From NCBI RefSeq assembly GCF_039555335.1, contig NC_092640.1, positions 27,251,446 to 27,315,445 on the forward strand: a stretch of DNA of 64,000 nt, in the 5' to 3' direction. Every line of letters starts with the position of its first letter. Positions within the stretch are counted from its first letter, which is position 1. Origin of the DNA: Amphiura filiformis (Eukaryota; Echinodermata; Ophiuroidea; Amphilepidida; Amphiuridae). Under the pieces are notes generated by a model. That model was not told the DNA's origin, did not search any database, and saw only the letters and a program-made list of their open reading frames with translations. Position numbers and translations under genes: made by a program. Positions 1 to 64,000 of the stretch are shown here, one piece after another.

Positions 1-122
1 GACAATGGTCAGTTTGGCACATTTTCTTTGAGACCTCTCTGTCTTTCAGAAAAGAACAACGGTTTCACTGATATGAATCAATATGGTGACAGGTTTCAAA
101 CATTTCTGATATACAGCCGATT

Positions 123-305
123 TTGAAAGTTGCCAAACTTTTTTTGAGGAGTTTATCTACAGGTGTTGGGGTAATAAACCAACTGAAATACTTTGTTCCC
201 AAGCGAATAATGTACTCACTATATTGTACTTTAATACTTCCTTACATAAATTACGGTATCTTTGCATGGGGAAATACTTGTCAAAATATTTGGAAAAGGT
301 TTTAA
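123..305 (+). pseudogene. LINE reverse-transcriptase C-terminal remnant
   Basis: The 60-residue translation has the pattern seen just after the RT core of jockey/CR1-like non-LTR retrotransposons: a STGVGVINQLKYFVPKRIM segment, then LYCTLILPYINYGIFAWGNT. Only this fragment remains; a stop follows directly and no RT catalytic motif or endonuclease is present. It is a dead remnant. The family assignment rests on motif recognition alone. Confidence 0.6.
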
Positions 306-408
306 AACTTCGAATAAAGCCACTTAGAATCATATCGAATAGTCACTTTTAAAGTCACTCAGCCCAAATTTTCAAGAATTGCTGGTGCCGCTAATGTTTT
401 CTGGTTTA

Positions 409-1072
409 TATACTGCGCCAAAAAGTATCCTTACACTTGGAAAAATAATCACAATTTCAAAACTGAACCATGTTGGGATAAATTTGTTTTTTAATAGATG
501 CACTATCTAATCCTGCACACTATCATAACTATGACACCACATTCAATCCAATGCGACCTTAAGAAGTAAAGTTACAAGCAATTAAATAGACGAAGGTCCA
601 GTTTTATAAATGACAAACTGGCCTATACAAGGCGCAAAAAGATTCCAACAAGCGTATCAAAGAGACACAGTTTCTCCAATGAAGCTTTATTTAAAGCAGT
701 TTTTATTTTAATATTTGCTTCTCTGTACTTTTCATAACTCATTTTATTTGTCAGCTCTTTTGTTTCAGTTTTCTTTTGTTCCTTTTGTTTTAAATTAAAG
801 TCACGCATAAAATTAGCCATTCACCCCTCTCAAACCAGATGTCTAGTCCGTGGAGTTTTGAGTAGGCCAGTCTGTCACTTTTAAAACTGGACCTCTGTCT
901 AATCAAATGCTTCTAACTTTGCTTCTTGAAGTCACATTGTTTTTAATGGGGTGTCAGAATGTGCCGGATTAGATAGTGCATCTATGAAACAAATAAATTT
1001 ACCGAAATATGGTTTATTTATAAAATTAGGATTTTTCTTCCAAGTGTAAGGATAATTGTTGGCGCAGTATAA
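409..1072. mobile_element. Foldback (inverted-repeat) element beside the serpin 3' end
   Basis: Two arms of about 210 bp, roughly 409-626 and 863-1072, are imperfect reverse complements. Both begin with TATACTGCGCC and contain AGATGCACTATCTAATC. The same arm sequence recurs at about 18310-18470 and, inverted, at 19700-19870, so this is a repeat family. The spacer (627-862) carries no recognisable gene. The right arm ends about 34 bp from the serpin stop codon. Confidence 0.75.
1013..1018 (-). promoter_or_regulatory. Candidate serpin poly(A) signal inside the foldback arm
   Basis: The minus strand reads AATAAA here, about 90 nt beyond the serpin stop codon. It is the first such hexamer noticed downstream of the stop and lies inside the transposon arm. 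Use as the cleavage signal is inferred from position only. Confidence 0.4.
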
Positions 1073-1105
1073 TGATGTCAGTTGATGCCTTTTCATTTGA
1101 TTGGT

Positions 1106-2455
1106 CTAGTCCCCGGGTCTAGTTACTCTGCCGAGAAACAATATTGTATCGGTTGGATTGTGTCTTATGTAGAAAAGAAACGGTCTGTTGATGTTTACAA
1201 CCCTGTTCATTGAAAATGCAACCATAAACATGGCGGTAGCAGCAGTAGCTTCACTGCCTCCTTCGTTCACGTCAATACTTGCTTTATGATTCACCTTGGA
1301 TACGTACAATTCATTTGTATTCTCCTGACACACGCCAACGCCAGATAAATCAGCTTTCTTATTGTCAAATAAATCTACCAAACCCATCTTTTTCAAAACT
1401 GAATCCAGATCAACTTGTTCAGAAAGGGAAAATGTTGGCAAATTTAAAGTAATTTGCTGTTCAGTTCGGGTAATAACCGACCATCGCCAAAATGTTTCCG
1501 GTGTTAGTTGCTTTTCAAGGTCATCTAGCGCATAGCTATATCTAGGGACAACTATTATCATGCTGAACACTTTGCCCTTGTAAGGCAATTCAAGAACTTC
1601 ACACTGACACACGTGGTCAAATCCGTATGGAAAACGTCCCATGTGATACATCATCGGTACTTCAACAGATACGTTATGGGAAGTGTGAAACATACCTGGT
1701 CTCGTCAATTTCTTATGGAATTGTTGCTCCCATTTGGCTTTAAAATATACAGCATTGACGAGCACTAAAACAGTTTCCGGATGCAAGTCATCTCGACCTA
1801 TTAAATTCTTTATTTTATTATTTGTTTGCTGTCGGACCCATGTGTTGATAATTCTTCTAGCCTTGCGTCTGACTACATTTTCTGCGGTAGCATTAAAATA
1901 TTTCTTCGTGTCGTAAATAAATTGCTCGCTTAAAGATACGTCACTGTCTATTATAAAGATTCGATTTGGCGATCGAAGAGAATAGAATTTCGTTAAAGAC
2001 GACATAATGACGTCATTCAAATCGTGGAACGATCTGTGTAACTGTAAATCCTCTGATGAATCGATTCCCATGACGTCCAGAATTTGTTTCGATGTGTTTC
2101 CGCGTGCACCAAGGTACACCATCGCTAGACTATTTGAAATACTGTACGGGGAAAACAATATGTTATCATTATTTGAATCGGTTGCAATTTCTCTATAAAG
2201 ATCCAGCGCAAATCTGTTATTGACGTCGCTTGTTTGACGATTATCCAATATGTAGAAGCAGTCGAAGCCAAAATCTGCACTTGACACGTAGCTCTTCGAC
2301 TTACTGCTGCTTTCGTAGTCAGGGTAGTAGTCCTCTGACTCGTCATACTCGTTCCCAATGGTTATAGCATCATCTCCGGTTGCAGGCAATCCATTCCCTA
2401 TTTTAGTGATGAGTAATGCTACGAACGTCGTCCACAACAAAAAACGCGACGCCAT
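1106..2455 (-). CDS. Secreted serpin with inhibitory hinge, Phe-Ser scissile bond and acidic Tyr-rich tail
   Basis: Serine protease inhibitor of the serpin fold, 449 residues from the ATG at 2455. The open frame runs upstream to 2500 but starts with TTG there; a splice acceptor (TTTACAG) at about 2503 suggests a 5' UTR exon, so the ATG at 2455 is preferred. Residues 1-22 look like a signal peptide. Residues 28-48 are acidic and Tyr-rich (NEYDESEDYYPDYESS), resembling the sulfated thrombin-binding tail of heparin cofactor II. The serpin core starts near residue 79 with NNRFALDLY and ILFSPYSISNSLAMV. The hinge EGGSEATAATA begins at residue 398 and matches inhibitory serpins. Ungapped spacing against alpha-1-antitrypsin, from the hinge to the conserved NRPFLF, puts P1-P1' at Phe414-Ser415, which predicts a chymotrypsin-like target (inference). 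The whole core is in one exon, unusual for vertebrate serpins. The 3' end abuts a foldback transposon. Confidence 0.9.
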   Translation of the reverse strand: MASRFLLWTTFVALLITKIGNGLPATGDDAITIGNEYDESEDYYPDYESSSKSKSYVSSADFGFDCFYILDNRQTSDVNNRFALDLYREIATDSNNDNILFSPYSISNSLAMVYLGARGNTSKQILDVMGIDSSEDLQLHRSFHDLNDVIMSSLTKFYSLRSPNRIFIIDSDVSLSEQFIYDTKKYFNATAENVVRRKARRIINTWVRQQTNNKIKNLIGRDDLHPETVLVLVNAVYFKAKWEQQFHKKLTRPGMFHTSHNVSVEVPMMYHMGRFPYGFDHVCQCEVLELPYKGKVFSMIIVVPRYSYALDDLEKQLTPETFWRWSVITRTEQQITLNLPTFSLSEQVDLDSVLKKMGLVDLFDNKKADLSGVGVCQENTNELYVSKVNHKASIDVNEGGSEATAATAMFMVAFSMNRVVNINRPFLFYIRHNPTDTILFLGRVTRPGD

Positions 2456-2948
2456 TTGGAACGCACAATTGTCAAAAGTTCTGGTATAATCCTCCAGCAA
2501 CTCTGTAAATAATTAAGAGAAATATATTATGATCGGTAGGTGCTAAGAGAATAACAATTACTTTTGCAAATAAACCATTCAAGGGAAAGGTGAAAACATA
2601 CAGAAACTACGCAGCTTGGAAACAAAAATATCAGCACCTCCATATTGTAGTTTCATAATGTAGCTGTTTAAAACATTTCAGGGTTTGTTGTCTTTCGAAA
2701 ATGATGTTCGATAAAAGCTAGCTAACAATAGTTTATTTACCTTTATTATAAGTCTGGTATGACTCGTTGCGTGATCAGCAGCGGCTTCAGCTATGAAGTA
2801 AAGCGGCGACCAAATATTGAGGACCACAGTCCACGCTTCACAATGTTCAAAAGGCCTATCATTCATATGGTGTAGCTCAATAAATCTTAAAAACTTGAAT
2901 ACATACTAGGAGAGACTTAAAGTAGACTGATTTATTTGATTTCCTGTA

Positions 2949-3210
2949 ATGTTCAAAATTTACAATAGCATATATAATTAAGCAGCTGCATAATCACCGA
3001 TGCCATCACTCATTGATAACCACATAATTATGTTTCGCATCGTAACTGTTTACGTATTTCTATGGTTACCATGTATGCCATTATCGTTGATGATCTGACA
3101 TTTGTTCGACTTTTTAGCGACTGTTCAAAATACAATAGCACCTATAATTCAGCAGGTGCATGAGTACCGGTGCTATCACTCATTAGTAGGCCTACCCATA
3201 ATTAGATAGT
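2949..3210. repeat. Imperfect direct duplication, about 172-bp spacing
   Basis: A segment of about 65 bp containing ACAATAGCA, ATAATT, AGCAG and ATCACTCATT occurs near 2950 and again near 3122. The copies are diverged and no gene was found in either. Confidence 0.6.
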
Positions 3211-3495
3211 TAGTTACCATTAACGTTAATGTTCTGAACTTTATATAGAGCAACATTAATAAGCGGAGACAATTTTTGTCTTCTTGTTTGGTCTTGTTTG
3301 AATGCAATGTTACAACCTGCAGCTTCTAAAAAGAAAAGTGATAACATTATCCCCCATAAGAAACAAAATTAACAATTCGTTCTTAATTTTGAAATACGGT
3401 GGATACAGGATTGTCCCAGAATGATTAGTACCTGCCAATACCCATCATTAACTCACATTTGTAAAAACCGTGAATATCATTTCCACTGGTCTTGC

Positions 3496-3742
3496 CGATC
3501 GCAAGTATGCTAATGTATTGTTTATCACGGATGACTTCTCCAGATTGTTCAATCCGTCGGTTGTATCTCATGGAAAGCATTGCAACGTAGGTTTAACAGC
3601 TGCAGAGGTGGCACTCCTCCAAACACACCAGGCTGTATATCATGAAATTATTGTGAGCCAGGTATACCCAACCAGATTTGCCAGTCCATCAAACACATCA
3701 GGATATATCTCATGCAATTCATTGTTATCAAGATATTGGTGT
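3496..3742 (-). pseudogene. Decayed LRR fragment related to the LGR gene
   Basis: The minus strand reads YLDNNELHEIYPDVFDGLAN close to 3665-3735, almost the same as LRR units of the receptor at 6993-10460. Upstream parts on the minus strand (3496-3660) show degraded DGL and HEI remnants with frame breaks. No signal peptide or seven-helix segment was found nearby. It is best explained as a relic of a second LGR copy or a displaced piece of the LRR array. Confidence 0.65.
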
Positions 3743-3842
3743 TAATCGAGGAGATCAATGCATATAGTTTGAATACAGCTATAAACAGGATATCTAATAT
3801 GTTAATCATGCCTTAGTCTTCACTCAAATGTTATTTTCCTAA

Positions 3843-4910
3843 TACAGGCTGAGTCAAAAAGAAGTAAACTCATGTTTGAGGGACTGTAACTCGAGATCTG
3901 GAAGGAATCTGCTAACAATGAAAATACCACTGGAAAGAGCAAATTGTGCACGTCTAAATAAAAAAAAGAATTGTTGCAATTGCTCACAGCAAACTCACGT
4001 TATACTCATTTGCATATAACCACCCATTGTTGTAGCTGCACACGGTTTTACTTCCCAAGTAGGGGCCTACCTGTTATATTGATTGGTAAGGCGCGATATT
4101 CAAATGCACATAAAGTTATGTGGCAGGTGTGGTTTCGATCAATAATTCCTACATGTTAAAGGGCTCTTTTCAATATGAATTTTACCTCATTATAAAAAGA
4201 TTTTGCACTACATTATAATAAAACGGGCCAAATGACAACATGGCACTACAAAATTTACCGCACGGGAGTGCACGTTTCTGTCGACGAAGTATCATGAAAC
4301 TAAGAGTCCAACTGAAGTTCAGCGTCTTTTTCGTCTCCAATTTCATGTAAGGGAGCAGTATATAAGAATGTGAACAAGCTCAATGTACATGGGACATTAA
4401 GAAACAGACAGCCGGAAGCGTCAGGCAGACCACGAACTGCTAGATCACAAGTGAACATTACTAGAGTTAGACATGCGTTACATCAAGACCAAAGATCGGC
4501 TCAATCCTTTACTCAACATTCCCCAATCAAGCTTCTGCCGGATCGTTCGTAAAGACTTGAATTGGTATCCCTACAAACTATATTACCGTCATGGACCTTG
4601 TTGAATATTAATTAAAAGCAAAAGTTGTCTTTTCAACAATAAATCCTGTCAGCACTTTTCTGATTCGTCAAAAGTGAAAAGCTTTGAAATGGATGAAAAT
4701 CAATCAGCCGTGTGCAGCTACAAAAATGGGTGGTTGTATTCAAATGAGTATAACTTTAGTTTGCTGTAAACAATTGCGACAATTCTTTTTTTTATTTAGA
4801 GGTGTAGAATTTGCTCTTTCCAGTGGCATTTTTATTTTTAGCAGATTCCTTGCAGATCTCGAGTTACATCCCCTCAAACATGAGTTTACTTCTTTTTGAC
4901 TCAGCCTGTA
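3843..4910 (+). mobile_element. Tc1/mariner-like relic with long inverted ends
   Basis: Ends TACAGGCTGAGTCAAAAAGA (3843) and its reverse complement (to 4910) belong to inverted arms of about 200 bp, with TA at each end as in Tc1/mariner insertions. A plus-strand stretch at 4370-4552 retains a helix-turn-helix-like segment (SGRPRTARSQVNITRVRHAL) typical of the N-terminal part of mariner-related transposases. No DDE catalytic domain is readable, so the copy is non-autonomous. Confidence 0.65.
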
Positions 4911-5071
4911 TGATCTGCGACAAGGTACCATAATATTATTCCAATGCGAACTGGATATTTAATGTTTTGATGCGGTACCGTATACTTTAGTGTAGCAATT
5001 GGATAGCCTTTTTGTATGACATGTTGGGTCATCTTTTTCTCCATAAAGCCTTTCTGGATGTAGTTGTCGAT

Positions 5072-5314
5072 CTATAGACCACTTGACATCAGTGTTTATC
5101 AACAAAGGCGAGGGATTGGTATTTCGATATGCTCGAACGAACCGCTTCACTGTTCAATGGCTTTCTTGTATTATATGAAATGTGGTGGGAGATTTAAAAT
5201 ACACATGTCCTGAGCAAACTACGATGCGCACGCACACTGCAGGGCAAAGAACAATGGAAAGTGCCATAGTGCGCATACTGCCGGGCAATGACGTCACATG
5301 TCAAGTGGTCTATA
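5072..5314. mobile_element. Short MITE, about 243 bp
   Basis: The terminal inverted repeat CTATAGACCACTTGACAT at 5072 matches ATGTCAAGTGGTCTATA at about 5298-5314. The interior has no open frame of interest. Confidence 0.65.
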
Positions 5315-6992
5315 TACCAGCAATAGTCAGATGGGCAATGGTCCTTTGAGGCAAGAAGATTACCACAGGAGTCCTTCAAGTTGAGTGATCTGCAATTTCA
5401 CGTCTCTGAATAATACTGAATAATTAGTCTCATCTTTGCATGGATATTAAAATGGTTTTGTCCACTTGCTGACTCGACAATAAATTTCCTGTTATCCATA
5501 CATTGGAGATTAATCGGTTATTTCCGCTGGGCCAACTGTATTTTCCGGGCAGTTGTCTCAACTGTCTCTTCAATAGTACTTTCTCCCACAGCCAATCAGC
5601 ATGACCAGTCCTTGACATGTATTTCCATCCCTGACCCTCTCTTAAGAAATTGCTGGCTTGGCGGGGATTTGAAACTGCATTACACCACCCGTGTTACATG
5701 TAGACAAAAGAATGACTTACAAGTTTACAACGCAATACAATATAAGATACAATATAAGAACTATAACTATCTTCATCACCACTATATGTGGTGCGACCGA
5801 CGATATGAAATTAAATTACTGTATAACATGTATAAAGTGTCGTATAAGAAGTATTTTAAATAGAAACTTGCTGAAAACTACATCCTAACTGAATATACAC
5901 AAATTTACTGTTTTTACAGGCAATACATCGCGAGATAAATCATGAGAAACATGCAACACATAAAGGATCAAATCAAAACTCGACCGGGCGGTTTCGTCCC
6001 GTTGTCAGAGGATATTGCTATATGGATATTTACAAGAATGCATGAGTTTCCAGAATGATATCTACATTGATCTAGAAGAACTCCCGGGACGGAAAAAAAA
6101 TCCTGCCTTTTCAAATCAAGATCGGAAAAGATCGGAGAACCGCAGTATTTATTCAGTAAGCTAGGGGGTCAAATTGGTGCACAACGAATCAAGCTGAATC
6201 ACGTACCCTTTTGAGTGAAAATACAACGTATAGCCAAAATCAACATGAGTCATCACAGAGAAATATTTTCTAACTAACACTTCCACTATTTGACACTTCG
6301 CAATGTGACAGTAAAAGAAAAAAAAACCCAGATGTTTGTCGTCTGCGCCACATTTGATTTGGTCTTCGTGTGGTCTTCGCAATATAAATATCAATCTCTT
6401 GCACAAGCCATACCCAACGCTTGACCGTGTCCTTCACGCAGATTTGTGTTCAGACGTAATAGTTGCGTTTGTGTTAGCTTTGATGACCCGGAATTGTAAA
6501 CGGGGTCATCTATGACAAATTTCGGAAAACTTCGGAAAAGGTCTATTGTACTACATTTGTATAGAAACCACTTGGAATTGTATTACTTGCGCGGGCGTCT
6601 GGATGATATCAACCAGCCATGTGAACCAGGGTGTGAATGACTGGACCTCATTACTGAGTATATTCACGTAGACTTTAGAGCTACCGGTAACCGCCCGGAA
6701 CCAGCGGTCAATCGGCGGTTTAGTTTTGATTTGATCCCTAATAATGAATGTGTACCTCCAGACCATTTCGACATATGTCTGACAAATTTTGATATTAAAA
6801 GTGCATTTTTGCTGGTAAGCCGGAGGTACATGGTTTTTGGTCTCCATGCGTGACCATTCACGGAGGGATATCTTATATGACGTTAAACACAGGGCTATAT
6901 GGCGTCCACCATTCTCCTATAGAGTTCAGTCTCTTTGTGCTCAGATAAAAGGTTTTGTGTTCCAGGGATCTCAGATATGTCTTTTTTGTCTT
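5315..6992. other. Intergenic stretch downstream of the LGR gene
   Basis: No recognisable gene, RNA or clear inverted-repeat element was found. The short open frames here have no family signature. Part of the right side is presumably the LGR 3' UTR. Confidence 0.5.
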
Positions 6993-9900
6993 TTAATCTT
7001 TCTGTGCAGCGATTTCCCTCATTCGGATATTTTCTTCTTGACCTCTACGCTTACAACATAGGCATTTATTCTTGTCAAATAAAAATCCAGCAAATGTATA
7101 TAAAAATGGGTTGAGAGTGGAATTAATTGGGAGCGCGAACGTTGCTATCCAGGCGTAAGTGATTGGTTTCACTTCCACTGCACCAGTCTGGACAAGAATC
7201 GATACAATCCCGATTGGTACCCAGGAGCAAAAGTCCGTGAGGACAAGAAGAGACATTTTCATGGCCATACGCCTTTCTTCCCGTGATCTTTGTGAGCATG
7301 CAGAGTCTCTGCTAGTGCTTCTCGTAGTACAAAAAATATACGCGTAACAGAAACCTACTACTAAGAAACAGACTACGTTGATACCAGTGAACATGATGAT
7401 GGATAGATACATGGACACTTTGCTGCGTTCGTACTGATATGTGTTAGCTAAAAGAGGCTCTACGACTGTATATGTTGTGCGTTCAATACTGCCTATGGTA
7501 CTACTTTTCTTATACATCTTCAATTTTGAAATCGGGAGGCCAACGCAAACCTCTGAAACTTTGTAAAAATCAGAATCTACTCCCGATAATACTAAGGACG
7601 CTACGCCAAAAGTAAATGCTACAAACCACTGCACAACCAATAATATACGCGCCAATTTGGTACCCATGCGTGGACTTCCAAATGGGTACTTTATGCCCAG
7701 AAACCTGTCAATGCTTATGAGAGTTATAATGAAAGCCGATGCCTCACTGGATAACACAGAAAGGGCTCCAGCAAACCTGCACAACACACTTTTTCTCCAC
7801 AAATCAGAATGAGATGGAAAAAAATCTGCGTAATACAAATCAACTGATAGCAAAATGATGAGGTATATGCACATTGTGAGATCAGATATGGAAAGATTTG
7901 TGATAAGGAGGAATTGCACTTTATTACTTTGCCGCCTACGCCTTACTCTGGAGTAAAGTGCACATGTATTTCCAAAGATACCAAACATACTCATAAGCCA
8001 CACAATAATGCGAATGAAGTCGTAAGGCAGCATGCGCGTACAAGTAAGGAATGGGGATGGCGGTTCATCACTCTTGCATTGGACAGATGCTGCGTAACAA
8101 CATATCGCTGATTGTGTAACTAACAAGGTGGCGGTTTCGTTTAAACCCCAAAATACTTCACTGCGTATCCAAAGGAGTGAGTTTTTCCTCAGCGCAATAG
8201 TATTGAGAGAGGTACACCTAGATAAACTTGGGAGTTGATTCAAATAGTTTTCAGAAAGATTTAAAAATCTCAAAGAAATCAGGCTGTCAAAAATGTTTCC
8301 TGGAAGATACGAAAGCTGGTTATGATTAAGTGCCAGATCGACTAATCTGGTTTGGTTTTGAAGTGTGCCAGGCAGGAGAAAGGAGAGCTTATTATATGGT
8401 AACCACAATAATTGCAACTTGCTTAATGATTGGAAAGCGTCGAATGGTAATTCCCGTAATGTAGTATTTATCATAGTTAACATAATCAGTCCTGTTAGAC
8501 CTTCAAATGCACCAGGCTGTATCTCGCCTAATGCATTGAAATCCAGGTGTAACTCATTTAGCCTGGTCATTGCTGTCAACACACCAGCTTGAATCTCATG
8601 CAATGAATTGACTTGAAGGTATAACACCTCTAGATTGACCAATTCTCCAAACATACCAGGCTGTATCTCATGTAATGCATTTTTTTCAAGGTATAGCTGC
8701 GTCAAATTGACCAGTCCGTCAAACACACCGGGCTGTATCTCATGTAATGAATTGTTTGCCAGGGACAAACCCTCTAGATTGTTCAATCCGTCAAATACAC
8801 CAGACTGTATCTCGTGTAATTTATTGTGACCCAGGTCTACCCAATCCAGACTTGAAAGTCCGTCAAACACACCAGGCTGTATCTCATGTAATGCATTTCT
8901 ACGTATGATTAACTCCTCCAGCTTTGGCATTTCTCCAAACACACCGGGTTGTATCTCCTGTAATGCATTGTTATCAAGGGATAGGTACGTCAAATTTACC
9001 AATCCTTCAAACACACCAGGTTGTATCTCCTGTAATGCATTGTTTTCAAGGGATAGGTACGTCAAATTTACCAATCCGTCAAACACACCAAACTGTATCT
9101 CGTGTAATTCATTGTGATCGAGATCTAACCGATCCAGACTTGCCAGTCCGTCAAACACATCAGGCTGTATCTCATGTAACGCATTTCTACTTAGGATCAG
9201 CTTCTCCAGCATTGTCACTTCTCCAAACACACCAGGCTCTATCCCATGTAATGCATTGTTTTCAAGGTATAGGTGCGTCAAATTGACCAGTCCGTCAAAC
9301 ACACCGGGCTGTATCTCATGTAATGAATTGTTTTCCAGGGATAAACCCTTTAGATTGTTCAATCCGTCAAACACACCAAACTGTATCTCGTGTAATTCAT
9401 TGTGATCCAGATCTAACCAGTCCAGACTTGCCAGTCCGCCAAACACACAAGGCTGTATCTCAAGTAACGCATTTCTACGTATGATTAACGCCTCCAGCTT
9501 TGGCATTTCTCCAAACACACCCGGCTCTATCTCCTGTAATGCATTGTTATCAAGGCCTAGGAACGTCAAATTTACCAATCCGTCAAACACACCGGGCTGT
9601 ATCTCATGTAGTTCATTGTGATCCAGGTCTAATCGATCCAGACTTGCCAGTCCGTCAAACACATCACACTGTATCTCATTTAACGCATTTCTACGTAGGA
9701 TTAGCTTCTCCAGACTTGTCATTTCTCCAAACACACCAGGCTCTATCTCCTGTATTGCATTGTTAGCAAGGGATAGGTACGTCAAATTTACTAATCCGTC
9801 AAACACACCGGGCTGTATCTCATGTAATTCATTGTGATCAAGGAACAACCAATTCAGACTTGCCAGTCCGTCAAACACACCAGGATGTATCTCTCGTAAT

Positions 9901-10460
9901 TCATTGTTATCAAGATATAACCGCTCCAGCCTTGTCAGTCCTCCCAACACATCATGCTTCATATCATGTAATGCATTATAAGAAAGGTCTAACGACTCCA
10001 GACTCTCCAGTCCTTTAAACACACCAGGTTGTATCTCACGCAATGCACTATCACTGAGGTTCAAGATTTGTAACGTGTCGGCAAAGCTTACAAATACCGG
10101 TGGTGCTATACTATGAAAAGTGCTACCAGCCCAGCTGAGATTAGCCACTTCATCAAATGGATACAAAACTTGAATCATGGACACACTTCCATCAGTGCAA
10201 TTACTTATCACAGTGTCATTATGCAAGGTACAGGTACAGTCCAATGAGCATTCCATATGACATTTTATACCAAAAACTATTTCGAACTCCCAGTCCCATC
10301 TTGTATCCCAAACTCCTTCTACACAATTAATTATCGTATTAATATCTTGTCCGCTAACAGCCATCTGTGTACTGCAAACAATTAAAAGCAAGCAAAACGC
10401 AAATTCAATTCCAATATAGCAGGAGAGTTTACACGAGATCCTGTGATAGAGTTTAGACAT
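6993..10460 (-). CDS. Leucine-rich-repeat G-protein-coupled receptor (LGR type), intronless
   Basis: A 1155-residue receptor in one uninterrupted exon; the ATG at 10460 sits in a strong CCACCATG context. Residues 1-37 form a signal peptide. A Cys-rich cap follows (Cys46, 67, 71, 75, 77, 88), then about 25-27 LRRs of 24 residues (about 130-790) with consensus HEIQPGVFDGLVNLTYLSL. A hinge with an adjacent Cys pair (ICCYAASVQC) leads to a rhodopsin-class seven-helix domain from about 815: GN in TM1, NLSISDL in TM2, Asp918-Arg919-Phe920 in place of DRY, FCSWVP in TM6, and NPFLY at 1117-1121 in TM7. These fit the LGR family (relaxin-receptor or GRL101-like). No LDL-A module is seen, which argues against a standard type C LGR. 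It should act at the plasma membrane and signal through a G protein; the ligand is unknown. The LRRs contain near-identical blocks, indicating recent internal duplication. Confidence 0.92.
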   Translation of the reverse strand: MSKLYHRISCKLSCYIGIEFAFCLLLIVCSTQMAVSGQDINTIINCVEGVWDTRWDWEFEIVFGIKCHMECSLDCTCTLHNDTVISNCTDGSVSMIQVLYPFDEVANLSWAGSTFHSIAPPVFVSFADTLQILNLSDSALREIQPGVFKGLESLESLDLSYNALHDMKHDVLGGLTRLERLYLDNNELREIHPGVFDGLASLNWLFLDHNELHEIQPGVFDGLVNLTYLSLANNAIQEIEPGVFGEMTSLEKLILRRNALNEIQCDVFDGLASLDRLDLDHNELHEIQPGVFDGLVNLTFLGLDNNALQEIEPGVFGEMPKLEALIIRRNALLEIQPCVFGGLASLDWLDLDHNELHEIQFGVFDGLNNLKGLSLENNSLHEIQPGVFDGLVNLTHLYLENNALHGIEPGVFGEVTMLEKLILSRNALHEIQPDVFDGLASLDRLDLDHNELHEIQFGVFDGLVNLTYLSLENNALQEIQPGVFEGLVNLTYLSLDNNALQEIQPGVFGEMPKLEELIIRRNALHEIQPGVFDGLSSLDWVDLGHNKLHEIQSGVFDGLNNLEGLSLANNSLHEIQPGVFDGLVNLTQLYLEKNALHEIQPGMFGELVNLEVLYLQVNSLHEIQAGVLTAMTRLNELHLDFNALGEIQPGAFEGLTGLIMLTMINTTLRELPFDAFQSLSKLQLLWLPYNKLSFLLPGTLQNQTRLVDLALNHNQLSYLPGNIFDSLISLRFLNLSENYLNQLPSLSRCTSLNTIALRKNSLLWIRSEVFWGLNETATLLVTQSAICCYAASVQCKSDEPPSPFLTCTRMLPYDFIRIIVWLMSMFGIFGNTCALYSRVRRRRQSNKVQFLLITNLSISDLTMCIYLIILLSVDLYYADFFPSHSDLWRKSVLCRFAGALSVLSSEASAFIITLISIDRFLGIKYPFGSPRMGTKLARILLVVQWFVAFTFGVASLVLSGVDSDFYKVSEVCVGLPISKLKMYKKSSTIGSIERTTYTVVEPLLANTYQYERSKVSMYLSIIMFTGINVVCFLVVGFCYAYIFCTTRSTSRDSACSQRSREERRMAMKMSLLVLTDFCSWVPIGIVSILVQTGAVEVKPITYAWIATFALPINSTLNPFLYTFAGFLFDKNKCLCCKRRGQEENIRMREIAAQKD
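8093..10076 (-). repeat. LRR-coding array with higher-order 72-residue periods
   Basis: Coding repeats of 72 nt inside the LGR gene. Several sets of three LRRs recur in the same order: a GLVNLT unit, a GEM.KLE unit with RRNAL, and a GLASLD unit with DHNELHEIQ. This gives a superperiod of about 216 nt. DNA identity between sets is high, so unequal exchange is likely to have expanded the array. Confidence 0.8.
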
Positions 10461-13251
10461 GGTGGTTTTGTCAGTTCTGTGTTGCAGGTTAAAATAATTT
10501 CATTCCGATACCTTCATGTGCTTGTAATAGGAAATGTACTGGATGGAGGGTGAACCTGAGTGATATTTCGATCACCAAACAATTTTTGAAGGCGTGATTG
10601 ATGGACTGCATGTATTATTAAAGTCTTAGTACTATATACACTATTCATTGGCTTGAATACCGCGATGTGTGCTATCATCCCAGGGTTTCTATAATCACGA
10701 TCTGTCGGTATAAAAAAAATCAGGACGGTTTCAGTGAATTTTACAGTGTATACCGAAAATATAGATTATTGGCATCTGAAGAGTTAAAAGAATATGTTTT
10801 ACAATGTTAAAATATAACGGCCTAGGCCTAGTAGGCCACACGCCTACTTGTATATCTAATTTGTCAGGGCGAGGACTAGGTATAGCACATGGTTGAAGTT
10901 TCGAAGAAAATTGTGTTTAGGAAGTACAAATAGCCTCCTTCCAAAATAATCCATATAAGTCATCGATAGGTTTGTATGGAATTCAAGTCCGGGTCGACGA
11001 GTTTCATGTGGGCCTAGTCATATATTTAAGCTTACTTACAGCGTATTCAACTTGATTCTTCGTATGATTGAATTCTTCGACAGTATATTACCGCACGTGG
11101 AGTTTTATCCAACATACATCACGCCGATCAGCGCACATTATTAGCGATCATCGTTACTGCGCACATGCTGCGTACGGTGAAATGGGCAATGACGATGTTG
11201 CCGCCCTCAGTCGGTAAACGTACAAGTTGACGACTGACAAACGTATGTGTTGATTGATTTTTTGGCGCTCTTGTTTTGATCACGTATTTTGCACATCAGA
11301 GCGCTTTCAGAATTTACCGAAATGATTAGTTAAATTCCCTCTTTTATATTCACCTTTCTGTGTAAGGCACACAAAATTCGAAAGGGCAATATTATCAGTT
11401 CCAGCTTCGATGACACGGTCACTTTCGAATAGGAGTTAGGATAATTTGATAAGACCGGCCCACTGTTCAATTCTTAGCAAATCAAGGCTGTATCCATTGC
11501 AGATTTATTTGCTCCATTGCATTCACAAACCTCCTCTGACAGTGAATGGAATTGCCCAGCGTGACGTCACAAGGTGTCACCGTAGCTGGAACGTATATTA
11601 CCATAAGAAAAAGGAACTTACGAAACGCTCTGTGAAGGCGGCTATAAAATATTACGCAATTGTCATCTATTATTTGCATAACAAATTCGAGTTTAAGCAG
11701 GTTAAGCTGATAAATTTTGTGATTAATTTTGCATTTTTCTCAAAAAATAGCTACACACTGGTAACAAAAGTTATGTAAATTGCAAAAATAGTCACAAATT
11801 TATCAAGGGGTGTAGTACCACCTAAACCCGTTAAAATGCGCAGTATATAATTGAACTTGCAAATTTTTAAGAGTAAACATATTAAAAAGGGGGTGGTCCG
11901 ATTGTAACACGTGACGTTTTCTACTTCACTAAGGCCATCCCCAAACATTCTTATTAAAAGTTACAATTTAAATTGCGAAACAGTTGCGCATAAAGCAGTA
12001 CGTGACTTCGGTGGTAGTCATACACAGACTACTATCATGACAGTCAAAGTCCCCGTGCATTGTATGCTGTGAATTCTCGCATATTCATGAGGGCCGATTG
12101 TTCGATTGTGCCGTGTCTAACAATCACGCCAGCGTTGCGTGCCTTCGCGTATACGCGATAGAGCGTTGCGTGGGTTCGCGATTACGCTATACTGCCTAAT
12201 ACATATTTTTGGCTAAAAATTTAAAAAAAAAATCAAATTCACATGAGTTATGATAAGGACAATTCGAAGCAACCGATTCAAACACTGTGACATTTTTGCA
12301 TTAGGCGGTGGCACCGTATTTAGCGTATGTTGTTGAACATGTTGAAGGCAAAAATGAGAACTATGAAACGTGTCTTTACATTAACAGTACTCTACTAAAC
12401 TATGGTCCATCCGACTCACGATACTTTCTATGCTCAGTCTAACGCAATACTTACCAGTGTCCGTATGGCAATATAATTGCAATAATACTAGTCATTAGAT
12501 TACACTTCAAAGTTGTTCATCACAACGATTATAAGTCAATTAAGTCTTGTCTTGCCCACGATTTGCAGCTCCACTAGCACAGGCTCTGTCCTGGACTCTG
12601 ATGATCTAAGATATCGCTCGCTATTCGAGGGGCATTGCAGTGAACGGGGCTAGTTCTACAGCTCCGCATCCGCTCCACATTTATCTTCGATAGTTTGTGT
12701 CTGACGTCAGGGCAAAGGCGCGGCATGATTGGTTGCTGACCTGCGCAGTACGGCAGTTTTCGGTCTGGTTGACAGGTCGTCATGCGCAAACTAGTCTTTT
12801 TAATTCGGTTTTCAATTATAACCATATGGTGGTACGCATCAACACCTTGTAACTAAGTGGTGCTTCTCTGATTTCAGACTACCACTAGAGCTTACTAGAT
12901 AGCCCTGCGGGGACTGGGATGAGTAATTAGTTTCTTCCAAAGATACAATGATAACAGCTATAAATCAAGTCGAGATACTCAATATGTCTAATAATCTAGT
13001 AAATGGGTCATGTATTGAAAGCAAACTAGCCTTTGGTAGGACGTATCCCGGGAGACGTATAATAAATTATGTACTCAAACTTACGTGGCTTGTTAAAACT
13101 AACAAGTTCTGGTACTTTCCATGATCAAACCTTTCCTTTCATCATTTCTCTGGCTCTTGATAATATTTCACAAACTCCTTTGATTTGTTGTATTATACTC
13201 TTTAAATTCCTATGATTAAAACTTAATCTATTCGATTGCGATGAGGGATAA
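10461..13251. other. Intergenic region upstream of the LGR gene
   Basis: No gene is recognised. The part next to 10460 is the presumed LGR promoter and 5' UTR; no clear TATA element was found. At about 12670-12840 there is a repeat (with CTGCGCAGTA and TAGTCTTTTTAATTCGGT) found again, inverted overall but partly rearranged, near 60990-61150. The rest shows only short open frames without family signatures. Confidence 0.5.
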
Positions 13252-13528
13252 ATCCAAGCTTAGATTAGAAAGTCTTAATCTAATATATTAAATTTGAGCT
13301 AATTTGAATTAGATTACCATTTTTAATCTAATAGATTGAAATTCAAAACAATTAGATTGAAATTTTAATCTTAATTTGGATTATAGTGTCTATTTTAATC
13401 CCAGAATAATCCATGCTGAGATTTAAAAAGTCAATCTTATGGATATGCATTTTAATCCATAAGATTAGAAAATACAATTCAGATTAGTTCATTCTATAAG
13501 ATTAAGAATTTCCAATCTAAGCTTGGAT
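13252..13528. mobile_element. AATCTAAT-rich MITE, about 277 bp
   Basis: The ends ATCCAAGCTTAGATT and AATCTAAGCTTGGAT are reverse complements. The interior is dominated by inverted AATCTAAT/ATTAGATT words, so the whole element can fold on itself. Confidence 0.75.
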
Positions 13529-13796
13529 ATATAGTAGCAGATGTCCACTGAAACAAGTGAACCTCTGTGCTGTTATCGATTACAAATCAATCATGGTTGA
13601 ACTTCACAAACTTTCCAAAAATTAAAAACACAACAATCTTTACCCTACGATTTAGTACGTCCGGTGAGCTTGGAAAACCCTGAGATGACACAGCACACTC
13701 AGGATATTTCTAAAACGAAAATTCTTTATATGTATAGAACGATGATGTTACCTACTATACAAATGAACCTTGCAAATTGAGTCTCACAACTGACTT

Positions 13797-14067
13797 AAAA
13801 ACGAATAAAAACAGCCGGCTCTCAACACGCGATATACAAAATTCCCGCGCCGAAATTGTCTAGTGCAATGACGTCATGGTTATTTGTGCTCAGTTGTTGT
13901 CAGCCTTCATTGTATTTATAGTGGGACTTCATTGCACTAGACAAATTCGGCGTCCGGGGATTTTGAATATCGCGTGTTGAGAGACGGCTGTATTTTAATT
14001 AAAATTCGTTTTTATGGTCAATATTAATTTTCTAATAATTGTTATGATTGCCAGGGACATCCTTTAA
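13797..14067. mobile_element. TTAA-type MITE, incomplete copy
   Basis: The inner arms, with CTCAACACGCGATAT near both ends and GACGTCA in the middle, match the complete element at 36373-36778. The right end reaches a CCTTTAA terminus, while the left outer end is missing. A third, shorter piece is at about 56655-56840. Confidence 0.65.
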
Positions 14068-14455
14068 CAACAACAAGGTAAGTTTCTATGGTATGAAGCA
14101 TGAGGCTTTTGAAAATGAAGTCACCTTGCGTGCTATGCAGTTTTGCCCCAAATTTGAAGACAAAACAGTGAATTATGTTTTTTATTGCGGATATGTCGAT
14201 GTTTTTGTGATACTTTCGGAAAAGGGGATATCTGAAGTTGGGTCCCGTGCTACCCCCTTTCACACCAATGGGAGTGCAGGAGACCTTGCACACTTAAGTA
14301 CGAATTGAAGGAACCTCAAAACTTTTAGTTTCGTCATGTGGATGCAAAGAGAATGGAAAAAGAAATGGCCGCATCCTGATCAGTAATACCGAATTCTAAA
14401 ATTCAAAACAATTAAAATCGTCGACACTGACTGTAAAAGGGCAATTTTCTGCTTG

Positions 14456-15309
14456 TACAGGGCGAGTCAAAAAAAGTGCAATAGAGAAAAGAATCCATTT
14501 TTATTAAAGAACCGAGTTGAACCTTCTAGTATATATGATATATTCATCAGCAACCTTGTGTGAAGAAATAAAGGAATCAGTATTTACCGTTTTGTTTTTA
14601 TGACACATTTTATAGCGATACCCAATTTTAATGTTTGTCCAAGAGACATCTAAAATTTGAATGTCAGCGCACTCTGTGTAAGGTAGATTTGGAACAACTG
14701 CCATTTTCTTAACCTCATTGGCATTGAAATTAAATTGCCCTTGGTCTTTTTTAAGGAAAAGAAACATTTGTTGTTATTTTCATTTTACCTTTACTTTAAA
14801 GATGTTTATTCTCAATCAAAAACATACAAATTTGTAGGCGGGTTTTTTTAATGGCAAAATAAAATGCGCGCAAATTGAAGTGGAGTGAATTACAAAATAT
14901 CCAGGAAGTTGGACATATTGGGATCAAAAAACTGGAGTTGGAGTCGAGTGAGGTATGAAGGACTTACAGTAATGTTAGAAAGTTTGTTTGAACAGGAAAA
15001 AAGAAATTAAAACAACGCAAAAATCAACCTTTTTTAAGTTGATGTCAGTTTTAGAGCTAATGCCTTTACCGTGCATTGTATGCTCTCATTCAAAATACAT
15101 GGTATCTCGTGAACAAATAACGAAATTGGATATCGCAGCAAAAGGACTTATAAAAATTAAACGGTAGTCGCGATTCACTTCATATTTTCACAGAAGGTGA
15201 CTTTTGAGTGTGGCATTTGTAAAATTTTTCAATAATGGGAAAGTTTGACTTCGTTCTTGCATAAATATCGATTATTTGCTCTATTGCACTTTTTTTGACT
15301 CACCCTGTA
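14456..15309. mobile_element. TA-flanked DNA transposon relic, 854 bp
   Basis: The ends TACAGGGCGAGTCAAAAAAA and TTTTTTTGACTCACCCTGTA form terminal inverted repeats of about 40 bp (GTGCAATAGAG follows on both strands) with TA at the borders, as in Tc1/mariner-type insertions. An 87-codon minus-strand open frame at 14504-14767 has no motif I recognise. A 5' piece of the same family lies at 61469-61605 in mARC-C intron 1. Confidence 0.7.
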
Positions 15310-15502
15310 TATGGTAGTTTGTAAATTGATTATTATTTTCCTGAAGATGCCAGGTTGGATTACGGCTATCCATCAACTATAGTGAAGGTTTCCGGACGGT
15401 AATTGACACTTTAGTACTTTATATTACATTATATGTAACGCGAACCGTGTATTGGTAAGATATACACCATTAAGGTATATTATTACAATAAACAATTCTT
15501 CA

Positions 15503-15870
15503 TTAAGGGTAGACGAGGTATTGTTGGTCGAAGCAGCCAGATAATCGATTTTCATTATCTAAATCAATATATTATTGAAAAATAATACTTTGATGTTTTG
15601 CAAAAGTTCATTATACAAATCATATACTTTGAAAACTTGTTTGATTTATTGTTGTTAATGAGTTATATACGTTTTACAAAAGTGTTGTTGTTTCAGCCCT
15701 CTTTACAACATAACTCAAGAACCACAGAACGTACATAAGTGTATCTGTGATATTTGAATTTTTCTACACACATGCTATGAAATGATCAATGCAATTTTTG
15801 CCAAAGCTCACTACCATTCGCAAGATGCTGTGAACTACCAAATCGCAACAGTTTAAAATAGTTGGTAACC
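15503..15870. repeat. Truncated copy of the TTAA MITE seen at 59197-59647
   Basis: It starts TTAAGGGTAGACGAGGTATT and continues with TTGGTCGAAGCAG, as in the complete copy. Shared words include AAAGCTCACTACCATT and GATGCTGTGAACTAC. The right terminus is not found. Confidence 0.55.
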
Positions 15871-16078
15871 TTAAAGCGGTTCGGAAGGGAGCATGTTTTA
15901 GCGGTGTTTGCACTCACATATTGAGACCAATAAAGCGGACACACAAGAGGAATCATGGTATGGTTCTATAAAGGAGATGTCAAGGCTTGATATAAATCAT
16001 CTCGAAGCCGGCAACATGTGGTGAATGTGGCACCTTTGTGTTCCATAACCATTATGCTATAGGACATTTTTTGTTTTT

Positions 16079-16380
16079 GCTATAGCCCCCGAATGAAATG
16101 TATTTAATTATGTTTGTACTAACTCAGGTAGCATTGTGTGTGAAATTTACATCCGAACTAAGTGCTATTCTTTTTTATGGGCATTTTAGTGTCTAAAATG
16201 GCCCAAAATGAGGGTTTTTCAATATTGCCGTCCATTTCTAATCGTCACCCCCATAGACTTTACGTGTAAAATAAAAAGGCTCATAAAAATTAAATAGCAC
16301 CTAGTTCGGATGTAAAATTCACACAAATGCTTTTCGAGTGATTACAAAGATAATTAAATACTTTTCATGCGGGGGCTATG
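16079..16380. mobile_element. MITE of about 300 bp with long inverted arms
   Basis: The left arm (GCTATAGCCCCCG, then ACATCCGAACTAAGTGCTATT) pairs with the right arm (AATAGCACCTAGTTCGGATGT, ending CGGGGGCTAT). Each arm is about 100 bp. There is no coding capacity. Confidence 0.7.
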
Positions 16381-16659
16381 TGGAATTTTTTTTAATGTAG
16401 TCCTTGTACAATGAAATTTCACAATAAAATGTCCATTGGAAACAAAGGTGGTGGGCTTATGGGATTTACCGAAATGGTAATAAGGTTAATGTTTCCAAAT
16501 TTCGAAGATACAGTTCATCATTTGCTTATCAAAACTGTATACTTTCAAATTAGTTACCTGGATCTGTTCTGTATTCCAGTAGGGTGTAAGTTGAAACGAG
16601 TGTGATCATTACAAATATGCCCAGGCTCCAAAAAATAACGAAATGTATTTAAACAGATC

Positions 16660-17050
16660 ATACATTGTGGCTTTAAAGCCACAATGTACGATCTTATAAT
16701 ATGAAATTCGTTAATTTTTTTCAAACCTGATTTGTTTGCATATTTGTAATGCTTATACATGTCCCAACTTGCACCTAAATGGAATCGGCCAAATTTGTTG
16801 TCTTTGTAGGTCAACAGAGCAAAGTTCGACATATTATCATAATTTAAAAATTATGATAATATGTCTTCCCATAGAACTGCGTGTTAAATGGCCAAAATAA
16901 CCAGTGGGGTTTCTTTCACTTTACCTTGTTATTTCAACCTAAAATGGACAGCAACCCTTCCCGTCAGTTATTACTAATATTATTTCAACATTTTGAATAA
17001 AGAATAACAAAATCAAAATTTGACGGAAATCGTACATTAAGGCTTTTTGT
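16660..17050. repeat. Repeat family with AGCC..AATGTACGAT ends
   Basis: A left end near 16669 and a right end near 17045 both carry ATGTACGAT or its complement next to AAGCC. A related, longer copy spans about 62096-62720, sharing TTATTTCAACATTTTGAATA and the ATTATCATAAT hairpin. It lies just downstream of the last mARC-A exon. Confidence 0.6.
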
Positions 17051-17294
17051 ACTGGAAAAGTCAACACTTGTATTGAATCCTCATAACTTTGCGTAATTTA
17101 TAGGCTTACGTCTCCCTGGAAATTAAATAATCCCACTGTGTAAAAGATGCATACTTATTTTGAAGTCTGTATCTTTAGGAATGAAGTCAGGTGTAAGAAA
17201 TGTCTCTTTTGAAGTGTTGCCTTAAAAGTCATGAACAATACCAGCTACACCAAACTGTGCCTCCCCATACATTTAAATGGGAAGCTGAAGTTGT

Positions 17295-17424
17295 TCAATT
17301 AGCTATGTAAACGGAATCTCCGACCGCAACAGTGCCTTCAGCTTCAAGATTCATGTAGATACCAAAGCTAGGAGAGCCCGCTAGCTCTTTATAGGCTGGG
17401 TGTGATGCATCTACATTGCGGTAC
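17295..17424 (-). CDS. mtarc: mARC-A exon 7 (terminal)
   Basis: 130 nt; acceptor TTTTTCAG|G, stop TGA at 17295-17297. It encodes YRNVDASHPAYKELAGSP, GIYMNLEAEG and VAVGDSVYIAN. It has five to seven more codons than exons 7 of B and C. The following bases (TTAAATGGGAAGCTG on the plus strand) are shared with the mARC-C 3' UTR. Confidence 0.85.
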
Positions 17425-20400
17425 CTGAAAAAAAAAAGAACAAAAGAATAAATAGAATTGTATTCTTCGTGGTTTACGAGTCATTCTGATGTACCCACTG
17501 GTACCAACAAACCGTTCAATCTTGTTATCTTGTTATGTAGATTGTAAAAAGCGAGGTCTTTTTTTTGCGCCCGGGGGGGGGGGTCCCTAAGAAATGGTGT
17601 ACGGGGATGCTCAAAGGTTTTGAGGTGCTTTTTCATCGTTTTTGGTATACCAATGGGGTGAAGTTGTTTCGGGTATATTAATGACCCCTTATTTCTGTGA
17701 TGGTATTGAGATGGGCTGTTGTAAGTTTTTGGGTGATATAATGATGGGTCACCATTTCAGTAATGGTCACAGGGCACCTGAATATACTACCCAAATGACA
17801 TGTGAGAACAGTGAAACAGCAAAGTACTATGCACACAGCAAGAAAACGGACACAAGACACAAACTATTATTTAGTCACATTTAAATTATTATTTCATTCT
17901 GTAATCTCCTCTCTTCTTTTATAAATACATTAATATTTTATTCCTTACAATACAAAATTCTATACATCATTTATTTAGATCAAGTCATTTTATGATTATA
18001 TAAATATTTCCAAAGTTCAATTCCAATTGATCTGAAAGTTATTATTTCTGCTCAAAGTATGACTCAAATATCATTAAATGATTATACTTTCAAGTATCCA
18101 CAAAATAAATAATATTGCAATTTTGTGAATATAAAATGTATGCGCATTAGGCTGAGTTCACATAGAAGTATACGGTATACGGTATTCGCTATACGAAATA
18201 CGCTCATTCGATCAGGCTGAATTCATATAGGAGTATACTAAGTGAACTCAGCCTGGTCAAATGAGCGTATTTCGTATAGCTAATAGCGAGTATACATTTG
18301 TAGGTCAGTTTACCAATTTTCTTCGTCTAATCAAATGCTTGTAACTTTACTTCTTAAGGTCACATTGCATTGAATGAGGTGTCATAATATGCAGAATTAG
18401 ATAGTGCATCTATTTAAAAAAAATGAATTTACGCACATATGGTTTAGTTTTAAAATTAGGATGGTATACGCTGCACTAAAATCGAGCACGCACGATTCCC
18501 ACTATACGATACTATACGCAGGTATACGGCCTTTTCGAATAGTGCCTATGTGACCCGGTACTATGAAATTACCTTGCCCGATTTATGCTATACGCGTGCA
18601 CCTGCAAAACGTGCACCGTATACCCGAATAGTATACTTCTATGTGATCGTAGCCTTATGTGACCCGGTACTATGAAATTGTCTTGCTCGATTTAAGCTAT
18701 ACGCGTGCACCTACAAAACGTGCACCGTATACCCGAATAGTATACTTCTATGTGAACGCAGCCTTAAGTGTACATATCCAACTACACGTTTTGTAATTGC
18801 ACACCAATGTTTGCAAATGATTACAAATGCAATAATATGTAATTTCTTATCCAATTACAATTAGATCAATAGGATCAATCAAATTCCAAAAAGTTATATT
18901 TCTACATTTTAGCTATATGAAGAGCTTATTTCCAAACCGTGTTAAGTCCACAACCCCATGTGTCTCATTTACGTGTGTGATACCATCACAATTACTTTGA
19001 CAAGTTTGACATTAGCAACAATGAGTTGTACCATCAACAAGCTATTATTTACCATAACAATGCTGCATAACAATATGCAGACTATTGTTCTCATTTGGGA
19101 AACAAAGCCCTCACACAGTATTGTTATTGTGCGTCCATCCACTGTTTGCTTTGTAATGGTGCATCAAACTGAAATTATAATAACAACACATTACAACAGG
19201 GAAATCAGAAACATGGGATAGTGGACTTAACACGGTTTGGAAATAAGCTCTTCATATGTCAAGCACAAGCAATGATCAATCATCTAACATAGTTCCAGAA
19301 GGCCTATGCCATCAATAATTGGTTTCAACAACTAAGTGACTATCGAAAATAATCAATAATCAATGATCATGAGAACGATTTAACTCATGATGATCTTTCC
19401 ATAAGGCTGCGTTCACATAGAAGTATACTATTCGGGTATACGGTGCACGTTTTACAGGTGCACGCGTATATAGTTCAATCGAGCAAGGCAATTTCATAGT
19501 ACCGGGTCACATAAGGCTACGATCGCATAGAAGTATACTATTCGGGTATACGATGCACGTTTTGCAGGTGCACGCGTATAGATTAAATCGAGCAAGGTAA
19601 TTTCATAGTACCGGGTCACATAAGAGCTATTCGAAAAGGCCGTATACCTGCGTATAGTATAGTATAGTGGGAATCGCGCGTGTTCGATTTTAGTGCAGCT
19701 TATACCGTCCAAATTTTAAAAACCTAAACCATATGTGGGCAAATTCATTTTTTAAATAGATGCACTATCTAATTCTGCACATTATGACACCTCATTGAAT
19801 GCAATGTGACCTCAAGAAGTAAAGTTACAAGCATTTGATAAGACGAAGAAAATGGGTAAACTGACATACTCGCTATTCGCTATACGAAATACGCTCATTC
19901 GATCAGGCTGAGTTCACATAGTATACTCCTATATACTTCTATGTGAACTCAGCCTAAAGAAGTCCTTTTCAGAAGGCTATCAGTGATCATCAAACAAAAC
20001 TTTGAATCACCAATCAAAAACTTTACTCAAAACAAAAATCTCAACCTCTGCTGTGTATTACTTGTCACAAGAATTTATGTCAGAATGTTTCACAATGCTT
20101 GGCACAATTGACTTTTTTTTTTTTACAAAAGCTGCACTAATTTGAATCTTATTTAATAAAAATAATGTTCACATTAGATGACAAACATAATACATATCTA
20201 TCAAGTCATCTACAATATTTTTAAGTGTTTCAATCAATTCATGAAACAGTTTAATAATTTAATATCAAATATTTTGAAATTGAATATCAACAAATCAACA
20301 AATGTAGCATATCAACTTGTGTTCATCCAAAAATACAAGTTGCGTCTTTCATGTCTTTTCATTCAACAATAATTAAAGTCACATGAAAATTCTGTTAAAT

Positions 20401-23400
20401 AATCTAAACTTCCAAAATATATTAGATTATTACAATTAAATTTAAAAATAAAAAAAAAATATACAAATTCACATAATTTACAAATACTTTGCAATCCAGT
20501 TCAATACTGACAATTTTCAGTCTTCTTAAAGTGGCAGAGCTGGCCAAGTACCCTGGAGTTTCAGATGTTACAAATGCGGTCACTTCACCAACATTACAGC
20601 TGTTAACAAATCATCAACCTCACACAGATTGGTATTCATAATGAAGCGGCTAGCACACATCATAGTGGTACAGCTTGAATACTCATGGTTACGTTAAAAC
20701 TCGGTCCAGTTCTGATGACACTTAAGTTTACATGGTCAGGTCGGTCGAAAACTGGAAAATGATTTAAGATAAAAACCCAAACAAAAAATAACATGCTGGA
20801 AAATTATGAACAAAAACAAGCTATTCCCCTTTAATTTGGTTTAACTTCTTTCGAACACTCATCACATAAAATAATCCAGTTTCTCAAAACATTTCATATA
20901 AACACATTTTAACTCATTGCCATTATTGCCATTAATACAATCTTTAAATATTGCACATCAAATTCAATAAATGAAAAACATCCAAAATATGAAGTTAATC
21001 CATGCAAGATTTCATCAGTTTCTAAAAATGCATCACATTTCTATTTCCCAAATTTCATTATCTTCTTGCAATGACAGAGACAACAATAAGCAATATTAAA
21101 CATACATTATTTTATCAATGTCCATAACATAACAGAGAATGGTATACTCACTTCATTCCTTCAAAGAGTTGACTTCCAACTGATACATGATCGCATCACA
21201 TCATACCACACCACAACCAATGGACTGCAATTGATGTCCAACACAAGTGGAAGGTGCGACGACTGAAATACATTTATTATTTCAGCTCCCATTCTAAAAA
21301 CAAACTCTTTTGGTTATCATTACTGTCCTCCGCGGTGTAGATATTTCATTCTACAATGCCTCTTAAATTCCAGGTCTTACACCATAACTAACTGTCCTCA
21401 CAGGTGTAGATATTTCAATCTACAATGCCTCTAAAATTTGTAGGTCTTACACCAGTACCAAAAAGTTATTTTGATGATGCGATCATTTTTGCTAGCAACT
21501 ACAGACCCATGTCTGCTCTCAAACCATAGCTATGTGGAAGTGCTAGAGTGGAAATGGTAGAGAGATGGGTTGCTTAACTGATATAAGCGAGGTATAGTAA
21601 TCGGGTGTTTTTTTGCACTACGCAGGTATAGAGATGGTCAACATTCTGAAGTCTACTTTTAGCACCCCCTTACAAATATTTTCCAAGGACCCCCCCCCCC
21701 TCCCCGGGGTTTTTGCGTGGCAAATGAAAGCCTCTTTAACATGTCATTCTGAAAAATTAATTAAAATGCATATCAGGGAATACATAAGATTGTGCAGGAA
21801 ATACTGATGGTCGTGACATCGGGGACAGTTATCGGTAGGGAAGAGGGAGAGAGAGACTATCAGACTATCATCGTTCTGATGCCTCGTTCTCAAACTAATA
21901 TACTGGGACAAAATGCTTACTTTTAGAACGTGAATTTGTACAATTTCACAACAGAAGAGATGTTGCAAATCAAAGGCACGCTCCTGTGAGGGATCGAGCA
22001 AGGGTGTTATCTATTGCCATATTGAAGACGTTTGTATGTACAAAATGAATACCCGTACAGAGCAGAAAATGTGTCCGTTTTATAAGGGTATTGAACATAC
22101 GAAGGAACGTTTAACTATTAATATGATCCCTTGTTTGTAAAAATTATTATTATAATAAAGCAAGCGTGAGGTGTAAAAATTTGAGTTCATGTTAGTGCTT
22201 TACATACGTGCTATCTTTCCATTGATTTGTGTGATCTCCCGTACAACAAACAAAGGCTAAACGAGATTGCGATTAACATCTTTGACACAAACTTGCCCGC
22301 CTATACGGCCTCAAGGCGTCGGAATGAACTGTTTCGTTCTTCATCGTGCGGTTTATGCATCGCGCAGACAGTGACTATTTGTTCCACGAACGAGGTACTA
22401 GTATCAATTTGAAAATAACGGCATGCCGATTCACGTAATGGCCCGAATTATTTGTTTCTTGCGGCCAATTTTATATTAGGGGAGTACAAATAAAATTTAT
22501 TTGGAGCGCCCTTTTTAGTCTACTTCAAAACCAGACTGATTTGGATGTGCAGTGCACGGCCTGTCCACACAGACTGCCGTTATTGGCAGCGGAAGCGGCG
22601 GAGGGGGCAGTGGTCCTGGGGAGGGCACGATCTCCCTAAGTGTTCAAGGGGCAGTCCCCCATAAAAATTGTAAGATAAATTAAAATATTAAACAAAAGAG
22701 ATCTGTCTCCCTGGAATAATTGGTAAAATTGAAATTGTCCCAGTAAACATGGTAAAAGTGACCCAAAAGCCCCACCCCCACCCCGCCACTGTCTGTCGCC
22801 CTTCAGTGACCATAATTTTTTTCGATATATTTTGCTGCCAAAAGAGGGAAAATAGTGTTTTTGCGTTTCCTTGGTTAATCCGTGGTTGGTCGAATCCAAC
22901 CGAAAGTGTCCACGGGCCAACAATAAAAGTCCGAAATAAAGATGTCTCCACAATTTTTTCCTTTTGCCCATTGATTGATGACATATTGGCCTTATAGGAA
23001 CCAAAAGTTCCATTACTAATCTTGAAAAATAAATCCAGGACGTGTGATAGTAAATGTGATATCAAAACCCAATGTTACCTACGAATACCACTAGGATGCT
23101 TTCACTATCGCAATACTAATCAGCCTAAAACAAATGGAATATTCCCATTAACGCTTTTTTCGTGCAATGTAGACCGCAGGGTGTCAGGAAAATGCTAGCT
23201 CAACCAGAAAATATTTGTTTTTATTTTTATAACGCGATCAATATGATCTTAGTCAATTTATGCTAGTTTATTTTTGAAAATGAAGTTTAGGTCAGTTTCT
23301 GTATTTTATTTATCAAATGAGTATGAATCAATTTACACATTGTATAAGAACGAGTATGATATATGTTTTCAAGAATATTAGGAATTATACGCATACACCT

Positions 23401-26400
23401 AACGCTTTATACAATGAAAAGGTGAAGAAACCCGGGTATTCGTAGGTAACATGAGCGATTTAACAATATCTATATTGAGTTTATTGGTTTAAATTTTGCT
23501 ATTATGGTAATGAATTAATTAAATGGTAGTTTTTAGATCTCTTTCAGATGGTACGTCCAAATGAATAAATGCTATTACCTTAGATCAAAATTTTTTGATG
23601 CTTTTAGCAAGATTTTGACCACTTCATTTTGATATACAAGTAGTTAATCAGCAATTTTACATAATAAATAACTGTTGAATGAATCCGTATATGGGTAATA
23701 ATAGTGCCCTGGGGTACCGCTTAAAGTTTTTGACAATTAATTTCCATTGGTAGGGACACTTCATTACACATGTCATGTATTATGCTGTATTCGTAAGTAA
23801 CATTTCAGTATTTGTAGGTAAGAATTAGACTTTTGGTGGATATCGCAATCAAAACTTCATTTTATAAAGCACTTTGAATGTATTATTTTCTTTATGTGCG
23901 TTTATTGATACTTTAGACCCTATCATGTATTAATAATGTCGGTTCACAGCGGTTGAAAGAGGATTGAAGTAAGAAACAAAGGCACTAAAGTGACTTTAAT
24001 TTGCTTAATTGCACACAAATCGCTTAAAACCGTTATTGCAGACTTGTGAAGTCCATCTTGGAGTCAGTTACGTCGTGTGGGGGCAACTACAATTAGCTTT
24101 ATACCAGGGTCCATCAATGTGTTGTCTAGATCATGAGACAATGAGAACAGTCGTTTTTCCATGGTATTCGTAGGTAACCTTAGCGAAAACGTCAAAAGTT
24201 ACCTTCGAATAAATCAATTTGGACACAAATTACTCAGAAACCAGGAGGTCGGTAAACATTTAAAATGAAGCACACATGACAGTTGACAAATCCAAGTATT
24301 TATCCCTTCTAATCTTCTTTGAATCTGATTTTTCTTTCAAATGAGCAGACCGTCGTCTATTTCAGTACATATTTTTCACCAATTAAGCCGTATTCAGTTT
24401 TGCATGGTGGGTATGTATGTGAATTCGCAACGTTCATTGACATATGATTTGATAGCAAACATACAGGCCTTCGTTATGTACCAATATGGGCATTGGCATG
24501 AATGGCGGTGTTTCACAATACTGTCATGATGTCAAAATGTATTCGTAGGTAACATTCGGTTACCGAAATTTACCTACGAATACTTGCTTTTATTGTTGAC
24601 ATCTCAGAAATATTTAAACGCAGGTTATTGAAACTTGGTAGAAATAAAGAGTGTATTACCCTGCACCTATTGCTTAACTATTGTTTACTATTCTCTCACT
24701 TTGTGGAAATGACACAGCTTTTAACATGTATTCGGAGGTAATGCATATTTTTTACCAAACCTACCTTTGTGCCATTTAGAATTTCTGGCAGCTAAACACA
24801 ATAATAAAGATGTCCGAATGCAATGCATTTCAGTATTGGACATATCAAAGCTTGTATCAATTGCGCATTTATTAGTGATTTCCATTTTTAAAGATATATC
24901 TAGTGCTCTGAAAATTGTATTCGTAGGTAATGTAAAAAAATACCACTCAAAAAATTATCACAAAAAATTCATAATTATGTACAAATATGTGAAAAATTGA
25001 ACAGGCAATCTTTGAATACACACCTTTCAGGAAATCAATTTAGATTCAATCCAATGACTTCTTTTCATAACTGATTTAGATGTTTTTAAAAATACTTTAA
25101 GAAATATTTTGAAAAAATTGGTAAAAATAGCATGTTTTGGGGTCTCTGTGTCTAAGTTTTTCACAGAAGGGGGTCTTATTATATATAGCGCGAAGCGTAT
25201 GATCAAGGCGAATAATACAAATACAAAAACGAATGCCAATTGATTAATACTTTTAAGTTATGGCCCTGAACATGCCGTGTACACTTTTCGTTGGATTCGA
25301 CCGGTTAATATATACACGTTTGAATACGCACAAGAACTTTAATTATCCAAAGGATCCACTTTTCATTTGATGTGCATGGAATAAAGTTAGCTGTTGTTCT
25401 TATCGTGTTATAAAGTGGTACGTACGCGCGTATGTTTGTGGGAGTCATACGGCACTATATCGTGTATTCGGCACACGAACGGTCGTAAAGTGCAAGGCGT
25501 AAGGAACATCGCAACCTATCTACTGGTCTTAATTAATCAGGCAATAAAGAAGATGCAAGCCGCATTTATAATCGATATTTGTCAGGACGGTTGCGATGAC
25601 ACGTCAAGTAATAAGAGCCATTTGGGGGTGCAAATGTGCACTGAAACGCTTACGTTTTGAGAGTCTTGAGTGGTTCGTCACCAACAATTCCTGTTTCTGG
25701 ATCCACCGTTGTCTGTTTGCATCTAAAATAGAAAACAATGTATAACAGACCAAATAAAGTATCCTAAAAGTACACATTCTTCGGGTACACAGCAAGGTAT
25801 GTTGGCATAAAAAACAACAACATTGTAAAATTTTTTTGTTAGGGTGTTCTGGTTCGATAAATTGCTGATAATCTCTTTACTTTTTGTTAAAAAGAAGTAT
25901 GAGCTGTCTGAGACAATTGTTCATGTGACTGTGAAGTTGTTAAATCTATTTGGGACGAGCTCATTTATACTATGATCAATAGGCGGGAATTATTCGGTTT
26001 TTGTTACTGCGCGAGTCAATAAAGTTCCAACTTATGCACGCGTAAATTCACACGCCATTCTGTATCAATCCACGATGTTATGAGTCCCCGCCTATTAAGA
26101 GCTGATCAGAGTATATGTCATTGTTAATAAGAATGATATTGATTTTTCCTGTTCAAAATTTGATATTTGGTGTCCCAGATGATAAATTCCTTACTCATTT
26201 ATTCCTGATTTTAAAATATTACATCTGGCAAATTTCAAAATAAAATAAAAATAAATAAATAAATGTTGGTATCTATACAGCGCCTTTCACATGTGAACAT
26301 GTACCAAAGCATCATTAGAAAGCGTCATTAGAATATGTCAGCTGCCATACAATGCCCAAGGCATGCTCATACCTTTGGGCGGCGCTCAATGGACAGTATT

Positions 26401-29400
26401 CATAACAGCTCCCCATTTCACACCTGGGTGGAGAGGAGTAATCGAGATAAAGTGCCTTACTCAAGGGCACAACACGATGGCGTCGCCGGGGCTAGAACCC
26501 GCAACCTTCCGATTATGAGTCCTAGCCCGTTCCGCTCGGCCACCGTGCTCCCTAGCCAACCATTTTTGGCTAGGGAGCCAAAAATAGCCAACTATTTTTG
26601 GATTTAGGGCCCATGTTAAATTTAATAGGAAACAGAATACTTAATTGCTAAGGGTAAAGACAAACTTTCTGCCCATTTCCGCAAATGGAGATTTGATTTG
26701 TAATTTTTGACGTATTTATTTTTTAAAGTATTGGTGGCTGCATGTTCTGTTGGTTTGTTTTGTATTTTCACACTTTCTTACTAGATGGTTTCATTGGTTT
26801 TTTGTGCAATTTGTTTTTGTAAAAGGTGATCTTTTGTGATTTTTTTTTTATGATTGCTATGTAATTCTGTTTTGTGTGATTCTTGAAAAATAAAAAACAC
26901 TGAAATATATATATATAAAAAGAAGTATGAGTATTTTTTAATATACGGTATTTGCACTTTGCGACTGATTAAAAAATCTTTCCAAGTGAAAGCTGGGTCT
27001 GCATTATTGTTTATTCACACATACTGCCTTTTGCCTTCTTTTAAAAGAAACATTCATATTCACCTCTATATAATATATATTGGTTACTTACCGTCCACTT
27101 CGGATAGTTTTTCTTAGAATAACGTTGTCTCCTATCTTAATGTACTTCCAGTTATCCTACATATAGAAGTAAAACAATCCAGTAATTTTGTAATCTGTTT
27201 AATGATCAAAGACTAAAATAAGACATACTAATAGCTTTAAAAGTAATGGGGAAAAGTTTCGTTATAACATGGCTACTAATATTGCCATCTTGGATATGAG
27301 ACCAATATTGGTGGGAATGTTTGGCTAATCAATGTCTGTGGCTATCCATGTATTTTCCTATCTCCTTGTACCTGTTCTTTCCGGTGTACCTCAAGGCTCT
27401 ATCACGGGCCCCTTCTGTTTGTTACTTTCATCAATAATAATCCTAACCCTAAACCCTGGACTAAACGAATGTCTGTGAAATCGATAATAATTTTCGTTAA
27501 AAGCTATAGAAGCAGATTCAATAGCTGATATTTATGTTGCATCGAAAACCGTAAAAACTTGATAGTTAGCAAATGTGCTTAGTATCAAGCGCTTTTAAAC
27601 CATTTTTTAGCGCCATCCACAAAAGTGTAAAGGGTTTTGAGCAAATCATCAATACACATAATTCTACACGAACAAGTAAACCTGCAAATGTGTGTCAACC
27701 CATTAGCTCAGTTGGTAAAGCGCCGGACTTTAACAATTTCATGTTTTCAAAAGCGCTCGATAGTAAGCACATTATGCTATAGAGTTTTTACAATATTCGA
27801 CGTCGAATGTAGTAGTAATGGTTGAAATATAAAAAAATACCTCCTCAAAAGCAGTCAATTCCTGCCCCTGCACCACAAAATTAGGACGGAAGTTTCTGGC
27901 AGTAATTTTCTTCTCCAGTCTACTATTCAGATCATCTAATGATGCTTCAGTGAACAGGTTATACAGGGCCATGTCTTGGTAGATGCTCTGGAACATGAAG
28001 CAATATAAACATACAATGAACATGCTATACAGCGCTTCGTCTTGATAGATGTTCTGGGACAGAGAGTAATAACATTTTGCAATGAACATGTTATACAGCG
28101 CTTCGTCTTGATAGATGTTCTGGGACAGAGCGTAATAACATTTTGCAATGAACATGTTATACAGCGCTTCGTCTTGATAGATGTTCTGGGACAGAGAGTA
28201 ATAACATTTTGCAATGAACATGATACAGCGCTTTGTCTTGATAGATGTTCTGGGACAGAGCGTAATAACATTTTGCAATGAACATGTTATACAGCGCTTC
28301 GTCTTGATAGATGTTCTGGGACAGAGAGTAATAACATTTTGCAATGAACATGTTATACAGCGCTTCGTCTTGATATATGTTCTGGGACAGAGAGTAATAA
28401 CATTATACAATGAACATGCTATACAGCGCTTCGTCTTGATAGATGTTCTGGGACAGAGAGTAATAACATTTTGCAATGAACATGTTATACAGCGCTTCGT
28501 CTTGATAGATGTTCTGGGCATGAAGCAATGAACATTATACAATTAACATGTTATCGTCTTGGTAAATGCTCTGTGATGTTAAACAAGAACATTAAGGTTG
28601 GTCTTTAACCCTGGAATCATGGAAACTTTTGGGCCTCATAAGTGGTAGCCTGTTGGTCTAAAGTATCCAAAAGTATCTGTTATGTCAAATTCGGGTAAAA
28701 ATGCTCAATTTTGGAGAAATCCATGTACATTTTTAGGAACAATATAGCGCACAAAAAAATCTTAAATTTCTTAAATTAATTTTCAAAAACTAGATATAAA
28801 TCGTTGATCTCAGCACAAAGTGGCGTACGTGAAGGACAAAATATGTGTTTGAAGGATGTGTTACTAATAACAGAGTCGATATTCCTCCAATGTTATCTCT
28901 GTTAAAAATGCATCTTTATTAGGTAAAAAGGAATAACTTATACGTCACTATGTGAAATAAAACGGAAAACTTTGAAAAATCACTCCACGCCACTATGTGC
29001 TGCGACCGACGAAATATCTGGGAAACATTTGTCTATTTGTTTTCAAAGATTTTGATCAACTTCGAGAATATTCACCAAAATGGTTGATATAAACTCACAG
29101 AAAAACATAATTGTCACCCCAAAAAATGAATAAATAAATAAAGGCTTCCTAGATATTTATATCTAATTTTGAAAATTATGGATTATGCTTTATAAATAGA
29201 AAGAAGAAGAAGCGCATTGATTTATAGTGCGCTATTGTCGCTGACCACTACGGCCCATATCATTCCACAAACCATTAAACAACTACACATGGACTTGCAG
29301 CTAAGAAGCGCACATCCTAGACCTTCCACAGATGACCATCGCAACCAGGATCAGCTCCCCGAGTTTCGTACGGGTTACAACGAGACAATTAGCAGTAAGT

Positions 29401-32400
29401 TCCTTGTCCAGGGGAATTTCAAGCTAACTCAATTTTTACACGAGAGAGTACTAACCACCTCAAGGATTCGAACCCGCAACTTCTCACACCATAGTCGAAC
29501 GCCTTATCGATTGAGCTAACTTGACAATATAAGATATTTGGTTTTCGGATAAATGACTCTTCGGACTAATGATCCTAACCTGTAATCGTCATTATCAGAG
29601 ACGAAAAAATCGGATGCAAAACTGTTTTGACAAAGAAAATAAATGAAATGACAAAATAAAATAAAACTACGTTAATCATTTTTATAACTTACAGAACTTG
29701 TTTGTATATCCTTGGTGAAGCAGACAAGCTTATGACCGGTGGTCTTCAGATAGGTATTAAGCCAATTAGAAACTTCGTCACCGCAATTATATCCAGTACT
29801 ATTTCTACCAAAAAGTCTATTATGGATAAATATTAATAACACTACAATTTTAGAGTCTTGATAACAATCCCGCCCTGTATTGTTGTTAATAGGAGTCTTG
29901 AGCAGATAATTTCCTTTATACTCGTATTTAGTCATATAATATTTTGAATCAGTTTTCCAATCTTTAGTAAACTGTGTTTGTTTTACGGTGACGTTTTGAT
30001 GACAAAACATCGAAACATGCGAGCGTACCTCTCACATTATTGGTAAGTCAGACTCATTCAGTAGGCCTATATGTTATAAAAATATGAAATGGATGACATC
30101 ATTGGTTATTTCTATAGATTATGTCATTATCCTAGTCTCCCCACTTTACTGATACCATGTATCCTGGGATCCATTTCGCTAAACTTTACGAGCTAAGCTT
30201 CGTAAGTCTCAAAATCAACTTACGACGTATCGTAAGTGTAAGTTCTATTTCACTAAACTTACTTACGAACAGTGTTACTTGTTAGAAGGATATTAGAAGG
30301 AGTGAAGGCCAAAAATCTTCCAGCTATAATAACCTTCATTGACTTCAGAAAAGCCTTCGATACTATTCACCGAGGCAAGATGCTACAGATCCTCATAGCC
30401 TATGGGATACCAAAACAGATTGTGGATGCAATTGGAAGGACATACAAGAATACCAGAGCCAAAGTGATCTCCCCTGATGGAGAAACTGAGCTATTTGACA
30501 TCCTAGCCGGAGTTCTTCAAGGTGATACCCTTGCTCCCTATCTGTTTGTGACAGTGCTCGACTATGCTTTGAGAATGGCTATAGATGGCAAGGAAGAAGC
30601 ACTCGGATTCCATCTAGAAAAGAGAAAGAGCAGACGAGTTGGGCCAGAAGTGGTAACCGACCTGGACTTCGTGGATGACATCGCCCTCCTGTCAGAGGAA
30701 ATTAAACAAGCTCAGGAACTTCTGCAAAGGGTCGAAACATCAGTCGGAAGAGTCGGCTTAAAGATGAATGCCACCAAGACAAAGTTTATGTCTTTTAACC
30801 AAGATCAGCAGGTTAACATCAGCACAACTAATGGCACAAAGCTAGATGAAGTGAAAGACTTCAAATATCTCGGAGCATGGATGGCTAGCACAGAGCACGA
30901 TGTCAAAACACGTAAGGCAGCAGCTTGGAGAGCATGTAACAGCCTAAACAAGATCTGGAAGTCTGCTCTGCCAAAGAATTTCAAACTGCGGGTCTTCAGT
31001 GCAACAGTAGAGTCTGTGTTAACATATGGATGTGAAGCCTGGACCATAACTCCAAAACTATCTAAAGAGCTGGACGGCTGTTACACTCGAATGCTTAGGG
31101 CAGTGTACAACATCCATTGGAAGCAGCATATAAACAACAAAGAGCTGTATGGAGACCAGCCAAGACTCTCAGAGAAGATTAGAGAAAGGAGGACACGCTT
31201 CGCTGGACACTGCTTCAGGAGTAAGTGCGAACCTGTCGCCAATCTGATAACCTGGACCCCCAAACACGGAACAAGAAAGCCTGGAAGACCACCCATTACA
31301 TATGTTGATGTTCTCAAGCAGGACACTGGACTACAAGCATCAGACCTGGGTACGGCAATGCAAGACAGGAGGATATGGAAAGCTGTCGTGGTTCGGGAAA
31401 ACCATCCGAAATAAGCAAGTAAGCAAGTGTTACTTGAAGTGGATGACATTTTTCGGTAATTGCTTGATGTGATGGGACATTGATTGTAGGTATGCCTAGT
31501 ACGTCTAACAATACCATTTCCATTTCACAAAACGTTTAACTCTTCGTAACTCAAGTAACCGTTCGTAAGCTACGAATGCACTTTTTTTTAGAGGTAACTG
31601 TACAAAGGGTCCCTGTAGTAAATCCCTATTACTCACGAATGATTCCGTTCGTAAGTCACTTTGTGAAATGGAACTTACGATACGTCGTAAGTTACGATTA
31701 ATTTTGAGACTTACGAAACTTCGTAAAGATCCCAGAAGTGATCCCAGATGACATCATAAATTAGTAAATACCCCTACCATGCTAAATATGATACTATAAT
31801 ATCAGACCATGTGCATCCAGTAATGTGGATCGCATTCTTGGTATACTCGATGTACCGGCACATTCATGGCATATTATGTATCTAATAATACCCGAAGTTG
31901 ATGACATTCGTGGTAAGGAATGTAATGAGACATCGATTAAAGACATCCAAATGTTTTCTAGGCATTCGAGCTGCATACAGCCTTACCTGAAGTGGATGAC
32001 ATCATTGGTGATCGCTTGATGTAACGGGAATTTGACTGTAGGCATCCCAGGTGCATCCAGCTGAAGAGATTTACCACCCTCCGATTGGTTGGGATGAATA
32101 AAGGCGAGGGCTCTGTCCTGTCGCATGGATACTAAGGAGTTATTCTCATCCAGGATCACGTAGTGTCTTGATGAAAGAAGAAAGTAACAAGAATACGTTG
32201 AAAAATGAGTTGAATACAGACGTTAGTCAATTTTTGCGCCAACCATCAGTAGGCTATACCGATTTTTCGCAAAGAGCACCCAAATCTTTTTAGGGCACTT
32301 TTGCCAAAATGGCGAAAGTTGCCGAAAAATGGCTTGTCCCCCCAGCATGGTCGACCCCTCTCTATAGGATGACTCATGCTACTATAGAATTCGGTCGATT

Positions 32401-34528
32401 CACGGCAATACGATGAATCTCACGCGTGCATACACATATTATGCACCGCCTTATTTTATTGCCCCCACACGTGCAGTGACTTCGTGATCATTGCACATTA
32501 AAAAACTTCAAAAAAGGAATGGGCGGCTCCATTAGGGAGTGTTCAGAAATACTCTGGTGGGGGTGGGGGGGGCTGGAAAATATGTAGGGGGTCAAATTTT
32601 TTAGGAGTTCTGAATAGGGGGTTAAAAAGTTTTGGGTGTATGAACAGGAGGGGTTAAGATGTTTTTGGCACGTAGGGGGGGGGGGGGGTGTAAATTTTTT
32701 TTCGCTCGCTGCGCGCGCAAATGTTCCCATATTAAACCAGAACAAAAGTACATTTGATCCAGTATTAAAAATTGTCATCTATAACTTAATTTTGCGGTTT
32801 GTGTCAGTTCTTTCTGGTCAGCTCTTTAAATCACTAAAAGCTGCAATATCTTTGCTCTTCTTTAGTTTTGACAATTTTTACAATGTTTCATTTAAACAGA
32901 TTATTCATTTATTATCACTGATATATACAACTACATCATGTTGCATTACAATTATAGGCGGAGGAAACTTGGAGAACCGGGGTACACGCCCCCTAATTTT
33001 TTCCATGGGGGACATCCCCTAAAAATCATGAAAGAAGAAAAAATAAAGCAATAATTGCCATGTGCACCTTTTTTTTAACACATCGATAAGCACCATGTTT
33101 TGGGCCCAAATAGGGTAAAATTGCAAAATTTTGCGCTTCGCGATCACGCGAACTGGCCCATCAATTTAATAGCAAAACACACCATTTTGGCAGTAGTGTA
33201 GACAGGGGGCGGAAGGGCCCCTGACAAAAAATGAATGAGAAAAGTGCCCCTCTGACAAAAAATGAAAGAGAAAATCTGGAGCAAGGAGACCCTTTTCTAT
33301 ATAAATTCAACCCGATCATGGGCCAAAATAGTGCAAAATACAAAATGTTTGCACGCTGTGTGCGCACATTGTCACAATAAAGGCATTTTCCTTCCATCAT
33401 GGGCGAAATACACAATTTTTGCATGCATTTTGTCCCAATAAAGCCTTTTTTGAAGCTCAAATACAGGTACAGTCTCTCTAAAAAACAAACCGGTATATGT
33501 ATTTGCAACTGCAATTTATTTTCTCGTCTGTGCCCCCGAAATTTTATTCACCCCCGACCAAGAAAACTGGCTACGCCTCTGTATTTTGGGCTAAAATAGT
33601 CTTGTTTTTGCGCGTTTCGCCGCAACAAAAAGTCGCAGTAAACATAGGCGTAGATCCCGGGGGGTGGTACATACAATCATCCCCCCAATGTTGACGACTG
33701 TACATGTATGTGTGTTTCTGACCATATTTGGCCATTTTAGCCCCCTAAGTACAAATTTTTGCGCGCTTCACGCACATGTAATCCACTTTTACATCAAATT
33801 CCATTCGTTTAGCTTCCAAATGGCAAACATTTTAGCGTGCTACTTTAAAACATTTCCACAATTCCACATATTTTATATCAATGACATGCGTACAATTTCA
33901 TTGCACTTGAATACAAATTTTAGTATCATTAATGCCATTTGAATGCTCGAAGAATTGAATTAGTAGAATATGGTACATTATGATGGGGGGGTCAAAATAG
34001 TTTTGAACCTATATGAGGGGGGGGTCAAAAAGTTTTAGGTCCATTAAGAGGGGGGTCAAAAAGTTTTGGGTTCGCGAAGAGGGGGGTTAAAAAATTTCGA
34101 CATGAAAAAAAAAATTCCGCCCCCCACCAAAGTATTTCTGAACACTCCCTTATACGTTGGGAAATAATCGCAATTACATGGATTTCAATGTCAAAATTAT
34201 TCTACTGATATTAATGAAACGGACTATGGACATGACCCATATAACATGCATATCTGAATTAAAGTATAGGCTGGAATTGCCATTTCAAGCAGGCTTACCT
34301 ATCACAGACCCCTGCATTGCTCTTTATTCCGTAAAGCTTCGTACACGTCGCTTCAGTTATTTCAATTCCTCGGCACGCCTTCACAGGATGTATAAAGATA
34401 CGACCGATTTTACCCACTTCTTGCCACGATTTTCGAGTTAAGAATTTCTGCTGTCCATACTTGTATAGTCCATATACAGCTATTCCTGCAACGCAACCTA
34501 CTGCTATAGCTTTTAAATTATCCGACAT
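17295..34528 (-). CDS. mtarc: mARC-A: mitochondrial amidoxime reducing component, MOSC family (7 exons)
   Basis: The seven exons are 34299-34528, 31987-32166, 29693-29816, 27841-27987, 27092-27156, 25654-25722 and 17295-17424. Lengths sum to 945 nt: 314 residues plus a stop. All junctions are GT-AG and phases agree (2,2,0,0,2,2). The product is a molybdenum-cofactor enzyme that, with cytochrome b5 and its reductase, reduces N-hydroxylated substrates; the family resides in the outer mitochondrial membrane. The N-terminal helix (AIAVGCVAGIAVYGLYKYG) fits a signal anchor. The MOSC_N part has IHPVKACRG. The MOSC part has YQDMALYNLFTEASLDDLNS, NFRPNF and GRCKQTTVDPETG, with the cysteine equivalent to the Mo ligand of human mARC1. 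Alignment to human mARC1 is ungapped across the exon 2-3 junction. The last intron is 8.2 kb. A 66-bp array adjoins exon 4. Confidence 0.88.
18149..19956. mobile_element. 1.8-kb giant foldback element in mARC-A intron 6
   Basis: It starts AGGCTGAGTTCACATAGAAG and ends with the reverse complement. The arms (about 18149-18774 and 19402-19956) carry the same GTATAC-rich sequence on opposite strands, including a roughly 117-bp direct duplication inside each arm (GTGACCCGGTACTATGAAAT occurs twice). They also contain the arm of the 409-1072 family. There is no transposase frame. Confidence 0.85.
18915..19257. mobile_element. MITE nested in the loop of the 1.8-kb palindrome
   Basis: Terminal inverted repeats of 37 bp, ATATGAAGAGCTTATTTCCA onward and the exact complement ending at 19257. 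It lies in the unpaired centre of the larger element, so it is probably a later insertion. Confidence 0.75.
19957..23070. other. mARC-A intron 6, mostly unassigned
   Basis: AT-rich intronic DNA with no gene seen. It holds a poly-C tract near 21690. It also holds a segment at about 22190-22365 (ACAAACTTGCCCGCCTA) shared with the last intron of mARC-B at about 37717-37890. Two overlapping minus-strand open frames at 22636-23065 have no family signature. Confidence 0.5.
21326..21475. repeat. Two-copy tandem duplication of about 70-80 bp
   Basis: Both units contain GGTGTAGATATTTCA, CTACAATGCCTCT and AGGTCTTACACCA, back to back. Confidence 0.65.
23074..24932. repeat. Recurring 15-bp motif GTATTCGTAGGTAAC with 188/376-bp spacing
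   Basis: Clear plus-strand matches start at about 23435, 23787, 24163, 24539, 24728 and 24917. Inverted or variant copies are near 23074, 23808, 24198 and 24569. Successive intervals 23787-24163-24539 are 376 bp and 24539-24728-24917 are 189 bp. Sequence between motifs looks mostly unrelated. It may be a decayed tandem repeat whose motif core survived, or phased binding sites. Function unknown. Confidence 0.6.
25654..25722 (-). CDS. mtarc: mARC-A exon 6 (Mo-binding cysteine)
   Basis: 69 nt; acceptor ATTTTAG|A, donor AAAAC|GTAAGC. It encodes CKQTTVDPETGIVGDEPLKT; the first Cys aligns with the molybdenum-coordinating cysteine of human mARC1. Confidence 0.9.
26235..26562 (-). mobile_element. 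tRNA-derived SINE
   Basis: Read on the minus strand it begins with a tRNA-like head (GTGGCCGAGCGG A-box region, GGTTCTAGCCCC B-box). A body with TGCCCTTGAGTAAGGCACTT follows, a core common in SINEs of aquatic animals, and it ends in AATAAATAAATA. It lies in mARC-A intron 5. Confidence 0.75.
27092..27156 (-). CDS. mtarc: mARC-A exon 5
   Basis: 65 nt; acceptor ATATGTAG|GAT, donor GGACG|GTAAGT. It encodes DNWKYIKIGDNVILRKTIRS and G, then the first two bases of the Arg before the Mo-binding cysteine. Confidence 0.9.
27250..27430 (+). pseudogene. LINE RT scrap in mARC-A intron 4
   Basis: The plus strand reads SGVPQGSITGP near 27388-27420, the conserved RT GVPQGS motif. The homologous scrap sits at about 41310-41420 in the same intron of mARC-B, so the insertion predates the gene duplication. 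Confidence 0.6.
27548..27791. mobile_element. MITE with a tRNA A-box-like core (copy 1)
   Basis: The inverted ends (ACCGTAAAAACTTGATAGTT and a degraded complement) enclose ATTAGCTCAGTTGGTAAAGC, a tRNA D-arm/A-box-like sequence. The better-preserved copy is at 45477-45737. Confidence 0.6.
27841..27987 (-). CDS. mtarc: mARC-A exon 4
   Basis: 147 nt, phase 0 at both ends; acceptor GTTCCAG|AGC, donor GAGGAG|GTATTT. It encodes SIYQDMALYNLFTEASLDDL and NFRPNF. Its acceptor and first 12 or so codons are the source of the neighbouring 66-bp array. The donor GTATTT is weaker than the GTAAG of copies B and C. Confidence 0.9.
28015..28540 (-). repeat. 66-bp array of the exon 4 splice acceptor plus exon start
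   Basis: Units start at 28015, 28081, 28147, 28213, 28277, 28343, 28409 and 28475: period 66 bp with one 64-bp unit, plus a degenerate piece after 28527. On the minus strand every unit holds a 3' splice site (CTGTCCCAG) followed by codons for NIYQDEALYNMF, the homologue of exon 4's SIYQDMALYNLF. Because 66 is a multiple of three, the frame stays open from the array into exon 4 for the nearest units. Copy B has no array; copy C has about two diverged units at 55870-56010. Confidence 0.9.
29207..29528 (-). mobile_element. tRNA-derived SINE, second family (copy 1)
   Basis: Minus-strand head GTTAGCTCAATCGATAAGGC with B-box GGGTTCGAATCC; body with CAAGGAACTTACTGCTAATT and CAGCTCCCCGAG (plus strand). 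A second copy is at 39998-40354. It lies in mARC-A intron 3. Confidence 0.7.
29693..29816 (-). CDS. mtarc: mARC-A exon 3
   Basis: 124 nt; acceptor CCATAATAG|A, donor TTCT|GTAAGT. It encodes LFGRNSTGYNCGDEVSNW and HKLVCFTKD. The pyrimidine tract is weak, but this acceptor gives the right phase and an ungapped alignment to human mARC1. Confidence 0.85.
30282..31425 (+). mobile_element. 5'-truncated non-LTR retrotransposon (LINE) with reverse transcriptase frame
   Basis: An open frame of about 380 codons (to 31414) encodes the RT palm onward: FIDFRKAFDTIHRGKML, GVLQGDTLAPYLF, and LDFVDDIALLS where FADD is usual, then LKMNATKTKFM, YLGAWM and a C-terminal RFAGHCFR segment. The endonuclease and the N-terminal RT are missing. 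The insertion is flanked by an 11-bp target-site duplication AGTGTTACTTG (30271-30281 and 31426-31436). It ends in a short AAGCAAGT repeat rather than poly(A), as RTE-like elements do. An intact frame with a good duplication suggests a fairly recent insertion. The Ala-to-Val change in the catalytic box is unusual. Confidence 0.85.
31426..31510 (-). pseudogene. Decayed duplicate of mARC exon 2 3' end
   Basis: Minus-strand translation retains LGIPTINVPSHQAIT, matching PGMPTVKFPLHQAIT of exon 2. It was the LINE target; the target duplication covers its splice-donor end. Confidence 0.7.
31870..31985 (-). pseudogene. Second decayed exon 2 duplicate abutting mARC-A exon 2
   Basis: GAAGTTGATGACATTCGTGG resembles the exon 2 end (GAAGTGGATGACATCATTGG) and lies about 105 bp from the real one, in tandem. 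Similar scraps sit beside exon 2 in copy C (about 61160-61260) and, weaker, in copy B (about 44350-44420). Confidence 0.55.
31987..32166 (-). CDS. mtarc: mARC-A exon 2
   Basis: 180 nt; acceptor TTTCATCAAG|A, donor TTCAG|GTAAGG. It encodes HYVILDENNSLVSMRQ and ends with PLHQAITNDVIHF. Degenerate duplicates of its 3' end lie just downstream at about 31870-31985 and at 31426-31510. Confidence 0.9.
32534..34150. mobile_element. 1.6-kb TIR element with GGGGTCAAAAAGTTTT repeats
   Basis: The ends GGGAGTGTTCAGAAATACT and its complement (GTATTTCTGAACACTCCC) are flanked by TTA on both sides, a 3-bp duplication like PIF/Harbinger elements. G-rich subterminal repeats GGGGTCAAAAAGTTTT are inverted at the two ends. 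No transposase frame is seen. It lies in mARC-A intron 1. Confidence 0.7.
34299..34528 (-). CDS. mtarc: mARC-A exon 1
   Basis: The ATG is at 34528; the donor is GATAG|GTAAGC at 34298. The exon encodes the membrane anchor, then QEVGKIGRIFIHPVKACRGI and a C-terminal VCDR whose Arg codon is split (phase 2). Confidence 0.9.
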
Positions 34529-35119
34529 TTTGGTTTGTATTACTAGGGACCTATTAAAATAAATTTTAGCCTTGAACTTTATACTCTGTTGTTGTGCAAT
34601 GATGCACATGATGCGTGACGGTTAACGTTCCCGTAATGTGTGAACGCTACAGCAGAGCTCAGCAGAGAACGTGAGGTCAAAACACTGTTATTAAAGGGCA
34701 CTTAGTGATTCGCTAAATCCGATAAAAATTCCTTTAAAAAATGAATGTGGCGCCCAATGGGAGCTTTGATGTGATGTGCTGAAATAATGTTTGATAAACA
34801 TCGGCGCAGATCGGCGTGACGTCAATTAATGATGGCATCTCAGGTGTACTCGCAAAGTCTTATGGGATCATACCGAAAATGTCAATATCACCATACATTG
34901 AGCAATAATAAACTGCGGAAAAAAACCGCGCTGAATTTATTTCATGAGTTTATCATAGCTTATCATCAAGTTTTGATGTCTGGGTCGTACGCGATGACAA
35001 ATAATGTAAAGTCAACGCGCATAAACTTAAAATATTTACTTTTGAAAATTTTATGCAGGGTAGAAATTTGTGGACGATTCAGCATATGGGGTGAGTTTTG
35101 ACTTGAAAGCTCTTGAACA
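34529..35119. other. mARC-A upstream region
   Basis: Presumed promoter and 5' UTR of mARC-A on the minus strand. No clear TATA box or other element is identified. Confidence 0.45.
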
Positions 35120-35398
35120 CACTAGAGGAAGTTTTGGATGAGAAAACGGACATTTTGATGAGAAACGGCCAAAATGATGAGAATTTAATTTTCTCATTCT
35201 TTTGGATAAGGAAATAATAATGTTTATTTTGAGCTCAGCGGGGATTAGCAATTATCAACAGTTTTAATAAGACAATAATGATTGACACACACACACCAGG
35301 AAGTTTCTCATCCAAAAGAATGAGACAATTTAAATTCTCACCATTTTGGCCATTTCTCATCAAAATGTCCGTTTTCTCATCCAAAACTTCCTCTAGTG
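35120..35398. mobile_element. MITE of 279 bp between mARC-A and mARC-B
   Basis: Arms of about 95 bp begin CACTAGAGGAAGTTTTGGAT and end with its complement. Both contain GGCCAAAATG or its complement. The palindrome is nearly perfect, suggesting a young copy. Confidence 0.8.
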
Positions 35399-36372
35399 AC
35401 AGCGGGAGGGATGACATTAAACATAAAATCTTTCAAGTATCTGTCATTTCAGATCATTTTGATTTTTTTGTTACGTTATGCGTTGGGCAGCCTAAATGCT
35501 GTCCCCTTTTCTTAGTGCCAAACGGTTTTGAACTCATACCATAACAATTTGATATGTTATGCGATTTTGTTACGTTATGCATGCGTCGTTACACGCGTAT
35601 AGAGCCTTCCTGATAATTTGCATTTCGAAATCGAGGGATAACTAAATAATAATAAAAAACCCATATCAATTTGTAAGCGCGTGTAGAACAAGATTTGCAA
35701 TTTAAAGAGAATTGGCCATTGCTCATTCTAGTGGCGCTAGTATATGGACAATATAAGTGTGCTTTTTCATTTAATGACATAAAATTTGAAAAATATTGTA
35801 AGGAACACTTGAGGTTTTGACTTTTAAAACCTACATTTTGGTCAAAAAATGTGCTTGGATAGGAAGTTTTCAACAGATTAACCACATTCGCCTTGCTATA
35901 ACATTATCTGTTAATTGACCTAGTGCCCGGACCTAGTGACGAAAAGTGTTTTTAGAGGGATGTGAAAAAATTCTGATTGGATGAAGGGAATACTTGAGAT
36001 TTCGACAAAAACCAATCAAAGAGGCCCATGTTTCAGCTAGAAGCTCCACAGCTCTTCGATGCTATGCACTCAACCGTGCAGCGTAATCAAAGACTGTAGT
36101 GGAGACAATCACTGGTTGCTTGAAAGTTGTTGGACGAAAATGTGTGCTCAGGTGTATCGAGGTGGAAACTGTGCGCATGATGGTTTATAAGAGAATTTTT
36201 TCGTACAGAAACCTTTCCATATGCACTCTCTTGACCGTTTAACACCAACTAAACAATCATACGAAGATATGCATTATCATGTGCAAATATGCACTGTTTA
36301 TTTATTTGAATACTGTACTCTCGGAATGCAAATAAGAAAAGGTCACATAAAGTCATGAACAATATTAAATTA
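35399..36372. other. Intergenic stretch between mARC-B and mARC-A
   Basis: No gene or clear repeat structure was found. It probably includes the 3' flank of mARC-B. Confidence 0.45.
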
Positions 36373-36778
36373 TTAAAGGAAATCTCCGGCAATCACAACA
36401 TTAGTCCTTATAAAATATGTAAGAAAAATAATTATCAAACACGAATCACGTTGTTTTATTGAAAACAAACTTGTAGTGACCATAAAAACGAATAAAACAT
36501 CCGTCTCTCAACACGCGATATTCAAAATTCCCGGACGCCGAAATTGCCGAGTGAAATGACGTCCCAGTAATACAATGAAGGCTGGACGACAATTGAGCAC
36601 AAGTAACCATTACGTCATTGCACTGAGACAATTTCGGCGCGGGAATTTTGAATATCGCGTGTTGAGAGCCGACTGTTATTCGTTTTTATGGTCTATATGA
36701 GTTTGTTTCAAATAAAACCATGTGATTCGTGCTTGACATATAAGGCACAATGTTATGATTGCCGGAGACCCCCTTTAA
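36373..36778. mobile_element. Complete TTAA-flanked MITE, 406 bp, in the mARC-B 3' region
   Basis: Bounded by TTAA on both sides. Imperfect ends TTAAAGG..TCTCCGGCAATCA and TGATTGCCGGAGA..CCTTTAA pair, and inner arms carry CTCAACACGCGATATTCAAA. TTAA duplication is the mark of piggyBac-type elements. Its edge is 42 nt beyond the mARC-B stop codon, so it is likely to be transcribed in the 3' UTR. Confidence 0.8.
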
Positions 36779-36820
36779 CAGCCACTCCCACAACCTGTGG
36801 GTATGGGCAGTGGAAGTTGT

Positions 36821-36935
36821 TCAATTAGCTACGTAAACGGAATCCGCGACTGCAACAGTGCCTTCAGCTTCAAGATCCATGTAGATACCAAAGCCAGGAG
36901 AGCCCTTTGGATGTGTGCCATCTACTTTGCGGAAC
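36821..36935 (-). CDS. mtarc: mARC-B exon 7 (terminal)
   Basis: 115 nt; acceptor ATTTTCAG|G, TGA at 36821-36823. Encodes FRKVDGTHPKGSPGFGIYMD and VAVADSVYVAN. Confidence 0.88.
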
Positions 36936-39900
36936 CTGAAAATAAGGGACATACCATACATTTTATGGAGGGGAGGAGCGTGCTAGGGAGTCCCAGCAAA
37001 CACAAAATATTTTCGACATCATTCGCAAAAGGTTAGAAAATGTTGCCAGAAAACGTTTAAATGTCGGGTTATATAAAAGGTATATAAAGGGTATAAAACA
37101 TTTTCATAATATTCAAAAACGGTTTTTGATAACTTAATGTTATAACATAATGTTACCTAAGTGTTGACAATATATTTGTCAAAAAATGTTTGCAACAAAA
37201 TATTTTAAAATAACATTTTGAAAACATTTTAAAAATATTTTTGTAGTGTGTTTTCATACAAAACGTTTTAAAACGTTTTATAGACCTTTATATAACCCAA
37301 CATTTATTGTTATTAAAACGTTTTTACCAAAACCAAAAATCCAAAATATAACCGGTTTAAAACGGTTAAGTCCTAACTTACGCCTGCGTAGATTCACAAA
37401 AGCGTGCGTCAATCAATCATTATGCAAAGCGCGGTTCGCGTATGTGGTGCGCCAAGCTGTTTTTACGCTATTCTATACCAATCCACGATACTGAGGTTCA
37501 GAGGTTCTTATTTTTGCAGTGCAAATAAAAGATGTTTTAGACATGTCGCTAAAGTAAAGGCACTTCACAGGTTGTGTAGTGACGGTTTGTAAGCATTGGT
37601 ATCTGTCTTTTCCTCTTTCAGAAAACTAAAAATGCATAATAGTTCTAAGAAAATATTCATGGTCGTATCATAGAAGTTATTGGTAGTGAGGAGGGGGAGG
37701 AGGAGAGGGAGTTAATGTATGTGCACTACATAAGTGCTATCTCTCCATTCATTGTGTGTGAGATCTCCCGTACAACAAAAGAGATTGCGATCTCTAACTT
37801 TGACACAAACTTGCCCGCCTACCAGCCTCAAGCCGTCGAGATGGTTTGTACTGCATCATGTGGTTTACATGGTTTATGCAACATGCAGCAAGTGCCTAGG
37901 GACCGTTCACAAACACTTGTTAGGGGGGCCTGATGCAAAAAAAAGGGAGGCCCTTAAAAATTGTGACCCTCCTAAGGGGGGGGCCTGAAAAAATAACCAC
38001 AATTTTGCTGGGAAAATTGAGTTTACATGCTTTTCTATGGGGTTGCCATGAATTTTTTGAGGTCTGTCAAGGGGGCCCCCGAAAAATGTTCGTGATGAAA
38101 TTGTTTTGCATCAGGCCCCCCTTACAAGTGTTTGTGAACGGTCCCCTATTTTGTCAACTTAGAAACCAGAGAAGAAAATATAAAACGAAAAAGCTCCATC
38201 TACCGGCAAGAAATCGATCAGAATTATTGTACCGAAAATCTGTCTTTGAAGCCCTATAAACACCATGTTTTGGACCACATTGGCGGTAATTACAACAACA
38301 AAAATGAACTAAAATATTTTTTCAAAAATATATTTTGATGTACCAGAGTACTTTTGTATGATCATATGCTTAACCTTTTTTTTTATATTCAAAACTATTT
38401 CATTCCCGGTTTGTTTACTATAAAACAAAATGTAAACAAGATCTTAAAGCAGATTTCATGAAAAAAAGTGTTGTTTTGCTGTTTAATTTGATCACAGCTC
38501 TACGTGTCTTCAAAGAAAGGTACTTGCGAACCAGTCAAATATTTTGTTTAGTCAATGTGTTAACTATGCATCAATAACGAAGGAGATTTGGAGTACTCCA
38601 AAGTGCGCTTCTTTCCTCAAAAAGGGAATATATTCTTCTGTCGACTGGCTGTAGTCTGCTTAATGAAACAACAGGTCTATCAATGTAAGTGGAACAGACT
38701 GAGAGTCTGTTCCAGGACTAATGTTTGTTTCTGAAAAAAGGTGTGCTAATGGTGAAAGGAACACTACGGAAATTGTCATCTGTGCAAGGCTTTTGTACGC
38801 AAAGAATTTATATTACGGAAGTCTGCAGTCTCTGCAGGATATACATCAGTCGTCCGGAACATTGAGTGAAACAGAACTTTTGTCAAGAACAAGAACCTGA
38901 TAATAGTACATATCTCAGTGTTGTAGTAAGATCTGTAATGTGTATGATTTATAACGCATTGTACGTGCATATTGTAGAAACAAACAGTTTTTGTTAACTT
39001 TAACATACAGTGTGTTTTGTTGTGCATTCTGAAGGGATCCTTGGCACAAGGTGTTTTTGGCCTTGGGTCATTGTGATTTCGATTCGTAACAATATAGACC
39101 TTTATGCATGAATTTTAATTAGCTAAAGGAATAAAGTTTCATTTGAAATGCATGAAATAATGTTGGCTGCTGTCCTTATAGTCTCAAAAGTGGTACGAAT
39201 GGATGTGTGAGTCATACGGCAGCATGTCGTGTATTCGTGTACACGAACGGTCGTAAAGTGCAAGGCATAAGGAACATCGCAACCTATCTACTGGTCTGAA
39301 TAAATCGGGCCATTAAGAAGATGCATACCACATTGATATCGATATCTGCCAGGAAAGTCGAGCTGGCACGCCCGGTAAGAGCCATGTGCAATATATCCCC
39401 ATATAGCACTGAAAAACTTACGTTTTGAGAGTCTCGAGTGATTCGTCACAAGCAATTCCTGTTTCTGGATCCACCGTTGTGCGAATGCACCTAAAATAGA
39501 AAATAAAGATAAACAGATTGAAGAAAGTCTCTTAAAAGTGAATATTCTTAGGTTACGGACCAAGGTATGTTGAGATATTGCAGTTGAAACCCATACACCC
39601 ATATGGACACAATGACTTTTAATCTCCCATATTGGGGGTACATGGAATTGAAATGGAGACACCCATTCAAGTAACCCCATTTAAAATCCACACACCTTGG
39701 GCCCTGTGTGGAAGATTAAGGTAATGTCTGCCATAAGGGGTGTATGGATTTCAACTGCAAATAGCCCACTACGCCATGTAGAGACTCTTAGATATTCATG
39801 TATTTCATCAACATTTATCAGTGTTTTGTGATTCCAAGATTTGTATACACGCTTTGTCTTAAATTATAATTGTAAAAGAAAAACATATAGGACAGACAGA

Positions 39901-42900
39901 ACGATATTTGAATCTCGAAAACAGCTTCCAATATATCCAAAAAATTTCTATACAAAACAGTTTGTCTAACAAAAACAAAAAACAAAAAAAAAAAGCGCCG
40001 TTATTTATAGTGCCTAGACGTTGTTCCACAAGCCTCGGCACACTTTAGGTTGTCGCTGACCACTACGGCCCACATCATTCCATAAACCCATTTAACAACA
40101 AACATGGACTTTGCTGCTTCAAGAGCGCACATCCTAGACATTCCACAAATAACCTTCGCAACCAGGAGCAGCTCCCCGAGTATCGTACGCGGGATCGTAC
40201 GGGTTACAATGAGACAATTAGCAGTAAGTTCCTTGTCCAGTGGTATTTCAAGCTAACTCAATTTTCCACGAGAGCGTAGCCCGGGAGGCACCGCCAAGGT
40301 TCTAACCCGCAACCTCTCGCACCATAGTCGAACGCCTTATCGAGCTAACTTAACAGACGATGAACAAATAGGCCTAGATCAAACTGATCATACATTCTTA
40401 TTCAGTGGGAGTGGTCTAGTTCGAAGTCACATAATCTGATTGGACAATCGGACAATTTCGGGTGTTTTGCCTTTAATGCATATCGGCCACTTACCGTCCA
40501 CATAGGTTAGTTTTTCTGAGAATAACGTTGTCTCCTATCTTAATGTACTTCCAGTTATCCTGCAAATAGAGGTAAAATAATCCAGCAATTACTGAGAATA
40601 ATTACGTTACACCGTGCACAGAGTACTCAGTGTGTGCAATCAACGAAGCATCGCACACTTATGGTTCACAGTGCGGAGGGTATTCCTGAAATAACACATA
40701 TTATTATTTATATCAGGCTTTTGAGCGATACAATAAAACTGTATATTGTACAATATTTGCAAAATACCCGGATGCAATACAATATTTTTGAATATTGTAC
40801 GCGTATCTCGTACGCGTCGCGCGTTACCATGGTGACGGCACCAACACTCGTCATGATACAACAGCACAACAATAAAGACACCATAGCGGCTCACAGGAGA
40901 TTTCGTACTGTATAAACAAGTAAAATCACTAACTTATTTCGCGGCAATTCTGGATAATGATAACCTTAGGAAATATAATCCACATCTACAAATAAACTAT
41001 ATAAATTATCTATATATAATTATTCCGAAATTGTCTTTGGAGAGTAAAGAGCAGAAAACAAGAAGGTCAAAAGATAAATTTTCATTTTACCGCATAGCAA
41101 AAGCCTGATATAAATAATAATAATAATATTGAATAGCTTATTTTCGTGTGATACAAGAATATATTGCACTCGATAGAAAAATATTGCACTCGTCTTCGAC
41201 TCGTGCAATATTTTCTATCTCGTGCAATATATTCTTGTATCACACTCAAAGCCATTCAATATTATATAAATATTAGCTTTAAAAATAATAGTGCTTGTTG
41301 TTATTAAAAGCCAAGGTAACATGGCTAATGATATTGCCTTCTTGCATATGAGACCAATGGTGAAATATTGAAATGTTCTGGCGTGCCTCAAGGCTCTATC
41401 ATGGGCCCTCTCTTAAGTACCAGAAGTATTAAGCCAACAAGAAAGACTAGCAAGTTGATTATCATCCAACAAGGATTTTCTTCAAGCGGTTCAATAAACT
41501 CGCAGAGCCATCAGAATTTACAAATGAGACAGAATACGGTTTCCAAACCACAGAATAAACAGCTCTCTTTAGAGCCGCCAGACTTTGTAAATGGAATTAA
41601 TAAGATTGGTATTTTCGTTAACTTAGATATTCATAGCAAGAACAACCAAGAAGTATGATTTAGGTTTAAATAAAAATTTCTTAGACAGGAGAATTCTCCA
41701 ACTCACTTTGCGACGCCTCTGTCTTGAATTTTATGCACAATTTATATTTCTTTGATCCAGATGGATAAAGAAAATAAGCGCAGACGTCAAAAAACAACAA
41801 CAAAAAAACAAAAAACAAAACAAAACAAAAACAAAAACCAAAAAAACAAACAAACAAACAAAAAAAAACAGAAAAAAAAACAGACCCCCTTAAAAAAACC
41901 CACACAAAAAAACAAACATACTTACCTCCTCGAAAGCAGTCAATCCCTGCCCCTGCACAAGAAAATTAGGACGGAAGTTTCTGACAGTAACTTTCTTCTC
42001 CAATCTGCTATTCAGATCGTCTAATGATACTTCAGTGAACAGGTGATACAGGGCCTTGTCTTGGTAGATGCTCTGCAACATGAAGCAATACCATTAGATA
42101 TTATAAGCATTAAACATGAAGGTTGGTCTCAACCCTGGAATTATGCCAACGTTTGGGCCTCATAACTGCAAAATTGTTGGTCTAAAGTATATGGATAAAA
42201 TAATTTAGAATGACAAACATGGCACTTGACAAATCCACATAATTATATTGTGGACATGTGATTCAAATTTTGGTACAAATGCTCAGTTTGGGAGAAAATC
42301 CAAAAACCATTTCTTGACCCTAATTGTTTTGGACAACATAACAAAAAAGAATCTTCAGCAATCTAGGAAACGTTTTTGCTTTATTATTTTGAATTTTGAC
42401 CAACTTTGACCAACTTTGACAAATTTATAATTCACCAACATTTTTTGAAAATGCATGCTAAATTGGGTTAAAAAAATTATAAAAACACGATTTTCACCCG
42501 AATGCCAATCATTTTTGGTCCAATTTTTAAAAACAAATATTGTATGATTTGCGATTCTTTAAAACCACATACAAATGTATTAGTTTCAATAAAATTAGAG
42601 GGGGTGCTTACATTGTATTGGGCATCGCCATCTTGTGCTATTTGCGGTTTTCTAAAAACGCACATTGGAATATATAAGTTTCAATAATATTAGAAAGGGT
42701 TAAAGTTACGGGTATTGTGGTAGGGTTTAGGATAAGGTTAGCATTATGGTTAGGGTTAATGTTAGATATAGTGTTAGGATATGGTTATGCTATGGTCAGT
42801 TAGGATTACACTCAGGGTTAAGTTTAGGGTAGGTTAAGTTTGGAGTAAGAATTAGGCTTTTTATGTCATAGGTTAGGGTAAGGGTTTACATCTATATCTA

Positions 42901-45900
42901 AGTATTACTGGGTTTTTGGACTAATGACACTTCAGACTATTAACCTGTAACCGCCATTTTCACAGTAAAGCCAAACAAAAAGAAATATATAAAGCGAAAT
43001 AAAACAATGCGGTAAAAAAGAAAGAAAACACAAACCAGATGAAAAACAATGAAAATAAATAAAAGGCAAATTATAATAATATCAATATAAAATAAAACCA
43101 CGCAATCTTTGCATAACTTACAGGACTTGTTGGTAAATCATTGGTGAAGCAGACCAGCTTATGACCGGTTGTCTTTAGATAGGTATTAAGCCAATTACAA
43201 ACTTCTTCACCGCAATTATATCCAGTACTATCTCTACCATAAAGTCTATTATGGGTAAATAATAATATTGCAATTTTAGAGTCTTGATAGCAATTCCCAC
43301 CTTTAAGGAAAATGAAAAAAAAAAAAAAAAAAGCCAACAAAACAAGAAACAAATATTGCCTTTATACTCTAATACCAAGCAAACAGAAATCGGTTTCAAA
43401 CGTTTTGAACGGGTGATATTTTTGGTTTTGGTAAAAACGTTTTAGATTAAATGTCGGTTTCTATAAAGGTCATGAAGAACATGTTTAAAATTTTATTACA
43501 AAATATTTTGTGCAAACATTTTTTGCCAAATATTTCGTCAACTCTTAACCCTAGAACTACCGAGTAACCTGGTCACTCTATAATGCTGCAGGGAACACAG
43601 TACTTTGACAATAGGATGAAAGACTCATTATTGATTAGGCGCGGATTTTAAAAGTACAGCTCCTGTGCGTGTATAGCCAAAAATTGGAATAGAATGTTTG
43701 GAATTTTGTAACTAAAATACTTGATGCATTTTGCAAAATGTGCTCTGACAAATCTATAAAGCATTTCATTAGCTTTAATTTGACATATTGCTTGACATGT
43801 TTGGAATTATGGTAAATCATAAAAAAATATTTATTATCGCAAATTAATTAATCAATATTATGTCCATTAATTAAAAATAAATACAAATATGCAATTTTTC
43901 TCTGACAGAATTGTAGGATTTGACAAGAGTCAATCTTTCCTGTAAGTTTGATTTTTATAACATATTTACTTTTGACGAAAAAAAAAAATTCATTTTTTTC
44001 ATACATTTCTTTTTATTATGCTAATTATATGAAAATGAACGAAAACGTGTCAAATTTTGCAACCTTATTAAAGATCAGAGTTTGATCAAAATATGTTGTA
44101 AGTGACATCTTTCACTTTAATCTAGATTTTAAATTATGTGTCAATCTGTCCAAAATTCAGTTTTGGGCATTTATGCTCTGTTGCACTGTAGACTTTCCTC
44201 AGCCCCAATAAACACGTGGGCGCTGTTACAAGTACCAGCAAAAAGTCATGGTCATTTGTGATGGTCGGTCCTACTATTGGGTAAGGCGCTCGCGTTTATT
44301 TCCCGGTTTGTTTATGCCTGCATGTGTATCCAGTATTACATGAAATTGGTGCCATTTGTGGTAATCATCGATTAAATAAGCCATCCAATCTTTTTTAGGC
44401 ATTCAAGGTGCATCGAGCCTTACCTGAAGTGAATGACATCATTGGTGATCGCCTGATGTAGCGGGAATTTGATAGTAGGCATCCCAGGTGCATCCAGCTG
44501 AAGAGATTTACCATAATCTGATTGGCTGGGATGAATCAAGGCGATGGCTCCGAACTGTCGCGTGGTTACTAAGGATTTATTCTCATCCAGGATCACGTAG
44601 TGTCTTGATAAGAGAAGAGAGTAACACAATATTGCTTGATTTTTTAATGGTTCTCCTTTGTAAAGAGGGAAACGTTACCAAGAAACAGTTCTACAATTGC
44701 ATGAAGGGACGGGATCCAAATGCAATTTTTAGGGGGGCTTACGGCCCTAAAGAAATAGCATCTACGGCACTGCACACAGTGCGCAACACCCATACTTGCC
44801 CACATTTTTAAGCAATCGTATAAATTATACATTGTGCTATTCACCCATTTGCCAGAGCCTCGATCTGGCAGCATACATGAATGGGAATTGAACCGATCAT
44901 ATAACATCGCGTAAAGTTACGTAATACTCCCTTTCATGTATATTGCCAGTTCGATGTTCTCCCCGCATATGAGCTCATATGGCGGAACCGTGCAATAGGC
45001 GGAATGATTGATCCAATGGTTGATCCATACACCCCTATGTAAGACATGGAGTAAAGATTTTAAATGTAGTCACACATTCAGGTAACATCATTTGAAATTC
45101 ACACTCCCTGAGTGAAAGATTAAGGGGCTGGCATTTTCTTCGGAAGGGAAGGGGGTTATGAATATGTCAGTGACCGGGGCCAATATTTTTATCCGGGGAT
45201 TTTATGAACCTCCTATCCGGGATTAAATTTTCTTTATGATTCTTGGGTTGAAAACGTTTTTGAAAAATGGCGCGTGGGCCGCGTAAAAAATATGATTATA
45301 GTGTGAAGAATGCACGCACAGCGAACGAAGAAAAAGCCCCAGAACTCTTTTAAATATTCTATGACCGATTGACCCCACAGTATATTCACTGAGACTAATA
45401 TATCTGATGAGTCTCAGATTATGTCCACTCCGAAGAAAATAGCAGCCATTAAGGTCGATGTCTCCCACAGGTGGTATACCGTAAAAACTCGATAGTTAGC
45501 ATATGTGCTTACTATCGAGCGCTTTTAAAAATGCAAACATGAAATGCCCCATCCACAAAAGTGTAAAGGGTTTTGAGCAAGTCATCGAAACACATAGTTA
45601 TAATACGAGCCTGCACATTTGTGTCTCAACCCTATTAGCTCAGTTGGTAAAGCGCATGACTTTGCTACAATTTCATGTTTTCAAAAGCGCTCGATAGTAA
45701 GCATAGGCTATATGCTAACTATCGGGTTTTTACGGTATGGATTTCAACAGCTGTAATAGCCCATTTTAAATCAGCCGTACCTGTCACAGACCCCCTCATT
45801 GCTTTTTATTCCAAGCCTCGTACACGTCGCTTCAGTTATTTCAATTCCTCGACACGCCTTCACAGGATGTACAAAGATACGACCGATTTTACCCACTTCT

Positions 45901-46007
45901 TGCCACAAATTTCGAGTTATAGATTTCTGCTGTCCATACTTGTATAGTCCATATACAGCTATTCCTGCAACGCAACCCGCCGCTATAGCTCGCCAAGTAT
46001 CCGACAT
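36821..46007 (-). CDS. mtarc: mARC-B: mitochondrial amidoxime reducing component, MOSC family (7 exons)
   Basis: Exons are 45781-46007, 44424-44603, 43122-43245, 41926-42072, 40495-40559, 39422-39490 and 36821-36935. They total 927 nt: 308 residues plus a stop, with all junctions GT-AG and the same phases as copy A. The architecture is the same: an N-terminal anchor (AIAAGCVAGIAVYGLYKYG), MOSC_N with VHPVKACRG, and MOSC with NFRPNF and the RC..TTVDPETG cysteine motif. Differences include YQDKALYHLFTEVS in exon 4, GIACDESLETL in exon 6 and VAVADSVYVAN at the C-terminus (Asp-Ser after Ala where A and C have Gly). No disabling change was found. It is the middle gene of the tandem set. Its upstream region holds a three-unit tandem repeat. 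Confidence 0.88.
36992..37370. mobile_element. AAACGTTTT-family MITE, right end missing
   Basis: Starts CCCAGCAAACACAAAAT like the complete copy at 61656-62062 and carries TCGGGTTATATAAAGG and several AAACGTTTT palindromes, but lacks the terminal TGTTTGCTGGG. It starts about 57 nt upstream (in the mRNA sense) of the exon 7 acceptor of mARC-B. Confidence 0.65.
37717..37890. repeat. Intronic segment conserved between mARC-A and mARC-B
   Basis: Shares GATCTCCCGTACAACAAA and ACAAACTTGCCCGCCTA with 22190-22365 of mARC-A, in the last intron of both genes. Both copies can be read on the plus strand as FDTNLPAY, but flanking frames diverge, so coding is doubtful. Confidence 0.55.
37899..38145. mobile_element. 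G/C-armed MITE, 247 bp, CTA duplication
   Basis: Ends GGGACCGTTCACAAACACTT and the complement; CTA repeats on both flanks. Inner arms GGCCTGATGCAAAA are inverted. A second copy starts at 63836 and runs to the window edge. Confidence 0.8.
38146..39421. other. mARC-B intron 6, unassigned part
   Basis: No gene is seen. It includes a small hairpin near 38693 (GGAACAGACT/AGTCTGTTCC) and, at about 39160-39330, a segment shared with the exon 6 flank of copies A and C. Confidence 0.5.
39422..39490 (-). CDS. mtarc: mARC-B exon 6 (Mo-binding cysteine)
   Basis: 69 nt; acceptor ATTTTAG|G, donor AAAAC|GTAAG. Encodes CIRTTVDPETGIACDESLET with the conserved first Cys. Confidence 0.9.
39577..39762. mobile_element. 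Short MITE in mARC-B intron 5
   Basis: Ends TGCAGTTGAAACCCATACACC and GGTGTATGGATTTCAACTGCA are inverted. Single-ended relics occur near 45030, 45737 and 56849. Confidence 0.65.
39998..40354 (-). mobile_element. tRNA-derived SINE, second family (copy 2)
   Basis: Matches 29207-29528 along its length (GACCACTACGGCCCA, CAGCTCCCCGAGT, TAGCAGTAAGTTCCTTGTCC). The minus-strand tRNA head is slightly more decayed. It lies in mARC-B intron 5, not the same intron as copy 1, so the two are separate insertions. Confidence 0.7.
40495..40559 (-). CDS. mtarc: mARC-B exon 5
   Basis: 65 nt; acceptor TTTGCAG|GAT, donor GGACG|GTAAGT. Encodes DNWKYIKIGDNVILRKTNLC. Confidence 0.9.
41127..41262. mobile_element. 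Near-perfect hairpin MITE, about 136 bp
   Basis: GTGATACAAGAATATATTGC pairs with its complement near 41222-41250 around a centre at TCTTCGA. ATATTGCACTCG occurs twice in the left arm and complemented twice in the right. Confidence 0.75.
41310..41420 (+). pseudogene. LINE RT scrap in mARC-B intron 4
   Basis: Reads CSGVPQGSIMGPLL, the RT GVPQGS motif. It is orthologous in position and sequence (ATGAGACCAAT, CTCAAGGCTCTATCA) to the scrap at 27250-27430. Confidence 0.65.
41795..41915. repeat. Low-complexity A/C-rich tract
   Basis: Runs of CAAAA and AAACAAAC units over about 120 bp in mARC-B intron 4. Open frames across it are artefacts of composition. Confidence 0.7.
41926..42072 (-). CDS. mtarc: mARC-B exon 4
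   Basis: 147 nt; acceptor TTGCAG|AGC, donor GAGGAG|GTAAG. Encodes SIYQDKALYHLFTEVS and NFRPNFLVQGQG. It has no acceptor array, so it shows the likely ancestral arrangement. Confidence 0.9.
42695..42900. repeat. Degenerate telomere-like TTAGGG tract
   Basis: GGTTAGGGTTAATGTTAG, GTAGGGTTTAGG, TTAAGTTTAGGGTAGG and similar words follow one another on the plus strand. The pattern is an interstitial, decayed (TTAGGG)n tract. Confidence 0.6.
43122..43245 (-). CDS. mtarc: mARC-B exon 3
   Basis: 124 nt; acceptor CATAATAG|A, donor AGTCCT|GTAAGT. Encodes LYGRDSTGYNCGEEVCNW and HKLVCFTNDLPTSP. Confidence 0.88.
43376..43560. mobile_element. AAACGTTTT-family MITE, partial
   Basis: The left end AAGCAAACAGAAATCGG is degenerate, followed by AACGTTTTGAA and TTTTGGTAAAAACGTTTTAG as in other copies. 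The right half is absent. Confidence 0.5.
43561..44420. other. mARC-B intron 2, unassigned part
   Basis: AT-rich intronic DNA. No gene or well-formed repeat was found, apart from a weak exon 2-like scrap near its right end. Confidence 0.45.
44424..44603 (-). CDS. mtarc: mARC-B exon 2
   Basis: 180 nt; acceptor CTTATCAAG|A, donor TTCAG|GTAAGG. Encodes HYVILDENKSLVTTRQFGAI and QLDAPGMPTIKFPLHQ. Confidence 0.9.
45477..45737. mobile_element. MITE with tRNA A-box-like core (copy 2), 261 bp
   Basis: Ends TACCGTAAAAACTCGATAGT and the complement give arms of about 55 bp, both including TACTATCGAGCGCTTTT. The core holds ATTAGCTCAGTTGGTAAAGC (A-box-like); no matching B-box was found. It lies in mARC-B intron 1, 40 bp from exon 1. 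Confidence 0.8.
45781..46007 (-). CDS. mtarc: mARC-B exon 1
   Basis: The ATG is at 46007; donor GACAG|GTACGG. 227 nt, one codon shorter than A and C (TRLGIKSN against TKLYGIKSN). Confidence 0.9.
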
Positions 46008-46274
46008 TTTGATTTGTGTATTAAGTAGGGGCCTATTTGTTGTTTAACCTTGAACTTGATACAATACTGTTGTGCAGTCAATCCATAATAACAAAATACC
46101 AGTTCTGAAATGCGTGAACACAATAAACAAAAACAGCACACATGCTATCACCAGAGCGCAATGTATGACCGGGCTGTAATCGACGTTAACCTTTGCCCCG
46201 GGTGGCCCCGACCTACATTGCGTATCACCATTTACCATTGCGAGCCAAGCAGGGAAAAGTTGAGTATCACCATA

Positions 46275-46700
46275 GTTATGGCGGTTTTCGGACTTGTTTT
46301 TTTCTTTCTAAACATCCTCGTACGTATCATTCTTCCTTAAATTTTCTCGGTTTGTAACAAGGCGGTTCTCGAAAGCAATGGGACAGCGCTATTTTGGGAA
46401 TATAATTACGCTATTAGCGGGAATAAGGGCTAAACAATGCGTTATTGAAATGATGGCATTGTTTGGAAGCTTTTGGACTTGAGTATTTTCGGACAGCGTT
46501 ACGTAGTTAGGGCGGTTTTCGGACTTGTTTTTTGTTATAAACATCCTCGTATACGTATCATTCTCGGTTTATCATGTTTATATGAAAGCGGTTCTCGAAA
46601 GAAATGGCGCAGCGCGAGGAGCGCGAGCCCCGAAAGGTTAAGTGCAACCGTAGTTAGTGCGGTTTTCGTTTTTTTTGTTATAAACACCCTCGTACGTATC
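46275..46700. repeat. Three-unit imperfect tandem repeat upstream of mARC-B
   Basis: GCGGTTTTCG, then ATAAACATCCTCGTA and CGTATCATTCT, recur near 46280, 46511 and 46660. It begins about 270 bp upstream of the mARC-B ATG, in the promoter direction. Confidence 0.65.
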
Positions 46701-46719
46701 ATTCTTACTTGAATTTTCT

Positions 46720-49199
46720 TTCCACAAATAGCGCTTACTGAAAGCAACTCAGATATTGTCATCATTGCTTTTATAAATTGCACAAATTGCAACACCTGTG
46801 GCTATTTCTATTTGTGGGACTGCTTAGTATTCCCTTTCGTTTTTCTTCTCTTTTGTATTAAATGACATTCACTAACAGAATGTTTTTTGATAAACAATTC
46901 ACACCAGCTATGCCATTCCATAAAACACAACACATTCCAGTGACTGCTCTTTATTTATTCTATGGTGTTAAAAGAGTTACCTTTATGCCTAAGTCAACCC
47001 AGAGAATCTTCTCAGGTAGACTTCTTAGCTATCTACATATTCATTATCATGTTGCTAACAATGGTATATGGAATGAATATTCACTGAAGTGGAATTATCG
47101 AGCACAAGTGGATTGCCTAGATTGGCATCAATTCTGTCATTAAGCTCGAACACAGGACACATTGAAAAAATATTACACTGTATCGATGTATTTATTTGAG
47201 GAGATTATACTCAAGATTAAACATTACCTTTTCCATTTCATCTTGTAAAAACAAATAAACCATATACAACAAATTACAACAAATTCATTTATTTTGACTC
47301 GCCGTATTATGTAAGATAACGGTTCAAAACAAACCATTACCAGAAATAATCGGTGTCTTGTTATGGTTATGCTTTGATTCGCATGTTAGTCGCTCGAAAG
47401 GCTTGACTCTTTCTACATGTGAATTACACCCCAACAAGACACATTGTTTCTCATCATTATCTAATACGTACACCACATTTCGCCATACATTTCGCCATTA
47501 CATTAGACCCACCAAAGATTACTGTTTCGTTTTTATGGTAATCTAATCTTTTATTTCCTGAAAAAACATTTGGGGTCTAATGTCGATTATTTACATACTT
47601 GATCAAAACATCGAACGTGTATACAAGAAAAATGGTAGGTTCCTCCAAGGAGGATAGATAGAAAGGAGAAAAAATATATAGATTACGTAATGCTTTGTTC
47701 CTTTGATGCCGATTAGAGATTGCGACAGGCTATTCATAAAAGTGGTACCATTGTTTCAAGCAAAGGGCAGTGAAGGGGTTCCGCCATTAAATTGGTCACT
47801 GATCCGGCATCATATTAACGCTTTACCCAACAGGCGAGTATAAGTAAGTGACCACAATAGAGGCCCTGCATGAAATTATCGATTGGCTCCAAACAAAGGA
47901 TTTGAACCGGTGTCCTTCACCGTAGTTATGGCGGAGAGCAGTCCATTCAATCAAATGTTGTCATCAACCTATTTGATCGTAGTGCAGGGTTATGTGTGTG
48001 AGACGAACTGTCACGGTAGATTGCAAGCATGCTTTTGTTGAATGCATTTGAGTAGTCCGCCATATTTACGGGATGATACGTCACATGCAAGGCCTCTATA
48101 CAGTCATGTGTAAGGGCAGTCATGTGTAAAGTGGTACCATTGTACTCACGTATCCCAAATGTGCGCTTGTGCGGGTCTGAAGTCTATAATGGAGGGTTTA
48201 GTTGTCGATATAATCTTTTTTTTCACCCACCTGACTTTAGACGCTTCATTTAAATAAATTGAATGCCCCTGCTGATCGACTACACATCAGAATGTATTAG
48301 CTGCCAGGTTCACATTTCTATAGTATTCTATAATGGTAATCGCTGCGTATACATGTAAGTATAAGTATAGGCCTATAAAGGTTTTTTTTTTACAAAAAAT
48401 GTCCATTTATCTTTTATTTTAAGAAGGAGATTGGCATAGAAATAGCGGCGGTGGAAGGGGGTGGGCAGATTCTCCCCTGTGAGAAGTCTTGAGAGGGACA
48501 TGAGGGAGGCAAAGGGGAGGAGGGATATGGAGAATGAGGGGGCTACAGGAAGGGAGAAAGAGGACAAATTAATGAAGAGAAAGAAATAATGAGAAGTAAA
48601 TAAAATAATAGAATGATAAGGACATATTTATATTGGAAGTGTAGGCCTAGGAAAGAATAAATACAGAGAAAGAAAAGAAAGGAAAATAACTGTAATAATA
48701 ATAATTATAAAACACATAACAGCACTAAGCAGCCATTCGATGACATTAATGCCGTTGTTCGTTACGTAATTAATGAGCCCAGTCAGATGTATTTCGCACC
48801 TGCCAAGCACAAGTCACCCAATTTCGAAAACTGGACGATGAATGTACACTCTCATGAATATTGATTGGCAACATTTTCCAATATGTCAGCGCTCTAATCG
48901 GAAACAATAGAACAATAGACCCTGCAGAGCGTTGGGTTCCTGTATAGTATTTTACTGACCATGGAAATGTACTGCGACACGAGCACGTGTCAAAATCGAT
49001 ATAATGTATTGTCCATATAGACGCCCATTTATCATGTTTATTGTTGGATTATTTTGTATATAGAACACGCAGTTAACAACAATTGAGCGCTATTAATACA
49101 CATTAATGTTTTTAGGCAAATAAAATTCCAAAATATGGTACGTTTTCTGCCTTTGCTTGTCACGTGGTAGGCCTATGTTGAAGTTGTGATTATATCTTC
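46720..49199. other. Intergenic region between mARC-C and mARC-B
   Basis: No gene is recognised. At about 47840-48095 lies a repeat (GTTGTCATCAACCT, GCCATATTTACGG, and GATTTGAACCGGTGTCCTTC, which looks like a B-box) that recurs inverted at about 54560-54785. A purine-rich stretch (GAGG/GAAA) spans about 48420-48690. Confidence 0.5.
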
Positions 49200-49689
49200 A
49201 AACAACATTCTTTTTCATTTTAGACTTTTTATAGTCTATATTTTCTTCATTTCAGCTTAATTTAGCAGTTGTCATGGTTGTGTGCAAATTCCTATTACTA
49301 TTAGATACGTTGTAATAAAACATGATTTTAAACATTTGTATATTACTTTTCTCTGAGGGCTTGCAGCAAAATTGATATTTTATTTTCCTTGGTATGGGTT
49401 TGTGGCTAGTAGTCAGGTAATGATGATGATATGATTTCAGATATGCAAACTGTAAATACAGTTTGCATATCTGAAGTCAGCTGATAATACACACTAAGCT
49501 AGCTGAATATTAAACATGTTTTTATACTTATCAAAAGGCTTATCACACCAAGCCCTAGTATTTCATACTTATAGCAGAAGACATCATTGACCAAACACAT
49601 TGTAAAATATTATTTCGATCAACAAAAATCTGAAATTTATTATGTAGAAGTAAATACTAAGGAAAAATAAAATATCGGGATCAAAAAAA

Positions 49690-49775
49690 AAAAAGGTAGC
49701 ATGTAGTATTCGAACCCGTGCGGTTAACTTTTCCGTTTAATTGGTACGCGCTCTACCAATTGAGCTATTTTAAAT
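49690..49775 (-). repeat. tRNA-like unit 1
   Basis: The minus strand has A-box TAGCTCAATTGGTAGAGCG and B-box GGGTTCGAATAC at tRNA spacing. The acceptor ends do not pair convincingly, so a functional tRNA is unlikely. Confidence 0.55.
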
Positions 49776-49778
49776 CTC

Positions 49779-49779
<1 letters not shown>

Positions 49780-49822
<43 letters not shown>

Positions 49823-49874
49823 GGAAAGATGGAATGATAGAAAGATAGAAAGAAAGAAAGAAAGAAAGAAAGAA
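49780..49874. repeat. (GAAA)n microsatellite, interrupted
   Basis: AAAG tetranucleotide runs interrupted by GATGGAAAGATGG. The same pattern, longer, is at 51218-51334. Confidence 0.9.
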
Positions 49875-49944
49875 GTTGAGGTAAAAAAGCTTTTAAACAT
49901 ATCGTACAGAAGAGGATAGGAAAAGTAATATTATTAAAAGATAG

Positions 49945-50040
49945 CGCTACAGAAGATTCGAACTCATGGCTATCATTATACCCTTTAGTTCACAAGTCAC
50001 AGCCTCTACCGCTGCAACACGAGGAACTCTCTGAACATTT
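49945..50040 (-). repeat. tRNA-like unit 2
   Basis: The minus strand has TGCAGCGGTAGAGG and GAGTTCGAATCTTC at roughly tRNA spacing. The cloverleaf is poor. Confidence 0.4.
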
Positions 50041-50284
50041 AATCGATTTATAATGTATATTAACTTATTCAATGTACGTATGGTCCGTGGCGGCGTGATA
50101 GAAAACTTAACTGAAACGTATCACGTTTACTCCGAATATATTTGTTGGCAATGTATTGTAAAAATAAAATTGGAATTTTGATTCATTAACTTCCCCACGG
50201 TCGACAAAATTTAAAGAAAGAAAATTACATTGATTTCTTTTTAAACTGATTGTGTCGACCGTTAGCGTTATACTTGGAAAAATG

Positions 50285-50367
50285 GAAAAAAATGCCGGGA
50301 ATTGAACCCACGCCCTTCCGTTAACTGTCAGTCTCCTTATCCACTGAGCTATTGGGGTGTTGTAATT
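50285..50367 (-). repeat. tRNA-like unit 3
   Basis: The minus strand has CAATAGCTCAGTGGATAAGG and GGGTTCAATTCCCGG. The T-arm is well formed but the anticodon and acceptor arms are not. It probably derives from a tRNA gene. Confidence 0.5.
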
Positions 50368-50635
50368 TTACGTGCACCTTTGTACTATAGATTCATTATA
50401 AACGAATAAAAAGTGTTTAAAACTAATCCACTTGTTTTATGCAATAATAATTGGCTTATTGAATAGAGAACCACGGTATTCAGACCTGTTCTTCACAAAT
50501 TAGATTCCAAAACTTGACATAAATAGAAAAATGCACGGTATGCAAGCGAGTAAACAGTATAGAGACATAGTATTAAAATCTTTATTGTGTCTGCATACCG
50601 TAAAACTCGTACATTGATATGGTCTAAATTATCCC

Positions 50636-50732
50636 AAACAAATCAAGTAACATTAAATAGCTCAATTGGTAGAGCGCGTACCAATTAAACGGGAAGTTGA
50701 TTGCACCAGTTCGAATCCTACATGCTCCTTTT
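50636..50732 (+). repeat. tRNA-like unit 4
   Basis: Plus-strand inverted counterpart of unit 1: A-box TAGCTCAATTGGTAGAGCG and a slightly decayed B-box AGTTCGAATCC. Confidence 0.55.
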
Positions 50733-51129
50733 CTTTATCCCGATATTTAATTTTTCCTTAGTATTTACTTCTACAGAATAAATTTCAGATTTTTGTTGAT
50801 CGAAATAATATTTTACAATGTGTTTGGTCAATGATGTCTTCTGCTATAAGTATGAAATACTAGGGCTTGGTGTGATAAGCCTTTTGATAAGTATGAAAAC
50901 ATGTTTAATATTCAGCTAGCTTAGTATGTATTATCAGCTGACTTCAGATATGCAAACTGTAAAGACAGTACAGTTTGCATATCTGAAGTCAGCCCTAGTA
51001 TTTCATACTTATAGCAGAAGACATCATTGACCAAACACATTGTAAAATATTATTTCGATCAACAAAATCTGAAATTTATTCTGTAGAAGTAAATACTAAG
51101 GAAAAATAAAATATCGGGATCAAAATAAA

Positions 51130-51213
51130 AAAGGTAGCATGTAGTATTCGAACCCGTGCGGTTAACTTTTCCGTTTAATTGGTACGCGCTCTACCAATTG
51201 AGCTATTTTAAAT
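51130..51213 (-). repeat. tRNA-like unit 5
   Basis: Direct repeat of unit 1 with the same A- and B-boxes, lying against the second (GAAA)n tract. Confidence 0.55.
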
Positions 51214-51217
51214 CTCA

Positions 51218-51284
51218 GAAAGAAAGAAAGAAATAAAGAAAGAAAGAAAGAAAGAAAGATGGAAAGATGGAAAGATAGAAAGAT

Positions 51285-51334
<50 letters not shown>
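51218..51334. repeat. (GAAA)n microsatellite
   Basis: About 115 bp of AAAG units with GATGGAAAGATGG interruptions, matching 49780-49874. Confidence 0.9.
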
Positions 51335-51364
51335 CTGATAAAATCATCTGACATCAGTTGTATT

Positions 51365-51453
51365 ATCCATCGTCATCATCATCATCATCGTCATCGTCAT
51401 CATTATCATCATCATCGTCGTCGTCGTCGTCATCATCATCATATCATCATCAT
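51365..51453. repeat. (CAT/CGT)n trinucleotide microsatellite
   Basis: TCATCATCATCGTCGTCGTC-type repeats. The opposite palindrome arm has only about three ATG units at 49422, so this arm expanded after the palindrome formed. Confidence 0.85.
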
Positions 51454-51703
51454 TACCTGACTACTAGCCACAAACCCATACCAAGGAAAATAAAATATCA
51501 ATTTTGCTGCAAGCCCTCAGAGAAAAGTAATATACAAATGTTTAAAATCATGTTTTATTACAACGTATCTAATAGTAATAGGAATTTGCACACAACCATG
51601 ACAACTGCTAAATTAAGCTGAAATGAAGAAAAATAGACTATAAAAAAGTCTAAAATGAAAATAAATGTTGTTTTCAAATAAGTTTCAAATGGATTCCAAC
51701 AAG

Positions 51704-51786
51704 ACAAGTGGCCGAGTGGTCTAAGGCGCTGGGTTCATAGTGTGTCCAAAGCGGTGCGCCGTGAGTTCGAACCCCGCCTCCGCCAA
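51704..51786 (+). tRNA. tRNA-Leu/Ser-like pseudogene
   Basis: TGGCCGAGTGGTCTAAGGCG (A-box of class II tRNAs) is followed at tRNA distance by GAGTTCGAACCCCGC (B-box), a 3' end CCGCCA and then a T run. The 5' acceptor strand does not pair with CTCCGCC and the anticodon stem is poor, so it is probably a pseudogene or the head of a SINE. Confidence 0.4.
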
Positions 51787-52465
51787 ATTTAATTTTACTT
51801 TTTTTTTTAAATTTCATATGGGGAAATGTGACTGGGAGAATTTATGTAAGGTGTGGAGTGGTGTGTCTAATACGTAATCTTATATTATATTTCATCAATA
51901 CCATAATGATCGACCTACGCGCTGTGGGTTGACATGCTGTTACATAAAAACCTCACGTCAAGTCGAAGATTTTCTCACATTTAATTGCTAATCCTCCAAC
52001 ATTAATTTGAAATATAGTCATGTTAGGAACTCACCTAAAATGGTCACTCGAATGGCCAGTTTTGTATTTAAATGGCTAAAACTGGGCATACGAGTTCTGC
52101 CCACTCGCCTTGAAGTTTAAATATACGATTTATGTTAAATGTTAATTCTGGCACATAAAACACAATATAAGTAAATTTTTATTTTTATTTTTCTGCTGTT
52201 AATGCACAGTTAGGCCTATGCCATGTCGTTAAAAAATGCCAGGAAGGTTTTATTTCCGTTTTAAGGTGGAATTACGAAATAAAATTTCTTGACCGTCAAC
52301 CACAGAAGGTATGTTCAAAGGTGCATCCTTTATTTATTTGAAGATGGTATCTCTAGGAATTCTCTTCATATAAAGTTCGGTGTAAAAACCCTCTTCTGAA
52401 GTATTGCCTGCAAAGTCGTGGAAAATAACAGACAGTCCAACATTTAAATGGGAAGCTGAAGTTGT
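51787..52465. other. mARC-C 3' flank
   Basis: The right part is the mARC-C 3' UTR, sharing AAATGGGAAGCTGAAGTTG with mARC-A. A minus-strand AATAAA at about 52330-52335, roughly 135 nt past the stop, is a likely poly(A) signal. Nothing else is recognised. Confidence 0.5.
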
Positions 52466-52574
52466 TCAATTAGCTATGCAAACGGAATCTCCAACTGCAA
52501 CTTTGCCTTCAGCTTCAAGATTCATGTAGATACCAAAGCCAGGAGAGGGGTGTGAGGCATCTACTTTGCGGAAC
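52466..52574 (-). CDS. mtarc: mARC-C exon 7 (terminal)
   Basis: 109 nt; acceptor ATTTTCAG|G, TGA at 52466-52468. Encodes FRKVDASHPSPGFGIYMNLE and VAVGDSVCIAN, the shortest of the three terminal exons. Confidence 0.88.
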
Positions 52575-55500
52575 CTGAAAATAAGAACAAAAAGAAATAA
52601 ATAGAACTGTATTATACCCCTAATAATGTTGGTTGCTGTCTTTATCGAGTTATAAAGTGGTACGTATGGATGTGTGAGTCGTACGGCAGCATGGCATGGC
52701 GTGTATTCGTGTACACGAACGGGCATAACGTGCACGGCGTAGGAAACATATCTACTAGTCTTAATTAGTGATAGTGTACCTTATTTGAAATTAGTGATAG
52801 CGAACCTTAGAAATAGCGAACCTTGTTCCGAATTCGTGATATCGAACTTTAGGTATAGTGGACCTTGTTTGTACAGCGTGTCCCAAAAGTAACTTAACAT
52901 TGTGAATTGGCCATATCTCAAATATTTCCTACTTCATACCAAAATGGAGAACATATTCATATAGATTGATCTTTTAGAATTATTCTGATACCAAAAACAG
53001 CATTATTGATTACCATTTGACCTTACTGTGCGACTGTACATATGTGTGTATCAAACCCACAAAAGCAAGCTCATGTGTTCTTTGTTCAAGAACATGAATA
53101 ATGTGCTTCCCTGAACAATAGAGTTGGTTCACTCACTGCGCACGCTACATTTAGGTATGAACATTCATGGATTACATGGCTTAGCGTAAGCGTGACTGCT
53201 GTTTTAGATTATAATTAGGATATATTGACAATATTAAACTTTACTTTAAAACAGTTGAAGTGAAGATATGAATTTCCTATAGATCAACGGATTCAGGTCG
53301 TATGGTTCTTTGCCGAGACAAAGTAGAACAAACTCACTGAAGCAATGTTTAAGGAACAGTTTAATGTACATTATGCAATACAGTGCTGAAATTCCTATCA
53401 ACTGGATCTGTTCATGATCTCCTTCGGGCAAAACGTGGAAGAACAGGAAGATCGGCTACAAACATTGATGTCATACGAAGAGCGGTGGCAAAAAGCCCAA
53501 GGCGATCAGTACGTCGACTTTCAATGGAGAACAACGTACCGCGTACAACTGTTCATCGAATCCTCAGAAAAGATCTTAAGTAGTTTCCATATAAAACCCA
53601 GATAAAACAGAAAATGAAGATTACGCATTGACAACAAACAAACAAACAATCAAACAAACACAGCCAAACAAAACAGATTTTAAAATGATAACACGTTATA
53701 TCGTGTTCACGTCTCAAATGACGAGACTTATTTTGCGTTTATAAAAGTGGGTTTTACGGTACGGTAGATATCCATTAATTTCATGCCAAAGGGTCATGAC
53801 CACATAAGCATGTTTGGTATCATAACATTTCTAAAAGAATTATCTACATACAGTGCAATTTTTGTAACAACACTATTAACCCAACGCAAGTTATGGCAAA
53901 TTCACAATGTTAAGGGACTTTTGGGACACCCGGTACTTAGTGATAGCGAACCAAAGAGATAGCGAATCGGCGCCACTGGCACGCCTGGTAAGGGTCATGT
54001 GCAATCTGTCCCCATACAGCACTGAAAACACTTACGATTTGAGAGTCTTAAGTGGTTCGTCACTAACAATTCCTGTTTCTGGATCCACCGTTGTCTGTTT
54101 GCACCTAAAATGGAAAACAATGTAGAACAGATTGACAAAAAGTGCATATTCTTAGGGTACGTACTAAATTATGTTGGCATAAAAAATTGCAAAGTGTCAA
54201 TTTTGGTCAATTTTAGGGTGTTCGGATTCGATAAATCGCTGATAATCTCCCTAACTACGAGCTGATGCATTGAAGCACTTGATTAAAAGGAAGTTTGATA
54301 AACTGATAAAAAAACTTTCCAAGTGAAAGGATAGATCTGCATTATTGTTTATTCACATGCTGACTTTTGCATTTTGAAGGCAGATATTGTATATCGGCCA
54401 CTTACCGTCCACATGAAGTAGTTTTTCTCAGAATAACGTTGTCTCCTATCTTAATGTACTTCCAGTTATCCTGCAGATAGAGGTAAAAGTTAAATAATCC
54501 AGTAATTTGGTAGTCTGTATTTTAACGATCAAAAGCTGAAACAATACATAATAGAGGTTGTGCATATGACGTATTATACCGTAAATATGGCGGACTACTG
54601 AACTGCATTCAACAAATGCATGATTGCAATCTACCGCGACAGATCGTCTCACACACATAAAAAAAGGTTGATGACAACGTTTGATTGAATGGTCTGCACT
54701 GCGCCATTCATTATTACGGTGAAGGACACCGGTTCAAATCCTTTGTTTGAAGCCAATCAATAATTTCATGCACAACCACTATAAGCCTAGCTTTTAAAAA
54801 AGGTGTAAAAAGTTTTCGTTATTAAAAGCCAAGATATAAAAAGCGCAGTGATATAGTGGCTACTGATATTGTCTTCTTGCAATGTCGACCCCTGAATGTT
54901 GGCAGACTAACAATAAACCAATGATGACCATAAACAGCTAAAAAGTAACTAACCCCCCTTAAATAATGACCATTATTCAAAAATGGGCGATTGTATTACA
55001 AATCTGCAAAATGCGTTGGAAGCAGAATTTATTTCTGCGCATCTTGACACCTCATTTGTAGCAATTGTCTACATACTGACGCCGCAGCGTACATTTAAAT
55101 CAATATAACCTAAGATTTGAAAGTTGCAGTAAAATCTATTGATTTGTATTCAGTATAATGGAAGGAAATCTTGGGTAATGGTATCTGTGTGTTTTTGTAA
55201 TGTTGTAAGTGCAACTTTCAAATCTGGACCTCACCACATTAAATTGACATGTGTTTTATAGTTTTCTTGGCTATCGTATCAAATGAGGTGTCAAAATGCG
55301 CAGAAATAAATTCTGCTTTCAACGCATTTACAGATTTGTAATACAATAGCCCGTTTTTTAATAATGGCTATTATTTAAGGGGGTTAGTTACTTTTTTGAG
55401 GTGTTTATATCATACATGTATCACTCGTACAATTTACAGTTTTACACCACCATATTTTGTACTTTTTCTCAAATTTAGAAAAAACAACTTGTAGCAGGCT

Positions 55501-58500
55501 GATGAAATGTATTGTTAGCATCATAATTGAATAACGCCGTGTTAGGAAAAGTAACCATGTTTTGCGATGCCTTTGCGTTTCGCAACAACCAGTCCGATTA
55601 CTCGCCTGTATCCATGGCGACGCCTCTCTCTCAGTCTTGATTTGTTTAAGTCCATGCAAAATCTACATTCCTTTGAACCAGATACATGTTTGAATAAATA
55701 AACATACTTACCTCTTCAAAAGCAGTCAATCCCTGTCCCTGCACCAAAAAATTAGGACGGAAGTTTCTGACAGTGACTTTCTTCTCCAGTCTACTATTCA
55801 GATCATCTAATGACGCTTCAGTGAACAGGTTATACAGGGCCTCGTTTTGGTAGGTGGTCTGAAGGGGTATGAATTAACATTAAACAAAGAACAGGTTATA
55901 CATCACCAGGTCTTGGTAGACGCTCTGGGATATGAAGCAATGACATTAAACAATAAACAGGTTTTACAGTACCGGGTTTTGATAGACGCTCCGCACACCG
56001 ACATCGCCCGGTTAATAATTACATTATACAACCAGAGACACTGAAATGAATACACGGGATCGATACACGTAAATGTGCTATGCACGGTTGATATTCAGAC
56101 GATAAATCTTTGGATACCGGGGTGAAAAATGATGAATATCTCCCGTAAATGATTTCGTATAAAGAAACCAGATGTGGTTCCTTGCACTTGAATATATATT
56201 TTGAACAGATATGATAGTCGTTAGTTTGCGCTTTGAGAGAGTAGCTTGCGTCTTGAGCTGAAAAAGTAACCAAAATTCAAGATTTTAAATAGCGCAGCGT
56301 AGACCCTCGTGGAGGTAGTCTCGGGCCAGACTGTATGTGGCTATCACGAACATACAGGATCGACGAGTGTCAGACCGACTGACACAAACTGGCTGTGTAG
56401 GAGACTATCGAAGAGGCAGTCTATAAACAGATGACAATGGCGAATGTATGTTCGCTGACCGTACAGAGGTCAGTCACAGGCTAATGTCATTAGCCTTAGT
56501 CGGATGTCCTTCAGCCCACTATGCATTTAAAAAATATTAAACAGGTGGGAATACAATGGCCATGCGTGGCTGTGGATTCAACCTACCATGGCATTTTCTG
56601 CCATGAAGATATCGGGGCGATGACACTGTGCTCCGGGCTTTGAAACCATGACATTAAAGGTGGATGTCTCCGGCAATCACAAGTCCAACATTATGCATTA
56701 TATGTTAGAAAATTAATTATCAACCACGAATCACGTTGTTTTATTTTAAACAAACTCATATTGACCATAAAAACGAATTAGAAAAGTCGTCTTTCAACAC
56801 GCGATATTCAAAATTCCCGGGTCGTAATTGTCTATCAGAAGGGTTGTATGGATTTCAACTGGGATAGCTCGTTATGCCAACAAAAAGGGTAGTCCGTATA
56901 GAACAAATGATAAAAATTAAAAAATTAAAAATAAAATAAAATAAAACTACGTGAATCTTTCCATTACTTACTGAACTGGTTTGTAAATCCTTGACGAAGC
57001 AAACAAGCTTATGACCGGTTGTCTTCAGAAAGATATTTAGCCAAGTAGAAGCCTCTTCACCACAATTATATCCAGCTTTATTTGTGCCAAAAAATCTAGT
57101 ATGGATGGATAAGTACCCAGCAAACACAAAAACGTTTTTAAAACGTTTTAAATAAGTTATATTTTGGGTTTTGGTTTAGGTAAAAACGTTTTAATAACAT
57201 TAAAATGTCGGGTTATATATAGGTCATGAAATCCTTTTAAAACGTTTTGTATGAAACACACTACAACAATATTTTTAAAATGTTTTCGAAATGTCATTGT
57301 AAACTATTTTTGCACACATTTTTGGCCAAATATTTTGTCAACACTTAAGGGATCTAAAATGAGCGTTTATTGCGTTTCGACAGTATTTTTTTTGGGACAT
57401 GAGAGCACCTCAGACCTATCGAATTGCATTCTGAATACGAAGCATGTCTTTCTGATATCAAATAATTTTCATTTTTTGAAAATCACAATATAATACAAAT
57501 TTTATGACAAATTATAAAAATTTGATATTTTTCAAATTTTTGATATATAACAGTCCTCGAAGTAAATTATATAAATCTAATGATATATTCTTAAAGTGTA
57601 TGTAGCAGGAGGAAAAGCCGACGGTCAATTGAAAATTTTGACCTTTCATATTGAAGATATGGATTTTTTCCCAAAAGACCTAATTTTTTTTTTGTGTTTT
57701 TTGGAAAAAAATCCATATCTTTAATACGAAAGGTCAAAATTTTCAATTGATCGTCGGCTTTTCATCCCACCTACATACACTTTAAGTATAAATCATCAGC
57801 TTATAAAGTTTACTTCAAGTACTGTTAAATATCAAAAATATCAATTTTAATGATTTGCCATAAAATGTGTATTAAATTGCGAATTTCAAAAATCAAAATT
57901 ATTTGATATCAGAATGACATTCTTCGTATTCAGAATGCAATTCGATATGTCTGATGTGCTCTAATGTCCCAAAATAAATACTGTTCAAACGTTCATACCC
58001 CAGCCCTTAAATAACATTATGTTAAAATATTTGCACCAGCAAACACAGAAATGTTCTTAAAATGTTTTTTTACAAAACGTTTTAATAACATTTAAATGTC
58101 GGGTTATATAAAGGTCGTGAAAACATTTTTAAAACGTTACTGTAAATATTGTGGGCAAACATTTTTTGCAAAATATTTTTTCAACCCCAAAATAACATTC
58201 TGTTTAGAATGATTTGTACCAAGTTTTCAAAAATGTTTTTGGAATGTTATTAACACGTTTATTTATTTTATTATATCTTCTTTAGCCTGGGGATACCCAA
58301 TCAGTGTAAAAACACTGTTTTCCATGGGTGCCCAGGGTTCAAACAAAATACATCAAAAGGTTAAACCATTACATATGAAATATGTGTACATCCATATCAA
58401 AAGGATGCACCTGTGTCGGCCGCCACATAACAACCGGTAACAAGCACCACACCCACCCCAAGCGGGGGCCACTCCATAGCATCCCCAAGTCACGTTTTCA

Positions 58501-61500
58501 TACCCTTATATAACCCGACATTTAAATGTTTTCTGTAAAACATTTGTGTTTGCTGTGCAGTGTGCAGTAAATTACCAACAAATGTTTTTAATGTTATGAA
58601 AACGTTTTATACCATTAATGTACCCTTTATGTAACCCGACATTTAAACGTTTTCTGACAACCTTTTATAACCTTTTGCGAATGATGTCGAAAACGTTTTG
58701 TGTTTGCTGGGTAATGACACTGTACAATTTAAAAGTCTTGACAATAATTCATTCCGTTCCGCCCTTCAAGAACAAAACGCAGCAAATGCAATCTGCATTC
58801 ATCTGTTATTAATTACGGGTGTTTCCATAACCTGACCACCTTTTCTGACTACCTTTTCTGACTACCTTTTCTGACCATCTTTTTTGACCTTCTTATTTGA
58901 CATTATTTTGATGTTTGCTTCATTTTTATTATCTTTACACTTTGCACAATAATGTTGTACCATTCTGGATGTTAAGTGACATAAAATGGAAATTATTAAG
59001 TGAAATTTGTTTTGTTTTTCCATACTTCCATGGTTTTTCACAGGGCAGTTAACTTCTCAGTTTAGAGAGGAGACAGTTATCATTTCAGGTGCTGGGTCAA
59101 TAATCAATAAAGTAAACACAATTACCACTTCACAAGGTCATATTCATGATATTTGTCAAACATGGCCTTGGGTGCAGCATGAATGTGGATATGGGTTTAA
59201 GGGTATACGAGGTATTGTTGGTCGAAGCAGATTTTCATTATCTGAAGTCAGTTCTTTGTCCCAGTTTTTTGGGGCACTTTGAACTCTGACATATCTGGAA
59301 AATTGCTGTAATCATTAATTTATTATTGTAATAATGTTATCATTATAAATAATAAAATAATTAATTTATACAATAATCAAATTTTTGGGTTTGTTTTTAT
59401 TCTAGTAACACGTTTTAAATTATATTGTGTACGCTCAAAACCCCAATTTTTCTGAATTTTTCCGATAGGTCAAAGGACAAAGTGTCCCAAAACTGCAAAA
59501 TGTGTCCCACAATGCATTGCAAACTTCCAATGCCGATTGGGCTTATTGAGCAATGCAATTTTTGCTAAAGCTCACTACCATTTGCAAGGTGCTGTGAACT
59601 ACTTTGTTTTCTGCTGCTTCGACCAACAATACATCGTATACCCTTAATTGTCCATCAGACAGACAAAGTCTGAACAGGGAAGTGCTGAGGGTAACACTAG
59701 GAGCACTTGTTCGAATGAAGTCAGGAAAATTGGATGTGTGTGCAAAATTTTATTTTATTTGTTTTAAATAATTTCATTTACCATGAAAGTGTTGTAGTTT
59801 TTAAGTTTAAAGTTTTTATTTGGAAATTGCTTTTACATCAATGGCACTCGATCCGATGGTGCATCCAAGACATTAAATATACAAACAAAACTGTATTAAA
59901 CAAAACAAAATAAAAGGATACTCGACAAGCAAAAGGTACAAATAAATAATCTAAAGTGAGAAAGAAATAACAACCATGTACCCTTAAAAATGTTGTTTAT
60001 CTATTAACAAGTCTCAGAGAAAAGTTGCAAATTATCACCCAGCAGGACTGTCTATGATTATGGTGTAAAACACTAGGATCCAAAACATTCTCATCTATTA
60101 GTACACAGTTCTTTAACTCCGATACATTTGTACATTCATTGAATGGCCTTTGAAAATTGGGGTACAAAAACCTCATACTCTACAACTTGAGGTCAAATTG
60201 TGCACTATGATTGTTTAGTTAATGTTATTGGACTCTGGCATTGGGATAAGGCCATCAAATATCACAGGGCTCACTGTAAAAGCTGGTCAGAAAAGGTAGT
60301 CAGAAAAGGTAGTCAGAAAAGGTGGTCAGGTTATGGAAACACCCATTAATTACAGCAGTCTTGTTCAGGACTATTGCCTTATACCACAGATACCTTATAC
60401 CTTATACTCGTAAACTCATAGCTTTATAAGACTTCTCCGTAGTTCATGGTAGTGACGCGACGATTCAAAAATGATAAATAAATAAATAGAAGTACGTTAT
60501 GAACGCACGTACCGAGCATGGAACATCACGATCTTTCTACCATGCAGGTGACGGCGGATGCGATATCGCCATTTTGACGTCGCCATTGGATTAACACATG
60601 ATCATGAAATCTTCACAAACAATTCTAAATTTGTTATGTGGTGTCAAAGCAAAGTTATCTTACTCTAGAACAGTTGGGGTACGACAATTAGCCCACTGTA
60701 GGTATGTTGCTTTTAACTGCTAGCCGTCTGGGGCTGTCAGCCTTGTATTTTCGCCAGCCTCGAATGTCACGTGCCGCGTGTCCTATACCGCCTGTATCAT
60801 GTGCATGATACAGTGGGTTATTGGGCTATTCCAGAAAATGCGCGCACAACCCCTAAAAGAAATGTCTGGATATCCAGGTTTGCTTCCTGAAAACGACTGG
60901 AATTCCAGTTGTCAATGTTACTGGAAAAACTTGGAAATGCAATAAAATGTCTAAAACGAAGCCCTCAAATTCAGGATTTTCGATTGTTTCCGGAAAAGCC
61001 CATTGCTGGCCTACCGTTTATAATTGAAGACGTCCTGTCAATCAGACCAAAAATGCCATACTGCGCAGGTCAGCAACCAATAACGGCGCGCCTTTGTCAT
61101 GACGTCAGACGCAAATTAGTCTTTTTTAATTCGGTCTTTAATTATAGTATCAAGTCTTACATGAAGTTGACTGACATTCGTGGTAATTGCTTGTTGACGT
61201 AGTGAGGTATCGATTAAATTCAAGGATTTTTATTAGGTATTCGAGGTGCATCTATCCTTACCATGCTTACCTGAAGTGGATGACATCATTGGTGATCGCT
61301 TGATGTAACGGAAATTTGACTGTAGGCATTCCAGGTGCATCCAGCTGAAGAGATTTACCATCCTCCGATTGGCTGGGATGAATCAAGGCGATGGCATTTT
61401 CCTGTCGCAAGGATACTACGGAATTATTATCATTCAGGATCACGTAGTGTCTTGATGAAAGAAGAATGTACAGGGTGAGTAAAAAAAGTGCAATAGAGAA

Positions 61501-63395
61501 AAGAATCCATTTTTATTGACGAACCGAGTTGAACCTTTCAGGTTTTTAAACATTTTATATATGATATATCCATCAGTGACCTTGTGTGAAAAAATCAAGG
61601 AATTCGCACGTCTCAACTTGCACCTAAATTGAATCAGCCAAATTTGTTGTGACTTCCCAGCAAACACAAAAATGTTTTTAAAACGTTTCAAACATGTTAT
61701 ATTTTGGGTGTTGGTTTAGATAAAAACGTTTTAATAACATTAAATGTCGGGTTATATAAAGGTCATGGAAACGTTTTAAAACGTGTTGTATGAAAACACA
61801 CTACATCAAAAACTTTTAAATGTTTTCAAAATGTTATTGTAAAATATTTTTTGCAATCATTTTTTGCAAAATATTTTGTCAACACTTTAATTATCATTAT
61901 GTTAGAATATTTGCAGCAGGTTATCAACACAATGTCTTTGAATGTTATGAAAACGTTTTATACCCTTTATATGTCCTTTATATAACCCGACATTTAAACG
62001 TTTTCTGGCAAACTTTTCTAACCTTTTGTGAATGATGTCGAAAACGTTTTGTGTTTGCTGGGTTTATATCCTCCAACTGCATAGAACTGCATGTTAAAGC
62101 CTTAATGTACGATCTTTTTAAATTTGTAGATTTTTCTTTTTTTCTTCCAAAATGATAAAATAGTTAATATGCAAAGTTCCCAATACACTTGGACGCGAAA
62201 AACATTGGAAATTTAAACAACGTCAACTTTACCTCTTTCTGACTCGAAATATCTCGTACTTTTTGAATTAGGACGACGAGTGCGGCCTCAGAGTTGGTCT
62301 TATACGCAACCAGTTTAGTTACGCTAACCACTGGCTTCGTAGGAGACTAAGATTTGCGATCGTTCGACTCCGACATATTATCATAATCTGAAAATTATGA
62401 TATGTCGGACCAACAGAAAATCATCCTGTTTTACTACAAATAGGGCAAATTTGACAGTTTGGTGATAGATGTAAGTTGGAACATGTGTAAGTATTACGCC
62501 AAAAAATCGGTTTTGAAAAAAATAAAGGTATATTCTGAAAAAAGATCCTACATGGCCAAAATAGCCAGTCAGATTTTTTCACTTTACATTGCTATTTCAG
62601 CTTAAAATTGACAGCAACCATTCCCTGCAGTTATTACAAATATTATTTCAACATTTTGAATAAAGATTTTACCAAAATTAAAATTGGACGGAAATCGTAC
62701 ATTATGGCTTTAACTGGCTAAATACATTAAATTCCCTGTCGGTGGGGGTGGGTGTGTGTGTGTGTGGGGGGGTGGGGGGGCTGGGGTTGTGGTTTTGGAG
62801 TGTGTGTGTGGGGGGGGGGTGTGCATTTCTTCCAGGGTCTATGATGAGCCTATACAACCGAGGACAAACTTCCAACCGTGGACGTCCACGGTTCCTAAAG
62901 GGGTCCAGCATGATTAAAATAACGTAAAAAAGCTATTTAGAGCATGATCATATCGCGACCTCTATTGTAGGTATGGTATGTCCCTGATACCATGTCACAG
63001 TATGTCCACTCAGTAAGGCGACTCACTGCTGAAACTTGGTGTCCTCGGTTGGCGGTTACACAATTTCAGTTCTCGTTTGGAGGCGCTAAACCCGCAGGTG
63101 TAGGTGGGGGGGGCGGTCGTGTTCTCCTTGCGCTCTTTCCGCTTTCATATTACTATTAGGCTTACCTATCACAGACCCCAGCATTGCTCTTTATTCCATA
63201 AAGCTTCGAACACGTTGCTTCAGTTATTTCAATTCCTCGGCATGCCTTCACAGGATGTACAAAGATACGACCGATTTTACCCACTTCTTGCCACGATTTT
63301 TGAGTAATAGATTTCTGCTGTCCATACCTGTATATTCCATATACAGCTATACCTGCAACGCAACCCGCCGCTATAGCTCGCCAAGTATCCGACAT
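52466..63395 (-). CDS. mtarc: mARC-C: mitochondrial amidoxime reducing component, MOSC family (7 exons)
   Basis: Exons are 63166-63395, 61271-61450, 56972-57095, 55712-55858, 54406-54470, 54036-54104 and 52466-52574. They total 924 nt: 307 residues plus a stop. All seven exons are open with GT-AG borders and conserved phases. The anchor helix (AIAAGCVAGIAVYGIYRYG), VHPVKACRG, NFRPNF and RCKQTTVDPETG are kept. In the pocket segment, exon 4 reads YQNEALY where A and B read YQD. Transposon ends lie 18 and 20 nt upstream of the exon 2 and exon 3 acceptors, and a mariner relic fills most of the last intron. Whether those acceptors still splice well cannot be told from sequence. It is the most 5' gene of the tandem set. 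Confidence 0.86.
52765..52871. repeat. AGTGATAGCGAACCTT minisatellite split by a transposon
   Basis: Imperfect units AGTGATAGCGAACCTT and AGAAATAGCGAACCTTG repeat up to 52871. They resume at 53938-53970 (AGTGATAGCGAACC, AGAGATAGCGAA) after the mariner-like element, so the element landed inside the array. Confidence 0.7.
52872..53935 (+). mobile_element. Mariner-like element relic with transposase HTH domain only
   Basis: TIRs of about 40 bp, TACAGCGTGTCCCAAAAGT and TACCGGGTGTCCCAAAAGT (inverted), both continue TTAACATTGTGAATT, with TA borders. The plus strand around 53265-53625 reads a decayed transposase N-terminus: MNFPIDQRIQVVWFFAE, stops, then SPRRSVRRL and VPRTTVHRILRKDLK, an HTH arrangement of mariner-related transposases. 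The catalytic DDE region is deleted. Confidence 0.8.
54036..54104 (-). CDS. mtarc: mARC-C exon 6 (Mo-binding cysteine)
   Basis: 69 nt; acceptor ATTTTAG|G, donor AAATC|GTAAGT. Encodes CKQTTVDPETGIVSDEPLKT with the conserved Cys. Confidence 0.9.
54406..54470 (-). CDS. mtarc: mARC-C exon 5
   Basis: 65 nt; acceptor TCTGCAG|GAT, donor GGACG|GTAAGT. Encodes DNWKYIKIGDNVILRKTTSC. Confidence 0.9.
54560..54785. repeat. Inverted copy of the 47840-48095 repeat
   Basis: Shares GGTTGATGACAACGTTTGAT, TAAATATGGCGGACTACTGA and GAAGGACACCGGTTCAAATC (B-box-like) with the other copy in complement. It may be tRNA-derived. It lies in mARC-C intron 4. Confidence 0.6.
54942..55395. mobile_element. Foldback MITE of 454 bp in mARC-C intron 4
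   Basis: AAAGTAACTAACCCCCCTTA pairs with TAAGGGGGTTAGTTACTTT. Arms of about 110 bp include ACAAATCTG and GCGCA..TTGACACCTCATTT on opposite strands. Confidence 0.8.
55712..55858 (-). CDS. mtarc: mARC-C exon 4
   Basis: 147 nt; acceptor CCTTCAG|ACC, donor GAAGAG|GTAAG. Encodes TTYQNEALYNLFTEASLDDL and NFRPNFLVQGQG. Two diverged acceptor-plus-exon-start units follow upstream at about 55870-56010. Confidence 0.9.
56655..56840. mobile_element. TTAA-type MITE, truncated copy
   Basis: TTAAAGG, TCTCCGGCAATCACAA and CAACACGCGATATTCAAA match the left half of 36373-36778. The right half has been replaced by a piece of the 39577-39762 family. Confidence 0.6.
56972..57095 (-). CDS. mtarc: mARC-C exon 3
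   Basis: 124 nt; acceptor CCATACTAG|A, donor AGTTCA|GTAAGT. Encodes FFGTNKAGYNCGEEASTW and HKLVCFVKD. A MITE terminus is 20 nt upstream, so the native branch-point region has been displaced by about 1.6 kb. Confidence 0.85.
57345..58010. mobile_element. TTAA-flanked palindromic MITE, 666 bp
   Basis: TTAA at 57345-57348 and 58007-58010. Arms share GAATGCA(T)TTCTGAATACGAA-type words and AAAATTTTGACCTTTC on opposite strands and meet near 57690. The AGGGxTGGGGTATGAACGTT-type end is, from recall, widespread in marine invertebrate genomes. Confidence 0.8.
58036..58557. mobile_element. Second AAACGTTTT MITE nested in the first
   Basis: CCAGCAAACACAGAAATG at the left and CATTTGTGTTTGCTG at the right. 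It is interrupted at about 58263-58490 by an unrelated segment (GGGGATACCCAATCAGTGTA) of unknown type. Confidence 0.65.
58808..60353. mobile_element. Mutator-like non-autonomous element with perfect 9-bp duplication
   Basis: ATTAATTAC occurs at 58808-58816 and 60345-60353, immediately outside inverted ends GGGTGTTTCCATAACCTGAC. Both ends then carry three tandem CTGACTACCTTTT-type units, inverted. A 9-bp duplication with long TIRs fits MULE-type elements; no transposase is seen. It lies in mARC-C intron 2. Confidence 0.85.
59197..59647. mobile_element. TTAA MITE nested in the Mutator-like element
   Basis: TTAAGGGTATACGAGGTATT and its complement form the ends, with TTAA on both sides (59197-59200, 59644-59647). 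A related truncated copy lies at 15503. Confidence 0.8.
60354..61159. other. mARC-C intron 2, unassigned part
   Basis: No gene is seen. About 60990-61150 is a copy of the repeat at 12670-12840 (CTGCGCAGGTCAGCAACCAA and TCATGACGTCAGACGCAAA here). Confidence 0.5.
61160..61262 (-). pseudogene. Decayed exon 2 3'-end duplicate, mARC-C
   Basis: CTTACATGAAGTTGACTGAC and GTGGTAATTGCTTG resemble the exon 2 3' end, which is about 105 bp away in tandem. Confidence 0.5.
61271..61450 (-). CDS. mtarc: mARC-C exon 2
   Basis: 180 nt; acceptor TTTCATCAAG|A, donor TTCAG|GTAAGC. Encodes HYVILNDNNSVVSLRQENAI. A TA-transposon end begins 18 nt upstream of the exon. Confidence 0.9.
61469..61655. mobile_element. 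Left end of the 14456-15309 transposon family
   Basis: TACAGGGTGAGTAAAAAAAG then TGCAATAGAGAAAAGAATCC match the complete copy to about 61605. The remaining part resembles the 16740-16810 repeat (CAACTTGCACCTAAAT). No right TIR was found. Confidence 0.65.
61656..62062. mobile_element. Complete AAACGTTTT-family MITE, 407 bp (reference copy)
   Basis: Ends CCCAGCAAACACAAAAATGT and ACGTTTTGTGTTTGCTGGG. The interior holds TCGGGTTATATAAAGG and its complement CCTTTATATAACCCGA. Best-preserved copy in the window. Confidence 0.85.
62096..62720. repeat. Long copy of the AATGTACGAT-ended repeat
   Basis: Ends AAAGCCTTAATGTACGATC and ATCGTACATTATGGCTTTAA are inverted. Shares TTATTTCAACATTTTGAATA with 16660-17050. 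Confidence 0.65.
62738..62825 (+). repeat. G/T-rich tract
   Basis: (GT)n mixed with runs of seven to ten G. At least four G-runs on the plus strand could form a G-quadruplex. It lies in mARC-C intron 1. Confidence 0.7.
63166..63395 (-). CDS. mtarc: mARC-C exon 1
   Basis: The ATG is at 63395; donor GATAG|GTAAGC. 230 nt, as in copy A. Encodes the anchor helix and GKIGRIFVHPVKACRGIEIT. Confidence 0.9.
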
Positions 63396-63835
63396 GGTTC
63401 ACATGCACATGCACACTGTATTACAATGTGTGTGCTGTTGACTACACCCGTTGGTTTTACGTCAATAATATTGTAATCTATTATATTTGAACTTGATAAT
63501 ATTATTATTGTTTATTCAAGCAACAGAATCCAAGTGCTAAGTTAGGTTGGAAAAATGCGTCAACAGCTATGAACACAAATTCACAATATTAACACAACTG
63601 CAACAGTATCGATCAACACCAGAAAAGTTGGTAGCTACTACCGAAAACTTGAACTTCTGGCACATTATAGTTGACCCCGGAGGTTCATACAAGAACTGTC
63701 TTTAAAAAGGCAACGCAGTGATCCTATTCTCTTTTTATGACATTTATAGCTATTTATTTCCTATATCCATAAAAACAGTTTATTCCAAAAATTGCAGTCG
63801 ATTCCAATTCTGCGTTTGCTAGTTAGGCATGATTA
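63396..63835. other. mARC-C upstream region
   Basis: Presumed mARC-C promoter and 5' UTR on the minus strand. No clear element is recognised beyond a short CACATGCACATGCAC repeat near the ATG. Confidence 0.45.
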
Positions 63836-64000
63836 GGGACCGTTCACAAACACTTGTAAGGGGGGCCTGATGCAAAAGGGGGGCCTGGACAATTTTGACC
63901 CTCCTAAGGGGGGGCTGAAAAATGACCACAAATTTTCATGGGAAAATTGAGTTTATATGCTCTCGATAAATTTTTTTTGCATCAGGCCCCCCCTTACAAG
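63836..64000. mobile_element. GGGACCGTTCAC MITE, cut by the window end
   Basis: Left end and body match 37899-38145. The window ends inside the right inverted repeat (CCCCCCCTTACAAG). Confidence 0.8.

Follow-up and report, generated by a model that had tools for sequence, protein, structure and literature searches.

The boundary between intron 3 and exon 4 of mARC-A, one of three genes for the MOSC-domain amidoxime reductase mARC in the window (the whole stretch of 64,000 nucleotides analyzed here), is preceded by a tandem array of copies of itself. We consider this array to be, most likely, a mirage-type minisatellite of decoy acceptors that are ignored in favour of the genuine acceptor at 27987. 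According to this model, the intron 3/exon 4 boundary would have been tandemly duplicated, with 39 nt of exon start and 27 nt of intron end in each unit. The duplication probably predates the parting of copies A and C of the gene, or was passed between them, and repeat turnover would then have expanded the duplicate in A, while that of C decayed. The array acceptors would remain within intron 3 as decoys, while the genuine acceptor, which adjoins the exon body and its donor, would make the main mRNA. Exon definition would be expected to prefer the acceptor closest to the exon body, exon 4 being 147 nt long with the genuine acceptor versus 213-730 nt with the array acceptors. Ten acceptors ahead of one exon, several of about equal score, constitute a natural test of spliceosome choice, and the locus is useful in that its three tandem paralogues show no array, decayed units and an expanded array. 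If the array copies are ignored, the locus shows in nature how exon context can overrule decoy acceptors; if they are used, protein length or output would be adjusted by how long the array is.

The three mARC paralogues lie in tandem on the minus strand (17295-63395) and share their exon layout. Copy A (17295..34528) has seven exons (34528-34299, 32166-31987, 29816-29693, 27987-27841, 27156-27092, 25722-25654 and 17424-17295) and an intact frame of 314 codons, whose product carries the MOSC_N and MOSC domains (PF03476, 8.8e-21; PF03473, 1.5e-20); its solved relative is mARC1 (chain 7p41_D, 4.9e-47). Copies B (46007-36821) and C (63395-52466) likewise have seven exons and intact frames, and exon 7 measures 130, 115 and 109 nt in A, B and C, respectively, via in-frame indels. 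Judged by dN/dS (A-B 0.58, A-C 0.46, B-C 0.42), the three copies are under moderate constraint. Their dS values range from 0.15 to 0.24, with 0.151 for A-B and 0.183 for A-C. The G+C content is 37.0%, that of Branchiostoma being higher, and Rfam and tRNA scans gave no match.

The array lies within intron 3 of copy A (minus strand), ahead of the genuine acceptor of exon 4 (27841..27987; 147 nt, phase 0 start, first exon base 27987, acceptor tatattgcttcatgttccag|AGC, donor GAG|GTATTT). An earlier note on this DNA had described a 66-bp array at this exon, and its existence is confirmed: TRF reports 27951-28554 with a period of 66, 9.2 copies, 91% matches and a score of 957. The lag-66 self-identity is 0.81, compared to a maximum of 0.327 among 1000 single-base shuffles, and hence the array is beyond chance. 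Each full unit consists of a 39-nt homologue of the exon 4 start and, after it, a 27-nt intron end that includes the AG, so the description of a minisatellite built from a splice-acceptor/exon boundary also stands. Eight near-identical units had been counted. We find these eight, of 66 or 64 bp, starting at 28513, 28447, 28381, 28315, 28249 (64 bp), 28185, 28119 and 28053, together with a decayed ninth unit of 57 bp (starting at 28570) that had been missed, and the unit at 28053 is less similar to the others than had been thought.

Numbered outwards from the genuine acceptor, units A1 (27988..28053), A2 (28054..28119) and A3 (28120..28185) are 66 bp each, A4 (28186..28249) is shortened to 64 bp by a 2-nt deletion, A5-A8 (28250..28513) are again 66 bp each, and A9 (28514..28570) is the decayed 57-bp outer unit, with an AG of its own (catcacag|AGCATTTACCAAGAC). 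An AG precedes all nine units of copy A and one of the two units of copy C. The 3' splice site that was said to be the same in every unit is indeed so in seven of the eight, which are preceded by CTGTCCCAG, while the unit at 28513 has CATGCCCAG instead. With A4 (64 bp) and A9 (57 bp, decayed) omitted from the identity table for their length, units A2, A3 and A5-A8 are 94-100% identical to one another, two pairs being fully identical (A8 and A2; A5 and A3). A1, whose intron half is similar to the genuine intron end, for that reason reaches only 80-86% identity with these units. The copy A array therefore has homogenised interior units and diverged edge units.

To define what each acceptor would encode, ten in silico transcripts were built, in which exons 1-3 continue at one acceptor each. 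The acceptor at 27987 yields the 314-aa protein. Those at 28053, 28119 and 28185 yield 336, 358 and 380 aa, that is, 22 (NIYQDEALYSMFIVCLYCFMFQ), 44 and 66 additional residues from A1, A1-A2 and A1-A3, all open and in frame; the exon 3/4 junction being in phase 0, this agrees with the earlier proposal that the nearest acceptors add multiples of 22 residues. The other six of the nine upstream acceptors lead to premature stops, all within the array, leaving three that are productive. The 64-bp unit puts these six out of frame by one base, and three of them (28570, 28513 and 28447) already run into the in-frame TAA of A9 or A7. The earlier description of the units as in-frame does not hold for the unit at 28447, which carries such a TAA, and the limit of three to four usable units that had been attributed to the 64-bp unit is to be corrected: exactly three keep the frame and stay open. 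Since six of the nine upstream acceptors would truncate the protein while the gene maintains an intact 314-aa frame (dN/dS of 0.58 and 0.46 against B and C), we favour the interpretation of the array acceptors as decoys.

The three productive acceptors nevertheless lend themselves to a different explanation, in which A1-A3 serve as partly used alternative 3' splice sites, giving rise to mARC-A isoforms with 22, 44 or 66 more residues at the exon 3/4 junction. The phase 0 junction, the open frame and the 66-bp spacing of A1-A3 all speak for such isoforms. Moreover, at this junction, which the earlier note placed beside the cofactor-pocket segment, the sequence alignment gives the solved mARC1 chain 13 extra residues; length is therefore not fixed here, which suggests that changes in length are tolerated at the junction. 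(The site of the T4 lysozyme fusion in the mARC1 structure was considered as evidence that the exon 3/4 site tolerates insertion and was rejected, as the jump in the chain falls between query residues 101 and 123, in exon 2.) However, an open frame is weak evidence for use, since a given frame is open in 20329 of the 34069 27-nt stretches of intron in these genes, and in the last 27 nt ahead of 9 of 18 real acceptors. The exon part of each unit is open by descent, and a period divisible by three has a prior of one in three. In addition, the A1 insert is hydrophobic (GRAVY 0.80), and the farther units might be used as well, giving stops. On balance, we regard the isoforms as unlikely.

Splice-site strength was assessed with a position weight matrix (PWM) built from 15 other acceptors of the three genes, which are paralogous triplets and make it a rough guide only. 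Five array acceptors (28447, 28381, 28315, 28185 and 28053) score 3.60, slightly above the real site at 27987 (3.19), and hence the array acceptors appear possible as splice sites on predicted strength; those at 28249 and 28119 score -0.58, and the two outermost ones -8.30 and -9.57. The scores of A1-A3 (3.60, -0.58 and 3.60, versus 3.19) thereby count in favour of the isoforms. When the 15 PWM acceptors are left out in turn, every one of them scores above the three genuine exon 4 acceptors. Among 1528 other intronic AGs, 3.6% equal or exceed the score of the real copy A site, and 2.9% that of the best array acceptors. Copy C has an upstream acceptor, at 55924, that outscores the real one (0.48 versus -3.48); splicing there would yield a truncated protein, which suggests that the choice of acceptor depends on context and not on strength. 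Copy C, with its frame kept (dN/dS of 0.46 and 0.42), presumably ignores the acceptor at 55924.

The donor of exon 4 (27835-27843, minus strand, in copy A) reads GAG|GTATTT in A and GAG|GTAAGT in B and C. The GTATTT donor could weaken exon 4 definition in copy A, and it thus joins the five scores of 3.60 versus 3.19 and the open, in-frame A1-A3 among the points against the decoy interpretation. It also bears on the idea of unproductive splicing, whereby the outer acceptors would take some of the transcripts, and premature stops followed by decay would lower or buffer mARC-A output according to array length. Apart from the weak donor, this idea draws on the six of nine upstream acceptors that give premature stops, three of which (28447, 28381 and 28315) score 3.60, above the real site. 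The intact frame of mARC-A, the poor scores of the two outermost acceptors (-8.30 and -9.57) and the precedent of lancelet mirages, for which the available accounts describe no interference, all argue against it, and we hold it to be very unlikely.

The decoy interpretation gains from a comparison with the paralogues, where the earlier note was right in assigning no units to copy B and two decayed ones to copy C. The two 66-bp units of copy C (55859..55990, minus strand; starts at 55990 for C2 and 55924 for C1) lie before its exon 4 (55858-55712); the outer one lacks an AG (gcgg), and both have in-frame stops. For copy B (exon 4 at 41926..42072, minus strand), comparison of the boundary with its flanking intron revealed no duplicated unit upstream of exon 4. 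Aligned over 28 columns, the intron parts of C2 and A9 agree in 24; they therefore have nearly the same duplication junction, which is probably shared by descent or exchange. A TAA occurs at the same place in A9, A7, C2 and C1, within GTATAA or GTTTAA, and the single-copy intron end of B contains gtttaatg, in an alignment to the unit that needs 16 gap columns. From these occurrences we infer that the second codon past the exon fragment was probably a stop in the first duplicate, which would have been a non-coding decoy. The openness of the frame in the inner A units would then probably be secondary, a change in one unit that later spread. Given the two identical pairs and the six units that are 94-100% alike, compared with a dS of 0.15-0.24 among the paralogues, the array was recently expanded or homogenised. 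A simple history is opposed by dS, which places copy B, not C, closer to A; therefore, either the duplication was lost in B, or sequence passed between A and C.

Arrays of this kind are known as mirages, which are lancelet tandem repeats across exon-intron boundaries (PMC3087553). The BflGb6 array consists of intron end and exon start, with six versus three units in two haplotypes, and is homogenised inside and diverged at its edge (PMC3087553); for Adh3, somatic instability is cited in the same globin paper (PMC3087553). As far as the published accounts at hand describe them, the mirages of Adh3, BflGb6, BflGb9 and troponin C, and the similar repeats of PGBD5, resemble the mARC-A array in being boundary-spanning minisatellites with splice signals in their units, and in both systems either exon boundary can be affected. 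Adh3 mirage units measure 10-72 bp (PMC3087553, PMC3902484), and those of mARC-A 66, 64 or 57 bp. Because a boundary-spanning unit, AG signals and a homogenised interior with a diverged edge are all found in mARC-A, we conclude that its array is most likely another, inert case of this known kind. It differs from the lancelet mirages in residing in another gene, and in that the decayed units in paralogue C and their lack in B help to order its origin. Within the sources covered by our literature search, reports of mirage repeats were found in lancelets only. By analogy with the lancelet arrays, the length of the mARC-A array likely differs between individuals.

According to the globin paper, Adh3 data and globin RT-PCR suggest that regular splicing is unharmed by mirages (PMC3087553), and mirages of the Adh3, globin and troponin C genes are reported as causing no splicing disturbance (PMC3087553, PMC3902484). 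These reports support the interpretation of the array acceptors as decoys and count against the isoforms. The globin paper also states that repeated sites might act as cryptic splice sites and new introns (PMC3087553). One lancelet PGBD5 gene model, which lacks EST or mRNA support, reads 57 residues from the repeats (PMC3902484), and is a point in favour of the isoforms. The tuning of splicing or protein length that had been suggested for mARC-A retains its three in-frame acceptors but is otherwise weak: six of nine upstream acceptors truncate, an ancestral TAA is likely, both copy C units have stops, and the lancelet precedent goes the other way. That the array is an adjustable dial, in which copy number, perhaps varying by individual or cell, sets the share of the +22 to +66 or poison acceptors, is quite improbable.

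The lancelet literature also raises the matter of assembly. One draft-genome mirage has been called aberrantly assembled (PMC3087553), and the repeat number of PGBD5 differs between two genome versions, although re-sequencing is reported to argue against an error there (PMC3902484). An origin of the length or existence of the mARC-A array from mis-assembly is extremely unlikely in light of its unit-specific variants, including the 64-bp unit and the decayed outer unit, and of the copy C units, which have diverged independently. Copy number, more than the existence of the array, is what could be wrong.

Two other systems share features with the array. Tandem alternative 3' splice sites, such as NAGNAG and duplicated acceptors, place several acceptors before one exon. 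The mARC-A array likewise has multiple putative acceptors ahead of one exon, some of them in frame, but its spacing is 66 nt with the exon starts duplicated. Mutually exclusive exon arrays comprise homologous coding pieces that are tandemly repeated, as are the coding pieces before exon 4 of mARC-A. This assignment was rejected: such an array would have an acceptor and a donor in every unit, whereas the exon fragment has GC instead of GT at its end in six of the nine A units. GT is present there in A1, A7, A9 and both C units; the GTATGT of A1 is only 27 nt from the real acceptor, and A7 and A9 have GTATAA.

Finally, all 36 internal boundaries of the three genes were compared, each with its own flanking intron, against 200 shuffles that keep base composition only. 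Four boundaries beat all 200 shuffles, namely the exon 4 acceptor and the exon 2 donor in both A and C, with none in B. Four more do so at the 95% level only (the intron 1 and intron 5 acceptors of A, and the intron 4 donor and intron 6 acceptor of B); by chance, about 1.8 of 36 would be expected to pass this level. The exon 2 donor boundary of copy A has a decayed duplicate in intron 2 (31430..31496, minus strand; score 67 versus a shuffle maximum of 28) and a second, partial one with the exon side only (30085-30109, minus strand; score 40 versus 28). That of copy C, also decayed and in intron 2 (61156..61196, minus strand), is modest, with a score of 35 versus shuffle maxima of 34 and 29. 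With exon 4 acceptor and exon 2 donor duplicates both beating the shuffles in A and C, boundary duplication seems to recur in these mARC genes, on acceptor and donor sides alike, in keeping with the mirage interpretation.

Intron 2 of copy A also holds a retroelement, with a reverse transcriptase frame on the plus strand, antisense to mARC (30257-31414; PF00078, 6.1e-21), and the two exon 2 donor duplicates of copy A flank this frame. Elsewhere in the window, one continuous reading frame, 1168 aa between stops (6993-10499, minus strand), encodes a long leucine-rich repeat array and a C-terminal part that is, by eye, seven-helix receptor-like; tandem arrays of 72, 216 and 288 bp lie within it at 8503-10047.
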